Source: Roseimicrobium sp. ORNL1 (GTDB taxonomy: Bacteria > Verrucomicrobiota > Verrucomicrobiia > Verrucomicrobiales > Verrucomicrobiaceae). Taken from it: a DNA stretch of 64,000 nt. The notes under the pieces were generated by a model. It saw nothing but the letters and a program-made list of their open reading frames with translations. It was not told where the DNA came from and searched no databases. Both the position numbers and the translations under genes were made by a program. The stretch is taken from positions 6,944,001-7,008,000 of the forward strand of contig NZ_CP049143.1 of assembly GCF_011044495.1 (NCBI RefSeq), read 5' to 3'. This document shows positions 1 through 64,000 of the stretch, in pieces (within the stretch, counting starts at the first letter, position 1; every line of letters starts with the position of its first letter).

Positions 1-703
1 GCTCGCCAATGAGCGCCTGCCGGATGGTATCCGGCTCGTTCATGGAGAAGACCACAATGGGCATGTTGTTCTCCTGGCACAGGCTGAACGCCGTGGCGTC
101 CATGACCTTGAGCTGGCGGACCAGCGCCTCCTGGAAGGTCAGGCGCTCAAAGCGGACCGCATCGGGATTCTTCTTCGGGTCGCTGTCGTAGATGCCGTCC
201 ACCTTCGTGGCCTTCAGCACCACGTCCGCGGCAATCTCACTGGCGCGCAGGGCGGCGGTGGTGTCCGTGGAGAAGAAGGGATTCCCCGTGCCGGCGGCAA
301 AGATGACCACACGGCCCAGCTCCAAGTGGCGCATGGCCCGGCGGCGAATAAAGGGCTCTGCCACGCCGTCCATCTTGATGGCGCTCTGCACCCGCGTGGG
401 CACATCCAGCGCCTCCAGCATGGACTGCACGGCCAGCGAATTCATTACCGTGGCCAGCATGCCCATGTAGTCCGCCGTGGCGCGCTCCATGCCGCGGCTG
501 CTCGCCGTGACGCCACGCCAGAAGTTTCCACCGCCCACCACCAGGGCGATTTCGAGTCCGTTTTGGTGCGCCGCCTTGATCTGGTGCGCAATGTTTTCCA
601 CAATGGGTGGAGAAATATTATCATGGCTCCCCACTTCCCGGAGGGCCTCACCACTGAGTTTCAATAGAACGCGTTTGAACTTCCGCTTTTCGTCTTCGGG
701 CAT
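1..703 (-). CDS. pyrH: UMP kinase, 3' end cut by window edge
   Basis: Phosphorylates UMP to UDP with ATP in cytosolic pyrimidine synthesis. Translating the minus strand from the ATG at 701-703 gives a continuous frame of about 234 residues to the window edge. It shows the amino-acid-kinase fold signatures: [12 protein letters not shown] near residue 10, the [10 protein letters not shown] glycine loop near 55, and the late segments [19 protein letters not shown] and [13 protein letters not shown] typical of bacterial PyrH. The usual length is about 240, so only a few C-terminal residues are missing. The start is chosen because homology begins directly after the acidic MPEDEKRK leader. In many bacteria pyrH sits between tsf and frr; those genes would lie beyond the left edge. 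Function is confident from family motifs. Confidence 0.93.
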
Positions 704-759
704 CGTGTGGGCTAGATTTTGCCCATCAAACACGGGGATGCCGGTGTTGCAAAGCTAAA

Positions 760-1470
760 TCACCCGCGGCGTCGCAACCGAATGAAGGGAAGATCGAGCA
801 AAATGAAGAAGACCAGCGCCAGCAGCGAGGTCACGCCGATGTACCACGGCCAAGGTCCGAGCGCGTCGAACAGACTCGCGGTGGGCGGCTTGCGGCAGAG
901 GAAGCCGTAGTTCGCCCCCACGGCCCAGTCGAAGATGCCCACCACCACGGCATACAGTAGGATGAAAAACCACGCCCGCCACTTCGCATGAGCTCGGGGG
1001 ATGAAGCCCAGCCCCAGCACCCCGTACAAGGCGGCGATGACCACGCCCCCGTGATTCACGAAGAAGAGAAAATACCGCGGATGCGGCCAGTCCTGCGTGA
1101 GCGCAGGGGTGATGAGTCCCTGCAGCGTGCCGGCCAGTCCCCAGAAGTACACCAGCTCAAACACCGGTCTCCGGTGGGTGAAAAGCGCGATGATAGCCAG
1201 GAACGCGCCCATGTCGCACAGGTGACACGGGTACGCATTCTCCGCCGTGAGGAACCCCATGTTGTACGCGACCCAGTAGCTGAGCGGCCACTGAATCAAC
1301 AAAAGCACGGCCATGGTCGTCTCCAAGGTTCGCTGCAGGTGCCGCCGGCGGGTGCGCGCCGCCCAGACCATGAGTGCCCCCACCACAAACACCGCCGCCA
1401 GCGCGGCGAGGTGCGCCGTGCTGAACGCACGGAATACCGGAGAAGCGACCTCAACAGGACTCGGGGGCAT
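760..1470 (-). CDS. TMEM164/YwaF-type integral membrane protein
   Basis: A 236-residue protein with about seven hydrophobic segments. It contains the CHLCD motif near residue 82, a FFVNHGG motif near 138 and a late NYGFL segment. These are the hallmarks of the TIGR02206/YwaF family, related to the eukaryotic TMEM164 acyltransferase. The conserved Cys and His could form an acyl-transfer site in the membrane, but the bacterial function is not established. The gene follows pyrH in the same orientation with about 56 bp between them on the upstream side, so it may be unrelated in function. The family assignment is fairly sure; the activity is inference. Confidence 0.75.
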   Translation of the reverse strand: MPPSPVEVASPVFRAFSTAHLAALAAVFVVGALMVWAARTRRRHLQRTLETTMAVLLLIQWPLSYWVAYNMGFLTAENAYPCHLCDMGAFLAIIALFTHRRPVFELVYFWGLAGTLQGLITPALTQDWPHPRYFLFFVNHGGVVIAALYGVLGLGFIPRAHAKWRAWFFILLYAVVVGIFDWAVGANYGFLCRKPPTASLFDALGPWPWYIGVTSLLALVFFILLDLPFIRLRRRG

Positions 1471-1496
1471 GCTGCGCAGCAGAGGGACGGGTCAGC

Positions 1497-2252
1497 CTAT
1501 CGCGTCCAGCGTCCGCCAGGGGAGAGGTGCACGCCACCGCCCGGGTCTGAGTAGTCCGTCTTGCCCACCGCACCCCACAGGGACACGCCAGTGGCCTTCT
1601 TCCAGGCCTTGCTCATGCTCTCCCCGGTGTGGCAGCCCCAGCTTTTGCAAAAGGCATCCCTCGTGAAGGCACCGCGATGGATGCGCGGCAGGTCCTTCTC
1701 GTGCAGCCAGGCTGAGGAGGCGCCGTAGATGTCGCTGCTGTAGTCGAACATGAAGCAGAACTTGTTGCTGTGGCCGAAGAACTCGAAGTTCGCGATCGGC
1801 AGGCGGTTGCGGTTCTGCCCGTTGTTGATGTAATTGATGAGCTGCGTGTTGTTGTCGAACCACAGCAGGCGCACCTTGTACTTGTCCCGCACACTCTCCA
1901 CCAGCTCCGTCAGGCTCCGATTGTCCTCCCCGCTGCGCGAGACGAAGGCCTTGCGGTAAACCAGCCACGTGATCACGGCATTCGGGTCTTTTGCCTGAAT
2001 CTCCTGGATGCGCATGCGCGCCGGGCGGATGAAATTCCCCCACCACCGGTCATGTTGCGTCCCCGGTGCCCTCAAGTCCTCCCACCTCCGCAGCGCCGGC
2101 CCCCCGCTCACCAGGACATACTCCCCCCTCTCCTGTGATTGCCCCTGTCCCGGCCACTGCGCATGCAACCCAGCCTCCAGGCACAGGGTGATGACAAAAA
2201 ACGCCGCGACCTTGGCCGCAGTGTGGAGACGGGTGAGGTGAAACAGCGTCAT
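1497..2252 (-). CDS. secreted protein with possible clan-CD-like His/Cys dyad
   Basis: A 251-residue protein with an N-terminal signal peptide (hydrophobic residues 12-30, likely cut after LHAQ). I do not recognise a named family with certainty. The centre has a hydrophobic strand ending in FEFFGHSN (His161). 46 residues later a second strand ends in KSWGCHTGES (Cys207), followed by TGVSLWGAVGKTDY. A strand then G-H, and a second strand then G-C, is the arrangement of caspase-like (clan CD) and DUF4347-type domains, so a cysteine peptidase or a relative is possible. It lies 26 bp downstream of nothing functional and transcribes away from pyrH. The signal peptide is clear; the fold is inferred. 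Confidence 0.6.
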   Translation of the reverse strand: MTLFHLTRLHTAAKVAAFFVITLCLEAGLHAQWPGQGQSQERGEYVLVSGGPALRRWEDLRAPGTQHDRWWGNFIRPARMRIQEIQAKDPNAVITWLVYRKAFVSRSGEDNRSLTELVESVRDKYKVRLLWFDNNTQLINYINNGQNRNRLPIANFEFFGHSNKFCFMFDYSSDIYGASSAWLHEKDLPRIHRGAFTRDAFCKSWGCHTGESMSKAWKKATGVSLWGAVGKTDYSDPGGGVHLSPGGRWTR

Positions 2253-2490
2253 GACGGAAACAGAAAACTAGAAAGACAAGCAGGAGGGGTCAGTCGGTCG
2301 ACCTGTGGCGGTAGAAAGAACCCCGGAAACCCGGGCGCTCAATCACAAAGCTTCAGAATCGTACGGGGAAGCGGCTCCGGCGTGCCAGTTTTGGAGAACT
2401 TCCCAAAAAAGGAAGCCCTGAACACATGGATGACCTTGATGATTGGGTAATCCAATGAACTTCCCAGCGCCCTGCAACCAGGCAGGACAG

Positions 2491-2943
2491 TCATTCGATC
2501 AGCTCATGAGTTAGTGAGGTAACGACGCCATTTCCAATGGTGAACGTCCATTCATATGCCTGGTCCCCGTCATCAAACCGATAGAGAAGTCGAGCGTTGT
2601 TTACCTCACTCGGCTCACCCAACATGGCCTTGACTTCATCCACTTGCTTGCCCACAGGTGACCATTGCTTGAGAAGCTGGTACATGGCAAGAACCGCACC
2701 TTGGTCCGGAGTGCCTTTCCTCCCGCCCTTCACTTTGGGACTCAGTTCAGCAATTGGCGGAAGCGGCTGCTCGTTCGACTTGATCTGATTGGAATGTTGC
2801 GCCTGCGACGATTCCACTGATTCCTGTTTGGGAGCGTTAGGCTCGGCCACCGAATTACCGTTTGGGTGCGCTTCGGACGACTTGTCACAGACGACCGAAC
2901 CGCCCAGAACCAAAGCCACCATTAGTGAGGAAGGTTTAAACAT
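2491..2943 (-). CDS. small exported hypothetical protein
   Basis: A 150-residue product with a short hydrophobic leader (residues 6-18) ending in GSVVC. This may be an atypical lipobox, although Val at -1 is not canonical. A low-complexity Ser/Gln/Asn/Pro stretch (20-70) acts as a linker. The C-terminal half holds a compact domain with VDEVKAMLGEPSEVN and YEWTFTIGNGVVTSL. This resembles the SmpA/BamE-like pattern in which a helix with MLGEP precedes beta strands reporting on 'output' values, but the match is only suggestive. It is flanked by non-coding DNA on both sides and appears monocistronic. No function is assigned. Confidence 0.55.
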   Translation of the reverse strand: MFKPSSLMVALVLGGSVVCDKSSEAHPNGNSVAEPNAPKQESVESSQAQHSNQIKSNEQPLPPIAELSPKVKGGRKGTPDQGAVLAMYQLLKQWSPVGKQVDEVKAMLGEPSEVNNARLLYRFDDGDQAYEWTFTIGNGVVTSLTHELIE

Positions 2944-3191
2944 GGTGAAGCAACCTTTTTTGAGTCAAAGTTGAGTGCAGGATTTCCCTCTGTGAAAAAA
3001 TGCATTTCGAGGTGAATACGAAAGCACCGACTGTTTCTCTAGAAATTTTTGTGAAACGACCCCGCCTCTTCCGGGGAATGCGATGACAGGCTGAGGAATA
3101 GTGACAGGTGGACACTAAGTTTGACCAGCACGTGGGCCTCTGCTTTTCTCCCGGAACCCGACCGTCTCGCCTGCTCAGTACCACCGTACCC

Positions 3192-4385
3192 ATGATAGAA
3201 GCCCACCTCGACATTGCCGCCGGAAAATGGACCGAAGACAGGTCCCAGGTGGAGATCGGAGGATGGGCCTTTGCCGAGCGGGGTCATATCGTGGTCGTGC
3301 AGGTGTTCGGGAATGGCGTACCTCTCGGATTCATTCCCTATGGCTTCTCGCGCGTCGATGTTTCCGAGTTCTTCGGTTCCCGGTGTCCTTCTGCACAAGT
3401 GGGTTTCCACGGCCTGCTGAGGCTGCCGGATTCGGTCGCAAAGGCGAAGGCCACCCCTCTGGAAGTGAAAGTGGTGTTCACCTCCTCTGAGTTGGAGAAA
3501 CGCGAACTGGCAGCCACCGTGTCGTTACCCGTAGGGGATACAGGCACAAAGCCGCCAGCACCACCTGCACCCGAGCCGGGCATCAAGGAGTCGGCTGACA
3601 CCGGCACGCCCCCTCCAGGGACATCGTTTCCCAAACTCGCCGCACCGAATTTCTTCATCCTTGGCGCTGCGAAGTGCGGCACCACGAGCCTCTACTACGC
3701 GCTGAAGCAGCACCCGGAGATCCATCTTTCCGCAGTCAAGGAACCCAGCTTCTTCTCCACTGGATTTCAGGTGGTCAGGAATCCGATCGAGTACTGCAAC
3801 CTCTTCCCGGAACAGGCGGGGAAGAAGCGCTACGGCGAGGCCTCGCATGTGTACTTCAGCAGCCCGGAGACAGCGCCCGTGCTGCGCCAGCTCTTTCCAG
3901 ACGCGAAGTTCCTGCTCATCGTGCGGAATCCAGTGCACCGAGCCCACTCGCTGTACCAGCACATGAGACGGGCCGGGGACGAATTCCTGCCCACGTTCGA
4001 ACTGGCGCTCGCGGAGGAGGACCATCGCTTCGCGGACCCTGGCTTCCGGGCACGCTGCCCCCAGTATTTCTGGAACTACATGTACTGCCGCACCTCGATG
4101 TATGATGTGCAATTGTGCAACTACCTGGAGCACTTTCCACGCGAGCAGTTTCTCGTCCTGACGCTCGGTGAATGGCGGTCCGATCCCGTGCGCTGGCAGG
4201 CCGAGATATTCCGCTTTCTGGAGGTGGATCCCTCAGTTCAGGTGAGCACCGAACCGCAAAATCAAGCGGCCGCCCCCTCCACCCTGCGGGAAGAAACTCG
4301 CTCCGTCCTGGAGAACCACTTCACAGGCATGCGCGAACGGCTGGAAGGCCTGGTCGGCAGAAGGCTGGAACATTGGGAAGTCTGA
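3192..4385 (+). CDS. sulfotransferase with N-terminal accessory domain
   Basis: Predicted to transfer sulfonate from PAPS to an acceptor, perhaps a carbohydrate. The C-terminal domain (about residues 157-397) has the 5'-phosphosulfate loop FFILGAAKCGTTSLYYAL and the 3'-phosphate-binding segment KFLLIVRNPVHRAHSLYQHM. Residues 1-115 form a separate predicted beta-rich domain containing IGGWAF and CPSAQVGFHG, joined by a Pro-rich linker. A GTG at 3108 would add 28 residues. I prefer ATG 3192 because the shared N-terminal domain begins there, as it does in the next gene. The following gene begins 47 bp downstream and carries the same domain, so both probably modify the same surface glycan. Confidence 0.82.
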   Translation: MIEAHLDIAAGKWTEDRSQVEIGGWAFAERGHIVVVQVFGNGVPLGFIPYGFSRVDVSEFFGSRCPSAQVGFHGLLRLPDSVAKAKATPLEVKVVFTSSELEKRELAATVSLPVGDTGTKPPAPPAPEPGIKESADTGTPPPGTSFPKLAAPNFFILGAAKCGTTSLYYALKQHPEIHLSAVKEPSFFSTGFQVVRNPIEYCNLFPEQAGKKRYGEASHVYFSSPETAPVLRQLFPDAKFLLIVRNPVHRAHSLYQHMRRAGDEFLPTFELALAEEDHRFADPGFRARCPQYFWNYMYCRTSMYDVQLCNYLEHFPREQFLVLTLGEWRSDPVRWQAEIFRFLEVDPSVQVSTEPQNQAAAPSTLREETRSVLENHFTGMRERLEGLVGRRLEHWEV

Positions 4386-4432
4386 AATCGTTCGGGCGAT
4401 CTGCGAATACACCTCCGCGAAGAACCTATTCA

Positions 4433-7051
4433 TTGAACTCTCAAATCGACATCTTTACCTCTGAAGCCGCCGACCACTCCGAGGTGCAACTGGCGGGCTG
4501 GGCGTTTGTACCGCACGATCAAACCTGGAGTGGTCGTGTGGAAGTGGATGGACGGCCTGCTGGTCCCCTTTCCTGTGGCTGGTCGCGTCCCGACGTGCCT
4601 GCCGCCTTTCCCGGACAGTGTCCCTCGGAACATGTCGGTTTTCGCGCACAAGTGCTTCTTCCGCCAGGTCTGGCACCGGGGGAGCATCGGATGGAATTGA
4701 TCTTCGCCAATCAGGACGGCGTGGAACTCGGCCGCGCGCAGCGAGTCTTCTCCACCTCGACAGCGATACGCGGCACGGCGGCGGCAAACACGCCTCCCCG
4801 CATCGACCCCGCGCACGCACAAGCGCGCTATCTGGACTTGCTCGAGAGTACACTTCTGGGCCTGCCCTACACCGAAGGGTTGCAAACCCTCGAACGCCGG
4901 GAAGGGCACCACTGGCCGGAGACAGCGCACAGCATGATTGGCGCCGAACGCATGCGCCACCTGCGTGCCTGCGTGGAAACAGTCCTGCGCGAACAGGTGC
5001 CAGGTGATCTCATGGAGACCGGCGTGTGGCGCGGCGGCGCCTGTATCTTGATGCGCGGGGTGCTCAAGGCCTTCGGGGACAACGCGCGTACCGTGTGGGT
5101 GGCGGACTCCTTTGCCGGTCTGCCACCGCCGAATGAACAGAAGTACCCCGCAGACCGTGGGGACAACCTTCATGAGTTCAAGGAACTGGCCATCCCCATG
5201 GAGCAAGTACAGGCAAACTTCCGCCAGTACGGCCTCCTGGACCCGCAAGTGCAGTTCTTGAAGGGTTGGTTCTCCGAAACACTCCCGCATGCAGGCGTTT
5301 CGCAAATTGCGGTGCTTCGCCTGGATGGGGACATGTATGAGTCCACCATGGATGCTCTCACGCATCTCTACCCCAAGCTCTCCCCCGGTGGCTACTGCAT
5401 CATCGATGACTACGGCGCCATCCCAGCCTGCCGCCAGGCGGTGCGCGACTACCGTGCCGCGCACAATATCGATGAGCCCATCAGCATGATTGATTGGACC
5501 GGGGGCTTCTGGAGAAAGACGGGCAGCACTTCGGAAACCGCTGAAACGACTTTTTCGTCCGTAGTGCAGCCAGCGGCTTCCGGAGAGGCCCCTCCCTCCG
5601 CGCTGTCAGACATCTCTACAGCCCTCGCCGATGTACGCCTGGGTCACGCAAATGGCGCGTGGACGGAGCACATCCCCTTTGCCTTCTGGCTGGTGGAGCA
5701 CTTGCGTCCGCGCGTGATCGTGGAACTGGGCGTGCACAAGGGGGGCTCATACTGCGCCTTTTGCCAGGGAGTGGAGCAATCCCACGTGGATGCCCGATGC
5801 TACGGAATAGATACATTCGAGGGGGATGAGCACGCGGGACGCTACGCCTCCAGCGTGCTGGCCCAACTCCGCGCCTACCACGACCCTCGCTACGGGAGCT
5901 TCTCCACCATCATCCAGTCCACCTTTGCGGACGCCCTTTCACACTTTGAGGATGGCTCCATCGACCTGCTTCACATCGATGGGCAGCACTATTATGAAGA
6001 TGTAAAGCAGGACTTCGAAGCCTGGCTGCCCAAGTTGAGCCGCAGAGCCGTCGTGCTCTTTCATGATACGCAGGTGCGCGAGCGCGGCTTTGCGGTGTAC
6101 AAGTTCTGGGCCGAGGTGGAGCATCTCCATCCTTCGCTGGAGTTCTATCACGGCTACGGACTGGGCGTGCTGGCAGTCGGTCGGGAAATCCCTCCAGCGG
6201 TGGCTGGCCTGCTCGCTGCGAGTGAATCGCACAAGGCGCTCGCCCGCCAGTTGTTCTCCACCCTCGGCTCCCGCATAGGACTGCGGATGGAGATTGACGC
6301 TCTCCGCCCCCTGGCTCAGAGCGTCCCCACACTCATCTCCCTGAAGGATTCGCTGATAGCGCAGCAACAACTCGCGCAGCAGTCCTTCGCAAGACTGGCG
6401 GAGCGCTTCGAAAAGGGCAGCACGGAGTCTGCTATCCTGGTGGAGAAGCTTGAGGAGGCTCTCGAAAAAAGCCGCACCGAGTCCCTCATCCTACAGCAGG
6501 AGCAGGCGGTGCTGCGAAGCCAGTTGCAGGCGTTGCGACGCACCCCCATCACTGCCACCTCCAAGGGCGCGCTGCAGCATGCCTGGCAACATGTCAGGTA
6601 CCGCATTCTCTCCAAGGTGCCCTTCTTCAAGAAGAAGTCCCTGCGCGCGCGACAACAGCTTATCGAAGAATCCGGTCTGTTCGACGCGGAGTACTACCAG
6701 TCACAGCTTCCATCAGGGAGCGCCCTGGGCCAGCCCGCGCTGCACTACCTGCTCATCGGCTGGCGCTGCGGCCTGTCTCCGCACCGCGAGTTCGACGCTC
6801 CCTGGTACAGCCATACCTATCAGGAACAGTTGAACGGCGGCGAGCCGCTGACGGACTACCTGAAAAAGGGCTGGAAAAGAGGCCGCCGTCCCAATGCCTG
6901 GTTCGACCCTGAGTGGTACCGCGCCACCTACCTGAAGACCAAAAGCAAGAAGGCCCAGCCCTTCCGCCACTACCTCGAAATCGGCATGGCCCAGGGGTTC
7001 AAGCCGTGTGCAGGCATGCCCCAAGCACCGTCGAAAGCCGCCGCTCCTTGA
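4433..7051 (+). CDS. multidomain protein: TylF-like plus second SAM methyltransferase, coiled coil, glycan-type repeats
   Basis: An 872-residue fusion. Residues 1-105 repeat the accessory domain of the preceding sulfotransferase (LAGWAF, CPSEHVGFRA). Residues 125-360 are a TylF/macrocin-O-methyltransferase domain (LMETGVWRGGACI for SAM, then LRLDGDMYES and CIIDDYG for metal). Residues 392-585 are a second class I methyltransferase (VIVELGVHKGGSYCAF, LLHIDGQHYYEDVKQD). A coiled coil follows (622-702). The end (748-860) has three repeats of the type FDxxWY...HYLxxGWxxG that are common in surface-polysaccharide glycosyltransferases. The frame is open upstream to 4172 inside the sulfotransferase gene. 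I chose TTG 4433 because homology begins there and no ATG is available. Likely role: O-methylation of a surface glycan. Confidence 0.78.
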   Translation: MNSQIDIFTSEAADHSEVQLAGWAFVPHDQTWSGRVEVDGRPAGPLSCGWSRPDVPAAFPGQCPSEHVGFRAQVLLPPGLAPGEHRMELIFANQDGVELGRAQRVFSTSTAIRGTAAANTPPRIDPAHAQARYLDLLESTLLGLPYTEGLQTLERREGHHWPETAHSMIGAERMRHLRACVETVLREQVPGDLMETGVWRGGACILMRGVLKAFGDNARTVWVADSFAGLPPPNEQKYPADRGDNLHEFKELAIPMEQVQANFRQYGLLDPQVQFLKGWFSETLPHAGVSQIAVLRLDGDMYESTMDALTHLYPKLSPGGYCIIDDYGAIPACRQAVRDYRAAHNIDEPISMIDWTGGFWRKTGSTSETAETTFSSVVQPAASGEAPPSALSDISTALADVRLGHANGAWTEHIPFAFWLVEHLRPRVIVELGVHKGGSYCAFCQGVEQSHVDARCYGIDTFEGDEHAGRYASSVLAQLRAYHDPRYGSFSTIIQSTFADALSHFEDGSIDLLHIDGQHYYEDVKQDFEAWLPKLSRRAVVLFHDTQVRERGFAVYKFWAEVEHLHPSLEFYHGYGLGVLAVGREIPPAVAGLLAASESHKALARQLFSTLGSRIGLRMEIDALRPLAQSVPTLISLKDSLIAQQQLAQQSFARLAERFEKGSTESAILVEKLEEALEKSRTESLILQQEQAVLRSQLQALRRTPITATSKGALQHAWQHVRYRILSKVPFFKKKSLRARQQLIEESGLFDAEYYQSQLPSGSALGQPALHYLLIGWRCGLSPHREFDAPWYSHTYQEQLNGGEPLTDYLKKGWKRGRRPNAWFDPEWYRATYLKTKSKKAQPFRHYLEIGMAQGFKPCAGMPQAPSKAAAP

Positions 7052-7302
7052 CCCGTTCCGGGTTGTTGATACACCCTACCCCACCCCGCTTTGCAAACGT
7101 CGAGGCCGGCGTCGTGCGTCTGTCGCTCCGCAGTGCATTGCAAACTGCCCATAATACCTCGGCGCACGTGTGGGGGGTACGATCATTGAACACTATTTGC
7201 AGGCTCAAAGGTACAAAGAATGCTCCGACCCAATGGAAGCATGGAGATACTTTTTCATACATTTGATTGTATGAGTTTCTCCACTCGCTAAAGTCCGGCG
7301 CA

Positions 7303-8286
7303 ATGAAAACGATCTGCGCTTCGCGCTTCTTCTCGGGTGCTTGTTTTTCCCTGGCCGTGTTTTTGCTCGGCAGTGCTTCCAGCTTCGGCCAGGCCACCCG
7401 TACTTGGGTGTCGGGTGTGGGTGATGATGTGAACCCCTGCAGCCGCACGGCTCCCTGCAAGACCTTCGCAGGCGCCATCAGCAAGACGGCGGCGGGCGGC
7501 GAAATCAACACCCTGGACCCCGGAGGCTACGGCACCGTGACCATCACGAAGTCGATGGTCATCGATGGCATTGGAGGCGGTAATTCGAGCATTCTGGGCT
7601 CGGGAACGAATGGTATCAATATCAGCGCCGCCGCTACCGATGTGATCACCATCCGCAACGTGCAGATCAATGGCGCGGGCACCGGCATCCATGGGATTCG
7701 CATCAACAATGCCAAGGCAGTTCATATTGAAAACTGCGAGATCTACAATTTCACCACCAATGGTGTCCTGGTGGATGTCACTTCGGCATCTGCTGGCGCC
7801 ACCGTTGAGGTCTTCATCAAGAACTGCACCTTCCGTAACATCAACCCGACCGCCGCAGGCGGCAACGGGGCCGTCCTGGTCAAGCCCCCGGTAGGAGTCA
7901 ACGTGGCTCTCTCCATGGAAAACACCAGCATGGAGCAGTCCGCCTTTGGCCTCCGTGTGGAAGACCGCGGCACGGCAACGCTGAAGAGCTGCTTCTCCGG
8001 CAACCATGTGAACCACGGCTACCTCGCCGTAGGCTCCGCCGCAGCCGCTGTCATCAACCTGGAAAACTGCGTGGCCGCCAACAACAACAACAATGCCGCC
8101 TCCAGCGGCGTGCAATCCTTCGGCGCCTTTAGCACGGTGCGCCTGAGCAACTCAACCGTCTTCGGCAATCGCACCGGCATCATCACCCAGAGCGGGGGCG
8201 CGTTGATCTCCTTCGGCAACAACCGCGTCAGTGGCAATACCACGAACGCCACCACGGCACCGACATCCACGACCCCCTCGCTCTAG
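7303..8286 (+). CDS. secreted right-handed beta-helix protein
   Basis: A 327-residue protein with a clear signal peptide (hydrophobic core at residues 8-28, cut near SFGQA). The mature part starts RTWVSGVGDDVNPCSRTAPCKTFAGAI, the usual opening of right-handed parallel beta-helix proteins. About ten coils follow, rich in Asn, Gly and small residues (IRNVQINGAGTGIHGIRI, VHIENCEIYNF, and similar). Cysteine pairs probably staple the first coil. There is no recognisable lyase active site, so adhesion or glycan binding is as likely as catalysis. An upstream in-frame ATG at 7267 lacks a signal peptide, so ATG 7303 is preferred. A strong hairpin terminator follows at once. Confidence 0.78.
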   Translation: MKTICASRFFSGACFSLAVFLLGSASSFGQATRTWVSGVGDDVNPCSRTAPCKTFAGAISKTAAGGEINTLDPGGYGTVTITKSMVIDGIGGGNSSILGSGTNGINISAAATDVITIRNVQINGAGTGIHGIRINNAKAVHIENCEIYNFTTNGVLVDVTSASAGATVEVFIKNCTFRNINPTAAGGNGAVLVKPPVGVNVALSMENTSMEQSAFGLRVEDRGTATLKSCFSGNHVNHGYLAVGSAAAAVINLENCVAANNNNNAASSGVQSFGAFSTVRLSNSTVFGNRTGIITQSGGALISFGNNRVSGNTTNATTAPTSTTPSL

Positions 8287-8315
8287 TCCCTTCCTTCACT
8301 GTCTGATATCTTCAG

Positions 8316-8357
8316 CGCTCTTCAGGACCAGGCGTCCTGAAGAGCGTTTTTCTTTTC
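8316..8357 (+). terminator. rho-independent terminator of the beta-helix gene
   Basis: A 13-bp stem pairs 8316-8328 with 8334-8346 around a 5-nt loop, followed directly by a T-rich run (8347-8357). It starts 30 bp after the stop codon of the beta-helix gene and separates it from the convergent redox cluster. Confidence 0.88.
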
Positions 8358-8399
8358 TCTGGGATGACGGCGGCAATCAGTCGTCCATGCCGCGCGACT

Positions 8400-8882
8400 T
8401 CACCCTTCTGAGGGAGACTGCGTTCTCCTTCCCACGCACCGCCACAGTAGCAGCCCTGCCAGCACCGCCAGCACCACGGCGCGCACGAAGGCAAACTCCA
8501 CGGACTCCAGCAGCGCTGATGTGGGTGAGCCGCGCTCGATTCCCACAAGCCGCAAGTCCAGGCATCCGCATGCGATCTTCAACCCGCGAGCCCATGCCTG
8601 TCCCGTGCACACGACAAAAATCGCAAACATCACCAGGCTCCACGCAAGTGCCGCGCGCTGATGCAGGCCTGCAATCAAGAGCAACCCGCAGAGCAATTCC
8701 ATCCAGGGCAATACCATCGCGACTCCGCGAAGCCACGCCGCGGGAAGCGGCAACCGGTAAGCGGCCAGCATGACATGGAACGCCTGCAAATCCGCCAGCT
8801 TCCCCAAGGCCGCCCACACCAGCACCAACCCCAGGAGCCAGCGCAGCACCATCTGCCACCAGGATGTCGCGTGAGTGTTCAT
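8400..8882 (-). CDS. MauE/DoxX-family redox-associated membrane protein
   Basis: A 160-residue protein with four predicted membrane helices. The first carries the WWQMVLRWLLGLVLVWAALGKL signature typical of DoxX/MauE proteins. The third loop contains the paired cysteines of KIACGCLDL, which may face the periplasm and carry disulfide or thiol chemistry. It is the last gene of a three-gene cluster: its ATG overlaps the stop of the rhodanese gene by 4 bp (ATGA), suggesting translational coupling. MauE relatives usually assist thiol-disulfide steps in the maturation of exported proteins. The family is confident; the partner substrate is unknown. Confidence 0.78.
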   Translation of the reverse strand: MNTHATSWWQMVLRWLLGLVLVWAALGKLADLQAFHVMLAAYRLPLPAAWLRGVAMVLPWMELLCGLLLIAGLHQRAALAWSLVMFAIFVVCTGQAWARGLKIACGCLDLRLVGIERGSPTSALLESVEFAFVRAVVLAVLAGLLLWRCVGRRTQSPSEG

Positions 8883-9526
8883 GGTGCGGGAGCCACGGCG
8901 GGCTCAGCCTGGGGTTCACTGACACGCCACTCCGCATAGCCACCCGGCATTTCACGGACATGCACATACCCATGCTCCCGGGTGAGCACACGTGCCTGGG
9001 CATTGGCTGACTGGCATCGCACGCTCGCGCAATAGATCACCAGCGGCGTGCTCTTCGGATATCGGGCCACGAATTCGCCGAGCTTGTCCTTTACTTGATC
9101 CATGGGAAGCGAGACTGCGCCGGGAATGTGCCCCAGCGCATACGCCTGCGTATCGCGCACGTCCACCAGGATGATTTTGCCCGCGGCCAGCAGCGGCTTT
9201 ACCTCACGCCAGGCCACGGCCGCAGGGAGTGCTTTCATCCCTGCGTGCAGTCCTGCCGTCTCATCCGGCACCACCAGTGCCTGAATGGTTTCATTTTGGA
9301 TGGAGGAGTCGCTCTCCGTCGTTGGCAGGGCACTCAATGGGGTCACATCCGCTGGAAAGATGGGCTCAACCACGAGGCCGGTCGGAGCGCGAATGCCCAG
9401 CGGACTGGCGCTGTTATACACCACGCCCAACGCCACCGCGGCGACCAGGATCGCGGCCATCTCTTTGAGCAGTTCCAAGGAACCACCGGTGGCCATACTC
9501 TTGCTCGCGCTCGTGCTTCCACTCAT
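8879..9526 (-). CDS. membrane-anchored rhodanese-domain protein
   Basis: A 215-residue protein with one N-terminal transmembrane segment (about residues 21-41). The C-terminal rhodanese domain (105-205) starts with the typical IILVDVRDTQAYALGHIPGAVSLP. Its active-site loop is VIYCASVRCQSA, with the nucleophilic Cys at the first position and a second Cys five residues later. The domain probably faces the periplasm and handles sulfur transfer or thiol exchange. Its start overlaps the stop of the upstream DsbA-like gene by 4 bp, and its stop overlaps the start of the MauE/DoxX gene, so the three are probably made as one unit. Confidence 0.85.
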   Translation of the reverse strand: MSGSTSASKSMATGGSLELLKEMAAILVAAVALGVVYNSASPLGIRAPTGLVVEPIFPADVTPLSALPTTESDSSIQNETIQALVVPDETAGLHAGMKALPAAVAWREVKPLLAAGKIILVDVRDTQAYALGHIPGAVSLPMDQVKDKLGEFVARYPKSTPLVIYCASVRCQSANAQARVLTREHGYVHVREMPGGYAEWRVSEPQAEPAVAPAP

Positions 9527-10548
9527 TGCCTGCCCTCCGATGCGAGGTTCTTCTCAATCTCCGCGGCCAATCGCTCATACGTGAACTCCCCATCCAACCG
9601 GACACCAGCCACCATCCCAGCTGCCGAGGACCCCAGGACAAACGCGGGCACCGTGGTGATGCCCGCCTTCACCGCATCCGCTTGCTCCTTGAGCACCGCG
9701 TTGGCAGACTGCGCATCGGTGAAGCATGCGCCGAACCTTGCGGAATCCAGCTGCGCCTCCTGACTCATCGTCGTGACCGCTTCTGCAGACAACGAACCAC
9801 CGGCAGCGAAGAGCCTTTCGCGCATCGCCCAAAATTTCCCCTGCGCATGCGCACACCATGCCGCCCGTGCCAGCGAGTCTTCCGGCGAGATACTGGAAGA
9901 TGGCAACACACGCGTGATGAGCCGGAGTTTACCCGTGTCGATGTAGGCAGACTTCAGCCGGGGCAGCACCTCCGACTGAAAACGCGCACATGCCGGAGAG
10001 CGAAGGTCCGTGAACTCCACGAGTGTCAGTGGCGCCTTCTCGGAACCCAACGAGGGACCTCCCGCAACATGCAAGGTAACAAAGGGTGACGCAGGTGCAG
10101 CATCGACGGGTGATCCTGCAACAGCGCCTCCATCCGAGGGCGTGCGAGATACCAACTCTGGGGTCACCAGATGCATGTCCAGCGGGACATCAGCACCGGC
10201 CTTCACCCATGCCTCTCCCTCGCGCGCGAACCAGATGCGCAGCCTGGGAGGCTGGCCACTCTGGCGCAGCAGTTCCCCATCGATGGACGGCGCCTGCGCG
10301 GAATCCCCCAGGCGCACCGAGTACTCTCCCTTGCTCACGTGCACCTTCAACTCTGAAGACAACCAGAGAGCACGCGTCTCATTCATCACGGCAAAACGAA
10401 AACGCCCCACCCCTTCAAAGGGCACCCCATGAATGCTCAGGCGGCCCTGGTAGTTGATCATCTCTGCGTACCCACGCTCCAGTCCCAGCCCGAGGAACCA
10501 CACCAGAGCGCACACCAGGAATCTGAGTGAAAAGGGCATGGGCATCAT
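9523..10548 (-). CDS. DsbA-like thioredoxin-fold protein with degenerate active site
   Basis: A 341-residue exported protein, using ATG 10548 (open frame further upstream has no signal peptide). After the signal peptide comes a small beta domain (INYQGRLSIHGVPFEGVG, residues 31-135) common in secreted Verrucomicrobia and Planctomycetes proteins. The thioredoxin/DsbA domain begins at about 165 (GSEKAPLTLVEFTDL). The position of the usual CxxC is SPAC (184-187): the first, nucleophilic cysteine is Ser and only the second Cys is kept. The cis-Pro loop is TTVPAFVL. Loss of the nucleophile argues against classical disulfide exchange; a single-Cys or binding function is likely. It is first in the redox operon. 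Confidence 0.8.
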   Translation of the reverse strand: MMPMPFSLRFLVCALVWFLGLGLERGYAEMINYQGRLSIHGVPFEGVGRFRFAVMNETRALWLSSELKVHVSKGEYSVRLGDSAQAPSIDGELLRQSGQPPRLRIWFAREGEAWVKAGADVPLDMHLVTPELVSRTPSDGGAVAGSPVDAAPASPFVTLHVAGGPSLGSEKAPLTLVEFTDLRSPACARFQSEVLPRLKSAYIDTGKLRLITRVLPSSSISPEDSLARAAWCAHAQGKFWAMRERLFAAGGSLSAEAVTTMSQEAQLDSARFGACFTDAQSANAVLKEQADAVKAGITTVPAFVLGSSAAGMVAGVRLDGEFTYERLAAEIEKNLASEGRQ

Positions 10549-10802
10549 GGAAGCAGGCACACCTGCCACAGGTAGGCAATACAGCGGCGGATGCCGCGAC
10601 ATACTACAACAATGTTGCCCGGCCAGTGAATTGCGTCGGCCCCTTCTCCCACCTTCACACAAACCCGAGTCCTGCCCCTTTGTTTTTTTCCAAACTCGCT
10701 TATGCTGGGCGCTCGACCACGCCCCGGCGAGGCCGCACTACGACACCCCTCCTACTCATGCACACCAACGCGATTTCATGGATGTCACCCAGCCGGCGCA
10801 TC

Positions 10803-11828
10803 ATGATGTCCGCGATAGAGAGGCCTGTCATCCCCCTCGCCTTCACCATGCTTGCCTTGTTGGGCTGCCTGCAGCTTCACGCGCAGGAGTTGGACAAGAC
10901 CGCTTCCGTGGTCACCGAAGCGCCGGCCTTCGCCAGGGATCTGGCCATCGGCTCCATGTATCAGTTGGGCGGTGAAATCACCGTGGTGCTGGTGAACACC
11001 AGGACCCATGAGCGCACCATGCTGCGAGGCAGCGAACCCTCCTTCGACGGCATGCGTGTGAAGCAGGCCTCTATCAGAGACACCCGTAGGGAGTCCTCTG
11101 TTGTTGTGGAGATGGGTGGCAAGGATGCGACCTTGTATTACGACGCCTCCTATTTCAAACAGATGGGTTCCTCGCGGACTGGCAAACAGGAGGTGTATGT
11201 GAACTCCAACCTGGACATCGAACCCGGTGACCCCACCGCCATTGTCGAGAGCGTCCATGGCGTCGGCATGGTCATGACGGAATCCGGACCGGCCCCGGCC
11301 CCAGCCCCTATCCCTCTCCCAGAGGGGTATGTGAATTCCAACCTCGACATCGAACCCGGCGACCCCACCGCCATCGTCGAGAGCGTCCATGGCGTCGGCG
11401 TTGGCATGACCTCAGACTCCGATCCCGCCCCAGCCCCCACCCCGCTCCGGGAGGGTTATGTGAACTCCAACCTCGATATCGAACCCGGCGACCCCACCGC
11501 CATCGTCGAGAGCGTCCACGGCGTCGGCGTTGGCATGACCTCAGACTCCGATCCCGCCCCCGCCCCAGCCCCGCTCCCGGAGGGTTATGTGAACTCCAAC
11601 CCCGATATCGAACCCGGCGACCCCACCGCCATCGTCGAGAGCGTCCACGGCGTCGGCAGCGTCATGACTTTTGACTCTAGTCCACCCGCGGCCCCCACTT
11701 CGCCCGCCGGACCCGGCGCTGCCCCGCCAACTCCACCGAAGCGCAAGATCACCGCTCCCCAACCTTCTCCTCCCGCGCCCGCACCCGCGCCTGCATCACC
11801 TCCCGCGCCAGGGGAAGTGGAGCTTTAG
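10803..11828 (+). CDS. exported protein with four tandem 43-44-residue repeats
   Basis: About 341 residues. The N-terminus (MMSAIERP then a hydrophobic run ALLGC) is a signal peptide, possibly with a lipobox at LLGC. In-frame ATGs also exist at 10758 and 10782, and no strong ribosome site decides between them. A unique region (about 40-125) precedes four copies of a unit starting YVNSN and containing DIEPGDPTAIVES and VHGVG, separated by Pro/Ala linkers. The C-terminus is a Pro-rich tail (PPAAPTSPAGPG and similar). No domain is recognised. The repeat architecture suggests a cell-surface or binding protein. It lies just upstream of the tRNA-Arg fragment and stands divergent from the redox operon. 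Confidence 0.65.
   Translation: MMSAIERPVIPLAFTMLALLGCLQLHAQELDKTASVVTEAPAFARDLAIGSMYQLGGEITVVLVNTRTHERTMLRGSEPSFDGMRVKQASIRDTRRESSVVVEMGGKDATLYYDASYFKQMGSSRTGKQEVYVNSNLDIEPGDPTAIVESVHGVGMVMTESGPAPAPAPIPLPEGYVNSNLDIEPGDPTAIVESVHGVGVGMTSDSDPAPAPTPLREGYVNSNLDIEPGDPTAIVESVHGVGVGMTSDSDPAPAPAPLPEGYVNSNPDIEPGDPTAIVESVHGVGSVMTFDSSPPAAPTSPAGPGAAPPTPPKRKITAPQPSPPAPAPAPASPPAPGEVEL
11196..11695 (+). repeat. four tandem repeats inside the exported protein gene
   Basis: Units begin at 11196, 11328, 11457 and 11586, with spacings of 132, 129 and 129 bp. Each unit encodes the same 43-44-residue motif and nucleotide identity is high between copies 2, 3 and 4, so the copies are recent. The last copy is shortened at its Pro-rich linker. 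Confidence 0.85.
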
Positions 11829-11934
11829 GACGCAGCAGAAGTTCGCACGGAAGGAAACACCCGCTCCGCGCTTGCAGCGCACCCATGCGTGCTACTTTAC
11901 GCCTCGACTCCCGCAGGCGACAAGACGCGAACAT

Positions 11935-11972
11935 GCACCCGTAGCTCGGTGGATAGAGCAGCGGGCTCCGAA
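11935..11972 (+). pseudogene. 5' half of a tRNA-Arg(CCG) gene
   Basis: The sequence matches a tRNA from the acceptor strand through the D-arm and the 5' anticodon stem to the loop CTCCGAA, whose anticodon is CCG. It then diverges, so the 3' anticodon stem, T-arm and acceptor are absent. It shares the pattern of the 5' half of tRNA-Arg(TCT) at 19102 and 29382 except for the anticodon stem-loop and one D-loop base (G in place of A). It marks the left edge of island A. Confidence 0.75.
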
Positions 11973-12482
11973 TGCCTTCAGGATGAGTTTATTGGCATTG
12001 CAAACATGCACCACGTTGCATGTGGACTTGTTCAACCACTATACTCCCTGCGTGGAGTGGCGCTGTTTTCAGTGAACCTGACGTCGGCTGTATAATCTGT
12101 ATAAATTTTTGCGAAGAAAGCGCAGACCGTTTTAGGTCTATATAACACCCGACATCAAAGCTTAGGCGCGAAGCTCAAGCAGGCGATATTCCATGCGGCC
12201 AGCGATCTGATCAATCTTGAGAACTGCAGTTCCACCGTGGTGCATCTCACCTACGGGGAGGCAAATGAGCCAATAGCGGGGTGCGCCAACCAGAAAGTCA
12301 TCGCTGGACCGGCTCGCGAAGTCCAGACACGAACAAAATCATTGGCATTCTGGAGAAAAATTTGAGGAAATGCATCATTGACATTTTTGCGACACCATAA
12401 ATAAATCTGTTTTAACAGGTCCATTATTGGGTCTATTAAACTCTACAAAGCCACGAGTTACCTTGGCGCGCACACCAATTTT
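11973..12482. other. non-coding remnant at the left of island A
   Basis: 510 bp with no gene I can support. It holds a short inverted repeat around 12004-12022 and an AT-rich stretch from about 12100. A reading frame of about 65 codons without a start codon is open at roughly 12160-12360 and could be a gene remnant. The AT-rich area from 12380 upstream of the VOC gene could include its promoter, but I see no clear -35/-10 pair. Confidence 0.4.
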
Positions 12483-12977
12483 ATGGAAACCACTCTCCTT
12501 CGCTTTGGAATGCTCTCCTTATCTTTGATGGGGGCTTTGGCGTTCTCCAGTTGCTCCATCAGTAAAACTTCGCCAACGGACCTGACACTCCCCGGACTGC
12601 GACGACTGGATCACTTCGCAGTGCACGTTACCGATCTGCCTAAATCTGCAGAATTTTATCAGCGCGTCTTCGGCTTCGACATCATCAACAAGTGGAAAAC
12701 TACCTGGATGGTGGGCAACGACCGCATGCGCGTGGGACTTTTTCTGCGGCCTAAAGCCACCAAGGTCGCAGATCCAGACAACTCGATTCTGATCGAGCAT
12801 GTGGCTTTCCTCACCGACAAACACAACTTCGATCGCTGCCTCGCAGTGCTCGATCAACTCGGCATTCAGCACGAGGCGCCGGACGACAGCGGCATCGCCA
12901 AGAGTGTGTTTTTTAACGACCCGGACGGGCACTCCTTGGAAATCACTTATTACTACGAGCACATCCCAACTCTCTAA
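12483..12977 (+). CDS. VOC-superfamily lipoprotein (glyoxalase-like)
   Basis: A 164-residue protein. Residues 1-24 are a signal peptide ending in LAFSSC, an acceptable lipobox, so it is probably attached to a membrane outside the cytoplasm. The rest is one vicinal-oxygen-chelate module pair: RRLDHFAVHVTDLPKSAEFY at 41-60, an IEHVAFL strand near 105 and PDGHSLEITYYYEH near the end, with His and Glu at the usual metal positions. It is 20 bp upstream of the LodA-like gene in the same direction and is probably in its operon. A metal-dependent lyase, isomerase or binding role is possible; the lipoprotein form of a VOC protein is unusual. Confidence 0.75.
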   Translation: METTLLRFGMLSLSLMGALAFSSCSISKTSPTDLTLPGLRRLDHFAVHVTDLPKSAEFYQRVFGFDIINKWKTTWMVGNDRMRVGLFLRPKATKVADPDNSILIEHVAFLTDKHNFDRCLAVLDQLGIQHEAPDDSGIAKSVFFNDPDGHSLEITYYYEHIPTL

Positions 12978-12997
12978 ACTGCCACCTAGACAGCACT

Positions 12998-15900
12998 ATG
13001 GCTACCAAACACACGAAGAAAGCCACCGCTCCTGCAGGCAAACTGGCGAAGAACGAAATTGCCTATGCTAAAATATTCCCACCGATAGGGATCGCCCGAG
13101 TGGGTAAGAGTACTGAGGAGGAAGATTGCTTCATCGGACCGGAAGACCCTGCTGACCTGGCGCATCGTAAAGAGGGTTTTTCATTCCGAGATGGCCGGGG
13201 TGAGCTGAAGAGACAAGCATCGCGTTTTCGCATTTTCGGGTTTACCAAGGATGGCCACCTTGTGCAGGAAATCACCAGCAAAGAGGCGCGGATTACCTGG
13301 ACCGTACAGCTAGCCAACAAAAAGGCGGGCTGGTTTCAATTTGATGGAGCCCGGAATGCCATCGCCTCTATCACCGGCGACCGCGAGCTAACGGAGGGAG
13401 GGGCTTCCACGCTGCGCAATAGTCACCTTCCGGGTGGCTTCGCCCACAAACCGAATGGACCGCTCGGGAAAAAATATGAGCCTGATTCCACCCGTGCCAA
13501 GCAGGGCTTGGACATTATTCCCCCGCCGGTGACCATTGAGGGCGAAAATAAGCGGACCAAACGGCCCAAGGCGGGCGAGAAGGAACAAAACTATGAATTC
13601 CGCGGCCTCTTTAAGAACATCAAAGAAGTCTACCTCGGCGAACTGCGCACGGACAAAGCCGGAAGGCTGATGGTCCTGGGCGGGCATGGCATTTCCGACG
13701 CGATCGATGAGAAAGGCAACAGTATTAAGGATAAGCGCTGGATTCAAAACTATGCCAATAATCTGGACTGGTGCGACGACATCGCGGACGGCTATGTGAA
13801 AGCCGAGGTGAGTCTCCTGGGCGGAAAAAAGGTGGAAGTGAAGGGAGACGCGTGGGTGGCAACCGCCCCACCAGATTTCGCGCCCGACGTGACGAACATC
13901 GTGACGTTGCGGGATGTTCTGGAGGACGCGGTCTACGCGACAGGTCGCAATGCGATGACCGCTGAAATGCCCATGGTCCCCCTGCCGAATCAGACGGTTT
14001 TCGATCGAGACATTCGCCCAATTCTCAAACGGATGGCTGACTATCGCTGGGTCAGCGAGATCGCACTCCGCGGTCACGGTTTTGGCAAGCCGGGAGATTT
14101 TGACAAACAAATGGACGATCTTGGCGATCCCGACAATGACCGCATCGCGCCTGTGCGACAGCATATCGTGGATCTGATTCGAAAGCCGATCTATTTCGTG
14201 CCTGGCGCCGTCGTGGACGGCATTCCCGCCGATCCCAAGCAGACCGACAAGCTGGCTGCTTCGGAGGAGATCATTGCGCAGGCCACGGCGAAATTCATGC
14301 CTCCCCTCTCTGGAGACGAAGACGACCGCACGGTAGGAAAACCACTCACCTGGTTGACGGTGACGCACCTGCAGTACGCGCGCCTGCAGCAGTGGGCGAA
14401 GGGCAATTTCACCAAGAGGGAGCCCCGGGGCCGCATCGAACCACACACGGAAATTACCTGGACTGCCTGGGATGCTGCTTGCGGCGGGGCATTCTATCCA
14501 GGCATGGAGATCACCTCCATCGTTCGCCACTACGGCCTCTTTGAGACCAAGGATGCGTTTCGCCTCCGTGGCCAGTTGATGGAGCCGGGCGATCTCACCA
14601 AACACATGGCCTGTCCGTGGCAGTCAGACTTTTACGAGTGCCAGGTCACGTGGTGGCCAGCGCAACGCCCCGACGATGTGCTGACAGAGGATGAGTTGGC
14701 AGAAATCACAGCCAGCTTCCAGGAGGAGACCACGGGAAGCAACACGGATGAGCTGGAACGTCTGCTGATGGCGAGGCGGAGGTGGGACCGCGGTATCGAT
14801 TGGCGTCGGCCCGACGGTGTCTTTTTGAATGACCGAGTGTATGGCGATTTCAAGCCTGGGCGGTTCAAGACCGTCGCGGAATACGCGGCCAACCGTGCGA
14901 CATCATTCGCAAGTCTTTTATTGCGCGGAGCAGTGGATCTTGAGGTGCAATATCCAGAGAGGCAACCCTCTCCGTGGCGGGTCCAGTTCCTCTCCCAGGA
15001 GCGGCTGGATGAATATTCAGGACGCTATTTCCACGCAGGAGTGCCCTCTCCGGAGGAGATGTGCCTAGGGCGCCATTTGTCCCCCAAAGAGGAGAAAGAA
15101 CTGCAGAAACTGCTCGACGGCATCGATCCCTATCGCCTCAAAAACGAATGGGACGCGTTTCTGCGCGCAAAGCCGGAAGCCGCCAGCAAGGTAGTCGAGC
15201 TTTATGCCGAGGTGTGCAGTCGTTCGCTCCGCGAGCAGATTCATGCGTGCTTCATCCATCATCCCAATGCCGGCGCAAAGCTCGAGAAGTTCCTGGAGGT
15301 GATCAAAGCCGCCGGTGGCGATGTGGAGAAGATTGAGGGCGACCACCCGGAGCAATTTGAAGCAGATGACGACGTCTGCAATAGGCTGCGGCTAGCCGAC
15401 CTGCTTAGGCTCGTGCGTGATCGTTTCTATTTGCTGAACCGACGGTTTGCTGGCGACCATGGGATGATCGAAGAGTGGCACACCTTGGGCATCGTGGCGG
15501 AAAAGGTGGTGACGGTGAAACCTGACGATGGGGAGAAGAAGGAGATCCCCGTGCAGGTCGAAGTGGGGCGGAACAAATTCGATGGCCTGACGTCCCGCGA
15601 TTATTTCCATCTCTTCATGAACATCGAGAAGCATTCCGGATTTCCGGAATACGCCAAGACCCTGGCGCAAAGCTTCCTCGATGAAGCCCAAACCTTTGTG
15701 GATCAAAAGGGCCTTGAAGACTCAAGCCATCCCGAATCGTTCGTTGAATATTCAGTAACGAATTTTCACGCCAAGCTGGAACAGATTTATGAGATTCTAA
15801 GGCAGGGGGCTGCGGGTGCCCGCCCATGGGTCACCACCCAGACGCGCGCATCGCAAATCCGGCGAATCATAGGCAACTCTGCTTTCAATCAGACGGATGG

Positions 15901-17254
15901 CGCCTGGCTGCGCTTCGCGGCCAATGCTGGCCCTGCGGACGAGATCAAAGGACTGCTTTTTGAGGTGTGGAGCGACGAAACCGGGAATGGCGACCCCGCC
16001 AAGCATCATGGCAACCTGTATACAGCGTTCGTGAATGAACTGGGATTCTTCCCCCCGGAAATCGGCACGCGTGCGTACGCGGACGCGCCGGAGATAGACA
16101 CAAGCTCTTTCGCTGGTGCTGTCGTACAACTGGCCATCTCCCAGCATTCCGAGGAGTTCTTCCCGGAGATTCTGGGCATGACGCTTTTCCTGGAATGGGA
16201 AGTGTTGAGTTTGGTGCCTATCGTGAAGCGGCTCGAATATTTGGGGATAAACAGTCACTTCTATCGCATGCATGTCGCTATCGACAATGCCACGGAAGGT
16301 CATGGAGCCGCGGCCAAACGCGCCGTGCAACTGTACCTGGATCATGTTTTCAATGAAGGGGGGGTAGCGGCGCAGCAGGCGCACTGGAGGCGGGTCTGGC
16401 GTGGGTTCGTAGCTTTTGCCCTGAGCGGAGGTAACAAGAACGGAGGCATCGCAGAGGAAACACTCCTCCGAACTTACCCAGGCAATGCCTACGATCAGGT
16501 CGTTGAGCTCATCACGAGAAAGAAACCCTACGGGAATCTGAACCACTCGCGGAAGCACCTCGGCCAATTCCGAATCAACGACCTTTTCGACGATCCTGAC
16601 ATTTTCCTTGAGGAACTCGCCCAGTCCAAATGGATCAAGCCGGGTGACCCGGCGGGCAGCCTGCTCCTCTCGCACTTAACCTCATTTCAAGGCCCCATGT
16701 ATAAGATCTTTGATGAGGCCGATCTCCAAAAGTGGCGCAACTGGATCATCTGGCTTGGCGGCCAGTCCGATACAGGTTCCTCGAGGAAATTCGTCACCAA
16801 AGGCGAGGCGATGCTTATCTTGCTGACCGAGCTGCGCGAGCGTGCCATGGCCAGCCATCCCCATTCACGGTACAAACTAGACGTAACCGATATCAAGAAG
16901 AAGCAACCTCCGAAGAAGATGAGCATCCAGGAATTGTTTGCTCATGGCGACCTGACCGTCCTGATGAAGGCCCTAAAAGACCGCGACAATGGCTGGGTGG
17001 TGCCGGGCCAGCCCGATGAAAGCGCGCTGCTCGTCGACATGGCACGCGCGGACCGGCCCATGGGAAAAGCCTTGGATGAACGCTTCCCTGCGGCCGGAAA
17101 TCAAATTGGCCGACGCATCATTCTGGAGTGGATCGACGCCGGTTGCCCGATCCCTGGTGAAGCTCAACCCACTGCAGAGCAGTTGGCAAAAGCGCGCCCT
17201 GAGCGACCTCAGCGGCTGATCGTCCAAGAGTTCGGCCTCGGTGCCGTCCATTGA
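12998..17254 (+). CDS. LodA-like CTQ quinoprotein oxidase fused to a heme-oxygenase-like diiron domain
   Basis: A 1418-residue protein, about twice the length of the marine L-lysine oxidase LodA. Residues 20-650 match LodA/GoxA: PPIGIARVGKS, DGRGELKRQASRFRIFGF, MVLGGHGISD, YANNLDWCDDIADG, CGGAFYPGMEI and ACPWQSDFYEC followed by WWPAQRPDDV. The Cys-Trp pair that forms cysteine tryptophylquinone in LodA corresponds to Cys495 and Trp541. Residues about 960-1130 resemble an iron-containing redox (heme-oxygenase-like) domain: E989, E994, H1003/H1004, E1066/E1068, and the helix H1092-x3-D1096-x5-H1102. Residues about 1200-1390 carry two segments like the PSD1/cytochrome c family (DPAGSLLL, QPDESALL, IILEWIDAGCP) but no CxxCH. 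The LodB-like partner follows after 107 bp. Confidence 0.75.
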   Translation: MATKHTKKATAPAGKLAKNEIAYAKIFPPIGIARVGKSTEEEDCFIGPEDPADLAHRKEGFSFRDGRGELKRQASRFRIFGFTKDGHLVQEITSKEARITWTVQLANKKAGWFQFDGARNAIASITGDRELTEGGASTLRNSHLPGGFAHKPNGPLGKKYEPDSTRAKQGLDIIPPPVTIEGENKRTKRPKAGEKEQNYEFRGLFKNIKEVYLGELRTDKAGRLMVLGGHGISDAIDEKGNSIKDKRWIQNYANNLDWCDDIADGYVKAEVSLLGGKKVEVKGDAWVATAPPDFAPDVTNIVTLRDVLEDAVYATGRNAMTAEMPMVPLPNQTVFDRDIRPILKRMADYRWVSEIALRGHGFGKPGDFDKQMDDLGDPDNDRIAPVRQHIVDLIRKPIYFVPGAVVDGIPADPKQTDKLAASEEIIAQATAKFMPPLSGDEDDRTVGKPLTWLTVTHLQYARLQQWAKGNFTKREPRGRIEPHTEITWTAWDAACGGAFYPGMEITSIVRHYGLFETKDAFRLRGQLMEPGDLTKHMACPWQSDFYECQVTWWPAQRPDDVLTEDELAEITASFQEETTGSNTDELERLLMARRRWDRGIDWRRPDGVFLNDRVYGDFKPGRFKTVAEYAANRATSFASLLLRGAVDLEVQYPERQPSPWRVQFLSQERLDEYSGRYFHAGVPSPEEMCLGRHLSPKEEKELQKLLDGIDPYRLKNEWDAFLRAKPEAASKVVELYAEVCSRSLREQIHACFIHHPNAGAKLEKFLEVIKAAGGDVEKIEGDHPEQFEADDDVCNRLRLADLLRLVRDRFYLLNRRFAGDHGMIEEWHTLGIVAEKVVTVKPDDGEKKEIPVQVEVGRNKFDGLTSRDYFHLFMNIEKHSGFPEYAKTLAQSFLDEAQTFVDQKGLEDSSHPESFVEYSVTNFHAKLEQIYEILRQGAAGARPWVTTQTRASQIRRIIGNSAFNQTDGAWLRFAANAGPADEIKGLLFEVWSDETGNGDPAKHHGNLYTAFVNELGFFPPEIGTRAYADAPEIDTSSFAGAVVQLAISQHSEEFFPEILGMTLFLEWEVLSLVPIVKRLEYLGINSHFYRMHVAIDNATEGHGAAAKRAVQLYLDHVFNEGGVAAQQAHWRRVWRGFVAFALSGGNKNGGIAEETLLRTYPGNAYDQVVELITRKKPYGNLNHSRKHLGQFRINDLFDDPDIFLEELAQSKWIKPGDPAGSLLLSHLTSFQGPMYKIFDEADLQKWRNWIIWLGGQSDTGSSRKFVTKGEAMLILLTELRERAMASHPHSRYKLDVTDIKKKQPPKKMSIQELFAHGDLTVLMKALKDRDNGWVVPGQPDESALLVDMARADRPMGKALDERFPAAGNQIGRRIILEWIDAGCPIPGEAQPTAEQLAKARPERPQRLIVQEFGLGAVH

Positions 17255-17361
17255 GCCGACCATCGCTGGAGCCTGACATGCACAGCCTCACCCACCCCCG
17301 CCCCTCAAACATCAAGCGCACCTCGCCGCAGCCCGGCACGAGAATTCAGCGGTAACCGGCG

Positions 17362-18426
17362 ATGGTAGACTTTGATGCGGTCATCGTGGGCGGTGGCGTG
17401 GCTGGGGCGTCAGCAGCCCTGGCCATCGCCCGCGCTGGCGGACGAGTGGTGGTATTGGAGGCCTGCGTGGCAATGGGGCGCCGCGTCGGCGAAACGCTCG
17501 ATCCTGCGGCAAAACCGCTCTTGGAGTCCCTCGGAGTTTGGGACGCCATCGCAGACATGCACCACATTCCTTGCCCTGGCACCGTGTCTCTCTGGGGGGC
17601 ACCGCGTCCGGCGGAGAGGGATTTCATTTTTAACCCGTACGGCCAGGCATGGCAGCTTGACCGCGCAAGCTTCGATGAAATGCTCCTTTCACAAGCGGAG
17701 CAGAGCGGCATCCCCATCTGGCGCGGACAAAGCGGGGAGCATTTCGAGCGGGTCGGTGCCGGCTGGGAGGTGAAGCTAACGGATGAGACGGTGCGTGCTT
17801 CCTGGCTGATCGATGCCACAGGGCGCCGCTCCAGCGTGGCGCGCCGACTCGGCTTCAAGCGGGAAACACTTGATCAATTGGTCGCTATTCATTGCTCCGC
17901 GACTACCGTCGGCGACGAAGATCGGGATGGCCGCCTCTTCCTGGAGGCTCTCCCCTACGGGTGGTGCTATTCCGTGCTAGTCCCAGGCGGCCGGCGAGTA
18001 TTCTCGCTGCAGACGGATGCCGATCTCCTGCCCACGCAGGAATGGCGGGAGGTTGCCTGGATCGTACGATGCCTGCGCGAATCAGCCCTGCTCTCTCGCC
18101 ATATCAGGCAGCAGCGCTATACTTTTTCGGACCCTCCGCAACTGACCTCGGCTCACTCCGGCCGATTGGAACGCTTTGCTGGTGATGGTTGGCTCGCGGT
18201 GGGAGATGCTGCCATGTCCTTCGATCCTCTGTCCGGCCAAGGTATTCTAAAGGCGGTGAAGTCAGGACTGCAGGCTGCGGAGGTGGTACTTCACAATAGC
18301 CAGGCAAGTCGCGAACAGTTCGAAGCCTATCACGAACTTATGTGGCAAGACTTTGTCGGCAGCCGCAAGCGCTACTACGCAAGCGAGCAGCGGTGGCGTG
18401 CGAATTCTTTTTGGTCTCGTCGTTGA
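17362..18426 (+). CDS. LodB-like FAD-dependent oxidoreductase
   Basis: A 354-residue flavoprotein of the tryptophan-halogenase/geranylgeranyl-reductase group. The FAD dinucleotide motif VIVGGGVAGASAALAIARAG is at residues 8-27, VGETLDPAAKPLLES follows at about 47, and SGQGILKAVKSGLQAA near 290 is the second FAD contact. LodB is needed to build the CTQ cofactor in LodA. The position directly behind the LodA-like gene supports the same role here, probably oxidising the Trp precursor. The C-terminus ends against the decayed integrase. Family assignment is confident; the CTQ role is inferred from context. Confidence 0.8.
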   Translation: MVDFDAVIVGGGVAGASAALAIARAGGRVVVLEACVAMGRRVGETLDPAAKPLLESLGVWDAIADMHHIPCPGTVSLWGAPRPAERDFIFNPYGQAWQLDRASFDEMLLSQAEQSGIPIWRGQSGEHFERVGAGWEVKLTDETVRASWLIDATGRRSSVARRLGFKRETLDQLVAIHCSATTVGDEDRDGRLFLEALPYGWCYSVLVPGGRRVFSLQTDADLLPTQEWREVAWIVRCLRESALLSRHIRQQRYTFSDPPQLTSAHSGRLERFAGDGWLAVGDAAMSFDPLSGQGILKAVKSGLQAAEVVLHNSQASREQFEAYHELMWQDFVGSRKRYYASEQRWRANSFWSRR

Positions 18427-18427
18427 T

Positions 18428-18980
18428 TCACGATGCGGGAGCCGACCCGCTCAGCCTGAAAGAATGTTTGCGCCAGGTCTTTAAGCCCATAGGAGCGCCA
18501 AAACTTTGCATTCACCCCGCCAAGCACTTTGCTTGACGTGAATAGCCAATGTCACCACACCCTTACCGACTGGCGAATGCCGGCAAGAACACCACCATAA
18601 GCGGCCTGCCCATTCGACGCATTCTTCGGCGGTGATTTTTCCCAAATGCAGCCCAAGCTTTCCTAAAGGCAGCGATGATTTCGCCCAGTGTTTCCGGGTG
18701 CTTTTTTCAACCTCAGAGCGTTGGCAATCTGCAGTTCCCGGATTGCGATGGCGTCAGTACCGGTCATGTGAAGGTCCAAGGTGATTTCCTTGGCCAACTC
18801 GTTCTGGTGTCCGACGTCTCCAAGAGCTGGGGAAGCTCGACCGTGGCAATTTCCCACACCTTGGTCCTGAGCGTTCACCGTTTCCTTGCCTCCGATGGAA
18901 ACGCGGCCATAGTAAGTGCCCGAAATATGGCGGTACAACCCTTGAACTTTGGACGGCGTCCAGGTCTTTGCAGCTCTCAT
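18428..18980 (-). pseudogene. decayed tyrosine recombinase (integrase) of island A
   Basis: On the minus strand from about 18980 a frame reads TWTPSKVQGLYRHISGTYYGRVSIGGKE, the usual N-terminus of integrases in this phylum. It is then interrupted by frameshifts. Neighbouring frames continue TKVWEIATVELPQLLET, EIIAAFRKAWAAFGK and ITAEECVEWAGRLW, typical of the SAM-like core-binding domain. The catalytic domain is missing, because the LodB-like gene begins at 18426. Several frameshifts and the loss of the catalytic half mean it is non-functional. Its position beside the tRNA half at 19102 mirrors the intact integrase of island B. Confidence 0.7.
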
Positions 18981-19101
18981 GGCGCGAAGAGGGGGAAGAC
19001 TGCTTATACGGCTGGATTCAGCCAGCTGTATAATTCTCCGTACAATCGCACGATTTTGAGGGTGTCCAAAGACAATTCCCTCCTTCAAAATCAACGTTAA
19101 A

Positions 19102-19142
19102 GCACCCGTAGCTCAGTGGATAGAGCAGCGGATTTCTAATCC
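19102..19142 (+). repeat. left att copy of island B: 5' half of tRNA-Arg(TCT)
   Basis: 41 bp identical to 29382-29422, which is the 5' half of the intact tRNA-Arg(TCT) gene through the anticodon loop and the first three bases of the 3' anticodon stem. Identity stops at both ends (different base at 19101/29381 and 19143/29423). This fits a duplicated integration core. Confidence 0.9.
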
Positions 19143-19429
19143 CTATAGAGGATTTTACACCTTCATAATCAACGTATTACAACTCAATAATTCGACACTT
19201 TATAGCACAAACCGGCACATAGTGGCACGGAATTTGGCAACAATGGGCAACAGATTTGCCGCGCCAGGTTGCGAATAGATTTCCCGGCCCCGAACCCATT
19301 CATACGGCTTTACTGCTCCACAGTTTTTTATGCTCGTATGCCAGACGAGCAATTCAGCATCGCGGTAGAGCGGAGTGAGTTTTATCGTGCTCCAGTGGTA
19401 GGTCTTTTTATCTCTCGTATGGCGTGAAA
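19143..19429. other. left terminal region of island B
   Basis: 287 bp without a gene. It is AT-rich and holds the two-part motif TGGCAACAATGGGCAACA at 19235-19252. A close relative sits at the right end of the island at 29295, so this is a candidate arm-type integrase-binding site. No terminator or promoter is evident. Confidence 0.5.
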
Positions 19430-22108
19430 CTATTTCTTCCCTGCGCCTTTGCCTTTGCCAATCTTGAGCGCCTTCTCTGCACCCGTGCGCCAGTCCTGCT
19501 CCAGCAGCATTTCGAAGTGCAGTTCCGCGTCCTTCACGGCCAGCGCCAGTTCTCCGGCACGAACCGCTTTCTTCGAGTGCTCCGTCAGCAGCTCAAACAG
19601 ACGCCGCTTCCGTTCTGTATCGCCAGCGCCCGAGAGGTGCTCGCCTTTGGTTTCTAGCAGGGCAAAGCATGCCCTGCCGTCTTCCATCTCCGTGAGACTC
19701 ACCAGAAAGTCAGGATACACCCTGCGGCCCCACCAGCCCTGCACGCCATAGTCTTGGCGCTCCGCGATACGGTGCCACCAGTGCACCGTTTCCTGTCCGT
19801 CGAGATACCAGGCCACATCGCGTTCCAGATTGTTGAAGTGCTTCTGATACACCTCTTCAAAAAGCGCTCGCTCCAGGTCGCCGCCCTGCTTCCGGCGTAG
19901 GATGTGGTCCGTGTCTCCCAGGTCCAGCTCCATGGATTCCGCCAGTTCCCAGTTCAGCTTGGCATCATTGGCGGACACAAGATGGAAGGCGATTTCCCCC
20001 TTCTCCAGTTTAGCGCGAAAAAGAGACTCGCTCGCCTTGAAGACCTGCTCCCGCAGGTCATCCTTCATTTCCTTTACAAGCACCAGCCGATTCGCAAAAA
20101 GCTCACGCTCGCTCCAGGTGCCCTTCCCACGTACCGCTGCCAGCGTGTCGTTCAAGATGCGCACACCTTGCCATGGGTTCGGGATTACGTCCGTGAGCTG
20201 CCTCACGAGGTGCGGGACGTCCAGCCGTGTGTCCACCTCCCAGTCGTCAGGACCATCTTCCAGCACAACGAAAGGGCCATCGCCTGCGCTTCCATCCTTG
20301 TGTGAACCTGTGCCGCTCACATCCACGCGCACAATGACGCGTTGCAGCTTGTGTGCCGCGTCTGGTGTCCACGAGTCCGCTTTCAAAAAATGGAACTGGT
20401 CCCAGTCCAAGTGTCCCAAGATGTCCCGTTCGTAATCAAGCTCTCGGTATCCATCCTTTCCCTTGCCTTCACGATGGAGCACCTGCGGCAAAAAAATAGC
20501 GGCCCCGCGCCACGGCTCCCGGCGCTTCACGACTCGGCGCTTGGTCTTGGTTCCGGCGCTTCCAGTTCCGCCTTCCTTCACCAGGCTAGCAAGGTCCCCC
20601 ATGCCCTCCTCTTCCAGGCCGCGTTTGATGGCACCCACAGATTCCTGCACTACTTGGTCCGCTGTGAAGACCCAGCACTCGTTCAACAACGGTCTGCTTG
20701 TGAGACGCGCCTCCGGCTGTCGCAGCACACGCCCCACCATCTGCGTTAGCGCTGTAGTCGCCTGCGTGTTGGAGAGAACCGCGAGAATGTAAGCAAAGGG
20801 ACAATCCCACCCCTCCTGCAAGGCTGCTTTGGTAATCACGAAGCGAACCGGGCAAAGCGGGTCTAACAAGTCCTCGTCTCCCAGTTCGTCCGTCTCTGCG
20901 GTTTTCAGTCGAATGGAATCCAACTTGGCACCTTGTTTTTCGATAAGGTACTCCCGCACGTCTTCCGCGTGAATGTACAACCCGTCGCGCTGCTCCTTCC
21001 CCGTCCGGTCCACACGCACCAGCATCATGGGACGAATATAGCGCCCGTCACTGTGCTGTAGTGTGATGGCCTCACCCTTCAAAATCTCAAGCTGTGCGCA
21101 GGCATCGTCCAACGCATGTTTCCATCCCGCATTGGCTGCGTTCACAGCATTAATGGGCAGCTTTACCATCTCCGCCGCCTTCAGCTCTGCACCCGGCACG
21201 TTCACGAGAACATTGCTCATGTGCACCCGCGTGTTTGGCGTGGCCGTCAGTTCCAAGATGAATCGCGGATTGAAACCGCACAGCGTGTCGAGTTGTATCA
21301 GACTGTAAGCCTTGTGCCCCTCATCGAGAATAATGATGGGGCGCACCAGCCGCAGGACATTACCAAGACTGTGCCGCACGCTCACTTGTCCCTGCATCAT
21401 GCCAGCGTCGGCCAAATCGTTTTCATCGAGGTTGCGCACATCCGCCAGTAGCGCCGCGTTTACTTTCGGGTCGTCCACCTCCGGAAAAAAGCTGCCAAAA
21501 TTCCCCGTGTCACGGAACATCCGCAGCGTGTCCTTGGTCTGCCGTCCTGCTGCTTGCAACATGAGCAGCATCACACAGAGGCAGTTCTCCGTGTCCTGCC
21601 TGCTGAAACTGTCTTCCCTCTCCAGCACCTTCACCCGGCCACCGCTGGCACGCTCCAGCATTTGCCGATAGGGATGCTCGCGATTTGCAAGCGCCTTCCA
21701 CGTCTGCCGATAAATGGCGTCTGAAGGTACAATCCAAAGGAGAAAGCCTGTCTGTCGGCCAAAAAAATCGCCGTTGATGCGCTCCACCGCAGCGGCAGCC
21801 AGAAGTGTTTTCCCGCCGCCCGTTGGGACTTTTAGGCAGAGATTGGGAATGCCTCTTCCCAGGCCATCATTGCGGGCAATGTAGGGAATCGCCACTTTGT
21901 TTCCCTCCGTGTCCTTCGTTCGCGGAAGTGCACCCGCCAAATTCAGTTCGTCCCAGGCCTGCTGGCACACATCCACAGCGGGCGCATTTTTGCCCTTGCT
22001 GCGAAAAAATTCCGCCATCTCTGCCGCCTCCAGCGTCTTCTCCCGCATCTTTCCGAGAAAGACGTCCAGAGCATCCAGCACCGCAGTTTGATAGCTTTTA
22101 AATTCCAC
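19430..22108 (-). CDS. res: type III restriction endonuclease subunit (Res)
   Basis: An 892-residue protein with superfamily 2 helicase motifs: Walker A in LKVPTGGGKTLLA (residues 92-104), motif II ILDEGH near 267, motif III LTATPN near 288 and motif VI QMVGRVLRQP near 450. The C-terminal part has VYPDFLVSL and LLETKGEH, which fit a PD-(D/E)xK nuclease. It would cut DNA in complex with the methyltransferase subunit using ATP-driven movement along DNA. The Mod gene is upstream on the same strand, separated by two small genes. The order (Mod, then Res downstream) is usual for type III systems. All key motifs look intact. Confidence 0.9.
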   Translation of the reverse strand: MEFKSYQTAVLDALDVFLGKMREKTLEAAEMAEFFRSKGKNAPAVDVCQQAWDELNLAGALPRTKDTEGNKVAIPYIARNDGLGRGIPNLCLKVPTGGGKTLLAAAAVERINGDFFGRQTGFLLWIVPSDAIYRQTWKALANREHPYRQMLERASGGRVKVLEREDSFSRQDTENCLCVMLLMLQAAGRQTKDTLRMFRDTGNFGSFFPEVDDPKVNAALLADVRNLDENDLADAGMMQGQVSVRHSLGNVLRLVRPIIILDEGHKAYSLIQLDTLCGFNPRFILELTATPNTRVHMSNVLVNVPGAELKAAEMVKLPINAVNAANAGWKHALDDACAQLEILKGEAITLQHSDGRYIRPMMLVRVDRTGKEQRDGLYIHAEDVREYLIEKQGAKLDSIRLKTAETDELGDEDLLDPLCPVRFVITKAALQEGWDCPFAYILAVLSNTQATTALTQMVGRVLRQPEARLTSRPLLNECWVFTADQVVQESVGAIKRGLEEEGMGDLASLVKEGGTGSAGTKTKRRVVKRREPWRGAAIFLPQVLHREGKGKDGYRELDYERDILGHLDWDQFHFLKADSWTPDAAHKLQRVIVRVDVSGTGSHKDGSAGDGPFVVLEDGPDDWEVDTRLDVPHLVRQLTDVIPNPWQGVRILNDTLAAVRGKGTWSERELFANRLVLVKEMKDDLREQVFKASESLFRAKLEKGEIAFHLVSANDAKLNWELAESMELDLGDTDHILRRKQGGDLERALFEEVYQKHFNNLERDVAWYLDGQETVHWWHRIAERQDYGVQGWWGRRVYPDFLVSLTEMEDGRACFALLETKGEHLSGAGDTERKRRLFELLTEHSKKAVRAGELALAVKDAELHFEMLLEQDWRTGAEKALKIGKGKGAGKK

Positions 22109-22172
22109 AGCGCCGCCAGTCTAGCCAGTGAGTCCCATCCTGCACAAGGAAAGTCCGTTGAATGCACTGCGC

Positions 22173-22421
22173 TCAGGCAGAATCATCGCGTCTTTCCTGC
22201 ATCCTTTGCCATTCCTCCATCATGCGGTCGTACCGCGCCACCAGTTCTGGTGGCCTTGGTTCATCCGTTCCCAAGGTGATAGGCAGCTTCCGCCGTCTCT
22301 TGGGCTTAGAGCTTGGTGGGGCCGCCTCTCGTGATGCTGGCATTGGATGTTCTTCAGGTTCCATCATGGCTCGGCGGGCGGAACTGCCCTCTACTAGAGG
22401 GCAGTTTGTCAAATCACACAC
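22173..22421 (-). CDS. small hypothetical protein between mod and res
   Basis: An 82-residue product with a Pro/Ser and basic middle (PSSKPKRRRKLPITLG) and a charged C-terminal helix (YDRMMEEWQRMQERRDD). I do not recognise it. It lies 64 bp upstream of res on the same strand, so it probably belongs to the restriction-modification operon, perhaps with a structural or regulatory role. Codon usage looks like the neighbours, but a non-coding origin cannot be excluded. Confidence 0.45.
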   Translation of the reverse strand: MCDLTNCPLVEGSSARRAMMEPEEHPMPASREAAPPSSKPKRRRKLPITLGTDEPRPPELVARYDRMMEEWQRMQERRDDSA

Positions 22422-22441
22422 TCGGCCATGAATACCGCCCT

Positions 22442-22669
22442 TTACGACTCACTTTTCGCAGCGAGCACGGCTTCTGCCAGAGACTTGCCACCCAAATCTA
22501 TCTTGCTCCATTCGCTTTCAGGGACGGGGCAACTCGGCGTGGGAGAACCGCGCTTGTTCAAATCGAGCACTACCCAGACTTCCTTGCGTCCACTCACATC
22601 TCTCAGTGAGTAAAAATCAGTTCCTCCTGCATCATTGACGCACGCTCCCAACGGTATCGATTGTTCCAT
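22442..22669 (-). CDS. small hypothetical protein in the R-M operon
   Basis: 75 residues from ATG 22669 (alternative start 22693; the open frame extends into mod but without a convincing start). The text reads like a folded protein: LRDVSGRKEVWVVLDLNK in the middle and a C-terminal helix SLAEAVLAAKSES. No family is recognised. It follows mod at about 60 bp and precedes the other small gene by 20 bp. It could be a subunit or modulator of the restriction system. Confidence 0.5.
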   Translation of the reverse strand: MEQSIPLGACVNDAGGTDFYSLRDVSGRKEVWVVLDLNKRGSPTPSCPVPESEWSKIDLGGKSLAEAVLAAKSES

Positions 22670-22731
22670 AGTCCAGATTGGACGCCCCCACATTTCGATG
22701 CAACCGCTCACGCAAAAAATGAAGACCGGAA

Positions 22732-24546
22732 TTACGCGTTGCCTCGATGAATCGCGTACGGAAGTTGGCAAAACTCAATCCCTGCCGGAGTCAGCACCTT
22801 CTGGCTCATGAACTTTGCCGCCGCGAAAATGAGCGCCCGTTTCCCCGGTGCCTTGCCATGTTGGATGGCATCCACGAGCGCCGTGTCTAGAGCGGCTTCA
22901 TTGCTACGCAGCCATGCCGCATCGGGTTTGTAGTGCAAGTGCACGCGGTAGAGGTCTGTCTCCCCAATGAAACCGTCCTTCGCGGCTTTCGCGGGCGAGT
23001 GTTCCAGAGTACGCCCCGTGGCCGTGTGAAACACATAACGTGCCAGCGCTGCGTAATCCGGAAGTGTGCCGCTCCCTCCAAGCATGGCGTCCAGGTTCAT
23101 CTCCTGCCCCAATTCGCAAAAAGTGAAGCTGCCGCCCACTCCTTCGGCCTTTTGCTTTACCTTCTTTTCTCCGGTCACTACCAACTCCCCGTCCTCGACT
23201 TTGATACTAACATCGTCATAGCTGGCTCCCTCCAGCTTCCTAATGCTCTCCGCCTTCTCCACCAGGTCCTGTCCCTTCCGAAGCTTGGTCCATGTCAATG
23301 ATTCCTTCAGGAGTTCTGTGCGCTGTGTGCCAGTGAATGGATACCCCTGAATTACGCGGCGCACCCTTTCGGCAGTGATGTCCCGCGCGTAATCCTCCGT
23401 CTCAACCAAGATAAATCGACGGCGGCCCTTATCTTTCTTGTTAAGCGAAAGGACCGCGTGCGCCGTTGTTCCGCTTCCTGCAAATGAATCAAGCACTAGG
23501 GCATCTTCCTTCTTGATGAGACCAAGAATTTTCTCAATGAGTTGAACCGGCTTTGGATTATCGAAGACACTTGAGCCGAAAATCTGCTTCACTGCCTCGC
23601 TTCCGTCGTCAGAGGAGCCAGCCTCCGTATAGTTCCAGACATCAACTGGAACAAGCTGCTCAGCCTCGGAAAGAAACAATTTCAATCTTGGAAACTCGGC
23701 CATACCATCCGCCCCCCACCAGAGTCGCTTTTCCGACACGTGCCTTGCGTGCTCTTCAGGGCTGTATTTCCAAGCATGCGTTGGATGCTCGACCTTCTCA
23801 CCGTTCAAAGGCCTATTAATTGCATACACGAGATTCTTCCGTTGCGCCTTCGTTGCGGGATTCACATAGGAGGAAGTTATCCATGGCCCGCGCTCATCAT
23901 TGTCCGGATTTGCATAGCCGGAATCAGACTTCTCGCTTCGAGCTTCTTTGACTACATCGAGTGTCGAAGACTTCCTGTAGACCAACACGTGGTCCTTTTG
24001 CGAGTAGAACATTCTTGCATTGTTGCTTCGCGTATAACGCTTAATCCACTCGATAGAAGCTAGAAAGTTGGAGTCGCCAAAAATTTCATCCAAGATGCAT
24101 CGCAAGCGATGCACTTCATTGTCGTCTATTGAAATGAAGATTACGCCGTTTTCGCAGAGTAATTCTCGCAACAACTGAAGGCGCGGCCACATCATGCACA
24201 ACCATTTGTCGTGACGTTCCATGTCCTCTTTGTCAACAGGATTGGCTTCCTTGGAAAGCCAAGCTTTCATGAGCGGACTGCGCACCGCGTCATTGTAGCA
24301 CCAGCCTTCGTTCCCTGTATTGTAAGGCGGGTCAATGAAAATGCAGTCCACTTTTCCCGCATGCGTCGGCAGCAGTGCTTTAAGCGCGTGCAGATTATCC
24401 CCGTGAATGATGAGATTGTCTTCCAAAGATGGCTTTTGTCCCTTCGCCAGGCAGCTCTCTTTCTCATCAACCACCAGCTCACGAAAAGGCACAGTGAGGT
24501 GATGGCTATGCACGAAGGTCTTACCTTTGAAGTCGAGAGAGGGCAT
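22732..24546 (-). CDS. mod: type III DNA methyltransferase (Mod)
   Basis: A 604-residue beta-class amino-methyltransferase. Motif IV is IFIDPPYNTG at residues 69-78, and the SAM motif SFAGSGTTAHAV is near residue 355, i.e. after the catalytic motif as expected for this class. Between them is a region (MMWPRLQLLRELLCENGVIFISIDDNE) typical of Mod proteins. The protein modifies adenine at N6 and, as in known type III enzymes, would select the target sequence for both subunits; the variable middle (about 180-300) is the probable recognition part. It is upstream of two small genes and res. Confidence 0.92.
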   Translation of the reverse strand: MPSLDFKGKTFVHSHHLTVPFRELVVDEKESCLAKGQKPSLEDNLIIHGDNLHALKALLPTHAGKVDCIFIDPPYNTGNEGWCYNDAVRSPLMKAWLSKEANPVDKEDMERHDKWLCMMWPRLQLLRELLCENGVIFISIDDNEVHRLRCILDEIFGDSNFLASIEWIKRYTRSNNARMFYSQKDHVLVYRKSSTLDVVKEARSEKSDSGYANPDNDERGPWITSSYVNPATKAQRKNLVYAINRPLNGEKVEHPTHAWKYSPEEHARHVSEKRLWWGADGMAEFPRLKLFLSEAEQLVPVDVWNYTEAGSSDDGSEAVKQIFGSSVFDNPKPVQLIEKILGLIKKEDALVLDSFAGSGTTAHAVLSLNKKDKGRRRFILVETEDYARDITAERVRRVIQGYPFTGTQRTELLKESLTWTKLRKGQDLVEKAESIRKLEGASYDDVSIKVEDGELVVTGEKKVKQKAEGVGGSFTFCELGQEMNLDAMLGGSGTLPDYAALARYVFHTATGRTLEHSPAKAAKDGFIGETDLYRVHLHYKPDAAWLRSNEAALDTALVDAIQHGKAPGKRALIFAAAKFMSQKVLTPAGIEFCQLPYAIHRGNA

Positions 24547-24672
24547 GGGAGCGGAAATGGGCTGCCGCCATGCTGAATCGGTTCAGGCCTGCAAGCAAAG
24601 AAAATTGCCCTTTCCCGCCGAATTTTCGCAGGTTGCACTGGACGATTAAGCAGCGAATGATTCTTCTATGGC

Positions 24673-25218
24673 ATGAAAAAACAATCCGAATCTTTGAAGG
24701 AGAGATTGCTGCGGGTAAGCTGGCCGCACACCGCAAATGGGCGCAAGTGGCGAACGGACTCCGAGGCATTAACCCGTTTGGACTATTACGGCAAGAAGCT
24801 GCTTAAGCTGGGCATGACAGCGGACGAGGTGGCCAGCATGTTCGGAGACACCTACTGGGATGCATTTAACGAGTTTAGAAACATGCATGCGTCTATCGAG
24901 TCAGAACAAGGAGTCAGCAGAAAAGCGCCCTGTTTTGACGAGACCGTTACGATGTTCCGCCTTGATGCGACTTTGCTTTCGCCTGAAGAACTGAAACGCG
25001 ACTACAATTTCTATTTTAATGCCTTCTTGGAGAACGGAAGCGTTGTCTGGGCCAGGCGTGGAGGCGGGAGTTGTAGCCACTCCCTGCCGACCTTCTTAGA
25101 CATCGTCCAAGACGACAACAATTTCGCATTTGGTCCTGCTAAAAGCGTCTCCGGCTGGACTATTGCCAAGCTCGCGGAAGTGAACGCCGTTGGACTCTAC
25201 AAGAGGAAAGAGCAGTAG
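24673..25218 (+). CDS. hypothetical protein of island B
   Basis: 181 residues. It reads as globular, with an early helix (LDYYGKKLLKLGMTADEVASMFGDTYWDAFNEF) and a later alpha-beta part (LSPEELKRDYNFYFNAFLENGSVVW). The early part resembles a helix-turn-helix but not convincingly. It is divergent from mod, 126 bp away, so the two may share a control region. No family recognised. Confidence 0.55.
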   Translation: MKKQSESLKERLLRVSWPHTANGRKWRTDSEALTRLDYYGKKLLKLGMTADEVASMFGDTYWDAFNEFRNMHASIESEQGVSRKAPCFDETVTMFRLDATLLSPEELKRDYNFYFNAFLENGSVVWARRGGGSCSHSLPTFLDIVQDDNNFAFGPAKSVSGWTIAKLAEVNAVGLYKRKEQ

Positions 25219-25272
25219 CTGTATGGTGGGTGACCGTCGGCAGTGAACACAGTACCAGAGGCCCGAACGAGT

Positions 25273-26376
25273 TCACGAACGTTGGTCCAGCGAATTGCCG
25301 CCCTCTTTTTTTTCGCGGCAGGCTCTGGCAATTTCCCGCTGATTGGAGAGAGGAATGTTCTGCCATGGCCAATGCTCACAAATCTCTTTCGCACGAGCAT
25401 CAGAATCCACCCATCGCGGGTCCCCTGTGACATACATCCCAAGTGCCACCCTTCGCCAGTCGCCCTCCGGTTCACGCATGAATGGATTTTTTGGCGGCTC
25501 TTCTTTTTTCGGGTATCGGAGAGCGTACCACCGTTGGGCATTGGCCAGCATTTCCGGTAGGTACCTCAGGCACGAAACGGCGTTTTTCCTTCGGCATCGC
25601 AGCAAGCTGGCCTGCTCTTCCCAGTCTTCGCGTTGAGGTGCAGGAGCTTTCAGGTATTTTTCCAGCATGGGCCAGGCGCTCTGGTCCTGCGGAACATATT
25701 TGAAGCGCAAGCGCTTGATGCGGCTGTCTCGATAGTTTCTTGGAAGGCCGAAGGCCTCATTGAGATTCTCTCTCCAAAAATCAAAGTCACACACCTCACC
25801 TTCCCCCTCTGGGGGATTAAGGGGGATGTTTAAGTTTTTCTTTTCAGTTTCACTGAGAGTTTGGGTGTCATGGCCGTCACCCCCTGCGGCCCTGCATGTC
25901 ACCCCCTCTGTGCCTCCGGCGTCACCCTTCGAAGGGGTTGGCAAGTGCTTAGCAAGTGCTTGGCAAGGGCTAGCACTTGCTAGAGCCTCATTTGCAGGTG
26001 CCACGAACGGCTGTTGAACGGACGTTCGAGCAGACGTTGAACGGGCGTTCGCGGGCGATAGGGTGTCACCCGTGTCACCCCCCTTCACTATCGCGGGTGT
26101 GGACAAGCCAGGCAGCAGTGGCCAGTATTCGTTTGTCCTGCTGATTCCTGTTTCGAAGCTAATATACAGCTCCTTCAGCTCCTCATTCAATTCACGCAGG
26201 ATGCGTTTGGCGTGCCGCTCTGTGATGTTCGCCTCCTCCGCGATGGTCGCAACACTCGGCCAGCTCTTGTGCCCTTGGTCCTTGTTCCCGTGATGCGCAA
26301 GAATGACCAGCACCAATCTCGTGGAGCCTTTGGCCTTCGAATGCTTCAGTACCGCGTTGATGGCTTCCAGGCTCAT
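25273..26376 (-). CDS. HTH-domain protein, probably replication or regulation
   Basis: 367 residues. The first 100 match the helix-turn-helix domain used by Rep-like and phage-type proteins: KGSTRLVLVILAHHGNKDQGHKSWPSVATIAEEANITERHAKRILREL. A long low-complexity linker follows (about 110-190) and then a C-terminal helical domain with repeated Trp and Glu (DWEEQASLLRCRRKNAVSCLRYLPEMLANAQ). This combination is common in replication-initiation or plasmid-control proteins of integrative elements. A specific function cannot be assigned. It sits 29 bp downstream of the excisionase-like gene on the same strand. Confidence 0.6.
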   Translation of the reverse strand: MSLEAINAVLKHSKAKGSTRLVLVILAHHGNKDQGHKSWPSVATIAEEANITERHAKRILRELNEELKELYISFETGISRTNEYWPLLPGLSTPAIVKGGDTGDTLSPANARSTSARTSVQQPFVAPANEALASASPCQALAKHLPTPSKGDAGGTEGVTCRAAGGDGHDTQTLSETEKKNLNIPLNPPEGEGEVCDFDFWRENLNEAFGLPRNYRDSRIKRLRFKYVPQDQSAWPMLEKYLKAPAPQREDWEEQASLLRCRRKNAVSCLRYLPEMLANAQRWYALRYPKKEEPPKNPFMREPEGDWRRVALGMYVTGDPRWVDSDARAKEICEHWPWQNIPLSNQREIARACREKKEGGNSLDQRS

Positions 26377-26405
26377 CCCTTCCTCCCCTCAGCCCGCGTT
26401 TGTTC

Positions 26406-26609
26406 CTAGCTCACAGAATCCACCGTATAGCGGGCAATCTCCGCGTCGGCCCTTTCTACATCAAAGCGAACGCACCGCCTCCCCAGCTTGATGGCATGCA
26501 GCCGTCCGCACTGCATCCAGTTCGTGATGGTCCTACGGCAAACGCCATACCGCGTGGCCAGCTCGCGGGCGGTTGCCAGTTTCCTGTTCGTTTCGTTGGT
26601 TGCTTTCAC
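26406..26609 (-). CDS. excisionase-like HTH protein
   Basis: 67 residues with a winged helix-turn-helix of the excisionase/MerR-like class: LATARELATRYGVCRRTITNWMQCGRLHAIKLGRRCVRFD. The DNA-recognition helix is RRTITNWMQ and the wing is KLGRRCVRF. Such small proteins bend att DNA to direct the integrase toward excision. It is 29 bp upstream of the HTH protein and on the same strand as the integrase. The family is clear; its action on this element is inferred. Confidence 0.78.
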   Translation of the reverse strand: MKATNETNRKLATARELATRYGVCRRTITNWMQCGRLHAIKLGRRCVRFDVERADAEIARYTVDSVS

Positions 26610-26689
26610 GAGAGGGATTTTGCCCTCTAGCGCCTCACTCGAATACTTGCTTATCTAGACCTCGTTTTCCAAGAATTCAACGCCGCCGC

Positions 26690-27646
26690 TCAGACACCCA
26701 CGTAACAACGATAGAAATGCACAGAGTCTTCAAACGCGGACTTTATCTCACTTTCCCAGCTCGCGGCACTGAATTCAGTTTTTTGGTCCACAGAGCGTTT
26801 TCGTTCGGATAGCATTCTGCCGTTTTTGTTTTTGCCCCAGCCACGAAAATGCTCGTGTTCACGCGCAAAAGCTGGCCAGGTTTCCTTTGCCAGCGGCCAG
26901 AAAAACTTCTGCCAAGCCTGCTCATACAATTCCGGCCTGCACACGAGCGATTTTACCGAGTCCACATAGAAGCGGGGCAGCTCTGGAGGGGATGTCTCCT
27001 CGTCATTTTTGGCCATTATCTGGATGAGGTTGGCCAATGAGGCCACGTGCGCTGGAGCATTCTCCGGCACTTCGGGATACATTAGAGCGAGGTCTTCCAC
27101 CAAACGCTCAAAGTCTCTCATTAGGACTCCTCCAAAGAACCGGACCGCCGCGAAGTCCGTGCGCCCCCGTCCCAGTCTGCGTGTCTCCTGCCACCTTGAC
27201 GCAAACGCGTCGTTCTCATCACCCACCCTTCTGGTGAGTTTTACAAAATCACTTTCCACCAACATCCGCACGAGGTCTGCAAGCAAGCGCTGCGCATCAT
27301 CTCGCACGCTCGGGACATGGTCCGCAGCCTGCGTCCACATGATAAGGGATTGCATTCCCCGCCGGAAGATGTGGCCTATGTGCTGAAAGTGCTTTTTGCC
27401 TTCCTCAGGGTTTTGAAAGGCAGCAAGCATCAGCGGGTCGAAAAACCGAGTTTTCCCGTCCTTCATTTTGTAACCCTCGACATACGAGGGGCAGAGCATC
27501 TGCACCGCTTCAAGACACTCGCGATCCATCTTCGCGGCCAATTGTAATAAATTTTCCGGGGGCGAATCGATTATCGTAGTCGCAGCAGTTTGACGCTTCC
27601 GACCCCCTCCCCCCGTCTTCACAGGCTTGCTTTCGGTTGCTTCCAT
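26690..27646 (-). CDS. hypothetical protein of island B
   Basis: 318 residues, mostly helical, with no signal peptide or membrane segment. Recurrent features are a long helix-rich centre (MLVESDFVKLTRRVGDEND and RTDFAAVRFFGGVLMRDFERLV) and a C-terminal charged part. No family is recognised. It lies between the integrase and the excisionase-like gene, in the same orientation, as often seen for element-specific cargo genes. Confidence 0.55.
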   Translation of the reverse strand: MEATESKPVKTGGGGRKRQTAATTIIDSPPENLLQLAAKMDRECLEAVQMLCPSYVEGYKMKDGKTRFFDPLMLAAFQNPEEGKKHFQHIGHIFRRGMQSLIMWTQAADHVPSVRDDAQRLLADLVRMLVESDFVKLTRRVGDENDAFASRWQETRRLGRGRTDFAAVRFFGGVLMRDFERLVEDLALMYPEVPENAPAHVASLANLIQIMAKNDEETSPPELPRFYVDSVKSLVCRPELYEQAWQKFFWPLAKETWPAFAREHEHFRGWGKNKNGRMLSERKRSVDQKTEFSAASWESEIKSAFEDSVHFYRCYVGV

Positions 27647-27711
27647 GTGACCAACTACGCACGACTGTCAATAGGCAGCACGATTGCGCTGGGCCGCTTT
27701 CATGGTAGGTT

Positions 27712-27978
27712 ATGACTATGCCTTTGGACTCATCAGTTGATGCTAGTGGCGCAAACGATTCCAGCGGAGTGAAAGGAAGCACCTCAGCACATCACTCGGA
27801 CCGCTTGGACGATATGCTATTAGAGAATCTCAGGTTAGCGGGCCTAAAATATCCTCCGGCGAAACAGCCTCTTTCGGGTGCCGAATTAGCCGACAAGCTA
27901 CAGGCCATCGTCAGAACGCGGCCATCCAAGGGCATCCCGCTGGCCCCTCGATTTCGCAAGAAGCCGCCCGAGATTTGA
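27712..27978 (+). CDS. small hypothetical protein
   Basis: 88 residues. The N-terminus is Ser/Asp-rich and the C-terminus basic (SKGIPLAPRFRKKPPEI). Its stop is at 27978, just before the end of the convergent integrase (27981). No family is known. The gene is short and weakly supported; it could be a leader for the upstream island region. Confidence 0.4.
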   Translation: MTMPLDSSVDASGANDSSGVKGSTSAHHSDRLDDMLLENLRLAGLKYPPAKQPLSGAELADKLQAIVRTRPSKGIPLAPRFRKKPPEI

Positions 27979-27980
27979 GG

Positions 27981-29273
27981 CTATGCGGCAGCCGTAAAGG
28001 GAATGACCTTGCCCGCTGCGGCCTGCTCCGTGGGCTGCACCGCAAACCACTTCTCTGCGTCCTTGGCGTGGCAAAGCTCGCGGTAGTGCTTGCTTTGCAC
28101 CGCAGCACTGTGGCCAGCTTCATAGGCCACCTTGCCCGCTTCTCCCACCATGGCCACGCGATAGCTGCACCAGGAATGCCGTAGAACGTCCGGTGTCCAT
28201 TCGATACCTGCCGTTTTGCAGGCCTCGTCTCTCCTGTCGCGCAATTGAGTAGGAGTAAGGCCCACCACAAACCCGGTAGCATCCTGCGGCCTGTAACGGT
28301 CTAGGAATGCTTTCAGCGCGGGCAGCACTGGCACCAGCCGCCGTGAGCCGACTTTTGTAATAGCCGCGCCAAGCTCGACGTCCCCCATCTCCAGCCGCAC
28401 ATTCTCCCACCGCAGGCGCTCCGCCTCGCGTGGCCGCACCCCCGCCAGTCCACCCAAGAGCAGCCACCAGAGGAAACGATGGTCGCCCCGTTCCGCGCCT
28501 TTCGTCTCCGCAGCCCCCAGCAGCTTCGTCCATTGCTCAGGCGTGAGGATGCGAGGTGTACCCCATCGCACCTTGGGCGCTTCCGTGCGCTCCAGAACCG
28601 TGTTCTCCGCCACCCATCCGCGCCGCCGTGCAAAGCTCCAGAGTACGCTCAGATTGCGCCGCATAAGCGCCACCGTCGCAGGCGCGTGGCCTTGCGAAAA
28701 CAGCCAGCTTTCAATCTCTGCCCCTGTGATGCTACACAGCGGGCGCGTGGCAAACGCATTCCCAAACGCTCCCAAGCGCGATTGCAGGTCCCGCAGGTAA
28801 TCCACCGATGAACCGTTGGCCTTCTTCGCTGCCAGCAGTTCCTCCACCGCCAGAGGCACAAGCTGGCTGGCTTGCTCTGTCTTGTGGCGTCCGGCCACCT
28901 CCCGCACTGCATCCAGCAGGGACATGCCGGACACGGCCAGTAGGTCCCGCGCCGTCTTCAGCTCATGAACCGCATTGGCAAGGGCAGGGTATCCCATGGC
29001 CTCCGCTTCGCGCCGTGCCGCAATTGCGTCCTCCAGCTCCGCGCCGTTCAGGTGCTCGATGCGTCGTCCCAGGTTCTCGCGCTTGGTGTTGCACTGTTCC
29101 GCGAAGGTGCTGGCCTGCTTGAAGTCATCGAAGAAGCGCCGAACCCGTTTCCCGGCCTCCCGGCACTCCACCATCCACTCATAACGGGGATGCTGTGCCC
29201 GCTTTGGTTCAATGGCCCCCTGAACCCTCTTGCGATAGGAGAACCTGCGGCTACTTTCCCGTTCGTTCTTCAT
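27981..29273 (-). CDS. tyrosine recombinase (island B integrase)
   Basis: A 430-residue phage-type integrase. The core-binding domain covers about 130-225 (LVPLAVEELLAAKKANGSSVDYLRDL). In the catalytic domain I see Arg280 in LAGVRPREAERLRW, Lys307 in ITKVGSRRLVPV, His366 in VLRHSWCSY, His388 in AGHSA and the nucleophile Tyr397 in KHYREL. The usual HxxR Arg is not obvious after His366 (HSWC), a variation also seen in integrases of this phylum. It reads inward, away from the tRNA at 29382, and would carry out integration at the tRNA-Arg core. The gene looks intact. Confidence 0.9.
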   Translation of the reverse strand: MKNERESSRRFSYRKRVQGAIEPKRAQHPRYEWMVECREAGKRVRRFFDDFKQASTFAEQCNTKRENLGRRIEHLNGAELEDAIAARREAEAMGYPALANAVHELKTARDLLAVSGMSLLDAVREVAGRHKTEQASQLVPLAVEELLAAKKANGSSVDYLRDLQSRLGAFGNAFATRPLCSITGAEIESWLFSQGHAPATVALMRRNLSVLWSFARRRGWVAENTVLERTEAPKVRWGTPRILTPEQWTKLLGAAETKGAERGDHRFLWWLLLGGLAGVRPREAERLRWENVRLEMGDVELGAAITKVGSRRLVPVLPALKAFLDRYRPQDATGFVVGLTPTQLRDRRDEACKTAGIEWTPDVLRHSWCSYRVAMVGEAGKVAYEAGHSAAVQSKHYRELCHAKDAEKWFAVQPTEQAAAGKVIPFTAAA

Positions 29274-29294
29274 GGTGCATGCATATTACCAAAC

Positions 29295-29317
29295 TGGCAA
29301 CATTTGGGCAACAAGAT
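29295..29317. promoter_or_regulatory. candidate arm-type integrase-binding site, right end
   Basis: A TGGCAACA then spacer then GGGCAACA motif, closely matching 19235-19252 at the other end of island B. It lies between the integrase start and the tRNA and would also overlap the integrase promoter. Confidence 0.5.
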
Positions 29318-29381
29318 TTTCTTGCGTTGCCGTTTGCGCCTTGTTTCAACGTATGCAATTAGCACAGTGTGAATTGAATAT

Positions 29382-29454
29382 GCACCCGTAGCTCAGTGGA
29401 TAGAGCAGCGGATTTCTAATCCGTTGGTCGCAGGTTCGAATCCTGCCGGGTGCG
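29382..29454 (+). tRNA. tRNA-Arg(TCT)
   Basis: A complete 73-nt cloverleaf: acceptor GCACCCG/CGGGTGC, D-arm GCTC/GAGC, anticodon stem GCGGA/TCCGT with a G-T top pair, loop TTTCTAA giving anticodon TCT (Arg, AGA), and T-arm GCAGG/CCTGC with loop TTCGAAT. The discriminator is G, and CCA is not encoded. Its first 41 nt are repeated at 19102. The 5' flank is island DNA, so its promoter must be carried by the island. Confidence 0.95.
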
Positions 29455-29533
29455 CATTTATTTACCGGGCAACCTGACCAAGGGGCATGAGGAAAAGGTT
29501 GACCAAGGTGGGCCGATGTAGAAAATCCGGGCC

Positions 29534-29905
29534 ATGCGGGTTTTAGTGAATATCGCAAAAATACTCACGGTGATCATCTGTCTCGCAGGGGTGGGATGGC
29601 TCATGTGGTGGCACAAGAAGAATCCGGAGGCGAAGAAGGCGGTGGAAGCCATTGCGCAAAAGAAGGAGGAAGAGTCCGCTGATGTAAAAGTCGTTCGGAA
29701 GTGGATGAACGACAATCTGGCCGACCCGATGGCGGAGATGATGGAGCTCCGGGACGAGAAAACCGTGAGCGGGACGAAAACGCGCGAGGTGAAAGTGCGC
29801 GGACGCAATGGCAAAGGCGGCTGGGTGATCAATGTCTTCCGCGTCGAGTTCGGGCCCAACGGTAGCATCGCGCGGGCGGAACAGATCGACACTCCCAAGG
29901 AGTAG
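29534..29905 (+). CDS. small single-pass membrane protein
   Basis: 123 residues. One transmembrane helix (about 7-26, IAKILTVIICLAGVGWLMWW) is followed by a charged helix and a small beta domain near the end (WVINVFRVEFGPNGSIARAEQI). No family is recognised. It is the first chromosomal gene after the tRNA-Arg and was probably adjacent to it before the islands came in. The next gene is convergent. Confidence 0.55.
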   Translation: MRVLVNIAKILTVIICLAGVGWLMWWHKKNPEAKKAVEAIAQKKEEESADVKVVRKWMNDNLADPMAEMMELRDEKTVSGTKTREVKVRGRNGKGGWVINVFRVEFGPNGSIARAEQIDTPKE

Positions 29906-29940
29906 GAAGCGCAGGAACTTCCGGAAAATGCCGGGCGCAG

Positions 29941-30201
29941 TCAGTGCTCGTGCACCAGCTCCATGAACACCAGATTGTGCCGGGCGCAGGCTTCGTGAAT
30001 CCAGGTTTCACGTTCACGTTCCACTTCTTCGGAAATTTCGTCGTCGTTGGAGTACACCCACAGCTGGTAGCCGGTGTCGTACTGCACCGGATTGAAGTGG
30101 AATTCGCTGAACCACGGCTGGCTGCGCAGTTCACCGGCGAAGGCCTGGATGTCGGCTTCACTGCCGTCCACCCGGATGCTGAAGGGTAGGGAGAGGGTCA
30201 T
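29941..30201 (-). CDS. small hypothetical protein
   Basis: 86 residues, acidic, with a predicted alpha-beta layout (beta start LSLPFSIRVDGSEADIQAFAGELR, ending in a helix EEVERERETWIHEACARHN). No family recognised. It converges with the preceding gene and lies on the same strand as the aminotransferase gene, about 90 bp from its stop. Confidence 0.5.
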   Translation of the reverse strand: MTLSLPFSIRVDGSEADIQAFAGELRSQPWFSEFHFNPVQYDTGYQLWVYSNDDEISEEVERERETWIHEACARHNLVFMELVHEH

Positions 30202-30289
30202 GGCATGCGTGACGGATGCGATCCGTCCTCCATGGCAGTTCGGCGGCTCTTCCTTCCGCGGATGTATGGAGGGATGGAAGTACCGGTGC

Positions 30290-31423
30290 TCACACCGTAC
30301 GAGTGAGGGGCTCCAGAACGCGCAGGAGGTTCACCACGTCCTTCTGCGTGTTGTACCCGTGGATGGCAATGCGGATGCGCCCGGCATGATGCATGACGTG
30401 GATGTGCTCACGCTCCAGCACGGCGTGAATTTCCCCGGAGCGCGTGTGCTGAAAGGCGACGATGCCGGAGGGGTTCGCAGAATCCCACGTGCACATGGGC
30501 GCCGCGCCGTAGTCGCGCAGGGCCTTGTCCACTTCACAAACCAGCGGGTCGGCATGCGCGGCGATGTTTGCCACGCCGATGCCTTCCAAATACCGCAACG
30601 ACGCGTTCAAGGCATAGAGCGCGACAAAGTTCGGCATGCCCACCGAGAAGCTCGCAGCGCCTTTCTTTGGCTCGGCATGCTGGAAGCGGTCAGCCTCGAA
30701 CGCATTCTGCAAATGGAACCAGCCACCGGCGTGTGTGGTGAGCTTCTCTGCTCCTGCCTGCGGCACGCCGATGATGCACCCACCATGGATTCCGAGGGTC
30801 CACTTGTGCGTGCTTGAGATGATGATGTCCGCACCCGCGCAGTCGAGCACCACGCGACCCAATGCCTGGGTGACGTCCACGGAGATGAGAGCATTCGGTG
30901 CATAGCGGCGCACGGCTTCGTGGAAGGGTTTCCACTGCAGGCGATGCCCGTTGTAAAAGCTCACCAGCGACACCTGCACCAAGCGTGTGCGTTCATTGAG
31001 CAGCGGGATGAGATGCCGCGCATCGAGCGCTCCCTCGCTCGCACGCCACAAGCGTGTTTCCGGAGGATGCGTCGCTCGCAGCCAGGGCGTGGCACCCGCT
31101 GGGAAATCCAAATCAGACACCACCACCTCATCCTCCGGGCCGAGGTCGAGCGCAGAGGCGAGAAGGTTGTACGCCTCCGAGCTGCACGAGCAGAAGGACA
31201 CCTCTGCTGTGCTGAGCCCGAGCATGCGTGCGCTCACTTCCCGACAGGCTTCCACCTGGCCGAAATGGGCATCGCGCCCCTTCATGCCGCGGAGTTTGTC
31301 ATTCCAGTAGGCCTGGATGGCATCCCCCACACACTTTGGCGGAATACTCTCCGCTGCGGTGTTGAGATACGAGGTGTCGTTGAGTGCCGGAAAGTCGCGC
31401 GCGCGGTCTTCGGGGGTAAGCAT
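30290..31423 (-). CDS. class V aminotransferase (cysteine desulfurase-like)
   Basis: A 377-residue PLP enzyme of fold type I. The PLP lysine is in DIIISSTHKWTLGIHGGCIIG, and earlier DFPAGATPWLRAT and SLVSFYNGHRLQWK match the substrate-side segments of the class V group (kynureninase/isopenicillin epimerase-like). No catalytic Cys loop of IscS type is obvious, so the substrate is unknown. It lies 36 bp downstream of the esterase gene on the same strand and may be in one transcript with it. The general class is confident. Confidence 0.82.
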   Translation of the reverse strand: MLTPEDRARDFPALNDTSYLNTAAESIPPKCVGDAIQAYWNDKLRGMKGRDAHFGQVEACREVSARMLGLSTAEVSFCSCSSEAYNLLASALDLGPEDEVVVSDLDFPAGATPWLRATHPPETRLWRASEGALDARHLIPLLNERTRLVQVSLVSFYNGHRLQWKPFHEAVRRYAPNALISVDVTQALGRVVLDCAGADIIISSTHKWTLGIHGGCIIGVPQAGAEKLTTHAGGWFHLQNAFEADRFQHAEPKKGAASFSVGMPNFVALYALNASLRYLEGIGVANIAAHADPLVCEVDKALRDYGAAPMCTWDSANPSGIVAFQHTRSGEIHAVLEREHIHVMHHAGRIRIAIHGYNTQKDVVNLLRVLEPLTRTV

Positions 31424-31459
31424 GGGGGTAGTGTGGCGTGCAGTGTGGCAGAGTTCAAT

Positions 31460-33589
31460 TCAATCCATTCCCTGCGTGGCGCTCCACGGTTCCAGCGAGG
31501 TGAGCCCCTTCGCCTGCAACGCGGCATAGCACTGCGGCAGGTCGAAATGCGCGAGCACCTTCGGAGGCAGCGCCGCGTAGGGCCAGTTGTAGTCTTCGGT
31601 GCTGGCGACTTCGGTGAAGGAGTTCAGCGCGTGCTTAACTGTCACCTTGGACACACTGCCTTGCAGCAGGGCCGCGAAGGTCACTGGCAGCGAACCCCAG
31701 CCATTACCCGCCATGTGCACCTCCGTATGCCCGATGGAATTGAGCCACTGCACGACGCGCAGTACATCATAGACACGACGGCCGAGCAGTGGCTGGTCCA
31801 TCATGATGCCATGGGCCGCGTAGAAGTAGTGGCTGCCGTAGGGTTTCAGGAACTGATCGGTGCCGCAGGTGTCCGGCTGTGAGTCGCCGATGCCACGCAC
31901 ATCGCAGGCGTAGAAGAGGGACTCGGCATTATTTTTCAGCAGCTCGGCGACCAGCGGTTCGTCGCGCAGCTCAGCATCCGCAGAGTGATGCGAGACATAC
32001 AGCACAGCCTTCTTCCCGTCAGCATGAGGTCGCGAGATGATGGGCTTTTCGGAGAGCAAGGTGACGATGGCATGAATGCCGGGCTCGCTCTCCACGGCGT
32101 ACAAGGCATGGGCCTTCGCAGGATACTTGCGGCTGCCGCTGCCACGCAACACGCGATAGTCCGGTGCACTCTCGGGAAGCATCGCTGGAATATGCAGTAC
32201 CTCGGCGATGGCCTTCTTCAGGGCCTCTCCTTCCAGCTTCGGGCGTGATTTCTCCAACGCCTGCGCCTTCTCACTCGTGAAGGAGAAGACAGTGCGCGAT
32301 TGAAGGTCTCTCACCTGGCCTTGGGGAGTGCAGTAGAGTGTTTCATCCTTCTCAATCGTGAGCGCGGGTTCCGTTGTTTCCTTCGAGATGCCGGTGGCCT
32401 TGTTGAACCATTGGTACATGGCTTCGCGATTCTCCTTTGCATAGCCATGGTAGTCGCCACCGATGTGCAGCTTGATGTTCTCCGGCACGCCAAGCAGCGT
32501 GTAGAGATGCTTGAGGCGCACGAAGGCCTCTTCGCTGCCACGCACATCGAAAAAGTCTTTCTCCTGCGCGACAATCACCACGGGCTTTGGTGCAAGCGCT
32601 GCGAGGAAGTCCGCATGATCCAGCCCCTGCGCAATCACGCCGAAGGGACATTGTTCGGTGTCGGCGGGCAGTTCATTTTCCGCGTTGCGGCGGAAGGTGG
32701 TCACAAAACAGGCGGGCGCCGCCATGGTCCAGCGCTGGTCCACACCACAGAGCCATGTGGTCATGGTGCCGCCGCCGGAGTTGCCGGTGACACCCACATG
32801 ATTCGGGTCCACCTCCTCGCGTGAAAGCAGGTAGTCGAGCGCGCGGATGCCATCCCAAGCACGCCACGCTGGGAGCGACTCACCCACGAGCACCTGCTGA
32901 TTCCCTGCCTGGATGTGCTCTCCCACCCCAATGCCGTAGCGCGCAGCGAGACCCTTGCCCTTCGGCACCGGCGCATACTGCGAGCGCTCACCCTGGCCGA
33001 TGGGATCAAAGATGAGCACCACATAACCCATGCGCGCCAGCCCTTGGGCGAAGCTTTGGTACGCTTCCGCCGCCTTGCCATTGGTGGAGTGTCCGCACGA
33101 GCCCACCACGCCCGGCAGCTTCCCTTTCCGCCCCTTGGGGATATACAGGTTCGCGGTAACGAGGAAACCGGGGCGGCTCTCGAAGATTACATTCTCGATC
33201 CGGTAGGTGTCGCGTTCCACCGTGTTCGTCACCCTGGCATTCAGCGGCGTCTTTTCCGGCCACGGGCCAAAGCACTTCTGGATGCGCTCCCGGATGCTGC
33301 GCACGTGCGCTTCTGCATCGGCCTTCGTTTTCAACGCGGCGAGCACCGCCGCATTCTTCGCCTCCTGCTCGTGCAGGCGGTCGACCAGGTGCTCCTGCAG
33401 CATGCGAGGGAAGCGATTGAGCGGCTCCAATGCAGGAGCGGCGCCGGCAGCCGCGGGCTTCGCTGCATCGGCCGCTGCTGCTGCCATCACGGAAGTACTC
33501 AGGCCCATCTGGGCCAACGGCATGGTGAGAAGAGCGGAGCCCGCGGTCTGAATGAAATGCCTGCGATCTAGGGGAGAGCGTGAAGTCAT
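31460..33589 (-). CDS. Tat-exported esterase with two alpha/beta-hydrolase domains
   Basis: 709 residues with a Tat-like signal (DRRHFIQTAGSALL at 8-21). The first alpha/beta-hydrolase domain has PGVVGSCGHSTNGK, DPIGQGERSQ, the nucleophile elbow GVTGNSGGGT near residue 270, and late Asp and His (EKDFFDVRG, GGDYHGY). The second domain (about 490-690) keeps the fold but its elbow is MAGNGWGSL, with Gly in place of Ser, so it is probably inactive. The protein resembles acetyl-xylan-esterase-like hydrolases common in this phylum. It is divergent from the GntR regulator across a 170-bp control region. Confidence 0.75.
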   Translation of the reverse strand: MTSRSPLDRRHFIQTAGSALLTMPLAQMGLSTSVMAAAAADAAKPAAAGAAPALEPLNRFPRMLQEHLVDRLHEQEAKNAAVLAALKTKADAEAHVRSIRERIQKCFGPWPEKTPLNARVTNTVERDTYRIENVIFESRPGFLVTANLYIPKGRKGKLPGVVGSCGHSTNGKAAEAYQSFAQGLARMGYVVLIFDPIGQGERSQYAPVPKGKGLAARYGIGVGEHIQAGNQQVLVGESLPAWRAWDGIRALDYLLSREEVDPNHVGVTGNSGGGTMTTWLCGVDQRWTMAAPACFVTTFRRNAENELPADTEQCPFGVIAQGLDHADFLAALAPKPVVIVAQEKDFFDVRGSEEAFVRLKHLYTLLGVPENIKLHIGGDYHGYAKENREAMYQWFNKATGISKETTEPALTIEKDETLYCTPQGQVRDLQSRTVFSFTSEKAQALEKSRPKLEGEALKKAIAEVLHIPAMLPESAPDYRVLRGSGSRKYPAKAHALYAVESEPGIHAIVTLLSEKPIISRPHADGKKAVLYVSHHSADAELRDEPLVAELLKNNAESLFYACDVRGIGDSQPDTCGTDQFLKPYGSHYFYAAHGIMMDQPLLGRRVYDVLRVVQWLNSIGHTEVHMAGNGWGSLPVTFAALLQGSVSKVTVKHALNSFTEVASTEDYNWPYAALPPKVLAHFDLPQCYAALQAKGLTSLEPWSATQGMD

Positions 33590-33715
33590 GCGCAGAGGAT
33601 ACGGGCAGGGCGGGAAACTCTTCAGCCGAGTTCCGCTTCATGACGTCAGGAGGAGAGCACGGCACAAAAGTACCTGCTTCCAGAAAGTTCGGCGCAGCAG
33701 TCTCGTAATCAGATT

Positions 33716-33739
33716 AAGTGGTATGACCTCTTACCACTT
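33716..33739. promoter_or_regulatory. candidate operator of the GntR/FadR-type regulator
   Basis: A perfect 8-bp inverted repeat, AAGTGGTA and TACCACTT, with an 8-bp spacer. It holds TGGT...ACCA, the usual core of FadR-subfamily operators, although the spacing is longer. It lies 20 bp upstream of the regulator start and 127 bp upstream of the divergent esterase gene, so one site could control both. Confidence 0.6.
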
Positions 33740-33759
33740 CATCCCCCACCCTGCTTTCC

Positions 33760-34509
33760 ATGAATCTTGCCACCATCCAGCGTCCCTCCACCCTTGTGGA
33801 AGAAGTCAGCCAGCGTCTCGCGCGGGAACTGCGCCGCGAACGTGCGGAGGAGTGGCTGCCCCCGGAACGCGAACTCGCGAGCCAGCTCGGGGTGAGCCGG
33901 ACGGTGGTGCGGGAGGCGACCAAACGGCTCGAACTGCAGGGCCTCGTGGAGGTGCAGCATGGTGTGGGCATTCGCCGCAGCGGGAAACTGCACAAGCCAC
34001 TCAATGGTTCGCTGGCCTTGTTGATTCCGGACGAAGCGGGCCGCTTGAAACAATCGCTTGAAGTGCGCCTCGCCATCGAGCCGGAAGTGGCACGGCTCGC
34101 CGCCGCTCGCGTGACGGCAGCCCAAGTGCGCGAGCTTCGCAAGGTACACGCCCGCCTGGAGAATGCCGACACCCTCGAGGAAGCAGTGGAGGCGGACATC
34201 GAGTTTCACCGAGCCTTGGCCCGTACTACGGGAAATGAAATTTTCGGCCTGCTGCTGGAGACCCTGTCCGACCTCGGCCGTGAGAGCCGCATGGCCACCA
34301 TTTCTCACGCCGGGGTAAAACGCGCCATCGAGCATCACGCCGCCATCCTGCACGCGGTGGAGGCCAAAGATGAAACCGCCGCCACGCGTGCCATGCGGCA
34401 CCACATTGAGGTGGCCACTCACGACCTTGCGGCACAGTCCCGCAAAGCGACTCGCTCCACGACTTCCTCGCCACGCACCAGGAAATCCCACGCATCCACT
34501 TCCTCATGA
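33760..34509 (+). CDS. GntR-family regulator, FadR subfamily
   Basis: 249 residues. The N-terminal winged helix (about 10-75) contains LPPERELASQLGVSRTVVREATKRLELQGLVEVQHGVG, a standard GntR recognition helix. The C-terminal part (about 90-225) is an all-helical FCD ligand domain with the metal-binding Asp and His pattern (VEADIEFHRALARTTGN, IEHHAAILHAV, AMRHHIEV). Such proteins sense sugar acids or other organic acids. The neighbouring GH5-like hydrolase and esterase suggest a plant-polysaccharide degradation locus. Its last four bases overlap the start of the next gene. Confidence 0.88.
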   Translation: MNLATIQRPSTLVEEVSQRLARELRRERAEEWLPPERELASQLGVSRTVVREATKRLELQGLVEVQHGVGIRRSGKLHKPLNGSLALLIPDEAGRLKQSLEVRLAIEPEVARLAAARVTAAQVRELRKVHARLENADTLEEAVEADIEFHRALARTTGNEIFGLLLETLSDLGRESRMATISHAGVKRAIEHHAAILHAVEAKDETAATRAMRHHIEVATHDLAAQSRKATRSTTSSPRTRKSHASTSS

Positions 34510-35573
34510 ATGATACACCCTCACTCACCACGAGCATGACCCGGCGTCATTGGTTGGGGCTGGCCGCAGGCACGGCGGTTTCCTCCGTTGCCGCAGCTGC
34601 TGACTCGCGGGCAAGCTCAACACCAAGCATGCACGCCTATCCGGGGTACGGATGGCTGCGGGGCTTCAGCATGGTGCCTTCTTGGGGTGCGCGCATCGAG
34701 GATGCCTGGTGGCTCTACGATGGTGCGCGCATGCGTGAGGAGGTGGCCTTGGCAAAGCAGGTGCACGCCAACTGCATCCGCCTCTGGATCGAGTTCACCG
34801 CATGGATGGCAGATCCGGACAAGGTCACGGCGCATTTCATGGATGCCGTGGCGGCCATTGCCGAGCAAGGTATGAAGGTAATGCCTTGCCTCTTCAACCG
34901 CTGGCATGACAATAAGTACGACTACGGCGGCACCTACACGGAGAATCTCCGCCGCGACCACCAGCCACAGCTCGACTATGTGCGCGCGCTCGTGCAGCCG
35001 CTGGCCAACGATGACCGCATCCTCATCTGGGATCTCTGCAACGAACCCCAAGCTCGCGATCTGAACTCAGAGGTGAACAAGAAGGAGTACGCCTGGCTGG
35101 AGGGTATCACCCGCGCCGTGCGCGCCTGCGGTGTGCGTCAGCCCATCACCATCGGCACCATGACGGGGAGCAATATCGAAATCTATGCGCCCCTCATGGA
35201 CGTGCTCTGTGCGCATCCCTACTCACGGGACAAAGCGGCTTTGGAGAAGCAAATCACCGAGTTCAAGGCCATTTCGGAATCCGCCGGCAAACCACTGCTG
35301 GTCAATGAATGCATCCCCGGTGCACTGGATGATGCTGCACGCGCGGATGTCGCACGGTACTACACGGACTTGCTCTCCGCGGCAGGCTTTGGCTGGATGG
35401 GATGGGCCTTGCGTGAAGGCAAGGCCATCTCCACGCGCCGTGATCGCTATGATGCGAATGGCATCAACGGCGAAGGGTTCCATCCCTTCTTTACGAAGGA
35501 AGGTCGCCTCCGCAGCGGATTGGAATTTCTCACGCAACCTCCCACACTCCCCGCACCATGGCAGAAGGCATGA
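34506..35573 (+). CDS. Tat-exported GH5-like glycoside hydrolase
   Basis: 355 residues with a Tat signal (TRRHWLGLAAGTAVSS, residues 12-27). The rest is a TIM-barrel hydrolase of the cellulase/mannanase type: ANCIRLWIEF near 95, WDLCNEP with the probable acid/base Glu180, and LLVNECIPG with the probable nucleophile Glu268. The length fits a single catalytic domain. The start overlaps the regulator stop by 4 bp, which implies coupling. The specific glycan is not known; mannan or glucan is only a guess. Confidence 0.78.
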   Translation: MNDTPSLTTSMTRRHWLGLAAGTAVSSVAAAADSRASSTPSMHAYPGYGWLRGFSMVPSWGARIEDAWWLYDGARMREEVALAKQVHANCIRLWIEFTAWMADPDKVTAHFMDAVAAIAEQGMKVMPCLFNRWHDNKYDYGGTYTENLRRDHQPQLDYVRALVQPLANDDRILIWDLCNEPQARDLNSEVNKKEYAWLEGITRAVRACGVRQPITIGTMTGSNIEIYAPLMDVLCAHPYSRDKAALEKQITEFKAISESAGKPLLVNECIPGALDDAARADVARYYTDLLSAAGFGWMGWALREGKAISTRRDRYDANGINGEGFHPFFTKEGRLRSGLEFLTQPPTLPAPWQKA

Positions 35574-37033
35574 AACGCTCGCCAGTTCATCGCATGGGCA
35601 CGCGTCGCGAGTTCTTGTGGCAGGCTGGTGGTGGACTGGGTGGCATCGCCCTGACTTCCATGCTGCATGGTGCGGCAACGGGAGCACCCATGGCCAATCC
35701 ACAGGCGCCACGGTCCTCTCCACACGTGGCAACAGCGCAGCGGGTGATCCACATCTTCTGCCCAGGCGGCATGAGTCATGTGGACTCGTGGGACTACCGA
35801 CCGGCGCTGGAGCGCCTGCACGGAAAGCCATTCGACCTCGAAGACGGGAAGAACTTCTTCTCCGGCAAGGCAGGAAACTACGCGAAGAGCTTCTGGCCGT
35901 ACCGCCAGCATGGCCAGTGTGGGAAATGGATGTCCGATCTCTTCCCACGACTCTCGCAATGCGTGGATGACATGGCCTTCATACACTCCATGCAGAGCAA
36001 GACGGCGCTGCATGGGCCTGCGATGTTCATGGCGAACAGCGGATTCATTCTCCCGGGGTTTCCGGCGATGGGAGCATGGGTGACCTATGGTCTCGGCAGC
36101 GAGAGTGAGAATCTCCCCGCCTTTGTGGTGCTGCCGGATCCACGAGGCCTGCCACCAGGCGGTGTCATCAACTGGGGCGCGGGGTTCCTGCCTGCAGTGC
36201 ATCAGGGCACGGTGATTGAAACCGCAGCGTCGAAGGCTCCGATCGCGGACCTGTTTGCAGACACACCACAAGGTGGGTTCGCGACCACGCCCGAGCATGA
36301 ACGAGAAGGGCTCGACTTCCTGCAATCCATCAACCGCAAGCATCTCGCTGCGCGAACCGGCCAGAGTGAACTGGAGGCACGCATCGCCTCCTACGAACTC
36401 GCCGCGCGATTGCAACTCAGTGCGCCCGAAGTGACTGACCTGCGTGGTGAAAGCGAGGCCACACGCGAGATGTACATGCTCGACAACGAGGACATCGGTC
36501 CCTTTGGCAGACAATGCTTGCTGGCTCGCCGGTTGGTAGAACGCGGGGTGCGCTTTGTGCAGTTGTACTGCGGCGCCGAGAACACGACGGCGAAGAAGAT
36601 CCGCCCGAACTGGGACTCGCATGAGGACATCATGCGCGACCATGGTTACTGGGGCGCGGTGCTGGATACCGGCTGCAGCGCCTTGCTTCAGGATCTGAAG
36701 TCACGTGGGCTGCTGGAGAGCACGCTGGTCATTTGCAGCACGGAGTTTGGCCGCCAGCCCTTCATGCAGGGTTCCCAGAAGGGGCGGGATCACAACCCCG
36801 GCGCCTTCACTGTGTGGATGGCAGGAGGCGGAATTCGAGGCGGCGTGAGTTATGGCTCCAGTGATGAGACGGGTTGGAAGGCAGAGGACAAACCGACGAT
36901 GTCCTACGACCTGCACGCCACCGCCCTTCACCTGCTGGGCATCGACCACCAGAAACTCAGCGTGTATCACAACGGCATCCAGCGGCGGCTCACGGATGTG
37001 CATGGACACGTCATTCGGGAGGTGCTGGCATGA
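35570..37033 (+). CDS. DUF1501 protein with Tat signal
   Basis: 487 residues. The Tat motif is GTRREFLWQAGGGLGG (residues 9-24). The body is a sulfatase-fold DUF1501 protein: FCPGGMSHVDSWDYRP, ALHGPAMFMANSGF, LDNEDIGPFGRQCLLARRLVERGVRFVQLYCG, and a late DHNPGAFTVWMAGGGIRGGVSYGSSDE. The ATG at 35570 overlaps the stop of the hydrolase gene (35571-35573). A start at 35558 is also possible. DUF1501 genes are almost always next to a PSD1-type gene, as here. The biochemical role is not established. Confidence 0.88.
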   Translation: MKRSPVHRMGTRREFLWQAGGGLGGIALTSMLHGAATGAPMANPQAPRSSPHVATAQRVIHIFCPGGMSHVDSWDYRPALERLHGKPFDLEDGKNFFSGKAGNYAKSFWPYRQHGQCGKWMSDLFPRLSQCVDDMAFIHSMQSKTALHGPAMFMANSGFILPGFPAMGAWVTYGLGSESENLPAFVVLPDPRGLPPGGVINWGAGFLPAVHQGTVIETAASKAPIADLFADTPQGGFATTPEHEREGLDFLQSINRKHLAARTGQSELEARIASYELAARLQLSAPEVTDLRGESEATREMYMLDNEDIGPFGRQCLLARRLVERGVRFVQLYCGAENTTAKKIRPNWDSHEDIMRDHGYWGAVLDTGCSALLQDLKSRGLLESTLVICSTEFGRQPFMQGSQKGRDHNPGAFTVWMAGGGIRGGVSYGSSDETGWKAEDKPTMSYDLHATALHLLGIDHQKLSVYHNGIQRRLTDVHGHVIREVLA

Positions 37034-40000
37034 ATGGTTCAAACCGCCTCCTCTTGATGCATCGCTGGAAGGTCATCGCGTTAGCCGCGCTTGCTTTCTG
37101 TACCACATCCGAAGGCGCAGTGGATTTCAGCCGCGACATTGCCCCCATCCTCAGCATGCACTGCGCGGAGTGTCATGGACCCAATGTGCAGAAAGGAAAA
37201 GTCTCGCTGCAATCTCGTGCGCATGCCGTGGGCGAAGCAGACTGGAAGAAAGCCATTGAGGCTGGAAATCCCGAAGCGAGCCTGCTGCTGCGATCCGTGA
37301 GCGGCTCGCAACCCGAGATGCCGAAGAAGGGACCCAAGCTCACGGCGGATGAAGTCAGCAAACTCCGCGAGTGGATCGCTGCGGGCGCTCCGTGGCCAGC
37401 GGAAGTCACACTCAAGGAACGGCTCAGCGGCTCCGGCACAGTCTGGTCACTGCAACCGCTGCGAGACTCGATGCCCCCCATGGTAGCAGTGGAAGGATTG
37501 CCTCTCCCCGTTTCCTCACCGGTGGATGCTTTCATCAACGCGAAGCTGTCAGGGAAGGGACTCACGCCCGCAGCCGAAGCGGATCGCCGCACCTTGATAC
37601 GCCGGCTGAGCTTTACCCTGCTGGGCCTTCCGCCTTCGCCTGACGAAGTCGAGGCCTTCATCCATGACACGCACCCTGATGCCTGGGAACGCCTCGTGGA
37701 TCGTTACCTAGCGTCTCCGCACTACGGTGAACGCTGGGCGCGGCACTGGCTGGACATCGCGCACTATGCAGACACACATGGGTTCGAGCGCGACCAGAAG
37801 CGTGAGCATGCGTGGCCTTATCGCGACTGGGTGGTTCGCGCCTTCAACAGTGACATGCCGTATGACGCATTCATCCGGCAGCAGATTGCCGGGGATGTCA
37901 TCGCACCGCAAAACCGGGACGCAGTGATCGCCACCGGCTTTCTCGCGGCGGGTCCATGGGACTTCGTGGGGCAGAAGGAAACACCCAGTCCAATGCTGAA
38001 GCGCCAGGCAAGGGCCGATGACCTTGATGACATGGTGACTCAGGTAGTCACTTCAACGCTCGGCCTCACCATCAACTGCGCCCGCTGCCACAATCACAAA
38101 CTCGATCCCATTTCCCAGGAGGACTACTACCGCCTCTGGGCCGTCTTCGCTGGAGTCACGCGCGGTGAGAGGGACATCGATGCTCCAGGACAGGAAGGCT
38201 CGCTGCAAAAGCAGAAGGAACTCGCCACGCGCCAGCAACAGCTCAGTGATGTGATCAAACGCCTTACCGGTCCCACGCTCGATCTCGCCGACATCGTGGG
38301 TGGAGGCGACGGCACCGGCAATGGAAAAGCAGGCGCAGGCATCGATGCCAGCACCGGAAAGCGCATTGAGAACAAGAAAGGATTCCTCGATGGAGCGAAG
38401 ACGAATCGATTTCTTACCGTGCAGCCACCCGACAAGGGAGGCGCTGCGGATCTCATTCATGGAGTCGTCATTCCTGACGGCACGCATCCGGTGCCGGTCA
38501 CGAGCACGGGCATCACGGTGGAAGGCGTGCCCGCCACCTCTGGCAAGGCTTGGGATGGAATTCGGAACGGACCAGTGAATGCGCAGGCGAGCACGACACT
38601 AAGCGGCGTAGACTACAAGAGTGCAGGTCACTCCCTCCTGGGGTTGCATGCGAATGCCGCCATCACCTTCGACCTCGCAGCCATGCGGCGCATGCTGGGA
38701 GATGGCGCGCTGCGCTTCACGGCCATGACGGGCTATGGCGGTTCGGCATTAAACTCGAAAGCGGAGTTCCATGTTTTCCTGGATGGGAAGCTTGCCTTCC
38801 ATCGCGCGACGTTCGGCGCAAAAGATGGTGGCCTGCCGCTGGACGTGAGTATCCCCGCCAGTGTGCGTTTCCTCACGTTGATGTCCACAGATGGAGGGGA
38901 CGGCATCTCCCACGATCAGGTCTTCCTCGGCGATGCGAAGCTCGCGCCAACCGAGGCATCCTCACGCCTTTCCAGAGCCGAGCAGGCACAGCTTGCCTCC
39001 GCCATCCAGGAGCGTGATGACCTCTTCAGCCAGCTCAATGCCCTCGCCCGGCCGGGCAAGTTCTACGGCGTCCTGAGCGGAGAAGCGCCCAAGGTCCACG
39101 TGCTGGCACGCGGCAGCACGGAGGCTCCCGGCGAGGAAGTCATGCCTGGCGGTCTCACCTGTGCCAGTGCATCCGATCATGATTTTGGCAATCACACCAC
39201 CCCCGAAGGCGAACGCAGGCGCAGGCTGGCGGAGTGGCTTGTCCGCACAGACAATCCACTCACCGCGCGTGTGCTGGTGAACCGGCTGTGGCACCATCAC
39301 TTTGGCAGAGGGCTGGTGGATACACCCAGCGACTTCGGAAATGGCGGAGGCAAACCAAGCCATCCCGAACTGCTGGACTGGCTCGCGCGTGAATTCATGA
39401 AGTCCGGATGGAGCATGAAACACATGCACCGCCTCATCCTTACGAGCAAAGCCTACCTCCGCAGCTCCCTGCGCGAGATCGAAAGTCCAGACACCTCCAA
39501 CATCCTGCTGGCACGCATGCATCCCCGTCGACTGGATGCCGAGTCTCTGCGTGACGCGGTGCTGACCGTGAGCGGTTGCCTGAATCCCGAGATGGGTGGG
39601 CCGGGATATCAAGACTTCGACTATCAGGAGGCCTATGCGCCGATTTACAAACACATCACGGCGGACAAGCCCTCGCTGTGGAAGCGAAGCATCTACCGCT
39701 TCATCGTACGCACCACGCCACAGCGGTTCATGACCACGCTGGATTGTCCTGACCCGGCCAACCTCACTCCGGCACGTCTCACCACCACCACCGCCCTGCA
39801 GTCGCTCGCGCTGATGAACAACGCCTTCATGCTGCAACAGTCGCGCTACTTTGCCGAGCGCGTGCAGCACGAGACCGGCGTAGAAGCCGGGGCGCAGATC
39901 ACACGTGCGTTCGAGCTGGCCTTCCAACGTGCGCCTGACTCGCAAGAACTGGAAAGCGCTCTCAGACTCGTGGAACAACAGGGGCTGCCCGCCCTGTGCC

Positions 40001-40041
40001 GCCTGCTATTCAATGCAAACGAGTTCGTGCACCTCGACTGA
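37030..40041 (+). CDS. PSD1/DUF1549-DUF1553 cytochrome-type protein with NPCBM-like insert
   Basis: 1003 residues. After a signal peptide the PSCyt1 segment holds one heme c motif, CAECHG (near residue 40), and DPEASLLL-like text. DUF1549 follows (LIRRLSFTLLGLPPSPDEVEAF, HYGERWARHWLDIAHYADTHGFERD). At about 518-645 there is an NPCBM-like carbohydrate-binding module (HSLLGLHANAAITFDL, FTAMTGYGGSALNSKAEFHVFLDGK, MSTDGGDGISHDQVFLGDAKL). DUF1553 follows, including PLTARVLVNRLWHHHFGRGLVDTPSDFG. The start ATG overlaps the DUF1501 stop by 4 bp, so the pair is coupled. An open frame further upstream is not used. Confidence 0.88.
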   Translation: MNGSNRLLLMHRWKVIALAALAFCTTSEGAVDFSRDIAPILSMHCAECHGPNVQKGKVSLQSRAHAVGEADWKKAIEAGNPEASLLLRSVSGSQPEMPKKGPKLTADEVSKLREWIAAGAPWPAEVTLKERLSGSGTVWSLQPLRDSMPPMVAVEGLPLPVSSPVDAFINAKLSGKGLTPAAEADRRTLIRRLSFTLLGLPPSPDEVEAFIHDTHPDAWERLVDRYLASPHYGERWARHWLDIAHYADTHGFERDQKREHAWPYRDWVVRAFNSDMPYDAFIRQQIAGDVIAPQNRDAVIATGFLAAGPWDFVGQKETPSPMLKRQARADDLDDMVTQVVTSTLGLTINCARCHNHKLDPISQEDYYRLWAVFAGVTRGERDIDAPGQEGSLQKQKELATRQQQLSDVIKRLTGPTLDLADIVGGGDGTGNGKAGAGIDASTGKRIENKKGFLDGAKTNRFLTVQPPDKGGAADLIHGVVIPDGTHPVPVTSTGITVEGVPATSGKAWDGIRNGPVNAQASTTLSGVDYKSAGHSLLGLHANAAITFDLAAMRRMLGDGALRFTAMTGYGGSALNSKAEFHVFLDGKLAFHRATFGAKDGGLPLDVSIPASVRFLTLMSTDGGDGISHDQVFLGDAKLAPTEASSRLSRAEQAQLASAIQERDDLFSQLNALARPGKFYGVLSGEAPKVHVLARGSTEAPGEEVMPGGLTCASASDHDFGNHTTPEGERRRRLAEWLVRTDNPLTARVLVNRLWHHHFGRGLVDTPSDFGNGGGKPSHPELLDWLAREFMKSGWSMKHMHRLILTSKAYLRSSLREIESPDTSNILLARMHPRRLDAESLRDAVLTVSGCLNPEMGGPGYQDFDYQEAYAPIYKHITADKPSLWKRSIYRFIVRTTPQRFMTTLDCPDPANLTPARLTTTTALQSLALMNNAFMLQQSRYFAERVQHETGVEAGAQITRAFELAFQRAPDSQELESALRLVEQQGLPALCRLLFNANEFVHLD

Positions 40042-40055
40042 CGCAACTCGCTTTC

Positions 40056-40295
40056 TCAAATCGGCTTGGGCTTGGTGGCTTCATTCAGGGAGCCACACTG
40101 CGGACACGCGGTCATGGGACTGCGGTTGAGGTTTTCGTAGATGTTCCCGCAGATGCGGCAGGACACGAGATCCTGCCGCGCCTTCCCCTCCTGACGACGC
40201 TCCTTCATCACGGCATACAGCCAGAAGCACCCGAGCAGGGCCAGCCCCACAATCATGCCGAGTAGCAGCAGGGTGGTGAGGGAGACGTGTATCAT
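40056..40295 (-). CDS. small zinc-ribbon membrane protein
   Basis: 79 residues from the ATG at 40295. One hydrophobic segment (8-27) precedes a basic stretch and a four-Cys zinc ribbon, CRICGNIYENLNRSPMTACPQCG. The frame is open further upstream but without a membrane protein start. It is the last gene of the Exb-type operon, 37 bp behind the TonB-like gene. The metal-binding part would be cytoplasmic or periplasmic according to orientation, which is unknown. Confidence 0.6.
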   Translation of the reverse strand: MIHVSLTTLLLLGMIVGLALLGCFWLYAVMKERRQEGKARQDLVSCRICGNIYENLNRSPMTACPQCGSLNEATKPKPI

Positions 40296-40332
40296 GATGG
40301 GTGTGATGGAAACGATTCGGCGGGAAGCCAGG

Positions 40333-41124
40333 CTACGGTTGTGCTTTGGAAGGTTCCCAGGCGAAGCTGGCCACACCCCAAGTGGGTGCTTCAGCGTCCT
40401 TTTTCTTCTCCTCAACGGGTTCAAAGCGCGCTTGCGCGACCCGCTCAATCAGTTCGGAGGCCATCGCCAGATGCTCCGACTCACGGAGCGGCAGGGCGAA
40501 CCAGACACGCCCCTGGGCATCCACGCCGAGCTGGATGTGGTGCGCACCAGGATCCGCCGGCGAGATGCCGGTGAAATCCGGAGGGTGTATCATCTTCCGA
40601 GTCACCAGATTTCCAGAGAGCTTCATCACCAGGCGTGGCGGAGCCTCTTTCGGCGGAGCCTGCTCGTCCTTCGAGGAACGCTTCAGCTCACTGAAATCCA
40701 GCGGCGGCAGCACCGGTTCATCCACCTTCAACAAGCGTGCTGGAGGCACGGTGAAGGGCTTGTGAGGAAGGTCTTGCAGGCCGAGCTTGTGACCCTCGTA
40801 GCTCGGGTGGAATACCGGCGCATGATCTTCCAGCCGTGAGGTGTCAGCACCGGGATCATCACTCGGCAGCACCAGGAAGTCACGATCCTGCACTTTGTTC
40901 AAGATGGCTCGCGCGACAGGGTCCGAGGGATCCAGCAGCAGCACCTGGTGGGGAATGGGGGTGCTGCGTTGCGATTGTGGATACACCACCTGAAACACAT
41001 AGAAGAATCCCGCCAGTCCCAGCGCCACCACGCCAATCCAGAAGATGAGCCGCCGCCCCTGCTCCAGTGGCCGGGGCCAGTGGAAGATGAGGGGCGTTTC
41101 CTTGGAGGAGGTTTCAGCAGGCAT
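40333..41124 (-). CDS. TonB-like or energy-transducing protein
   Basis: 263 residues. One membrane helix near residues 27-48 (IFWIGVVALGLAGFFYVFQV), then a long Pro-rich, charged linker (about 60-175) and a small C-terminal domain (ADPGAHHIQLGVDAQGRVWFALPL). This is the layout of TonB/TolA-type transducers, though the C-terminal sequence is not a clear TonB domain. It is 37 bp behind the ExbD gene. It likely connects the ExbB/ExbD motor with an outer-membrane transporter. Confidence 0.6.
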   Translation of the reverse strand: MPAETSSKETPLIFHWPRPLEQGRRLIFWIGVVALGLAGFFYVFQVVYPQSQRSTPIPHQVLLLDPSDPVARAILNKVQDRDFLVLPSDDPGADTSRLEDHAPVFHPSYEGHKLGLQDLPHKPFTVPPARLLKVDEPVLPPLDFSELKRSSKDEQAPPKEAPPRLVMKLSGNLVTRKMIHPPDFTGISPADPGAHHIQLGVDAQGRVWFALPLRESEHLAMASELIERVAQARFEPVEEKKKDAEAPTWGVASFAWEPSKAQP

Positions 41125-41161
41125 GGGCTCTTATTCGGTCGGCGAATGGCACCTCTTCACC

Positions 41162-41566
41162 TCACCTCGACGGCTGGGTGGCAAAGGCCACCTCATAGCC
41201 CATGCGCAGGGCGAGATTGCTCACCTGCTGGAAACGTCCGCCCAGCGGCGCTCCCCCATCCGCGTGAATGATGAGCCGGCGTCCCTCGGTCTTCTTCAGC
41301 TCAAGCTGACGGCCGAGTTCCTCGTAGGTCACCGGCCGGCCATTGAAGTACATGGAGGAATCATTGCCCGAGGGCAGGGTCACCACCTGCGCGCGCTCAA
41401 AGCCGCTGAGGCGAGAGGCACTCTCCGGCAGCTTCACCGCCACGCCGCTCTGGATCACGAAGTTCGAGCCCAGCAGGAAGAAGAGCAGCAGGAGCAGCAG
41501 CACGTTGAGCACCGGCCCCAGGTACATCCAGAAGCCCGGCTTCGGCAGATGACTGACGAGCTTCAT
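41162..41566 (-). CDS. exbD: ExbD/TolR-family biopolymer transport protein
   Basis: 134 residues with a single N-terminal helix (14-36, MYLGPVLNVLLLLLLFFLLGSNFVI). The usual conserved Asp of the ExbD helix is not obvious, because the segment is Leu-rich, which is unusual. The periplasmic domain (about 45-130) has RLIIHADGGAPLGGRFQQVSNLALRMGY, typical of ExbD/TolR. Its partner ExbB gene is upstream in the same operon, with a small gene between. It would act as the periplasmic arm of the proton-driven motor. Confidence 0.75.
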   Translation of the reverse strand: MKLVSHLPKPGFWMYLGPVLNVLLLLLLFFLLGSNFVIQSGVAVKLPESASRLSGFERAQVVTLPSGNDSSMYFNGRPVTYEELGRQLELKKTEGRRLIIHADGGAPLGGRFQQVSNLALRMGYEVAFATQPSR

Positions 41567-41712
41567 GAATGGGACAGGTGCAGCACTTGGGCGTGAAAAG
41601 AAAGGGACAGGGACATCAGCGGATCCTCAAGGGTTCCATGCACATAGGATCGCGACTTGCTGCGATGGGCGCAACTACAAATCCTCCCATTCCACCATCC
41701 ACCGGCAGGGAG

Positions 41713-42141
41713 TCAGCCCCACTCATTTCCGTGGGCGGAACGATGCAGGGGATACAGGAAAACGTCCCCCACCTCCACGGGGGAGTCGTCGGGCGGGCTC
41801 GGGAAGTAGAGAATCCTGAGCACGCCGCGCATGGAAACCACACTGGCAAACACGGTCTCGCCGGCCATCCGGAGTTCCACTCGCGCTACACAGCACGGAT
41901 TGTCTTTTTTCCTGAGAAGCGGTCCTTTGTAGCGATCGAGGCCGAGATACACCATCCGCCCCTTGTTAAAGCGCTGAAAAAATGGCATCGACCGTAATTG
42001 CGCGCGGACTGCGTCGACATCGTCCGCAGGCAATTTCACCAGGACGGCATCAAGCAACGCCATTTCGGCAGGCTTGAAGAAGAATCTGCCGTTATAGGCA
42101 ACGAAGTACCATGCCCTCTTGAGGATGGTCCAGAAGTTCAT
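41713..42141 (-). CDS. hypothetical protein in the Exb operon
   Basis: 142 residues, soluble, with a predicted alpha-beta fold. Features are ALLDAVLVKLPADDVDAVRAQLRSMPFFQRF and the charged GRMVYLGLDRYKGPLLRKKDN. No family is recognised. It lies between exbB and exbD-like genes on the same strand (50 and 146 bp gaps), so it is probably part of the operon. Confidence 0.55.
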   Translation of the reverse strand: MNFWTILKRAWYFVAYNGRFFFKPAEMALLDAVLVKLPADDVDAVRAQLRSMPFFQRFNKGRMVYLGLDRYKGPLLRKKDNPCCVARVELRMAGETVFASVVSMRGVLRILYFPSPPDDSPVEVGDVFLYPLHRSAHGNEWG

Positions 42142-42191
42142 CGTGAGTGAGAAAGGACATCTGTCGTCGTCGCCCTTCCCTCACGGCTTCT

Positions 42192-42884
42192 TTATCCGCG
42201 CTTCAGCGCGCTGCCGGAGTCGGCCTTGCGGAACTCCACAATCTGCGCCCCCATCGCGGGAGCAGCGTGCGCAGGCTCGCGATTGTCCTCGAGGATGTTC
42301 ACGATTTCGATACCGGCGCGCTCCAGGTCATGCATGAGGTGGCGGGCCTTGGCTGCCAGGAACGAATAGAAAAGGTAGCTTGGAATCGCCACCACCAGAC
42401 CCAGGGCCGAGGTAATGAGCGCGAGGAAGACTCCATTCGCCACATCCGCCGGCGTGGCATAGCCATTCACATTGTTCAGGCGGGTGAAGGTGTTCATCAG
42501 GCCGAGGATGGTGCCCAGAAGACCGATGAGAGGCGTGGCGTGAGCGATGCCGTGCAGCACGCTGAGATAGCGCTCCAAGCGCGGCACCTCGAGCTGGCCA
42601 GCTTCCTGCACGATGTCTTTCAACTGCTCGCGCGTCGCATGGTGGCGCAGCAACGCGGCGTGCAGCACACGGCCGGCAGGCACACGGGTGGCCACGCATT
42701 CCTGGAGAGCCTCGGCGTAGTTTTTCCGGCGAATCAGACTGGCAAGTCCGGCGAGGAATTCACCGACATTCATGCCTGCCCGATGGTAGTACGAGATGCG
42801 TTCCGCAAAGATTGCCAGGGCCAGCCCAAAGCAACCCAGGAGCACCCAGACAAGGGCGCCTCCTTTGGAAATCAGATCGAGCAT
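42192..42884 (-). CDS. exbB: MotA/TolQ/ExbB proton-channel family protein
   Basis: 230 residues. Three membrane segments: about 8-27, 115-135 and 150-175. The signature is LSVLHGIAHATPLIGLLGTILGLMNTF, followed by PADVANGVFLALITSALGLVVAIPSYLFY, typical of TolQ/ExbB. With the ExbD-like and TonB-like proteins downstream it would form the inner-membrane motor that powers outer-membrane transport. The operon starts with this gene. Confidence 0.87.
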   Translation of the reverse strand: MLDLISKGGALVWVLLGCFGLALAIFAERISYYHRAGMNVGEFLAGLASLIRRKNYAEALQECVATRVPAGRVLHAALLRHHATREQLKDIVQEAGQLEVPRLERYLSVLHGIAHATPLIGLLGTILGLMNTFTRLNNVNGYATPADVANGVFLALITSALGLVVAIPSYLFYSFLAAKARHLMHDLERAGIEIVNILEDNREPAHAAPAMGAQIVEFRKADSGSALKRG

Positions 42885-43326
42885 GAGGGTGGTAGCGGGA
42901 TGTGAGGTTCTCTAGAAAATCAAATCCGCACGCACCGGAGCCGGGGGGAGCCTGAATGCGCGCGCCAGTACCAAAGGGGAGCAGGGCATGGCGTGAACGG
43001 CGGGGACCCTATAGCTTGTTTCATGCCGACGCAATGCTGCATTTCCCTCTTTTTCCACCAGTCGTAACTGGTTGAACGACCGCGAGAAGCGAGCCCAAAC
43101 GTGCAAAATTCGGGACTGGCACAACAGGAGGTGAAGGCGAAAAAACATCCTCTCTGGCGGCGGTTAAATTTTAGAAGTCTTAAATAATTCACCCCTTTTC
43201 CGATTCTGCAACTGCTTTCCCCCGGTGGGTCGGATGAGCAAAACCGCATCCACATTTGCGTCCCCGGGAAGGTCCGCTACTTTCCTTTACCCGCCATGCC
43301 GTTCCGCATGGCAAAAGCCCCCGGCC
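42885..43326. other. non-coding divergent region upstream of exbB and trpG
   Basis: 442 bp with no gene I can support. It must contain the promoters of the divergent exbB operon and trpG. A small imperfect hairpin surrounds 43058-43071. Overlapping frames here have no match to a protein family. Confidence 0.5.
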
Positions 43327-43902
43327 ATGCTCCTCATCATCGACAACTACGACTCCTTTACCTACAACCTCGTGCAGTACTTCGGGGAAATGGGCGCCAC
43401 CATGGAGATCCGCCGCAACGATCAGGTGACGCTGGATGAAATCGAGAAGATGCAGCCCACGCATGTGTGCATCTCTCCCGGACCCTGCACGCCCAAGGAA
43501 GCGGGTCTGAGCAATGACGTGATCCGCCGCTTCGGCAGCAGGGTGCCGCTTCTCGGTGTTTGCCTGGGACATCAATGCATCGGTGATGTGTTCGGCGGCG
43601 ATGTGGTGCGCGCGGGCCGGCTCATGCACGGCAAGGTCTCACGCATTCATCACACGAATGCTTCTGTCTTCGCCACCATGCCGCAGGACTTCGAAGCCAC
43701 GCGCTACCATTCTCTCATCGTGAAGCGTGATACGCTGCCGGACTGTCTGGAGATCACGGCAGTGGCAGCCGATGACGATTCTGAGATCATGGGCCTGCGC
43801 CACAAGGAACTGCCCATCCACGGCGTGCAATTCCACCCGGAAAGCATTCTCACCCAAGATGGTAAACGACTGTTGAAGAATTTTCTGGAAATGAGCGCCT
43901 AG
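43327..43902 (+). CDS. trpG: anthranilate/aminodeoxychorismate synthase glutaminase subunit
   Basis: 191 residues, class I glutamine amidotransferase. [20 protein letters not shown] is at the start; the catalytic Cys79 is in [17 protein letters not shown]; His170 and Glu172 are in [16 protein letters not shown]. This is the TrpG/PabA type that supplies ammonia for anthranilate or aminodeoxychorismate synthesis. The synthase component I is not in this window, so trpG and pabA cannot be told apart. ATG 43327 is chosen because homology starts at the first residue. An in-frame extension to 43225 does not look like protein. Confidence 0.93.
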
Positions 43903-43944
43903 CGGCACTTAAGTTGCTTGTCCACCCGCACCGGCCCGCGCGTC

Positions 43945-45381
43945 ATGTCACGACTCCTCTCTCTTCGCGAAGCCCTCAGCCATGCTCCGGACAACACGGC
44001 GCTGCTGCTGCTGTATGGTCACACGTGCCTTGATGAGCTCCTGCTCGAGGAAGCGCACGACATCTTTTCCCGCATCCTCTGCCTGGAGCCGGATCACGTG
44101 GAAGCCCAGCTCTGCCTGGCCCGCACTCTGGTGCTCCAGGGTGACACCAGCGGCGCTGCCGTGCGTGTGGAGCGCATCCTGCAGCGCGATCCCGGCAATG
44201 CCTCCGCCCACCTGGTGCTGAGCCGCATCTTTCTCGCGGAGAACAACCGGAACCGTGCGCTCGAATTCTACCAGCGCGCCCAGGAGATGGATTCGTCGAT
44301 CTGCGATCCTGCCCTGGAAGCGGATCTCGGTCGCGTGTCCAAGCCGGGTACGCCACAACGAGACAAGTCCGGCAATGCCTTTGACCTGCTGGATGAAGAC
44401 GACCTCTCGACGGAGGTGCAGCAGGAATTCTTTGATGATCCCTTCGATGAAGCCGTCACCGGCGACTGGAAGCCGGAGACCTTCTTCGCTCCGGGCGATG
44501 GTGAGCGTTTCCGTGTGACCTTCTCCGATGTGGGCGGCATGGATGCCCTGAAGGAGGAGATCCGCCTGAAGATCATCTATCCCCTGCAGCATCCCGAGCT
44601 CTACAAGGCCTACGGTCGCAGAACGGGCGGCGGCATCCTGCTGTATGGCCCTCCCGGCTGCGGCAAGACCCTCCTGCTGCGCGCGACTGCCGGTGAGGTG
44701 GCGTGCAATTACTTCGCCATCGGCCTGCACGAGATTTTCGACCCCTACTACGGGAGCATCGAGCGCAACCTGCACCAGATTTTTGAGACCGCGCGGGCCA
44801 ACACGCCCTGCGTGCTGGTGTTTGACGAGATCGACAGCCTCGCTCCGAATCGCCGCGACGTGCGCGACACGCAGACGCGGAACATCGTGAACCAGTTCCT
44901 CAGCGAGCTGGATGGTCTGCGCGGTGAAAACCAGCGCATCCTGGTCATCGGCGCAACCAATTCACCCTGGCAGCTCGACCCGGCGCTGCGTCGCCCGGGA
45001 CGCTTTGATCAGGCTATTTTCGTGCCGCCGCCAGATGAAAGCGCCCGGCTGCAAATCATCAAGTTGCTCTCCAAGGGCAAGCCGATTGCGCAGCTCGATG
45101 ATGCTGCCCTTGCGCAGGCGACCGCCGGATTCTCCGGGGCAGACCTTCGTTGGGTGTTTGACCGCGCTGCCGAGCTCGCCCTGGCAGATGCCCTGCATGC
45201 CGGGAAGACGGTGCCCATCCGCATGGAGTCCCTCCTCGAGATCTCCAAGAGTCATGTACCCAGCACCAATGCCTGGCTGGATGGCGTGAAACAACACGCC
45301 CCCGCTGCGCAGACCGACGCCCTCTACAACGAGGTGCGCAAGTTCATGCAGCAGCAGGCCAGCGCGCGACAGCAGGGCTAG
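43945..45381 (+). CDS. AAA+ ATPase with N-terminal TPR-like repeats
   Basis: 478 residues. The first 130 are TPR-like helical repeats (LLLYGHTCLDELLLEEAHDIFSRIL, ARTLVLQGDTSGAAVRVERILQRDPGNA). The AAA+ domain (about 195-450) has FSDVGGMDALKEEI, Walker A ILLYGPPGCGKT at 231-242, Walker B VLVFDEIDSLAPN near 291-303 and RRPGRFDQ with the Arg finger. This is like bacterial FtsH/CDC48-like unfoldases but with no protease part, so it may act on a protein complex recognised by the TPRs. It is 42 bp behind trpG and probably independent in function. Confidence 0.82.
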   Translation: MSRLLSLREALSHAPDNTALLLLYGHTCLDELLLEEAHDIFSRILCLEPDHVEAQLCLARTLVLQGDTSGAAVRVERILQRDPGNASAHLVLSRIFLAENNRNRALEFYQRAQEMDSSICDPALEADLGRVSKPGTPQRDKSGNAFDLLDEDDLSTEVQQEFFDDPFDEAVTGDWKPETFFAPGDGERFRVTFSDVGGMDALKEEIRLKIIYPLQHPELYKAYGRRTGGGILLYGPPGCGKTLLLRATAGEVACNYFAIGLHEIFDPYYGSIERNLHQIFETARANTPCVLVFDEIDSLAPNRRDVRDTQTRNIVNQFLSELDGLRGENQRILVIGATNSPWQLDPALRRPGRFDQAIFVPPPDESARLQIIKLLSKGKPIAQLDDAALAQATAGFSGADLRWVFDRAAELALADALHAGKTVPIRMESLLEISKSHVPSTNAWLDGVKQHAPAAQTDALYNEVRKFMQQQASARQQG

Positions 45382-45578
45382 GACTGAGGAAACAAGCCAT
45401 CGGACTATCTGCGATCTGCGGCGCTCCTGCGCAGCCAGATTGTCCATGCTCCACCCCTTATGGGACGGAAGGCAATTTGTGTCCCGACGTCTCATCGGAT
45501 GAATGCCTTGTTGCAGAAAGTGCGTTTCTCGCGTGGATAGTGGCGTCACGTCACCAGACCCCCCTCCCTGTCAGCATC

Positions 45579-46619
45579 ATGGCTTCCTCGGACGACGAAT
45601 ACTTCATGACCATCGCATTGGCGCAGGCCTCACGAGGCATCGGGCTCACTGCTCCCAACCCGCCCGTGGGCGCCGTGATCGTGAAAGACGGCACCGTGCT
45701 GGGGGAAGGTTATCATCATCGCGCAGGCCTCCCCCATGCCGAGATCGAGGCACTGCAAGATGCGATGGGCGGCGGCCATGATGTACGCGGTGCCACGGCG
45801 TACGTGACGCTCGAGCCCTGCTCCACGAAGGGACGCACGCAGCCCTGCACCCGGGCGCTCATCCACGCAGGCATCTCGCGCGTGGTGTATGCGCTCCACG
45901 ATCCCAATCCCAAGCACGCCGGCTCCGCGGACAAGCTCCTGCGCAACGAGGGTATCGAAGTGGAAAGCGGGGTGCTGGAGGAGGAATGCTCCCGGCTGAT
46001 CCGCCCTTTCGCCAAGTGGATCACCACCGGCATCCCGTACGTCATCGCCAAAGTGGGGCAGAGCCTGGATGGCCGCATCACCCGGCCGCCTGGCGAATCC
46101 CAGAACATCACCAGCAAAGCGGCGCGGGAGCACGCGATGCAACTGCGGGTGCGGTGCGATGCCATCCTGGTGGGCGGTGAAACCGTGCGCCAGGACAATC
46201 CACGGCTGACACTGCGTGGTGAAGACATCCCCGAGGAGAAGAATCAACCCTGGCGAGTGGTCGTGACGCGCTCTGGCAGCCTGCCGAAGAAGTCGCACAT
46301 CTTCACAGATGAATTCAAGAAGCGGACGAAGGTGCTGAAGGGAGATCTGTCGTTTGAAGAAATTCTGCGTGAGCTCGCCAAGATGGACATCACCTGCGTG
46401 CTCGTGGAAGGCGGCGGCAATCTGCTGGGCCAGGCCTTCGCCTCACGCCATGTCGACGAGTGCTTCTGGTACCTCGCCCCGCGCATCTGTGGCGGCGGTG
46501 TGATGTCCGTGGGCGGCGTGGCCTTTCCAGATGGTGCTGGCTCCGTGGAACTCGCCGACGTGTGGCACGAGAGTCTGGGAGATAACTTCCTGATTCATGG
46601 GTACCCGGTGTGGGAGTAG
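45579..46619 (+). CDS. ribD: bifunctional riboflavin deaminase/reductase
   Basis: 346 residues. It performs the deamination and reduction of the pyrimidine intermediate in riboflavin synthesis. The deaminase domain (1-145) has the zinc motif: His-Ala-Glu in PHAEIEAL near 50, and TLEPCSTKGRTQPC. The reductase domain (150-345) starts GIPYVIAKVGQSLDGRI and has VLVEGGGNLLGQAF. ATG 45579 gives the usual RibD length; the open frame upstream does not match. It lies 197 bp behind the AAA+ gene. No FMN riboswitch consensus is visible upstream. Confidence 0.95.
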   Translation: MASSDDEYFMTIALAQASRGIGLTAPNPPVGAVIVKDGTVLGEGYHHRAGLPHAEIEALQDAMGGGHDVRGATAYVTLEPCSTKGRTQPCTRALIHAGISRVVYALHDPNPKHAGSADKLLRNEGIEVESGVLEEECSRLIRPFAKWITTGIPYVIAKVGQSLDGRITRPPGESQNITSKAAREHAMQLRVRCDAILVGGETVRQDNPRLTLRGEDIPEEKNQPWRVVVTRSGSLPKKSHIFTDEFKKRTKVLKGDLSFEEILRELAKMDITCVLVEGGGNLLGQAFASRHVDECFWYLAPRICGGGVMSVGGVAFPDGAGSVELADVWHESLGDNFLIHGYPVWE

Positions 46620-46662
46620 TGGCTTGCCTCAAAGTCACGCGGGGACTATGTTGCCTTCATCC

Positions 46663-46872
46663 ATGAACGTCGCAACGCTGCTCGAAGAAGCGCTCAAGCT
46701 CCCCTTGGAGGAGCGCGAGGCGCTGTGCGACAAGCTGCAGCTCAGTCTGCAGATGGCTCAGGACGCCACGCTCGCTCGCCGACTTGAGGCACATCGCGAG
46801 CATCCCGAACAAGTGATTTCACGTGAAGCATTGGAAGCGAAGTGGCAGGAGAAGTGGGGTTGGAAGCCATGA
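46663..46872 (+). CDS. putative antitoxin (addiction module component)
   Basis: 69 residues from the ATG at 46663 (an ATG at 46648 adds five). Pattern: a LPLEEREALCDKLQLSLQ helix near the start and a C-terminal helix ending ALEAKWQEKWGWKP. This fits the TIGR02574-type addiction-module component, which neutralises RelE/ParE-like toxins. Its stop overlaps the toxin ATG by 4 bp. The family is probable; activity is not shown. Confidence 0.75.
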   Translation: MNVATLLEEALKLPLEEREALCDKLQLSLQMAQDATLARRLEAHREHPEQVISREALEAKWQEKWGWKP

Positions 46873-47168
46873 TGTTGCCGCTCGTCGTTCGACACGAAGC
46901 GGAGCAGGAATTCGACGCGGCCATCTCGTGGTACATGGAGCAGGCCCCTCCCGAATGGGGTCACCAATTCATGTCTGCGGTGCACCATGCTTTCGATAAG
47001 ATTCAAACTCATCCCGAACAGTTCAATTTTCATCGACTGGGAACACGGCACTACCAGTTGAGGCAATTTCCCTATGACATCCATTATTTGGTGGAGCCTG
47101 ACCGCATCGTGGTAATTGCCGTTTTCCATCGACGTCGTGATGACAATGCATTGAGTGAACGACTGTGA
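46869..47168 (+). CDS. RelE/ParE-family toxin
   Basis: 99 residues. The fold signature of ParE/RelE: LVVRHEAEQEFDAAISWYMEQAPPEWGHQFMSAVHHAFDKI, then RHYQLRQFPYDIHYLVEPDRIVVIAVFHRRRDD. The terminal FHRRRDD carries the basic catalytic-type residues. It probably acts as ribonuclease or gyrase inhibitor and is paired with the antitoxin gene immediately upstream (4-bp overlap). It overlaps the GTG of the gmhB-like gene at its 3' end by 4 bp, an unusually tight link with a metabolic gene. Confidence 0.82.
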   Translation: MMLPLVVRHEAEQEFDAAISWYMEQAPPEWGHQFMSAVHHAFDKIQTHPEQFNFHRLGTRHYQLRQFPYDIHYLVEPDRIVVIAVFHRRRDDNALSERL

Positions 47169-47710
47169 ACTTGCGTCCTGCCTTTTTCTTCGACCGCGAT
47201 GGTGTGGTGAATGTCTCACCCGGCGCCGGCTATGTGCTGCGCTGGGAGGACTTCCATTTTTGTGACGGCGTCATCGAAGCGCTGGCCTGGCTGAAGAAGC
47301 GTGGCTTTGCATTGGTGCTGGTGACCAATCAACAAGGTGTGGGCAAGGGGCTCATGACCCAGTCCGCGCTGGATGACATGCATCACCACATGCAGGAGGA
47401 ACTGGCCAAACACGGTGCGGCTTTTGATGCCATCCACGCCTGCACCTGCCTGAAAGGCAACCCGGGCTGCACCTGCCACAAGCCGAGTCCGGAGATGGTG
47501 CTGGCTGCCGCCAAGAACCTGCAACTCGACCTCGCGCAGTCCTGGCTCATCGGCGATCAGGATCGCGACATCCAGATGGCCATCAGCGCGGGTGTGCCTC
47601 ATACCATTCGTGTTACCGGTGAGCACGAGTGCGGAGTGCAGGCCGGGCATGTCATCAAGGGCATGTCTGAGCTTCCAGCACTCCTGAAGTCGTTGATGCA
47701 GGGTGAATAG
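47165..47710 (+). CDS. gmhB: HAD phosphatase, D-glycero-beta-D-manno-heptose 1,7-bisphosphate type
   Basis: 181 residues. HAD nucleophile and acid: FFFDRDGVVN (Asp10, Asp12). The inserted zinc loop CTCLKGNPGCTCHKPSP near residues 93-110 is characteristic of GmhB, which removes the C7 phosphate in heptose synthesis for LPS. The motif III/IV part is SWLIGDQDRDIQMA. A GTG start overlaps the toxin stop. HisB-N has a similar fold, but the Cys/His loop supports GmhB or a close relative. Confidence 0.82.
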   Translation: MNLRPAFFFDRDGVVNVSPGAGYVLRWEDFHFCDGVIEALAWLKKRGFALVLVTNQQGVGKGLMTQSALDDMHHHMQEELAKHGAAFDAIHACTCLKGNPGCTCHKPSPEMVLAAAKNLQLDLAQSWLIGDQDRDIQMAISAGVPHTIRVTGEHECGVQAGHVIKGMSELPALLKSLMQGE

Positions 47711-47713
47711 AGA

Positions 47714-47751
47714 GCGATCCTGATCGTGGCTTTCACCTCGACCAGGATCGC
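47714..47751. terminator. candidate bidirectional terminator
   Basis: A 9-bp perfect inverted repeat, GCGATCCTG and CAGGATCGC, with a 20-bp loop. It lies between the convergent gmhB-like gene and the small membrane protein gene. There is no long T run, so its efficiency is uncertain. Confidence 0.5.
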
Positions 47752-47779
47752 TTCGAATTCGTTTCCTGCGTTGCAGGCG

Positions 47780-48076
47780 CTAGTTGGCGCGCTCAGGCAG
47801 ATTCTGCAACTTGGGACCGTACGCAGCACCCGAGGCGCCTCCAAGCACGGCTGAAATGAGGAGGAAAATGGTAAGCCAGACCATGAGCTTCTTGAATCCA
47901 TATTCTCCGCACTTCACCCAACCCCAGATGAAGGCGAAGAGTCCGCAGAAAATCCCCAGGATGCCGAGGCCGACGCCACCATGCTTGAAGACCTTCACGA
48001 GAAGCATGATGTGCAACACAAGGGCAATCAGCCCTGTCACGCAGTACAAAATCCCAAGGATGGAGCCAGCTATCAT
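47780..48076 (-). CDS. small membrane protein
   Basis: 98 residues with three hydrophobic segments (about 5-27, 36-52 and 63-85). A gly-rich run (HGGVGLGILGIFCGLFAFIWGWVKC) suggests a compact membrane bundle. No catalytic motif is seen. It is 28 bp downstream of the DUF2752 gene on the same strand and probably co-transcribed. Confidence 0.6.
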   Translation of the reverse strand: MIAGSILGILYCVTGLIALVLHIMLLVKVFKHGGVGLGILGIFCGLFAFIWGWVKCGEYGFKKLMVWLTIFLLISAVLGGASGAAYGPKLQNLPERAN

Positions 48077-48104
48077 AGTGGTACGTGTTTGATGATGGAC
48101 TTGC

Positions 48105-48662
48105 TTATTCCGTCCCCTTCACGATCCGCTCCTGCAACCAGGTGCGTACCGGTGGAGGACTGACGATAAGCGGATGGGTGGAGGGGACTGCCATCCGGAT
48201 CAAGCCATAAATGAAGGTACACACCAAAAAGAGAAGAGGCAGGCACGTGCGTCGCTCGAACGCCTTTACCCATCGATTTACGGGATCACGCCAGGCCTTG
48301 GGCGCCAGCGCCGCCCATGCGAGGAAGGCTGCCATCACCATGAACCCCGGTGAAAAGGGGTGATGCTTCATGGCCAAACCCCACTGCCCCTTCAGCAGGG
48401 CCGCAGTGGCGCGCGTCATGCCACAACCTGGGCAGGGCAGGCCAGTCATGTTGGCAAAGAAACACGGCCAGATCGACCACCCCATGAGGTGCGCACCTCC
48501 CAGGAGCGCTACCATAGCCAGCATCGCGCGGCACATAGCCGTCTGTTCCAGGAGGGAGGAGAACCATGGTACGGTGAGGCCCCGCCAGAGCCGCCGACCC
48601 CATGAGGGCCGCTCAGGTATCGAAGACTCCGTGACAGCAGAACCTGGGGGCGCCTCACTCAT
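48105..48662 (-). CDS. DUF2752 membrane protein
   Basis: 185 residues with about four hydrophobic segments. The family signature FANMTGLPCPGCGMTRATAALLKGQWGLAMKHHP is at about 69-103, with the CPGCGMTR Cys pair. DUF2752 proteins are of unknown function and are common in Verrucomicrobiota and Bacteroidota. The Cys pair may bind metal or form a disulfide. It is 24 bp behind the diheme cytochrome gene and could be related to it. Confidence 0.85.
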   Translation of the reverse strand: MSEAPPGSAVTESSIPERPSWGRRLWRGLTVPWFSSLLEQTAMCRAMLAMVALLGGAHLMGWSIWPCFFANMTGLPCPGCGMTRATAALLKGQWGLAMKHHPFSPGFMVMAAFLAWAALAPKAWRDPVNRWVKAFERRTCLPLLFLVCTFIYGLIRMAVPSTHPLIVSPPPVRTWLQERIVKGTE

Positions 48663-48686
48663 GATGGTGTGCAGTAACGTTCCACG

Positions 48687-49394
48687 TTACTTCCTCTGTA
48701 CCGCAGAGCTAAACGGATCACCACCAGTAGGATTCACCTCCGTCACTTTGGGTTTCTGCAACTCCAGCAGATATGCCACCAGCGAATGCAAGACCTCCTC
48801 GCTCTCCACGAAGCTGGAGCTGAAGACCATCTTCTGCCCGTTCACATCCTTCGGATGCACGCCACGGATGCCGGTCTGATACTTTTTGATCTGCGATGCC
48901 AGGTACCAGTCTTGCAGACCAATGAGCGGAGGGCTTCCAAAGAAGAGTTCCCCTTCGGCATTGTATCGATGGCATTCCATGCAACGCTCTCCATATAGGA
49001 GTCGTCCCTCGGTGGTGTCTGCCTGAATGGTGGCCACAGGGGTGTGACGCGGCAGACTGGCGACGTGCACCGCCATGGCCTTTGCCTGATCCGCGGTGAG
49101 TACCTTGGATACAGCCCGCATCAGTTGCCCCTCAGGATCCTGGGAATGCGTACCGCGGCGATCGTTGCGGAAGTTCTCCAACTGCGCTCGCACATACCAG
49201 TCAGGCAGGGCAGCGATGGAGGGCGCCTTGAGATCCTGCCTCCCCTCCCCTTTCGGACCATGGCAGGCAGCACACACGTTCTGGTACAGAACCGCCGCTT
49301 CCTGTCCCGCTCCCTTGGCTTCATCCGCCCCGTGCACTGCCGCTACCTGCGACACCAGCAGAGCCGCCAACAGGATGCGTGTGAAGGACTTCAT
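48687..49394 (-). CDS. diheme c-type cytochrome
   Basis: 235 residues from the ATG at 49394, after which a signal peptide (MKSFTRILLAALLVSQVAAVHG) follows. Two heme-binding motifs are present, CAACHG in the first domain and CMECHR in the second. Each is followed by APSIAALPDWYVRAQL or SPPLIGLQDWYLASQI. This is the cytochrome c4-like layout. It carries electrons in the periplasm, possibly to a terminal oxidase. The longer frame upstream lacks a signal peptide. Confidence 0.9.
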   Translation of the reverse strand: MKSFTRILLAALLVSQVAAVHGADEAKGAGQEAAVLYQNVCAACHGPKGEGRQDLKAPSIAALPDWYVRAQLENFRNDRRGTHSQDPEGQLMRAVSKVLTADQAKAMAVHVASLPRHTPVATIQADTTEGRLLYGERCMECHRYNAEGELFFGSPPLIGLQDWYLASQIKKYQTGIRGVHPKDVNGQKMVFSSSFVESEEVLHSLVAYLLELQKPKVTEVNPTGGDPFSSAVQRK

Positions 49395-49545
49395 GACCGA
49401 AGGCAGTGTCAGGAATGATACACCATGGGGTACGGACGACCGAAGCGATATGTCTGGAAAGCAAAGAAGGGAAGAATGCGAACGAGGCACTCTTCCCTTC
49501 TGAAATGACATCATGAGCAGAAGTTAACTGCGCAATCCTTGCTGA

Positions 49546-51240
49546 CTACGCCGCTTTCTTGGCGGGCTCCGCCGGGCGCACTTCTTCCTTCTTCGCCGGG
49601 ACAGCGGCGGGTGCGGGTGCAGGTGCTGGCGCCACGTTTTCGACGAAGGGATTCACGACATCCTTGGTGGAAAGATCGAACTTGTCCGAACGGAAGACGC
49701 CGGTGGGCAGGCCGTCCTTGTTCACCAAGTTCGCTTCGGGAATCCAGCCCACCCAGGCGTAGCGCACTGCCACGGGGTTTTTCACCTCTTCGCTGGAGAC
49801 ATGCACCTGGGGGCGGCCGGCAAACACTTTCGCTTTCGCGGGCTTCCAAACGCGATCAGCGCCGCAGATGAGGAACCCTTTGATCTCGCCACCATCGCGC
49901 GCCTTGAGGCCATCGGCATTGCTGAAGTGCACCACGATTTTATTCCCGGTGACATCAGCGCCACCGTACACAGGTCCGCCTGAGAGGAGGTTCTGCACCT
50001 TGTAGTCTTTCACCAGAGCCTGGCGGGCAAGACGACGACCAACTTCCTGTTTGTTCTTGGGATGGATGTCCTTCTCATCACCGATATCATTCGCCACCGC
50101 GAGACCGCACTTCGGTGTCTTGATGGCAGTGAGGAACTGCGCCCACTGGAGCTCAGCCCAGGTGTCTGGTGTTCCGATTGGCTTCGGACCGCTGGGGCCG
50201 AAGCCGGCGAGCTGCACAATGTAGAAGCTGAAGTCATCTCCCCACTGCTTGCGCCAGTCCTTGATCATGGCGGGCAGCAGCGTCTGGTACTGCTCCGCGC
50301 GCTTCTGGTTGGACTCGCCCTGGTACCAGATCGCGCCCTTCACGGCATAGGGCACGAGCGGGGCAATCATCGCATTGAAGAGCACCGCCGGACGATGCTG
50401 GGACTTCGTCTGATCCTGGAAAGCACCGGGCGCATTCGGCACGGGCTTCTGTGCCGCGCCGGGCTTGGCATTCTCTTCCTTGATCTGGGCAATCTTCTCA
50501 TTCTGCACCTTCGCGGCGGCTTCGTACTGCTCCTTGGCCTTCGCAGCGTCGTATGTTTTGAAGAACTCATCCCAGCCGGTGATGATGGCCTTCAAGGAGG
50601 GCACAGCTTCCAACGCTGGCTTGCTGGTCCAGGCCTCTGCACGCGTGCCGCCCCAGGAGGTGTTGATGAGGCCGATGGGCACGTCCAACTTGGTCTGCAG
50701 CTCGCGTCCGAAGAAGTAACCCACGCCGGTGAAGCTGGGGATGTTCTCCGGAGTGCAAACGAGCCAGCCTTTGGTGCCAGCCACCACCTTCTGCGGCTCG
50801 TCTTGAGCCACGTTCGGCACGGTGAAGAGACGAATGTTGGGATGATTCGCGTCAGCGATCTCCTTGTCCGAGTCGTTCGAAGACTTCACGGACCACTGCA
50901 TGTTCGACTGACCGGAGCAGATCCAGACTTCACCCACGACGACGTTCTTCAGGGTGACTTCATTCTTGCCCTTCACGACGAAGTCACGGCCCTCGGCGCT
51001 GGCTTCCAGTTTTTCGAGAGACACCTTCCAGGCGCCACCCTTGTCTGCCGTGGCCTTCTTGCTCTGACCGGCGAAGGAAATAGAGACCTCCTCACCCGCA
51101 TCCGCCGTACCCCAGACCGCGACCGGCTTGCCGCGCTGGAGCACCATGTTGTCCGTGAAGACGCTGGCCAGCTTGACGTCCGCCTGAAGCGAACCGGCAG
51201 CAGCCGCGAGGAGTGAGGTGAAGAGAAGGAGTCGTTTCAT
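49546..51240 (-). CDS. sialate O-acetylesterase
   Basis: 564 residues with a signal peptide (MKRLLLFTSLLAAAAGSLQA). The SGNH-type nucleophile is Ser112 in VWICSGQSNMQW. The partner Asp/His is in NDIGDEKDIHPKNKQE. LINTSWGGTRAEAW and AIWYQGESNQKRAEQY are also family signatures. The last 40 residues are Ala/Pro/Lys-rich, an unusual tail. It removes O-acetyl groups from sialic acids or other acetylated sugars. It is probably exported to the periplasm or surface. It is monocistronic. Confidence 0.9.
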   Translation of the reverse strand: MKRLLLFTSLLAAAAGSLQADVKLASVFTDNMVLQRGKPVAVWGTADAGEEVSISFAGQSKKATADKGGAWKVSLEKLEASAEGRDFVVKGKNEVTLKNVVVGEVWICSGQSNMQWSVKSSNDSDKEIADANHPNIRLFTVPNVAQDEPQKVVAGTKGWLVCTPENIPSFTGVGYFFGRELQTKLDVPIGLINTSWGGTRAEAWTSKPALEAVPSLKAIITGWDEFFKTYDAAKAKEQYEAAAKVQNEKIAQIKEENAKPGAAQKPVPNAPGAFQDQTKSQHRPAVLFNAMIAPLVPYAVKGAIWYQGESNQKRAEQYQTLLPAMIKDWRKQWGDDFSFYIVQLAGFGPSGPKPIGTPDTWAELQWAQFLTAIKTPKCGLAVANDIGDEKDIHPKNKQEVGRRLARQALVKDYKVQNLLSGGPVYGGADVTGNKIVVHFSNADGLKARDGGEIKGFLICGADRVWKPAKAKVFAGRPQVHVSSEEVKNPVAVRYAWVGWIPEANLVNKDGLPTGVFRSDKFDLSTKDVVNPFVENVAPAPAPAPAAVPAKKEEVRPAEPAKKAA

Positions 51241-51491
51241 GATGACGTGGAACTATCGTGGGGGTGATTGAAGCGGGAGTGGCTGCTTTGGCAAGGGTGG
51301 GGTTTCGGCAGAGACCTCCCCGGCGATGGAAAATGCAGGACGGAAGAAAACGGGAGAAGGGGCACGCATTCTTCCATGGAACAAAAAATCTCCCTTGGGG
51401 TTCACTAACGGGTTGCCTTAGCCCCGGATTGTCGGGCACTATGCTCTGGAAAAACACGCTTCTGACCGTCACCCTCCGCTGACCTACTGCC

Positions 51492-52958
51492 ATGCTCGCG
51501 AATTTCGCCTGCCCCTTCTGCCAGGCCATGTTGCAGATGGATGCTTCCCACGCTGGAGCCAAGGTACGCTGCCCCTCCTGCGGGCAAGCCTTCCAGCTGG
51601 GTGCGCTGCCGGAGCCAGAAATTCCCATGGCAACGCTGGTTCAGCCAAAGGCGGCACCGCCAGGGCCCTCGCGGCCCCAACAGCCTCAGCGCCCCACGGG
51701 ACACCCACCGCAACAACCTCACGCACCCCACCCGCAAGCGCGCCAGCCGGGACCGCAGCGTCCCATGCAGCCGCAGTACCGGCGTCCCACGGCAGATGAA
51801 ACCGCCCGGGAAGAAACAAGAGCGAAGCTCATGCTGGGCGGCATCGGAGTGGGCGCTCTTCTCATCATCGGCTTGGGCGTGCATTTCGGCATCAAGTACC
51901 TGGACCACGCCGAGGGTGAAGCCTCCGGCCTGAAAGAGCTGGCCCGCATGGATGCCGCCAGGGAGAAAGAAGCCATCCGCGAGGAACTTGCGGCACAGGA
52001 AAAGGTGGAAAAGGCCAAAGCTGCGGAGCGCAAGGTGCTGCGCGACGAATTGAGCCGCACCATCTGCCGCGGCAATGACGCCGTGGCCGACGAACTCCTT
52101 GCCGCGATAGAAAAAGTCGTCGAAGAAGCGACCGACGCCTTCAACAACGGCCAGCTTCCTCCCGATCTGCCTCGCTTCATGGAGGACAGCCTCGTCAAGA
52201 AGATGACGGATAATCCGGTGCTGCGAAAATCGTTTCGCGCGAGTGAGTTGCACGCCATTGCCAAGGCATTCTTCGGCAGCATGGAGCGCATGCCTGCCAA
52301 CAATGGCCAGGGGCAGGGCCAGACGCTCGGTCTGCTGGCAAACTACTCCTCCATGGGCAGCGGCTTCTTCATCTCCAGCGATGGCTGGCTGCTGACCAAT
52401 CATCATGTGGTGCGTAATGTGACGGAAGTGGATATCCGCACCGCCTCTGGAGAAGTGCTCAAGGCGCAGGTGATGAAGACGGATCCCAAGGCAGATCTCG
52501 CCCTGTTGAAGACCTCCGGAGTGGCGCCGGAATGGCTGCCTCTGAGCGATGGACAGGCGACTCTAGGAGCGAGCGTGTTTACCGTGGGCTACCCGCGCCC
52601 GACCCTTCAGGGAGTGGAGCCCAAGTTTACCGATGGCACGGTGAGCAGCCTGAAAGGAGCGCGAGATGAAGCCTCGAACTACCAGATCTCCGTGCCCCTG
52701 CAGCCCGGCAACTCCGGTGGAGCACTCGTGCATTTGCAAAGCGGCTGGGTGATCGGCGTGGTGCGGGCGGCATTCGATCCCTCTGTGGCTCAAAACGTGA
52801 ACTACGCAGTGAAAAGCACCGCGGCGCGTGCCTTGATCGAAGCAACCACCTCGGCAAAACCCCTGCTCAAGGTCCCGGTGCCACCCAACCCCACGGATGC
52901 CAGCGCCACCATCGAGAAGGTGAAATCCGCCACGGTGCTGGTGTTGATTCCGCGGTGA
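51492..52958 (+). CDS. trypsin-like serine protease with N-terminal zinc ribbon and membrane anchor
   Basis: 488 residues. The N-terminus is a four-Cys zinc ribbon, CPFCQAMLQMDASHAG then CPSCG. A Pro/Gln-rich linker and one membrane helix (about 115-135) follow. The C-terminal part (about 270-450) is a trypsin-fold protease: GWLLTNHHVVRN with His, DPKADLALLK with Asp and LQPGNSGGALV with Ser. No PDZ domain is visible. The protease part would be outside the cytoplasm and the zinc ribbon inside, so the molecule might link cytoplasmic signals with envelope proteolysis. The catalytic triad looks complete. Confidence 0.85.
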   Translation: MLANFACPFCQAMLQMDASHAGAKVRCPSCGQAFQLGALPEPEIPMATLVQPKAAPPGPSRPQQPQRPTGHPPQQPHAPHPQARQPGPQRPMQPQYRRPTADETAREETRAKLMLGGIGVGALLIIGLGVHFGIKYLDHAEGEASGLKELARMDAAREKEAIREELAAQEKVEKAKAAERKVLRDELSRTICRGNDAVADELLAAIEKVVEEATDAFNNGQLPPDLPRFMEDSLVKKMTDNPVLRKSFRASELHAIAKAFFGSMERMPANNGQGQGQTLGLLANYSSMGSGFFISSDGWLLTNHHVVRNVTEVDIRTASGEVLKAQVMKTDPKADLALLKTSGVAPEWLPLSDGQATLGASVFTVGYPRPTLQGVEPKFTDGTVSSLKGARDEASNYQISVPLQPGNSGGALVHLQSGWVIGVVRAAFDPSVAQNVNYAVKSTAARALIEATTSAKPLLKVPVPPNPTDASATIEKVKSATVLVLIPR

Positions 52959-53042
52959 TATGCCGCGCGGGAAAGAGGTTTTGCAAAGAACCGTAGGGAC
53001 AATCGTCATGCCCCGTAGATCCGAAGCACCCCCTCCAAAACC

Positions 53043-53618
53043 ATGAACGCAATTCGACTCCGTTTACAGCTACTGAGCCCCTTGCTTGCAACCAGCCTGC
53101 TCTTCGCCGCGCCATGGAGCCCTGCCTCAGCACAACCACCCTCTGCTGTGCAGACGGAACTGGAGAGACTGGAAAGGGAGAAGGAGGCGGCACTGCGTCC
53201 GGTGATTCAGGCCTCGCAGCAACGCCTGGCGCAGATGCAGGCAGAGTTCACCAAGGCCGGCCGTCTCGATGAGGCCGTCGCAGCGCGGGATGCCCTCGAG
53301 CAACTCAAGACTGGCAACGGAGAGGCAAACCGGCTGGCCGGCACCACCTGGTCACGCAAGCCGGACAACATACCGAACAAGGGCTACGTCAAACTTCTGG
53401 CATCGGGCCTGGCCAAGAGTGCCGATGGTGGCTGGGAGTCCGCTGGCCTAGTCACGCGATGGGAGCACGTGGGAGGCAGAGTTGTCCTTCTGACCATTGA
53501 GAAGGGACGTTCGGACCATCTGTGTGAAGTGTGGCTTTTCGATCCCCAGTGGAAATCCTACAAGGGCTTTGCCTTCGACGGCGTGAGGGTCGAAGGCTCA
53601 GAAGCGAAGGAAAAGTAA
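53043..53618 (+). CDS. exported protein with a coiled-coil segment
   Basis: 191 residues. Signal peptide at 1-30 (cut near PASA), then a coiled coil (ELERLEREKEAALRPVIQASQQRLAQMQ), then a small beta-rich domain (AGTTWSRKPDNI, WEHVGGRVVLLTIEKGRSDH, FAFDGVRVEG). No family is recognised, although the coiled coil resembles a start found in many secreted Verrucomicrobiota proteins. It is 84 bp behind the protease gene in the same direction, so an operon is possible. Confidence 0.6.
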   Translation: MNAIRLRLQLLSPLLATSLLFAAPWSPASAQPPSAVQTELERLEREKEAALRPVIQASQQRLAQMQAEFTKAGRLDEAVAARDALEQLKTGNGEANRLAGTTWSRKPDNIPNKGYVKLLASGLAKSADGGWESAGLVTRWEHVGGRVVLLTIEKGRSDHLCEVWLFDPQWKSYKGFAFDGVRVEGSEAKEK

Positions 53619-53697
53619 GGCAATAGCGTTGAACGGGGACCGAACAAGGTGCGCCTGACGGCGGCGGGCGGGAATTTAAACACACTTTAAACCCATT

Positions 53698-53733
53698 TTA
53701 ATGACATTTTATTGTCAGTTTAATGACAATAAA
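53698..53733. promoter_or_regulatory. inverted and direct repeats upstream of the Fic gene
   Basis: A perfect 10-bp inverted repeat, TTTATTGTCA and TGACAATAAA (53708-53717 and 53724-53733), with a 6-bp spacer. Partly overlapping it, TTTAATGACA occurs at 53698 and again at 53720. The stretch is very AT-rich and ends 13 bp before the start codon, so it could be an operator for autoregulation. Confidence 0.65.
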
Positions 53734-53746
53734 TTAGGCTCTTGGA

Positions 53747-54835
53747 ATGGCATTTGAGCCCAACTACGGCATCACTGCCCCAGCTGCCTTGGCCCTGATG
53801 GCCATTGAGCGCTCACGCGCCGCGATCGAGCACTTGCCGATCCGTGCCGGGTTGATCACCTCCCTGCGCGAATCTGCACGCTTGCTGTCCACGCACTATT
53901 CGACCCAGATCGAGGGGAATCGCCTGACGCTACCGGAGGTGAAACAGGTCATCGCAGGACACGGTGGCTTCCCGGGACGAGAGCGGGATGAAAAGGAAGT
54001 GCTGAACTACTACAAGGCAGCAGACAAGGCTGAGGTCTTGGCTGCAATCAAACGCCCACTCAAAGAGGAGGACATCCAACTTCTACATGGTCTGACATTT
54101 GAAGGCAGGGCGAAACCCGCACCTTATCGCGACGGGCAGAATGTCATCCGAGATGGCCATGATGGGCACATTGTCTACATGCCTCCGGAGGCGAAGGAAG
54201 TTGGTCGCTTGATGAAGGACCTCGTGCAATGGATCAATCACACCATCGCAGAGAAGCGGGTTCCTGCTCCCGTGATTGCGGCTCTGGCGCACTACCAGTT
54301 CGCCACCATTCATCCGTACTATGATGGCAATGGACGCACTGCGCGCCTCCTTGCGATCTTGATCCTGCACCGCTGCGGCTATGGCCTAAAAGGCATTTTC
54401 TCGCTGGAGGAATACTACGCCAGGAATCTGGAAGCTTATTATGAAGCCCTGACGGTAGGACCCAGTCACAACTACCACCTTGGCCGAGCAGAGGCGGATG
54501 TGGGCCATTTCGTGCAGTACTTTTGTGAGGGCATGGCGGATGCTTTTGCGAAGGTTCAAGCCCGCACGGAGAACATGGAAGTTCCCGCCGGTGAAGGCCT
54601 GAGCGAGAAACTGCTGAGGGAACTGCGACCACTCCAAAGGACCGTACTGGGCTTATTTCAAAAGAGCCAGGTCGTTACTTCCAAGGAAATTGCGGCGTAC
54701 CTTGGCATCCCTCCACGGCAAGCCACGATCCAATGTGCGACTTGGGTCATTGAGGGATTCTTGGTCATCGCGGACTCATCCAAGAAAGCGCGTACCTACT
54801 GTATCGCGAACAAATGGGAGCGTCTTATCGCCTGA
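53747..54835 (+). CDS. Fic-domain AMPylase/adenylyltransferase
   Basis: 362 residues. The active-site motif is HPYYDGNGRTAR from His189, so the key residues are intact. The N-terminal inhibitory helix motif is STQIEGN (Ser52 to Glu56-Gly57), a class II Fic in which the inhibitor is in the same chain. A C-terminal winged-helix-like part (LQRTVLGLFQKSQVVTSKEIAAYLGIPPRQATIQ) could bind DNA, which fits autoregulation through the upstream palindrome. It would transfer AMP to target proteins; the target is unknown. Confidence 0.88.
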   Translation: MAFEPNYGITAPAALALMAIERSRAAIEHLPIRAGLITSLRESARLLSTHYSTQIEGNRLTLPEVKQVIAGHGGFPGRERDEKEVLNYYKAADKAEVLAAIKRPLKEEDIQLLHGLTFEGRAKPAPYRDGQNVIRDGHDGHIVYMPPEAKEVGRLMKDLVQWINHTIAEKRVPAPVIAALAHYQFATIHPYYDGNGRTARLLAILILHRCGYGLKGIFSLEEYYARNLEAYYEALTVGPSHNYHLGRAEADVGHFVQYFCEGMADAFAKVQARTENMEVPAGEGLSEKLLRELRPLQRTVLGLFQKSQVVTSKEIAAYLGIPPRQATIQCATWVIEGFLVIADSSKKARTYCIANKWERLIA

Positions 54836-54842
54836 ACACACC

Positions 54843-55322
54843 TCACTCGGACTGCTCATATACCCGTTGATGATACTCCGGGTCTTTAATGTGGATGACT
54901 TTCAGTGCATGCGTCAATGCCACCCGGGCGGATTCACCATCCTTGATTCGGATTTCGCACGGCGTTGCTATCAAGATCGCTTCCTCATCTGGAATACCTG
55001 TACGGTTGGGGTGTACAACATAGTCGAATCGAGGGCGTCCGACCGTTTCCCATTCGACATGACTCCACGTGGCCGTTCGGAAACTGCCCCAGCCATTTTC
55101 GTTTTCTGAGCGCCTATAGAGCTGCTGAATGGATGTCAGGTTCTTTCGTTGCTCCGAAGGCCATTCGGCGAGCAATACCGCAAAATTCTTCATCGCAAGT
55201 TCGGCTGCTCCCCTTGGTGAAACAGGAGAAAGTCGTGAGCCACATCCTGGAGACACAATCACACCGACAATCACGACGATTGCGATAACAGCTGTGGCCA
55301 CAGCTAGGGTGCATTTCGACAT
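54843..55322 (-). CDS. exported hypothetical protein
   Basis: 159 residues from the ATG at 55322 (the open frame starts at 55361). A hydrophobic segment (about 6-26) ends near VSPGCGS, which may be a membrane anchor or a poor lipobox. The soluble part is alpha-beta (LAEWPSEQRKNLTSIQQLYRR, RPRFDYVVHPNRTGIPDEEAILIATPCEIR). No family known. It converges with the Fic gene (7-bp gap). Confidence 0.6.
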   Translation of the reverse strand: MSKCTLAVATAVIAIVVIVGVIVSPGCGSRLSPVSPRGAAELAMKNFAVLLAEWPSEQRKNLTSIQQLYRRSENENGWGSFRTATWSHVEWETVGRPRFDYVVHPNRTGIPDEEAILIATPCEIRIKDGESARVALTHALKVIHIKDPEYHQRVYEQSE

Positions 55323-55395
55323 GCTCAGATCGTAGGCAACCCAGCATCGGCTGACAAGCAAGCAAGCCTTCTGTGCTCACCTCCCGGAATATGAA

Positions 55396-55431
55396 CACAA
55401 AAAGAGGAGCCCCTCTCGGGACTCCTCTTTT
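55396..55431 (-). terminator. terminator of rpsA
   Basis: A 9-bp stem pairs 55401-55409 with 55422-55430, and the 3' side on the minus strand has a T run. It starts about 60 bp after the rpsA stop. The hairpin is also AT-flanked on the plus side, so it could act in both directions. Confidence 0.8.
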
Positions 55432-55491
55432 GTGCGGCCGGTGTGACCCGGCCCTCGGTAATGTTCTTGTGGCTGTAGCCGAAGCTGAAGC

Positions 55492-57165
55492 TTAGCCCTG
55501 GCCCGGACGGTATTCTTCCGTCGCGAACTTGAACGCCTGCTCCAGGCCGACGAGGTCGGTGCTGGGGCGCAGGGATTCGAAGGCCTGGCTTTCCTTCTTG
55601 AGGGACTCTTCGTCGTAGTTGACCGCCTTGATGGAGAGACCGATGCGGCGCTCGACCTTGTCCACCTTGATGACGCGGGCTTCCACTTCGTCGCCGACGT
55701 TGAGCACGTCCTTGACCTTCGCCACGTGATCTTCGCTGAGCTGGCTGATGTGCACGAGGCCGTCGATGTCGTCCTCGAGTTCCACGAAGGCGCCGAAGCT
55801 GGCGATCTTCGCCACACGGCCCTTGACGAGGTCGCCCACCTTGAAGCGTTCGTCGATCTTGCTCCACGGATCGTCTTCGATCTGCTTGATGCCCAGGCTG
55901 ATGCGCTGGTTCGTCTTGTCGATCTCGAGGATGGTGGCTTCCACTTCCTGGCCCTTCTTAAGCATTTCGGAAGGATGGTTGATCTTGCGGGTCCAGCTCA
56001 GGTCGGAGACGTGAACCATGCCGTCGATACCTTCTTCCAGTTCCACGAAGGCGCCGTAAGCGGTAAGGTTGCGAACCTTGCCCTTGATGCGGCTGCCGAT
56101 GGGGAAGCGGTTGTCGATATCGTCCCAGGGATTGCTGTCGAGCTGACGCACGCCGAGGGAGATCTTGCGCTCTTCCTTGCTGATGCCGAGCACCACGGCG
56201 TCGACCACCTGGCCGACCGTGAGGACATCGGACGGACGCGCGATGCGCTTCGTCCAGGAGAGTTCGGACACGTGGATAAGACCTTCCACACCTTCTTCGA
56301 TCTCCACGAACGCGCCGTAAGCGACGAGCTTGGTGACCTTGCCGTGCACGCGGGTGCCGACGGGGTAGCGGCCTTCGATGTTGTCCCAGGGGTTGGCCTG
56401 GAGCTGCTTCATGCCAAGGCTGACACGTTCCTTCTCGCGGTTTACTTCGAGGATCTGCACCTCGACCTTCTGGCCGATGGAGAGAAGCTCGGAAGGATGG
56501 TTCAGGCGGCCCCACGTCATGTCAGTGATGTGAAGCAGGCCGTCCATGCCATTGAGGTCGATGAACGCACCGAAGTCGGTGATGTTCTTGACCTGGCCTT
56601 CGACGCGGTCGCCGGGGCGGACGCTTTCGAGGAAGCGCTGGCGCTGTTCGGCGCGCTCGGCTTCGATGACTTCGCGGCGGCTGAGGACGATGTTCTTGCG
56701 CTCGTCGTTGACCTTGACGATCTTGAACTCGTACACCTTGCCGACGTACTCGTTGAGGTCCTTCGGCGGGATGATGTCGATCTGGGAGCCGGGAAGGAAG
56801 GCTTCCACGCCCACGTTGACCATAAGACCGCCCTTGACGACGGACTTCACCTTGCCCTTGACGAGACCGCCATCGAGGAAGACGCGATAAATCTTGTCCC
56901 AGTTCTGCTTGTGGGCGGCCTTTTCCTTCGAGAGGACAACCATGCCCTCATCGTTTTCGAGGCGCTCGAGGAGCACTTCCACTTCATCACCGACGTGGAT
57001 ATCCTCGTCTTCGAATTCGTTGGAAGGGATGGCTCCCTCAGACTTGTAGCCGATGTCCACGAGGACGATTTGCGGCTTGATTTCAAGGATCCTGCCTTTG
57101 ACAATGGATCCTTCGTGCAGGGGGCGGAATGATCCAGCGATCATTTCCGCGAGCGTGGCGCTCAT
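55492..57165 (-). CDS. rpsA: 30S ribosomal protein S1
   Basis: 557 residues, the usual length. Six S1-type RNA-binding domains can be placed at about 20-85, 105-170, 190-260, 275-345, 360-432 and 447-515, each with the GAFVELEEGIDGMVHVSDLSW-like core. S1 helps the ribosome bind mRNA with weak ribosome-binding sites, which fits the lack of strong Shine-Dalgarno sequences in this window. The start ATG is followed at once by SATLAEMIAGSFRPLHEG. Nothing is missing. Confidence 0.97.
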   Translation of the reverse strand: MSATLAEMIAGSFRPLHEGSIVKGRILEIKPQIVLVDIGYKSEGAIPSNEFEDEDIHVGDEVEVLLERLENDEGMVVLSKEKAAHKQNWDKIYRVFLDGGLVKGKVKSVVKGGLMVNVGVEAFLPGSQIDIIPPKDLNEYVGKVYEFKIVKVNDERKNIVLSRREVIEAERAEQRQRFLESVRPGDRVEGQVKNITDFGAFIDLNGMDGLLHITDMTWGRLNHPSELLSIGQKVEVQILEVNREKERVSLGMKQLQANPWDNIEGRYPVGTRVHGKVTKLVAYGAFVEIEEGVEGLIHVSELSWTKRIARPSDVLTVGQVVDAVVLGISKEERKISLGVRQLDSNPWDDIDNRFPIGSRIKGKVRNLTAYGAFVELEEGIDGMVHVSDLSWTRKINHPSEMLKKGQEVEATILEIDKTNQRISLGIKQIEDDPWSKIDERFKVGDLVKGRVAKIASFGAFVELEDDIDGLVHISQLSEDHVAKVKDVLNVGDEVEARVIKVDKVERRIGLSIKAVNYDEESLKKESQAFESLRPSTDLVGLEQAFKFATEEYRPGQG

Positions 57166-57379
57166 TAGTATGTGCTTGGGTTTGTGTAGTTTAGCGACTC
57201 AATGTCACCCGTGGGTAACACGCCTGTCCTGCCTTGAGCCCGCTTCAGGCATGAGGTTAAAGGCCGGACGGAAGAAGCGGGCAGGCACTCTCAGGTTGCC
57301 TGGGGGGAAAGGCAAGGGATTTCCACCCTGAAAATGCAGGGTCGCACATGGCTCCCGCCCCAGCACGCGGACCGAAAGG

Positions 57380-57703
57380 TCACTTCTTGAGCATGCGACC
57401 GAAGAGCCTGCCGAAAAGGCCATTGCTCTTGGGGGAGTCATCCTGCTTCCCTTCCTCGTCGCCACCATTCAAGCCGACGATGGGGATACGGTCGGTGGTG
57501 CCACGGGCCTTATGAGCAAGGTCCGCATTGCTCAGGTGCGCCACGATTTCGGGCTTGGCCTTCCACACCGGTTCCCAGCCTAACATGGCTGGCTGCCAGA
57601 TGAGGGTCTCTCCACCTACAGCGTCGTTCATGGCCAACTCCGCCAAACGCTTGTCGTCCACGGGTCCGTGGGCGCGTCCTTCAATGGAGTAATACCAATT
57701 CAT
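57380..57703 (-). CDS. GYF-2 domain protein
   Basis: 107 residues. The first 55 are a GYF_2 (DUF4339) domain: MNWYYSIEGRAHGPVDDKRLAELAMNDAVGGETLIWQPAMLGWEPV. The tail is basic (SNGLFGRLFGRMLKK). GYF_2 domains in bacteria mediate protein-protein contacts, often in membrane proteins; here no membrane segment is seen. It is monocistronic. Confidence 0.75.
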   Translation of the reverse strand: MNWYYSIEGRAHGPVDDKRLAELAMNDAVGGETLIWQPAMLGWEPVWKAKPEIVAHLSNADLAHKARGTTDRIPIVGLNGGDEEGKQDDSPKSNGLFGRLFGRMLKK

Positions 57704-57885
57704 CTCGCGTGGTTGAGTACTATTGTTTCAAACCCGAAATTTCGGGTGTTCCCGGCCAAGTTTCAAGTCCGCAATGACGTATTTGGTCGCGATTCTGCTG
57801 CGGAACGCCCTCCGTGGCAGTGCCTTAGTCTGTCGGACTGCCCGGATCTGAATTCTTCTGCCCAGCCTGCCGCCTCCCTTTCCTC

Positions 57886-59181
57886 ATGCTTGAGCGCCCC
57901 ACCCGCGTCCGCCACTCCGTGCTTTTCGCCACGACGCTGACGGCGTTCTTGATGTATCTGGACCGGGCCTGTCTGGCATGGATGCTGGACTCGAGTTCCT
58001 TCAAACAAGACCTCCATCTTACACCAGGTCAGAACGACCTCATCAAAAGCGCCTTCTTCTGGGCCTATGCCCTGGCCCAAGTGCCCGCAGGCTGGCTGGC
58101 GGAGCGGTTTGGCAAGCGGATGCTCATGACCATCCTCATCGTCACCTGGAGTGTCTTCACCGCGCTCACAGGTTTTGCGAATGGCATCTGGATGTTGCTG
58201 CTCGCGCGCATCGGGTGTGGGTTGGCGGAGGCCGGGGCGTATCCCATCAGCGGCAGCCTGCTGAGCCGGTGGGCTCACCTGAATTGGCGCGGGTTTTCCA
58301 GTGGCATCGTCTCCATGGGGGGAAGGCTCGGACTCGCGCTCGCCCCCCTCATCACGGTGAACATCATCGTAGCCACAGGGAACTGGCGCTGGGCAGGCTG
58401 GACTTACGGCCTGGTGGGACTTGGCGTGGCGTGGTTGTTCTGGTGGACGTTCCGCGAAACACCGGCGGCCCACCCTCGCAGCAACGACGCTGAGCGCCGT
58501 CTGCTGAACGAAGGCCGGGAGTCCCTGGATGAAGTTTCGTCTGCAGCCTCTCCGCGAAGACCCTTCCCCTGGAGAGCGGTGCTCACGGACCGGAGTCTCT
58601 GGCTGATGTGTGCCTACCAGATGCTCACGAATTTTGGCTGGGCGTTCGTCATCAATTCGATGTCCACCTACCTGCGCACGGTGCGCAAGCTGGACGATAA
58701 GATGAACGGAAACATCTCCACGCTCACCCTTTTCATCGGCATCTTTGGCCTGTTGTTGGGCGGCCTTCTCACAGACTGGCTCACGCGCCGCTTCGGCCTG
58801 CGTCTCGGGCGCTTGATTCCCCTTTCCGTCACGCGCTTCGTCTCCGCTGCCATGTGCATCGCCTGCATCTGGGTGCAGAATCCGTGGCTGCTCGCGGTGT
58901 GTCTCGGACTCATGGTCTTCTCCACGGACTCGGGGCTTCCCGCCGTGTGGGCATGGGCACAAGATGTAGGCGGGCGGAATGTGGCGCCCATCTTCGGCTG
59001 GGCGAATATGTGGGGGAATTTCGGCGCTGCTCTCCAGGCAAACCTCGCCGGCTGGCTGCTGGCCACCTTCGACAAGAATGGCGACCAGAACGAGCTTTTC
59101 ATCGCCTGCGCCATTGCCTTCACCCTCGCGGGATGCCTCTCCTTCGGAATCAACGCCTCGAAGAAGGTGGAGGGGGCGTAA
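57886..59181 (+). CDS. MFS transporter, ACS/ExuT-like
   Basis: 431 residues with about twelve hydrophobic segments. MFS signatures: WLAERFGKRMLMT after helix 2 and TDWLTRRFGLRLGRL after helix 8. The early part ACLAWMLDSSSFKQDLHLTPGQND resembles the anion:cation symporter group (hexuronate, phthalate or gluconate transporters). It would be a proton-coupled importer of an organic anion. The substrate cannot be read from sequence. It is divergent from the GYF-2 gene. Confidence 0.85.
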   Translation: MLERPTRVRHSVLFATTLTAFLMYLDRACLAWMLDSSSFKQDLHLTPGQNDLIKSAFFWAYALAQVPAGWLAERFGKRMLMTILIVTWSVFTALTGFANGIWMLLLARIGCGLAEAGAYPISGSLLSRWAHLNWRGFSSGIVSMGGRLGLALAPLITVNIIVATGNWRWAGWTYGLVGLGVAWLFWWTFRETPAAHPRSNDAERRLLNEGRESLDEVSSAASPRRPFPWRAVLTDRSLWLMCAYQMLTNFGWAFVINSMSTYLRTVRKLDDKMNGNISTLTLFIGIFGLLLGGLLTDWLTRRFGLRLGRLIPLSVTRFVSAAMCIACIWVQNPWLLAVCLGLMVFSTDSGLPAVWAWAQDVGGRNVAPIFGWANMWGNFGAALQANLAGWLLATFDKNGDQNELFIACAIAFTLAGCLSFGINASKKVEGA

Positions 59182-59299
59182 CTTCAGCCGCCACCCAAGG
59201 GAATGGGCAAACCGCGAGGTGGCGCGTCCCGGCGCAAAACCTCATTCTTATTGCCCGCGGCCCCATACGGGGGTATAAGCTCCACCCCCCTGTACTGCC

Positions 59300-60535
59300 G
59301 TGCCCCCTTCCCGTCGTCCCTCCTTCCGCCCACGTTCCGCACCTCCCGGCAGTGAATCGTGGCAAACGCCGTGGGTGCAGATCAAGTACTTCACGTTTCA
59401 CCCGAACGTGTTCCCCAACATGATCGCCGACGCCTCGGAGGATGCGAAAAAGGGCGATGTGGTGGCGGTGTACGATCGCGAAGGCAATCTTTTTGGGCAC
59501 GCCTTCTTCAACAAGGATGCGAAGGTGCCGCTGCGCATCTTCCAACACAGCAGCGAACCGCTGCCTGCGGATCATTTTGAGAACGCCATCCGCCAGGCCG
59601 TGAGCCTGCGTCTGGATTCGTTGCGCCTCCCGGAACAGACAGATGCCTTCCGCGTCATCAACTCGGATGGCGATGGCATCCCCGGCCTGATGGTGGACAA
59701 GTTCGGCGACGTGCTGGCCGTGGAAATCAGCACCCTCGCCGCGCAGCAGCGCCTGGATGAGTGGGTGCCGCTTTTGCACTCGCTCCTCGGAACCAGGGAA
59801 GTCGTTTATCATTTCGATGCCAGCGCGGCCCGCGCCGAGATGCTCTCCCCGCACTTCGTGACGGAAGAGCTCGAAGGCAAAAGTGCCAAGGTCGATGCCA
59901 CGCGCATCACGGAGAATGGCATTCGTTTTCATGTAAACTTCGAAAGCGGGCACAAGACCGGCTTCTTCTGCGATCAGCGCGACAACCGTGCGCAGCTCGC
60001 GAACTGGGTGAAGGGTGCGCGGGTGCTGGATGTGTGCTGCTATACTGGTGGCTTTGCGGTGTCCGCAAAGAAGCAGGGAGCTGCCGAAGTCACGGCTGTG
60101 GACCTCGACGAAAACGCCATCGCGGTGGCGAAGAAAAACGCGAACCTCAATCAGGAGCGCGTCTCCTTTGTGCATGCCGATGCCTTCTCCTGGATGCGGC
60201 AGATGCAGAAGAACGGTGACACCTGGGATGCCGTGGTGCTGGACCCGCCCAAGCTCGTCTTCTCACGCGAGAATTTTGAGGAGGGCAAGGCCAAGTACCA
60301 TGACTTGAACAAGCTGGCCATCAGCCTGGTGAAGCGTGGTGGACTTTTCCTCACCTGCTCCTGCTCAGGGCTCATGCCGGTGGAGATGTTCGAGGAAATC
60401 GTGGTTGGCGTGGCGCATCGCAGCGGAAGGAAGCTGCAGATTCTCGATCGTCGTGGGGCAGGTGCGGACCATCCTATCATGTCGAACTGCCCCGAGAGCC
60501 GCTATCTGAAGACGCTCTGGGCGCGGGTGTGGTGA
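59300..60535 (+). CDS. rlmI: RlmI-like 23S rRNA methyltransferase
   Basis: 411 residues starting at GTG 59300. A PUA-like N-terminal domain, then a Rossmann methyltransferase: SGHKTGFFCDQRDNR, VLDVCCYTGGFAVSA as SAM motif I, VTAVDLDENAIAV, and VVLDPPKLVFSRE. The last holds the DPPK of RNA m5C/m2G enzymes; a later CSCSG holds the conserved Cys. It follows the MFS gene by 118 bp. Assignment to RlmI rather than RlmK is by overall layout. Confidence 0.83.
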   Translation: MPPSRRPSFRPRSAPPGSESWQTPWVQIKYFTFHPNVFPNMIADASEDAKKGDVVAVYDREGNLFGHAFFNKDAKVPLRIFQHSSEPLPADHFENAIRQAVSLRLDSLRLPEQTDAFRVINSDGDGIPGLMVDKFGDVLAVEISTLAAQQRLDEWVPLLHSLLGTREVVYHFDASAARAEMLSPHFVTEELEGKSAKVDATRITENGIRFHVNFESGHKTGFFCDQRDNRAQLANWVKGARVLDVCCYTGGFAVSAKKQGAAEVTAVDLDENAIAVAKKNANLNQERVSFVHADAFSWMRQMQKNGDTWDAVVLDPPKLVFSRENFEEGKAKYHDLNKLAISLVKRGGLFLTCSCSGLMPVEMFEEIVVGVAHRSGRKLQILDRRGAGADHPIMSNCPESRYLKTLWARVW

Positions 60536-60768
60536 GTGTTGCAACACGAAACGCTCTCGCCACGCGACATCTCCTTCCGCCTCCGCCCGCTATCTACGGA
60601 CGCGCAGGAGCGCATCCCTACCGTCCATTTTGTGTGAAGGGCGCTACCGTCTGAGCCCATGGCGACCTCAGGGGCTTGAGGTCGTGTTCGTTCTGAAGGT
60701 GGACATATTTCCTTGCGCCAGCGCGTGCCTCCTATTCTAGGATGAGGTTCGATTGATCGTCGTCAGTC

Positions 60769-63084
60769 ATGTCCTCTTCCCCACCCCAGAAGCCTCTACA
60801 GCCCGGTCTGTTTGATCCACAGGATGGGAATGCAGTGGCTGAACGCGACGATGGCAAGCCACACATCGCGCGTGTGCTGGTGGAGGAGACCGCGCTGGAA
60901 CTCGACTACGTGATCCCGGACGAGCTGGCGCACCGCGTGCATCTCGGGTCGCGCGTGCATGTGCCGCTGCAAGGCAGGCGGGCCATCGCGGTGGTGGTGC
61001 AGTTGTTGCACGACTCGCCGCATGCGGCCCGGTTGCGTCCGATTGCGGACACCATCAGCACGAAGGCGATGTTCCCCGAGAACCTGCTGAAGCTCGCGAA
61101 GTGGTTGAGCGCTTATTACCTTTGTCCGTTGCGTCAGGTGCTGCGAACCATGCTACCCGAGGCAGTGCGTTCGCGTCCGGAGAGCTTCCTTTCAGACAGC
61201 CACATCTCACTCGTGAAGATGCCGGGCGCGGATGAACTGGAGAAGCTGCGCAAGGCTGCGCCCATCCAGGTACGCATCCTGGAAGCGATCCAGGCGAATG
61301 GCGGTGAGTCCACCCTGAGCATGCTGCGCAAGGAACTGCCACGAGCCACGCAGGTGATTCATGTGCTGGTGAAGAAGGGACTCGTCACGCGCAGTGAAGT
61401 ACGCGTAGAGCGTGACCCGTTTCAGGAGGAGGAGTTCATGCCCTCCGAGCCTCTGACGCTCACAGAAGAGCAGAGCGCGGTGTATGCGCACGTCCTCAAG
61501 GCATTGGAAAAACCTGCGGACAGCCCGCCCATGCTGCTCTTTGGCGTGACGGGCAGTGGCAAGACAGAGATTTATCTCCAAGCCATCGGGCGGGTGTTGG
61601 AGAAGAACAAAACAGCGCTCGTGCTGGTGCCGGAAATCAGTCTCACGCCGCAGACCATCGAGCGTTTCAAATCACGCTTCTCCGAGCGGAAGCAACGCAT
61701 CGCCGTGCTGCACAGCCACCTCTCCGAAGGCGAGCGGCATGATGAATGGTTCAAGATTCACGAGGAGCGCGCGGATATCGTCATCGGCGCGCGCAGCGCC
61801 ATCTTCGCGCCGCTGGAGAATGTCGGGCTCATCATCGTGGATGAGGAGCATGAGCCCAGCTACAAGCAGGATGAAAATCCACGCTATCACGCGCGCGATC
61901 TCGCCGTGGTGCGGGGCAAGCTCGAGGGCTGTCCGGTGATTCTCGGCAGCGCGACCCCAAGCCTGGAGTCCTTCGAGAACGCGAAGAATGGCAAGTACGA
62001 ACTGCTGCGCATGAACAAGCGCACGGACGGCAAGTCACTGCCGCTCATTCGCATCGTGGACATGCGCCTGGAGAAACGCCGCACGAAGGATGGCTTCAGC
62101 ATCCTGAGCGAAAAGTTGCGTCTCGCGGTGCAGGCGCGATTGGAACGCGGAGAGCAGACCATTCTCTTCCTCAATCGCCGCGGCTTCAATACGGCACTCA
62201 CCTGCATGAAGTGCGGCGTGACCTGCACGTGTCCGGATTGCTCCATGGCCATGACGTTTCACAAGAGCGACACGAAGCTCATCTGTCACGTGTGCGGCAT
62301 GCGCAAGCTGCCGCCGCGCAAGTGCGAGGCATGCGGCGACCCTTCCCTCACCTTCGCCGGCTTCGGCACGGAGCGCGCGGAGGAGACCATCCGCAAAGTC
62401 TTCCCGCAGGCGCGCCTCGCCCGTGTGGATACGGACACCATGCAGCGGAAGAACCAGCTCCGCGATACGCTGCGTCTCTTCCGCAGCCAGAAGCTGGATA
62501 TCCTCATCGGCACGCAGATGATCGCCAAGGGACTCGACTTTCCCAACGTGACGCTCGTGGGCGTGCTCAACGCGGACCTCGCGCTGAACCTTCCCGACTA
62601 CCGTGCTGCCGAGCGCACCTTCCAGCTTCTCACGCAGGTAGCGGGACGTGCGGGACGTGGCGAGCGACAAGGTGAGGTTTTCATCCAGACCTACACGCCG
62701 CACAGCCCGGCCATTCAGTTCTCAAGACACACGGACTTCGATGGCTTCGCGGAGCAGGAACTGGAACAGCGCAAGCAGTGGCACTATCCACCGTATCTGC
62801 ACACCGTCCTGATTGGCGCACGAGGCAAGGAAGCGGCGCATGCGGAGTTCAGCCTGCAGACACTCGCTTCACGTTTGCAGAAGGAAGCTCCAGCGGACCT
62901 CGTCATGGGCGAACCGTGTCCTTCACCACTAGCCAAGGCCCACGGGCAGTTCCGTTTCCAGCTCCTGCTTCGCGTGGAGAAGATCCGTCCTCTCGTTGCT
63001 CACCTGCAAAAGGTGCTCGCCGGCATGACCTTCCCCGAAGGTGTGATCGTCACATGGGACGTGGATGCGATGTCGCTGATGTAG
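60769..63084 (+). CDS. priA: primosomal replication helicase PriA
   Basis: 771 residues. It restarts stalled replication forks. Walker A GVTGSGKTEIY near 257-267; DEEH box IIVDEEHEPSYK near 356; the helicase LVPEISLTPQTIERF; two zinc sites CMKCGVTCTCPDC and CHVCGMRKLPPRKCEACGD at 480-524; late motif FIQTYTPHSPAI. The N-terminal 3'BD and winged-helix parts are present. It is followed by a long imperfect inverted repeat. Confidence 0.97.
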   Translation: MSSSPPQKPLQPGLFDPQDGNAVAERDDGKPHIARVLVEETALELDYVIPDELAHRVHLGSRVHVPLQGRRAIAVVVQLLHDSPHAARLRPIADTISTKAMFPENLLKLAKWLSAYYLCPLRQVLRTMLPEAVRSRPESFLSDSHISLVKMPGADELEKLRKAAPIQVRILEAIQANGGESTLSMLRKELPRATQVIHVLVKKGLVTRSEVRVERDPFQEEEFMPSEPLTLTEEQSAVYAHVLKALEKPADSPPMLLFGVTGSGKTEIYLQAIGRVLEKNKTALVLVPEISLTPQTIERFKSRFSERKQRIAVLHSHLSEGERHDEWFKIHEERADIVIGARSAIFAPLENVGLIIVDEEHEPSYKQDENPRYHARDLAVVRGKLEGCPVILGSATPSLESFENAKNGKYELLRMNKRTDGKSLPLIRIVDMRLEKRRTKDGFSILSEKLRLAVQARLERGEQTILFLNRRGFNTALTCMKCGVTCTCPDCSMAMTFHKSDTKLICHVCGMRKLPPRKCEACGDPSLTFAGFGTERAEETIRKVFPQARLARVDTDTMQRKNQLRDTLRLFRSQKLDILIGTQMIAKGLDFPNVTLVGVLNADLALNLPDYRAAERTFQLLTQVAGRAGRGERQGEVFIQTYTPHSPAIQFSRHTDFDGFAEQELEQRKQWHYPPYLHTVLIGARGKEAAHAEFSLQTLASRLQKEAPADLVMGEPCPSPLAKAHGQFRFQLLLRVEKIRPLVAHLQKVLAGMTFPEGVIVTWDVDAMSLM

Positions 63085-63121
63085 CGTGGTGGATCAGGGG
63101 CGAGGCAGCGTCTTTTTAATG

Positions 63122-63264
63122 GCCGCAAAAGAACGCAAAGAACACAAAAGTTACTGAGGGGAAGCGAGAGTGCGCGGCACAGCGTCTAGACAGCAAGGAA
63201 CACTGCATCAGAATGCAGCCCTCGCATCTTGAAACCTTTTGTGCTCTTTGCGTTCTTTTGCGGC
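63122..63264. repeat. large inverted repeat between priA and the sigma-54 activator
   Basis: Arms of 29 bp (63122-63150 and 63236-63264) are complementary with one mismatch, and three further pairs extend outward past one mismatch. The 85-bp loop has no gene. The sequence (GCAAAAGAACGCAAAGA-type) looks like a dispersed repeat. Position between convergent genes would let it act as a bidirectional terminator or an RNA-folding barrier. Confidence 0.8.
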
Positions 63265-63277
63265 TATTCGCTTCCTT

Positions 63278-64000
63278 CTACGAAGCCTTCCGTGCTTTCG
63301 CTGCCTTGGGATCGACAGCTTTCGCAGTGACCACACCGGCGACGGGCACGGGCTTGGTGTCGGTCTTCGATTGGGACATGTCTTCTTCGGACACACCGAG
63401 CAGGTCGGCGGCGTCCTCGGAATTTTGGCCGCTGGCGCGCAGGGCGGCTTTCTTGAGCTCGCGCTCCACCCAGGACATGAGCTCGAAGCCGGGCAGTTGT
63501 TGGGCGCCGTGGATGAGCGTCTGCAGGGCGTCCTGCATGCGGGTCAGCGTGTGGATCGGAGTGACCACGCGCTGGGTGTTGCTGCCGAGCGGGATGTCCG
63601 CGGGGAGCAGCACGTCGGCATTGCTCAGGGCGCAGGCGCGCTGGAGGGTGTTCTCCAGTTCACGCACGTTGCCGGGCCAGTCGTAGGCCTCAAGCAGGCC
63701 GAGAGCGTCTTCTGAGAAGCGCATCTGCGGAGTGCGCTTGCGCGCGGCCATGCGCTGCAGGAAGAACTCGGCCAGGATGCGCACATCTTCACGACGCTCA
63801 CGAAGCGGCGGGATGTGGATGCGCACCACGTTCAGGCGGTAGAAAAGGTCTTCACGGAATTTCCCCTCGGTCACTTCCTTTTCGAGGTCCTTATTCGTGG
63901 CGGCGAGCACACGGACATCCGTCTTCAGGGTGGTGTTGCCACCCACGCGGCTGAGTTCACCTTCCTGCAGCACGCGGAGCAGCTTGCTCTGCACGGTCAG
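63278..64000 (-). CDS. sigma-54-dependent activator, N-terminal part cut by window edge
   Basis: The visible 240 residues are the later part of the AAA+ domain and the C-terminus of an NtrC-family activator. Seen: LQEGELSRVGGNTTLKTDVRVLAATNKDLE, then GKFREDLFYRLNVVRIHIPPLRERREDV with the Arg finger, and YDWPGNVRELENTLQRA, all typical of the family. The end has a weak HTH-like part (RASGQNSEDAADLLGVSEEDM) and a Lys/Ala-rich tail. It would activate sigma-54 promoters. The receiver or sensor domain is outside the window. Confidence 0.93.
   Translation of the reverse strand: MTVQSKLLRVLQEGELSRVGGNTTLKTDVRVLAATNKDLEKEVTEGKFREDLFYRLNVVRIHIPPLRERREDVRILAEFFLQRMAARKRTPQMRFSEDALGLLEAYDWPGNVRELENTLQRACALSNADVLLPADIPLGSNTQRVVTPIHTLTRMQDALQTLIHGAQQLPGFELMSWVERELKKAALRASGQNSEDAADLLGVSEEDMSQSKTDTKPVPVAGVVTAKAVDPKAAKARKAS

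Follow-up and report, generated by a model that had tools for sequence, protein, structure and literature searches.

A single gene in the window, by which we mean the whole 64,000-nucleotide stretch of Roseimicrobium sp. ORNL1 DNA analyzed here, encodes a LodA-type quinoprotein oxidase joined to a heme-oxygenase-like dimetal oxidase (HDO) module. The first ~560 residues corresponded to a LodA/GoxA-type oxidase with C548 and W553, and the last ~560 to a DtpC-like HDO with the full set of three histidines and three carboxylates and a duplicated tail. The fusion enzyme is real, intact and conserved, and its kind had already been noted in 2015. We give a probability of about 0.4 to the proposal that it is bifunctional, with the quinone oxidase and the dimetal module acting in series and the latter most likely removing or using H2O2 or species made from H2O2. 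The fusion gene, its parts and its neighbors were located as follows.

12483..12977, + strand: VOC/glyoxalase-family gene, a possible operon member, ending 20 bases upstream of the fusion gene
12998..17254, + strand: fusion gene, open for 1418 codons, for a 1418-aa LodA-like cysteine tryptophylquinone (CTQ) oxidase plus DtpC-like HDO module
13076..13858, + strand: LodA_N domain, residues 27-287 (Pfam, 8.5e-55)
14333..14677, + strand: LodA_C domain, residues 446-560 (Pfam, 2.5e-21)
14639..14656, + strand: codons Cys548 to Trp553, the likely CTQ pair (alignment to LodA C516/W581)
15575..17251, + strand: C-terminal unit, residues 860-1418, with homology to DtpC and to actinobacterial proteins that stand alone
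15881..16399, + strand: Haem_oxygenas_2 (HDO) domain, residues 962-1134, holding E994, H1004, E1066, H1092, D1096 and H1102 (Pfam, 2.1e-17)
16550..17173, + strand: tail module present twice, at approximately residues 1185-1256 and 1300-1392 (hhalign)
17362..18426, + strand: LodB/GoxB/QhpG-like flavoprotein, a probable cofactor maturase (GoxB 4.6e-75, LodB 6.8e-68, QhpG 1.2e-49)

LodA_N, LodA_C and Haem_oxygenas_2 all exceeded their curated Pfam cut-offs in the 1418-aa open reading frame (ORF), the last with a score of 63.9 bits against a cut-off of 28.9. The first-pass annotation had proposed a LodA-like oxidase and a heme-oxygenase-like diiron domain on one chain and had made this depend on a diiron-family match around residues 960-1130; a significant match was found at that place, and the proposed architecture was upheld. 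A sequencing artifact can be dismissed as the source of the fusion, because a 1413-aa protein of Rhizobium altiplani matched the fusion protein nearly end to end (about 43% identity over residues 14-1418). The same annotation had taken the fusion to be undescribed, which proved incorrect: Table 3 of PMC4417212 contains five LodA-like proteins with pfam14518, including those of Burkholderia sp. BT03 (1409 aa) and Rhizobium sp. STM6155 (1413 aa) and three others. By the counts given in that source, 28 LodA-like proteins carried extra domains, made up of 21 with catalase (pfam00199), 5 with pfam14518 and 2 with von Willebrand (vWA) domains, and its authors in 2015 called for experiments on the relevance of these domains. 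Compared by the table entries, the window protein resembled the LodA plus pfam14518 proteins in having both domain families on one chain and was close in length to two of them. The pfam14518 domain is N-terminal according to the wording of PMC4417212, whereas both the window protein and its 1413-aa homologue from R. altiplani have it C-terminally. Among the matches listed in open-access PubMed Central, this was the sole paper found to name the fusion and no test of its function was found; no paper in open-access PubMed Central contained both "DtpC" and "LodA." The present analysis adds the residue corrections, the connection to DtpC and the segment bounded by tRNA copies.

The fusion protein belongs to the LodA family of CTQ quinoproteins, from which both the cofactor and oxidase activity were predicted. 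It resembled LodA and GoxA in having the LodA_N and LodA_C domains, an aligned Cys/Trp pair and an adjoining maturase-like flavoprotein, but differed from them in having scores far below the NCBIfam equivalog cut-offs (249 of 750 bits for LodA and 177 of 600 bits for GoxA) and in the separation of its Cys and Trp by just five residues. Because these scores fell so far under both cut-offs, neither lysine nor glycine should be presumed to be the substrate. The claim that a LodB-like flavoprotein follows the fusion gene was borne out by the GoxB, LodB and QhpG matches at 17362-18426, each of which was under its respective NCBIfam equivalog cut-off, and this flavoprotein is probably the cofactor maturase.

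LodA C516 and W581 form the quinone of LodA, as described in PMC4417212. A phmmer alignment to solved LodA (3weu) placed C548 of the window protein on C516 and W553 on W581, the stretch containing W581 being weak by itself (5.5 bits). D544, C548 and W553 were kept in all eight aligned LodA-like proteins, while W552 was a Trp in 4/8. The cofactor pair is thus likely to be Cys548/Trp553, with a cross-link predicted from this alignment. The pair named in the first-pass annotation, Cys495 and Trp541, was shown by homology to be misassigned and was rejected: position 495 was a Cys in one of the eight LodA-like proteins, while in 6/7 of the others the preceding position was a Cys, and Trp541 was the W of a "CPWQ" motif that aligned with LodA W509 rather than W581. 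A five-residue spacing from Cys to Trp, much shorter than that of LodA, was shared by the window protein and relatives L001, L019 and L009. A weak Pfam match (0.008, below the cut-off) to the gamma family of quinohemoprotein amine dehydrogenase, another CTQ protein, was seen at the Cys548/Trp553 region. A model of the LodA part (residues 1-865), built from two sequences only, had a mean pLDDT of 31.

The C-terminal module was assigned to the heme-oxygenase-like dimetal oxidase type, with a metal pair and O2 activation predicted. Haem_oxygenas_2 matched 7/7 members of the aligned set of relatives, and a profile of these seven matched three distinct SznF sequences with E values of 0.011, 0.012 and 0.014; among the other profile matches in the PDB were RohS (0.0027) and HrmI (0.1). 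Replacement of E215, H225, E281, H311, D315 or H318 abolishes SznF activity (PMC11705231). Counted along the 6m9r profile alignment, these six essential residues fell on E994, H1004, E1066, H1092, D1096 and H1102 of the window protein, all of which were invariant in the seven sequences. This set of three His and three carboxylate residues is likely to provide the metal ligands, and E1057, which was equally invariant (7/7), might be an extra ligand. Five metal residues had previously been proposed, of which H1092, D1096 and H1102 stood; E989 and E1068 were not conserved among the seven relatives and were dropped, and E994, H1004 and E1066 had been overlooked.

Residues 850-1418 were modeled from five sequences (mean pLDDT, 67; pTM, 0.49), and the model would place them in the seven-helix heme-oxygenase fold. 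By VIA, the closest solved structure was HrmI, with a Z score of 20.6 over 274 aligned residues at 4.0 Å, followed by RohS (20.3), SznF (18.6), FlcD (16.4), CADD (14.9), PqqC (13.3) and TenA (about 13); lower scores were obtained with BesC (12.8), PolF (11.9) and true heme oxygenase (about 11). Foldseek placed the same families topmost, with a best E value of 1.3e-3 and none under 0.001. These structure searches bear little on the tail past residue about 1155. The window module resembled the HDO N-oxygenases SznF, HrmI and RohS in fold and in the alignment of the six SznF ligands, but it matched their sequences at the profile level only, and the partner domain of SznF is a cupin rather than a LodA-type oxidase. 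The two copies of the tail module, whose segment borders were picked by eye, aligned to each other with an hhalign probability of 97.7, compared to 0.1 to 8.5 in five column-shuffled controls. An origin of these repeats from a heme-less cytochrome-like protein, considered for a resemblance, was not adopted, as there was no C-x-x-C-H motif and no cytochrome family in Pfam. At the extreme C terminus, residues 1413-1418 read G-x-G-x-V-H in four sequences (the window protein, L001, L002 and L003), and that of L019 was G-x-x-x-H-like, so that the C-terminal likeness extends to stand-alone proteins.

Acinetobacter DtpC was the closest experimentally studied relative found. An ORF in an Acinetobacter baumannii record (L048), read from an ATG at 2743, encoded 469 aa and carried E143, H153 and H232, and the gene after it scored 1188.8 bits as catalase HPII (cut-off, 1102). 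This ORF was taken to be DtpC because of the numbering of these three residues and the adjoining catalase. In a single comparison it matched the window module at 8e-24, with 26% identity over 321 positions extending into the tail, and E143, H153 and H232 aligned with E994, H1004 and H1092. DtpC limits H2O2 in dried Acinetobacter cells, needs the residues matching these three and is encoded by a gene co-transcribed with the catalase gene katE (KatE); it protects drying cells and gives no protection from acute H2O2 (PMC13232832). The window module is like DtpC in consisting of an HDO domain and a tail module with the equivalents of E143, H153 and H232. Unlike DtpC, which stands alone beside a catalase gene, it is fused to an oxidase, and no catalase gene was found beside the fusion operon among the neighboring window ORFs scanned with Pfam.

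A pattern-based scan of an 84,980-species collection yielded four relatives among 13 candidate stretches. One was full length (R. altiplani), and the other three, from a Mycobacterium and two Acidimicrobiaceae metagenome-assembled genomes (MAGs), had just the C-terminal half, one of them being cut by a contig end. Residues ~860-1418 are a unit that is also found as a stand-alone actinobacterial protein. In the plasmid search, 63 of 72,556 records matched, 14 of them from Acinetobacter, and no record covered 80% of the query at a single site; the best match, from Paraburkholderia caribensis (79% coverage), was a 1136-aa fusion with an identical domain order. The full query matched 7/384 whole genomes of the window's class, with a whole-length match only in the window's own genome. 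The C-terminal half matched 2/387 genomes in the phylum, 2/337 in the class of Rhizobium and 11/345 in the class of Mycobacterium, each count including the genome taken as the center. None of 10 related ORFs scanned carried both domains (LodA only in two, HDO only in seven and no family in one). Sequence L018 (E value, 1.1e-4) had no Pfam family and was dropped as a relative. On viral contigs, 34 and 21 candidate stretches were examined and none proved to be a relative, and two records labeled Acinetobacter phage matched the HDO part only.

Several of these records held features of their own. In an A. baumannii record (L047:1798-4011, +), a 737-aa relative of the HDO module appeared by eye to have a second HDO and tail module as its N-terminal part. 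A MauE-like gene (Pfam, 9.3e-12; L003:5166-5759, -) lay just upstream of the stand-alone HDO gene of an Acidimicrobiaceae MAG, on the opposite strand; a methylamine-dehydrogenase-like neighbor suspected by eye in the same record was unsupported, the ORF ending in a lectin-like part. A LodA-like ORF from the window's class (L012:1-3045, +) had about 350 residues before LodA_N with no Pfam family at 0.01 and is possibly another LodA fusion.

In the proposed scheme, the flavoprotein neighbor would mature the quinone cofactor, the quinone domain would oxidatively deaminate a primary amine or amino acid with release of H2O2, and the dimetal module would follow in series, acting on whatever leaves the first site and most likely removing or using H2O2 or a derived species. 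H2O2 removal or use was our first choice because the kinship to DtpC and the partners of LodA proteins (catalase-fold, HDO and ferritin-like) point to peroxide, iron or oxygen chemistry. In fungi, ferritin-like genes are found close to lodA-like ones, and one stand-alone relative of the module (L020) was found near ferritin-like and YsnF/AvaK genes. LodA-family oxidases release H2O2, and several are antimicrobial proteins, as stated in PMC4417212. Because H2O2 is a LodA product and a catalase domain is found on other LodA proteins, peroxide removal or use may be the task of the diiron module, and the comparison with these catalase domains would support this by analogy. A putative second oxygen-dependent step after amine oxidation is possible. 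That a single polypeptide both makes H2O2 and disposes of or spends it, through a DtpC-type dimetal module that has no heme, is in our estimation less likely than not. If H2O2 is what the module consumes, this would be the first defined substrate for the DtpC branch, and HDOs would be the non-heme counterpart of the catalase-fold domains on other LodA oxidases.

The lack of protection by DtpC from acute H2O2 and its 26% identity argue against a role for the module in H2O2 removal or use, as do the nearest solved folds, which are amine N-oxygenases, and the biosynthetic-looking surroundings of the Paraburkholderia fusion (two opine-dehydrogenase-type genes, a methyltransferase and a PhyH-type dioxygenase) and of two stand-alone relatives (Streptomyces and, judged by eye, L047). 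A pairing of an oxidase with an imine-coupling partner, on the pattern of VioA/VioB, was also considered. The Z scores and PDB profile matches of HrmI, RohS and SznF, together with the Paraburkholderia neighborhood, would favor an HDO module that is an O2-dependent tailoring enzyme, such as an amine N-oxygenase, acting on the same amine or on the imine or aldehyde that the quinone domain produces, so that a small molecule is made and H2O2 is a by-product; the lysine N6-oxygenase HrmI acts on a side-chain amine, as summarized in PMC13108848. However, fold similarity is no proof of function, DtpC is nearer in sequence, has the tail module and has an oxidative-stress phenotype, and the window operon has no clear biosynthetic neighbor except the VOC gene. 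This tailoring function is a tentative alternative, and an amine N-oxygenase or biosynthetic role ranks just behind H2O2 removal or use as nearly as likely. It is quite improbable that the C-terminal module binds iron or manganese for storage, structure or protein interaction and has no turnover of its own. Iron sequestration is one option that the authors of the DtpC study leave open (PMC13232832), and the HDO domain is followed by long tail modules of an uncharacterized kind; against this, the six ligands of the catalytic HDO type were invariant, although storage would need the same ligands. As the fusion joins a LodA-type oxidase to a DtpC-like module, the DtpC-like substrate, whether peroxide, an amine or an aldehyde, becomes a direct biochemical question. 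PADLOC, with which a defense role was looked for, gave no match for the fusion protein.

The operon was located in a segment bounded by partial copies of a tRNA gene, next to an island with an integrase.

11929..11978, + strand: partial, diverged tRNA-Arg copy matching the 5' part (84% over 50 bases)
19102..19142, + strand: partial tRNA-Arg copy, identical to the first 41 bases (5' part) of the intact tRNA
19430-24546, - strand: restriction enzyme and methyltransferase of a type III pair (PADLOC, REase_III 1081.9 bits and MTase_III 704.9 bits)
27981..29273, - strand: phage-type integrase adjoining tRNA-Arg
29382..29455, + strand: intact tRNA-Arg, anticodon TCT (ARAGORN)

ARAGORN called no tRNA at 19102-19142 or 11929-11978. 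The segment from 19102 to 29381 holds the type III restriction-modification pair and the integrase, and that from 11929 to 19101 is filled by the VOC, LodA/HDO and LodB-like genes. The G+C content of 1.5-kb bins was 0.52-0.61 in 11929-19101 compared to 0.58-0.63 in the flanks. No integrase was detected among the four ORFs scanned with Pfam within the operon segment. The earlier suggestion of a mobile island agreed with the partial tRNA-Arg copies that flank this segment and with the integrase-bearing island alongside. The arrangement fits two adjacent insertions at tRNA-Arg, the operon having arrived with the older one if the inferred order of events is correct. At 10527-11828 (+), an ORF carried four repeats with a spacing of 129-132 bases (43 aa) and no Pfam family above the cut-off. 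A 959-aa ORF at 4172-7051 (+) combined TylF and Methyltransf_24, two methyltransferases on one chain.
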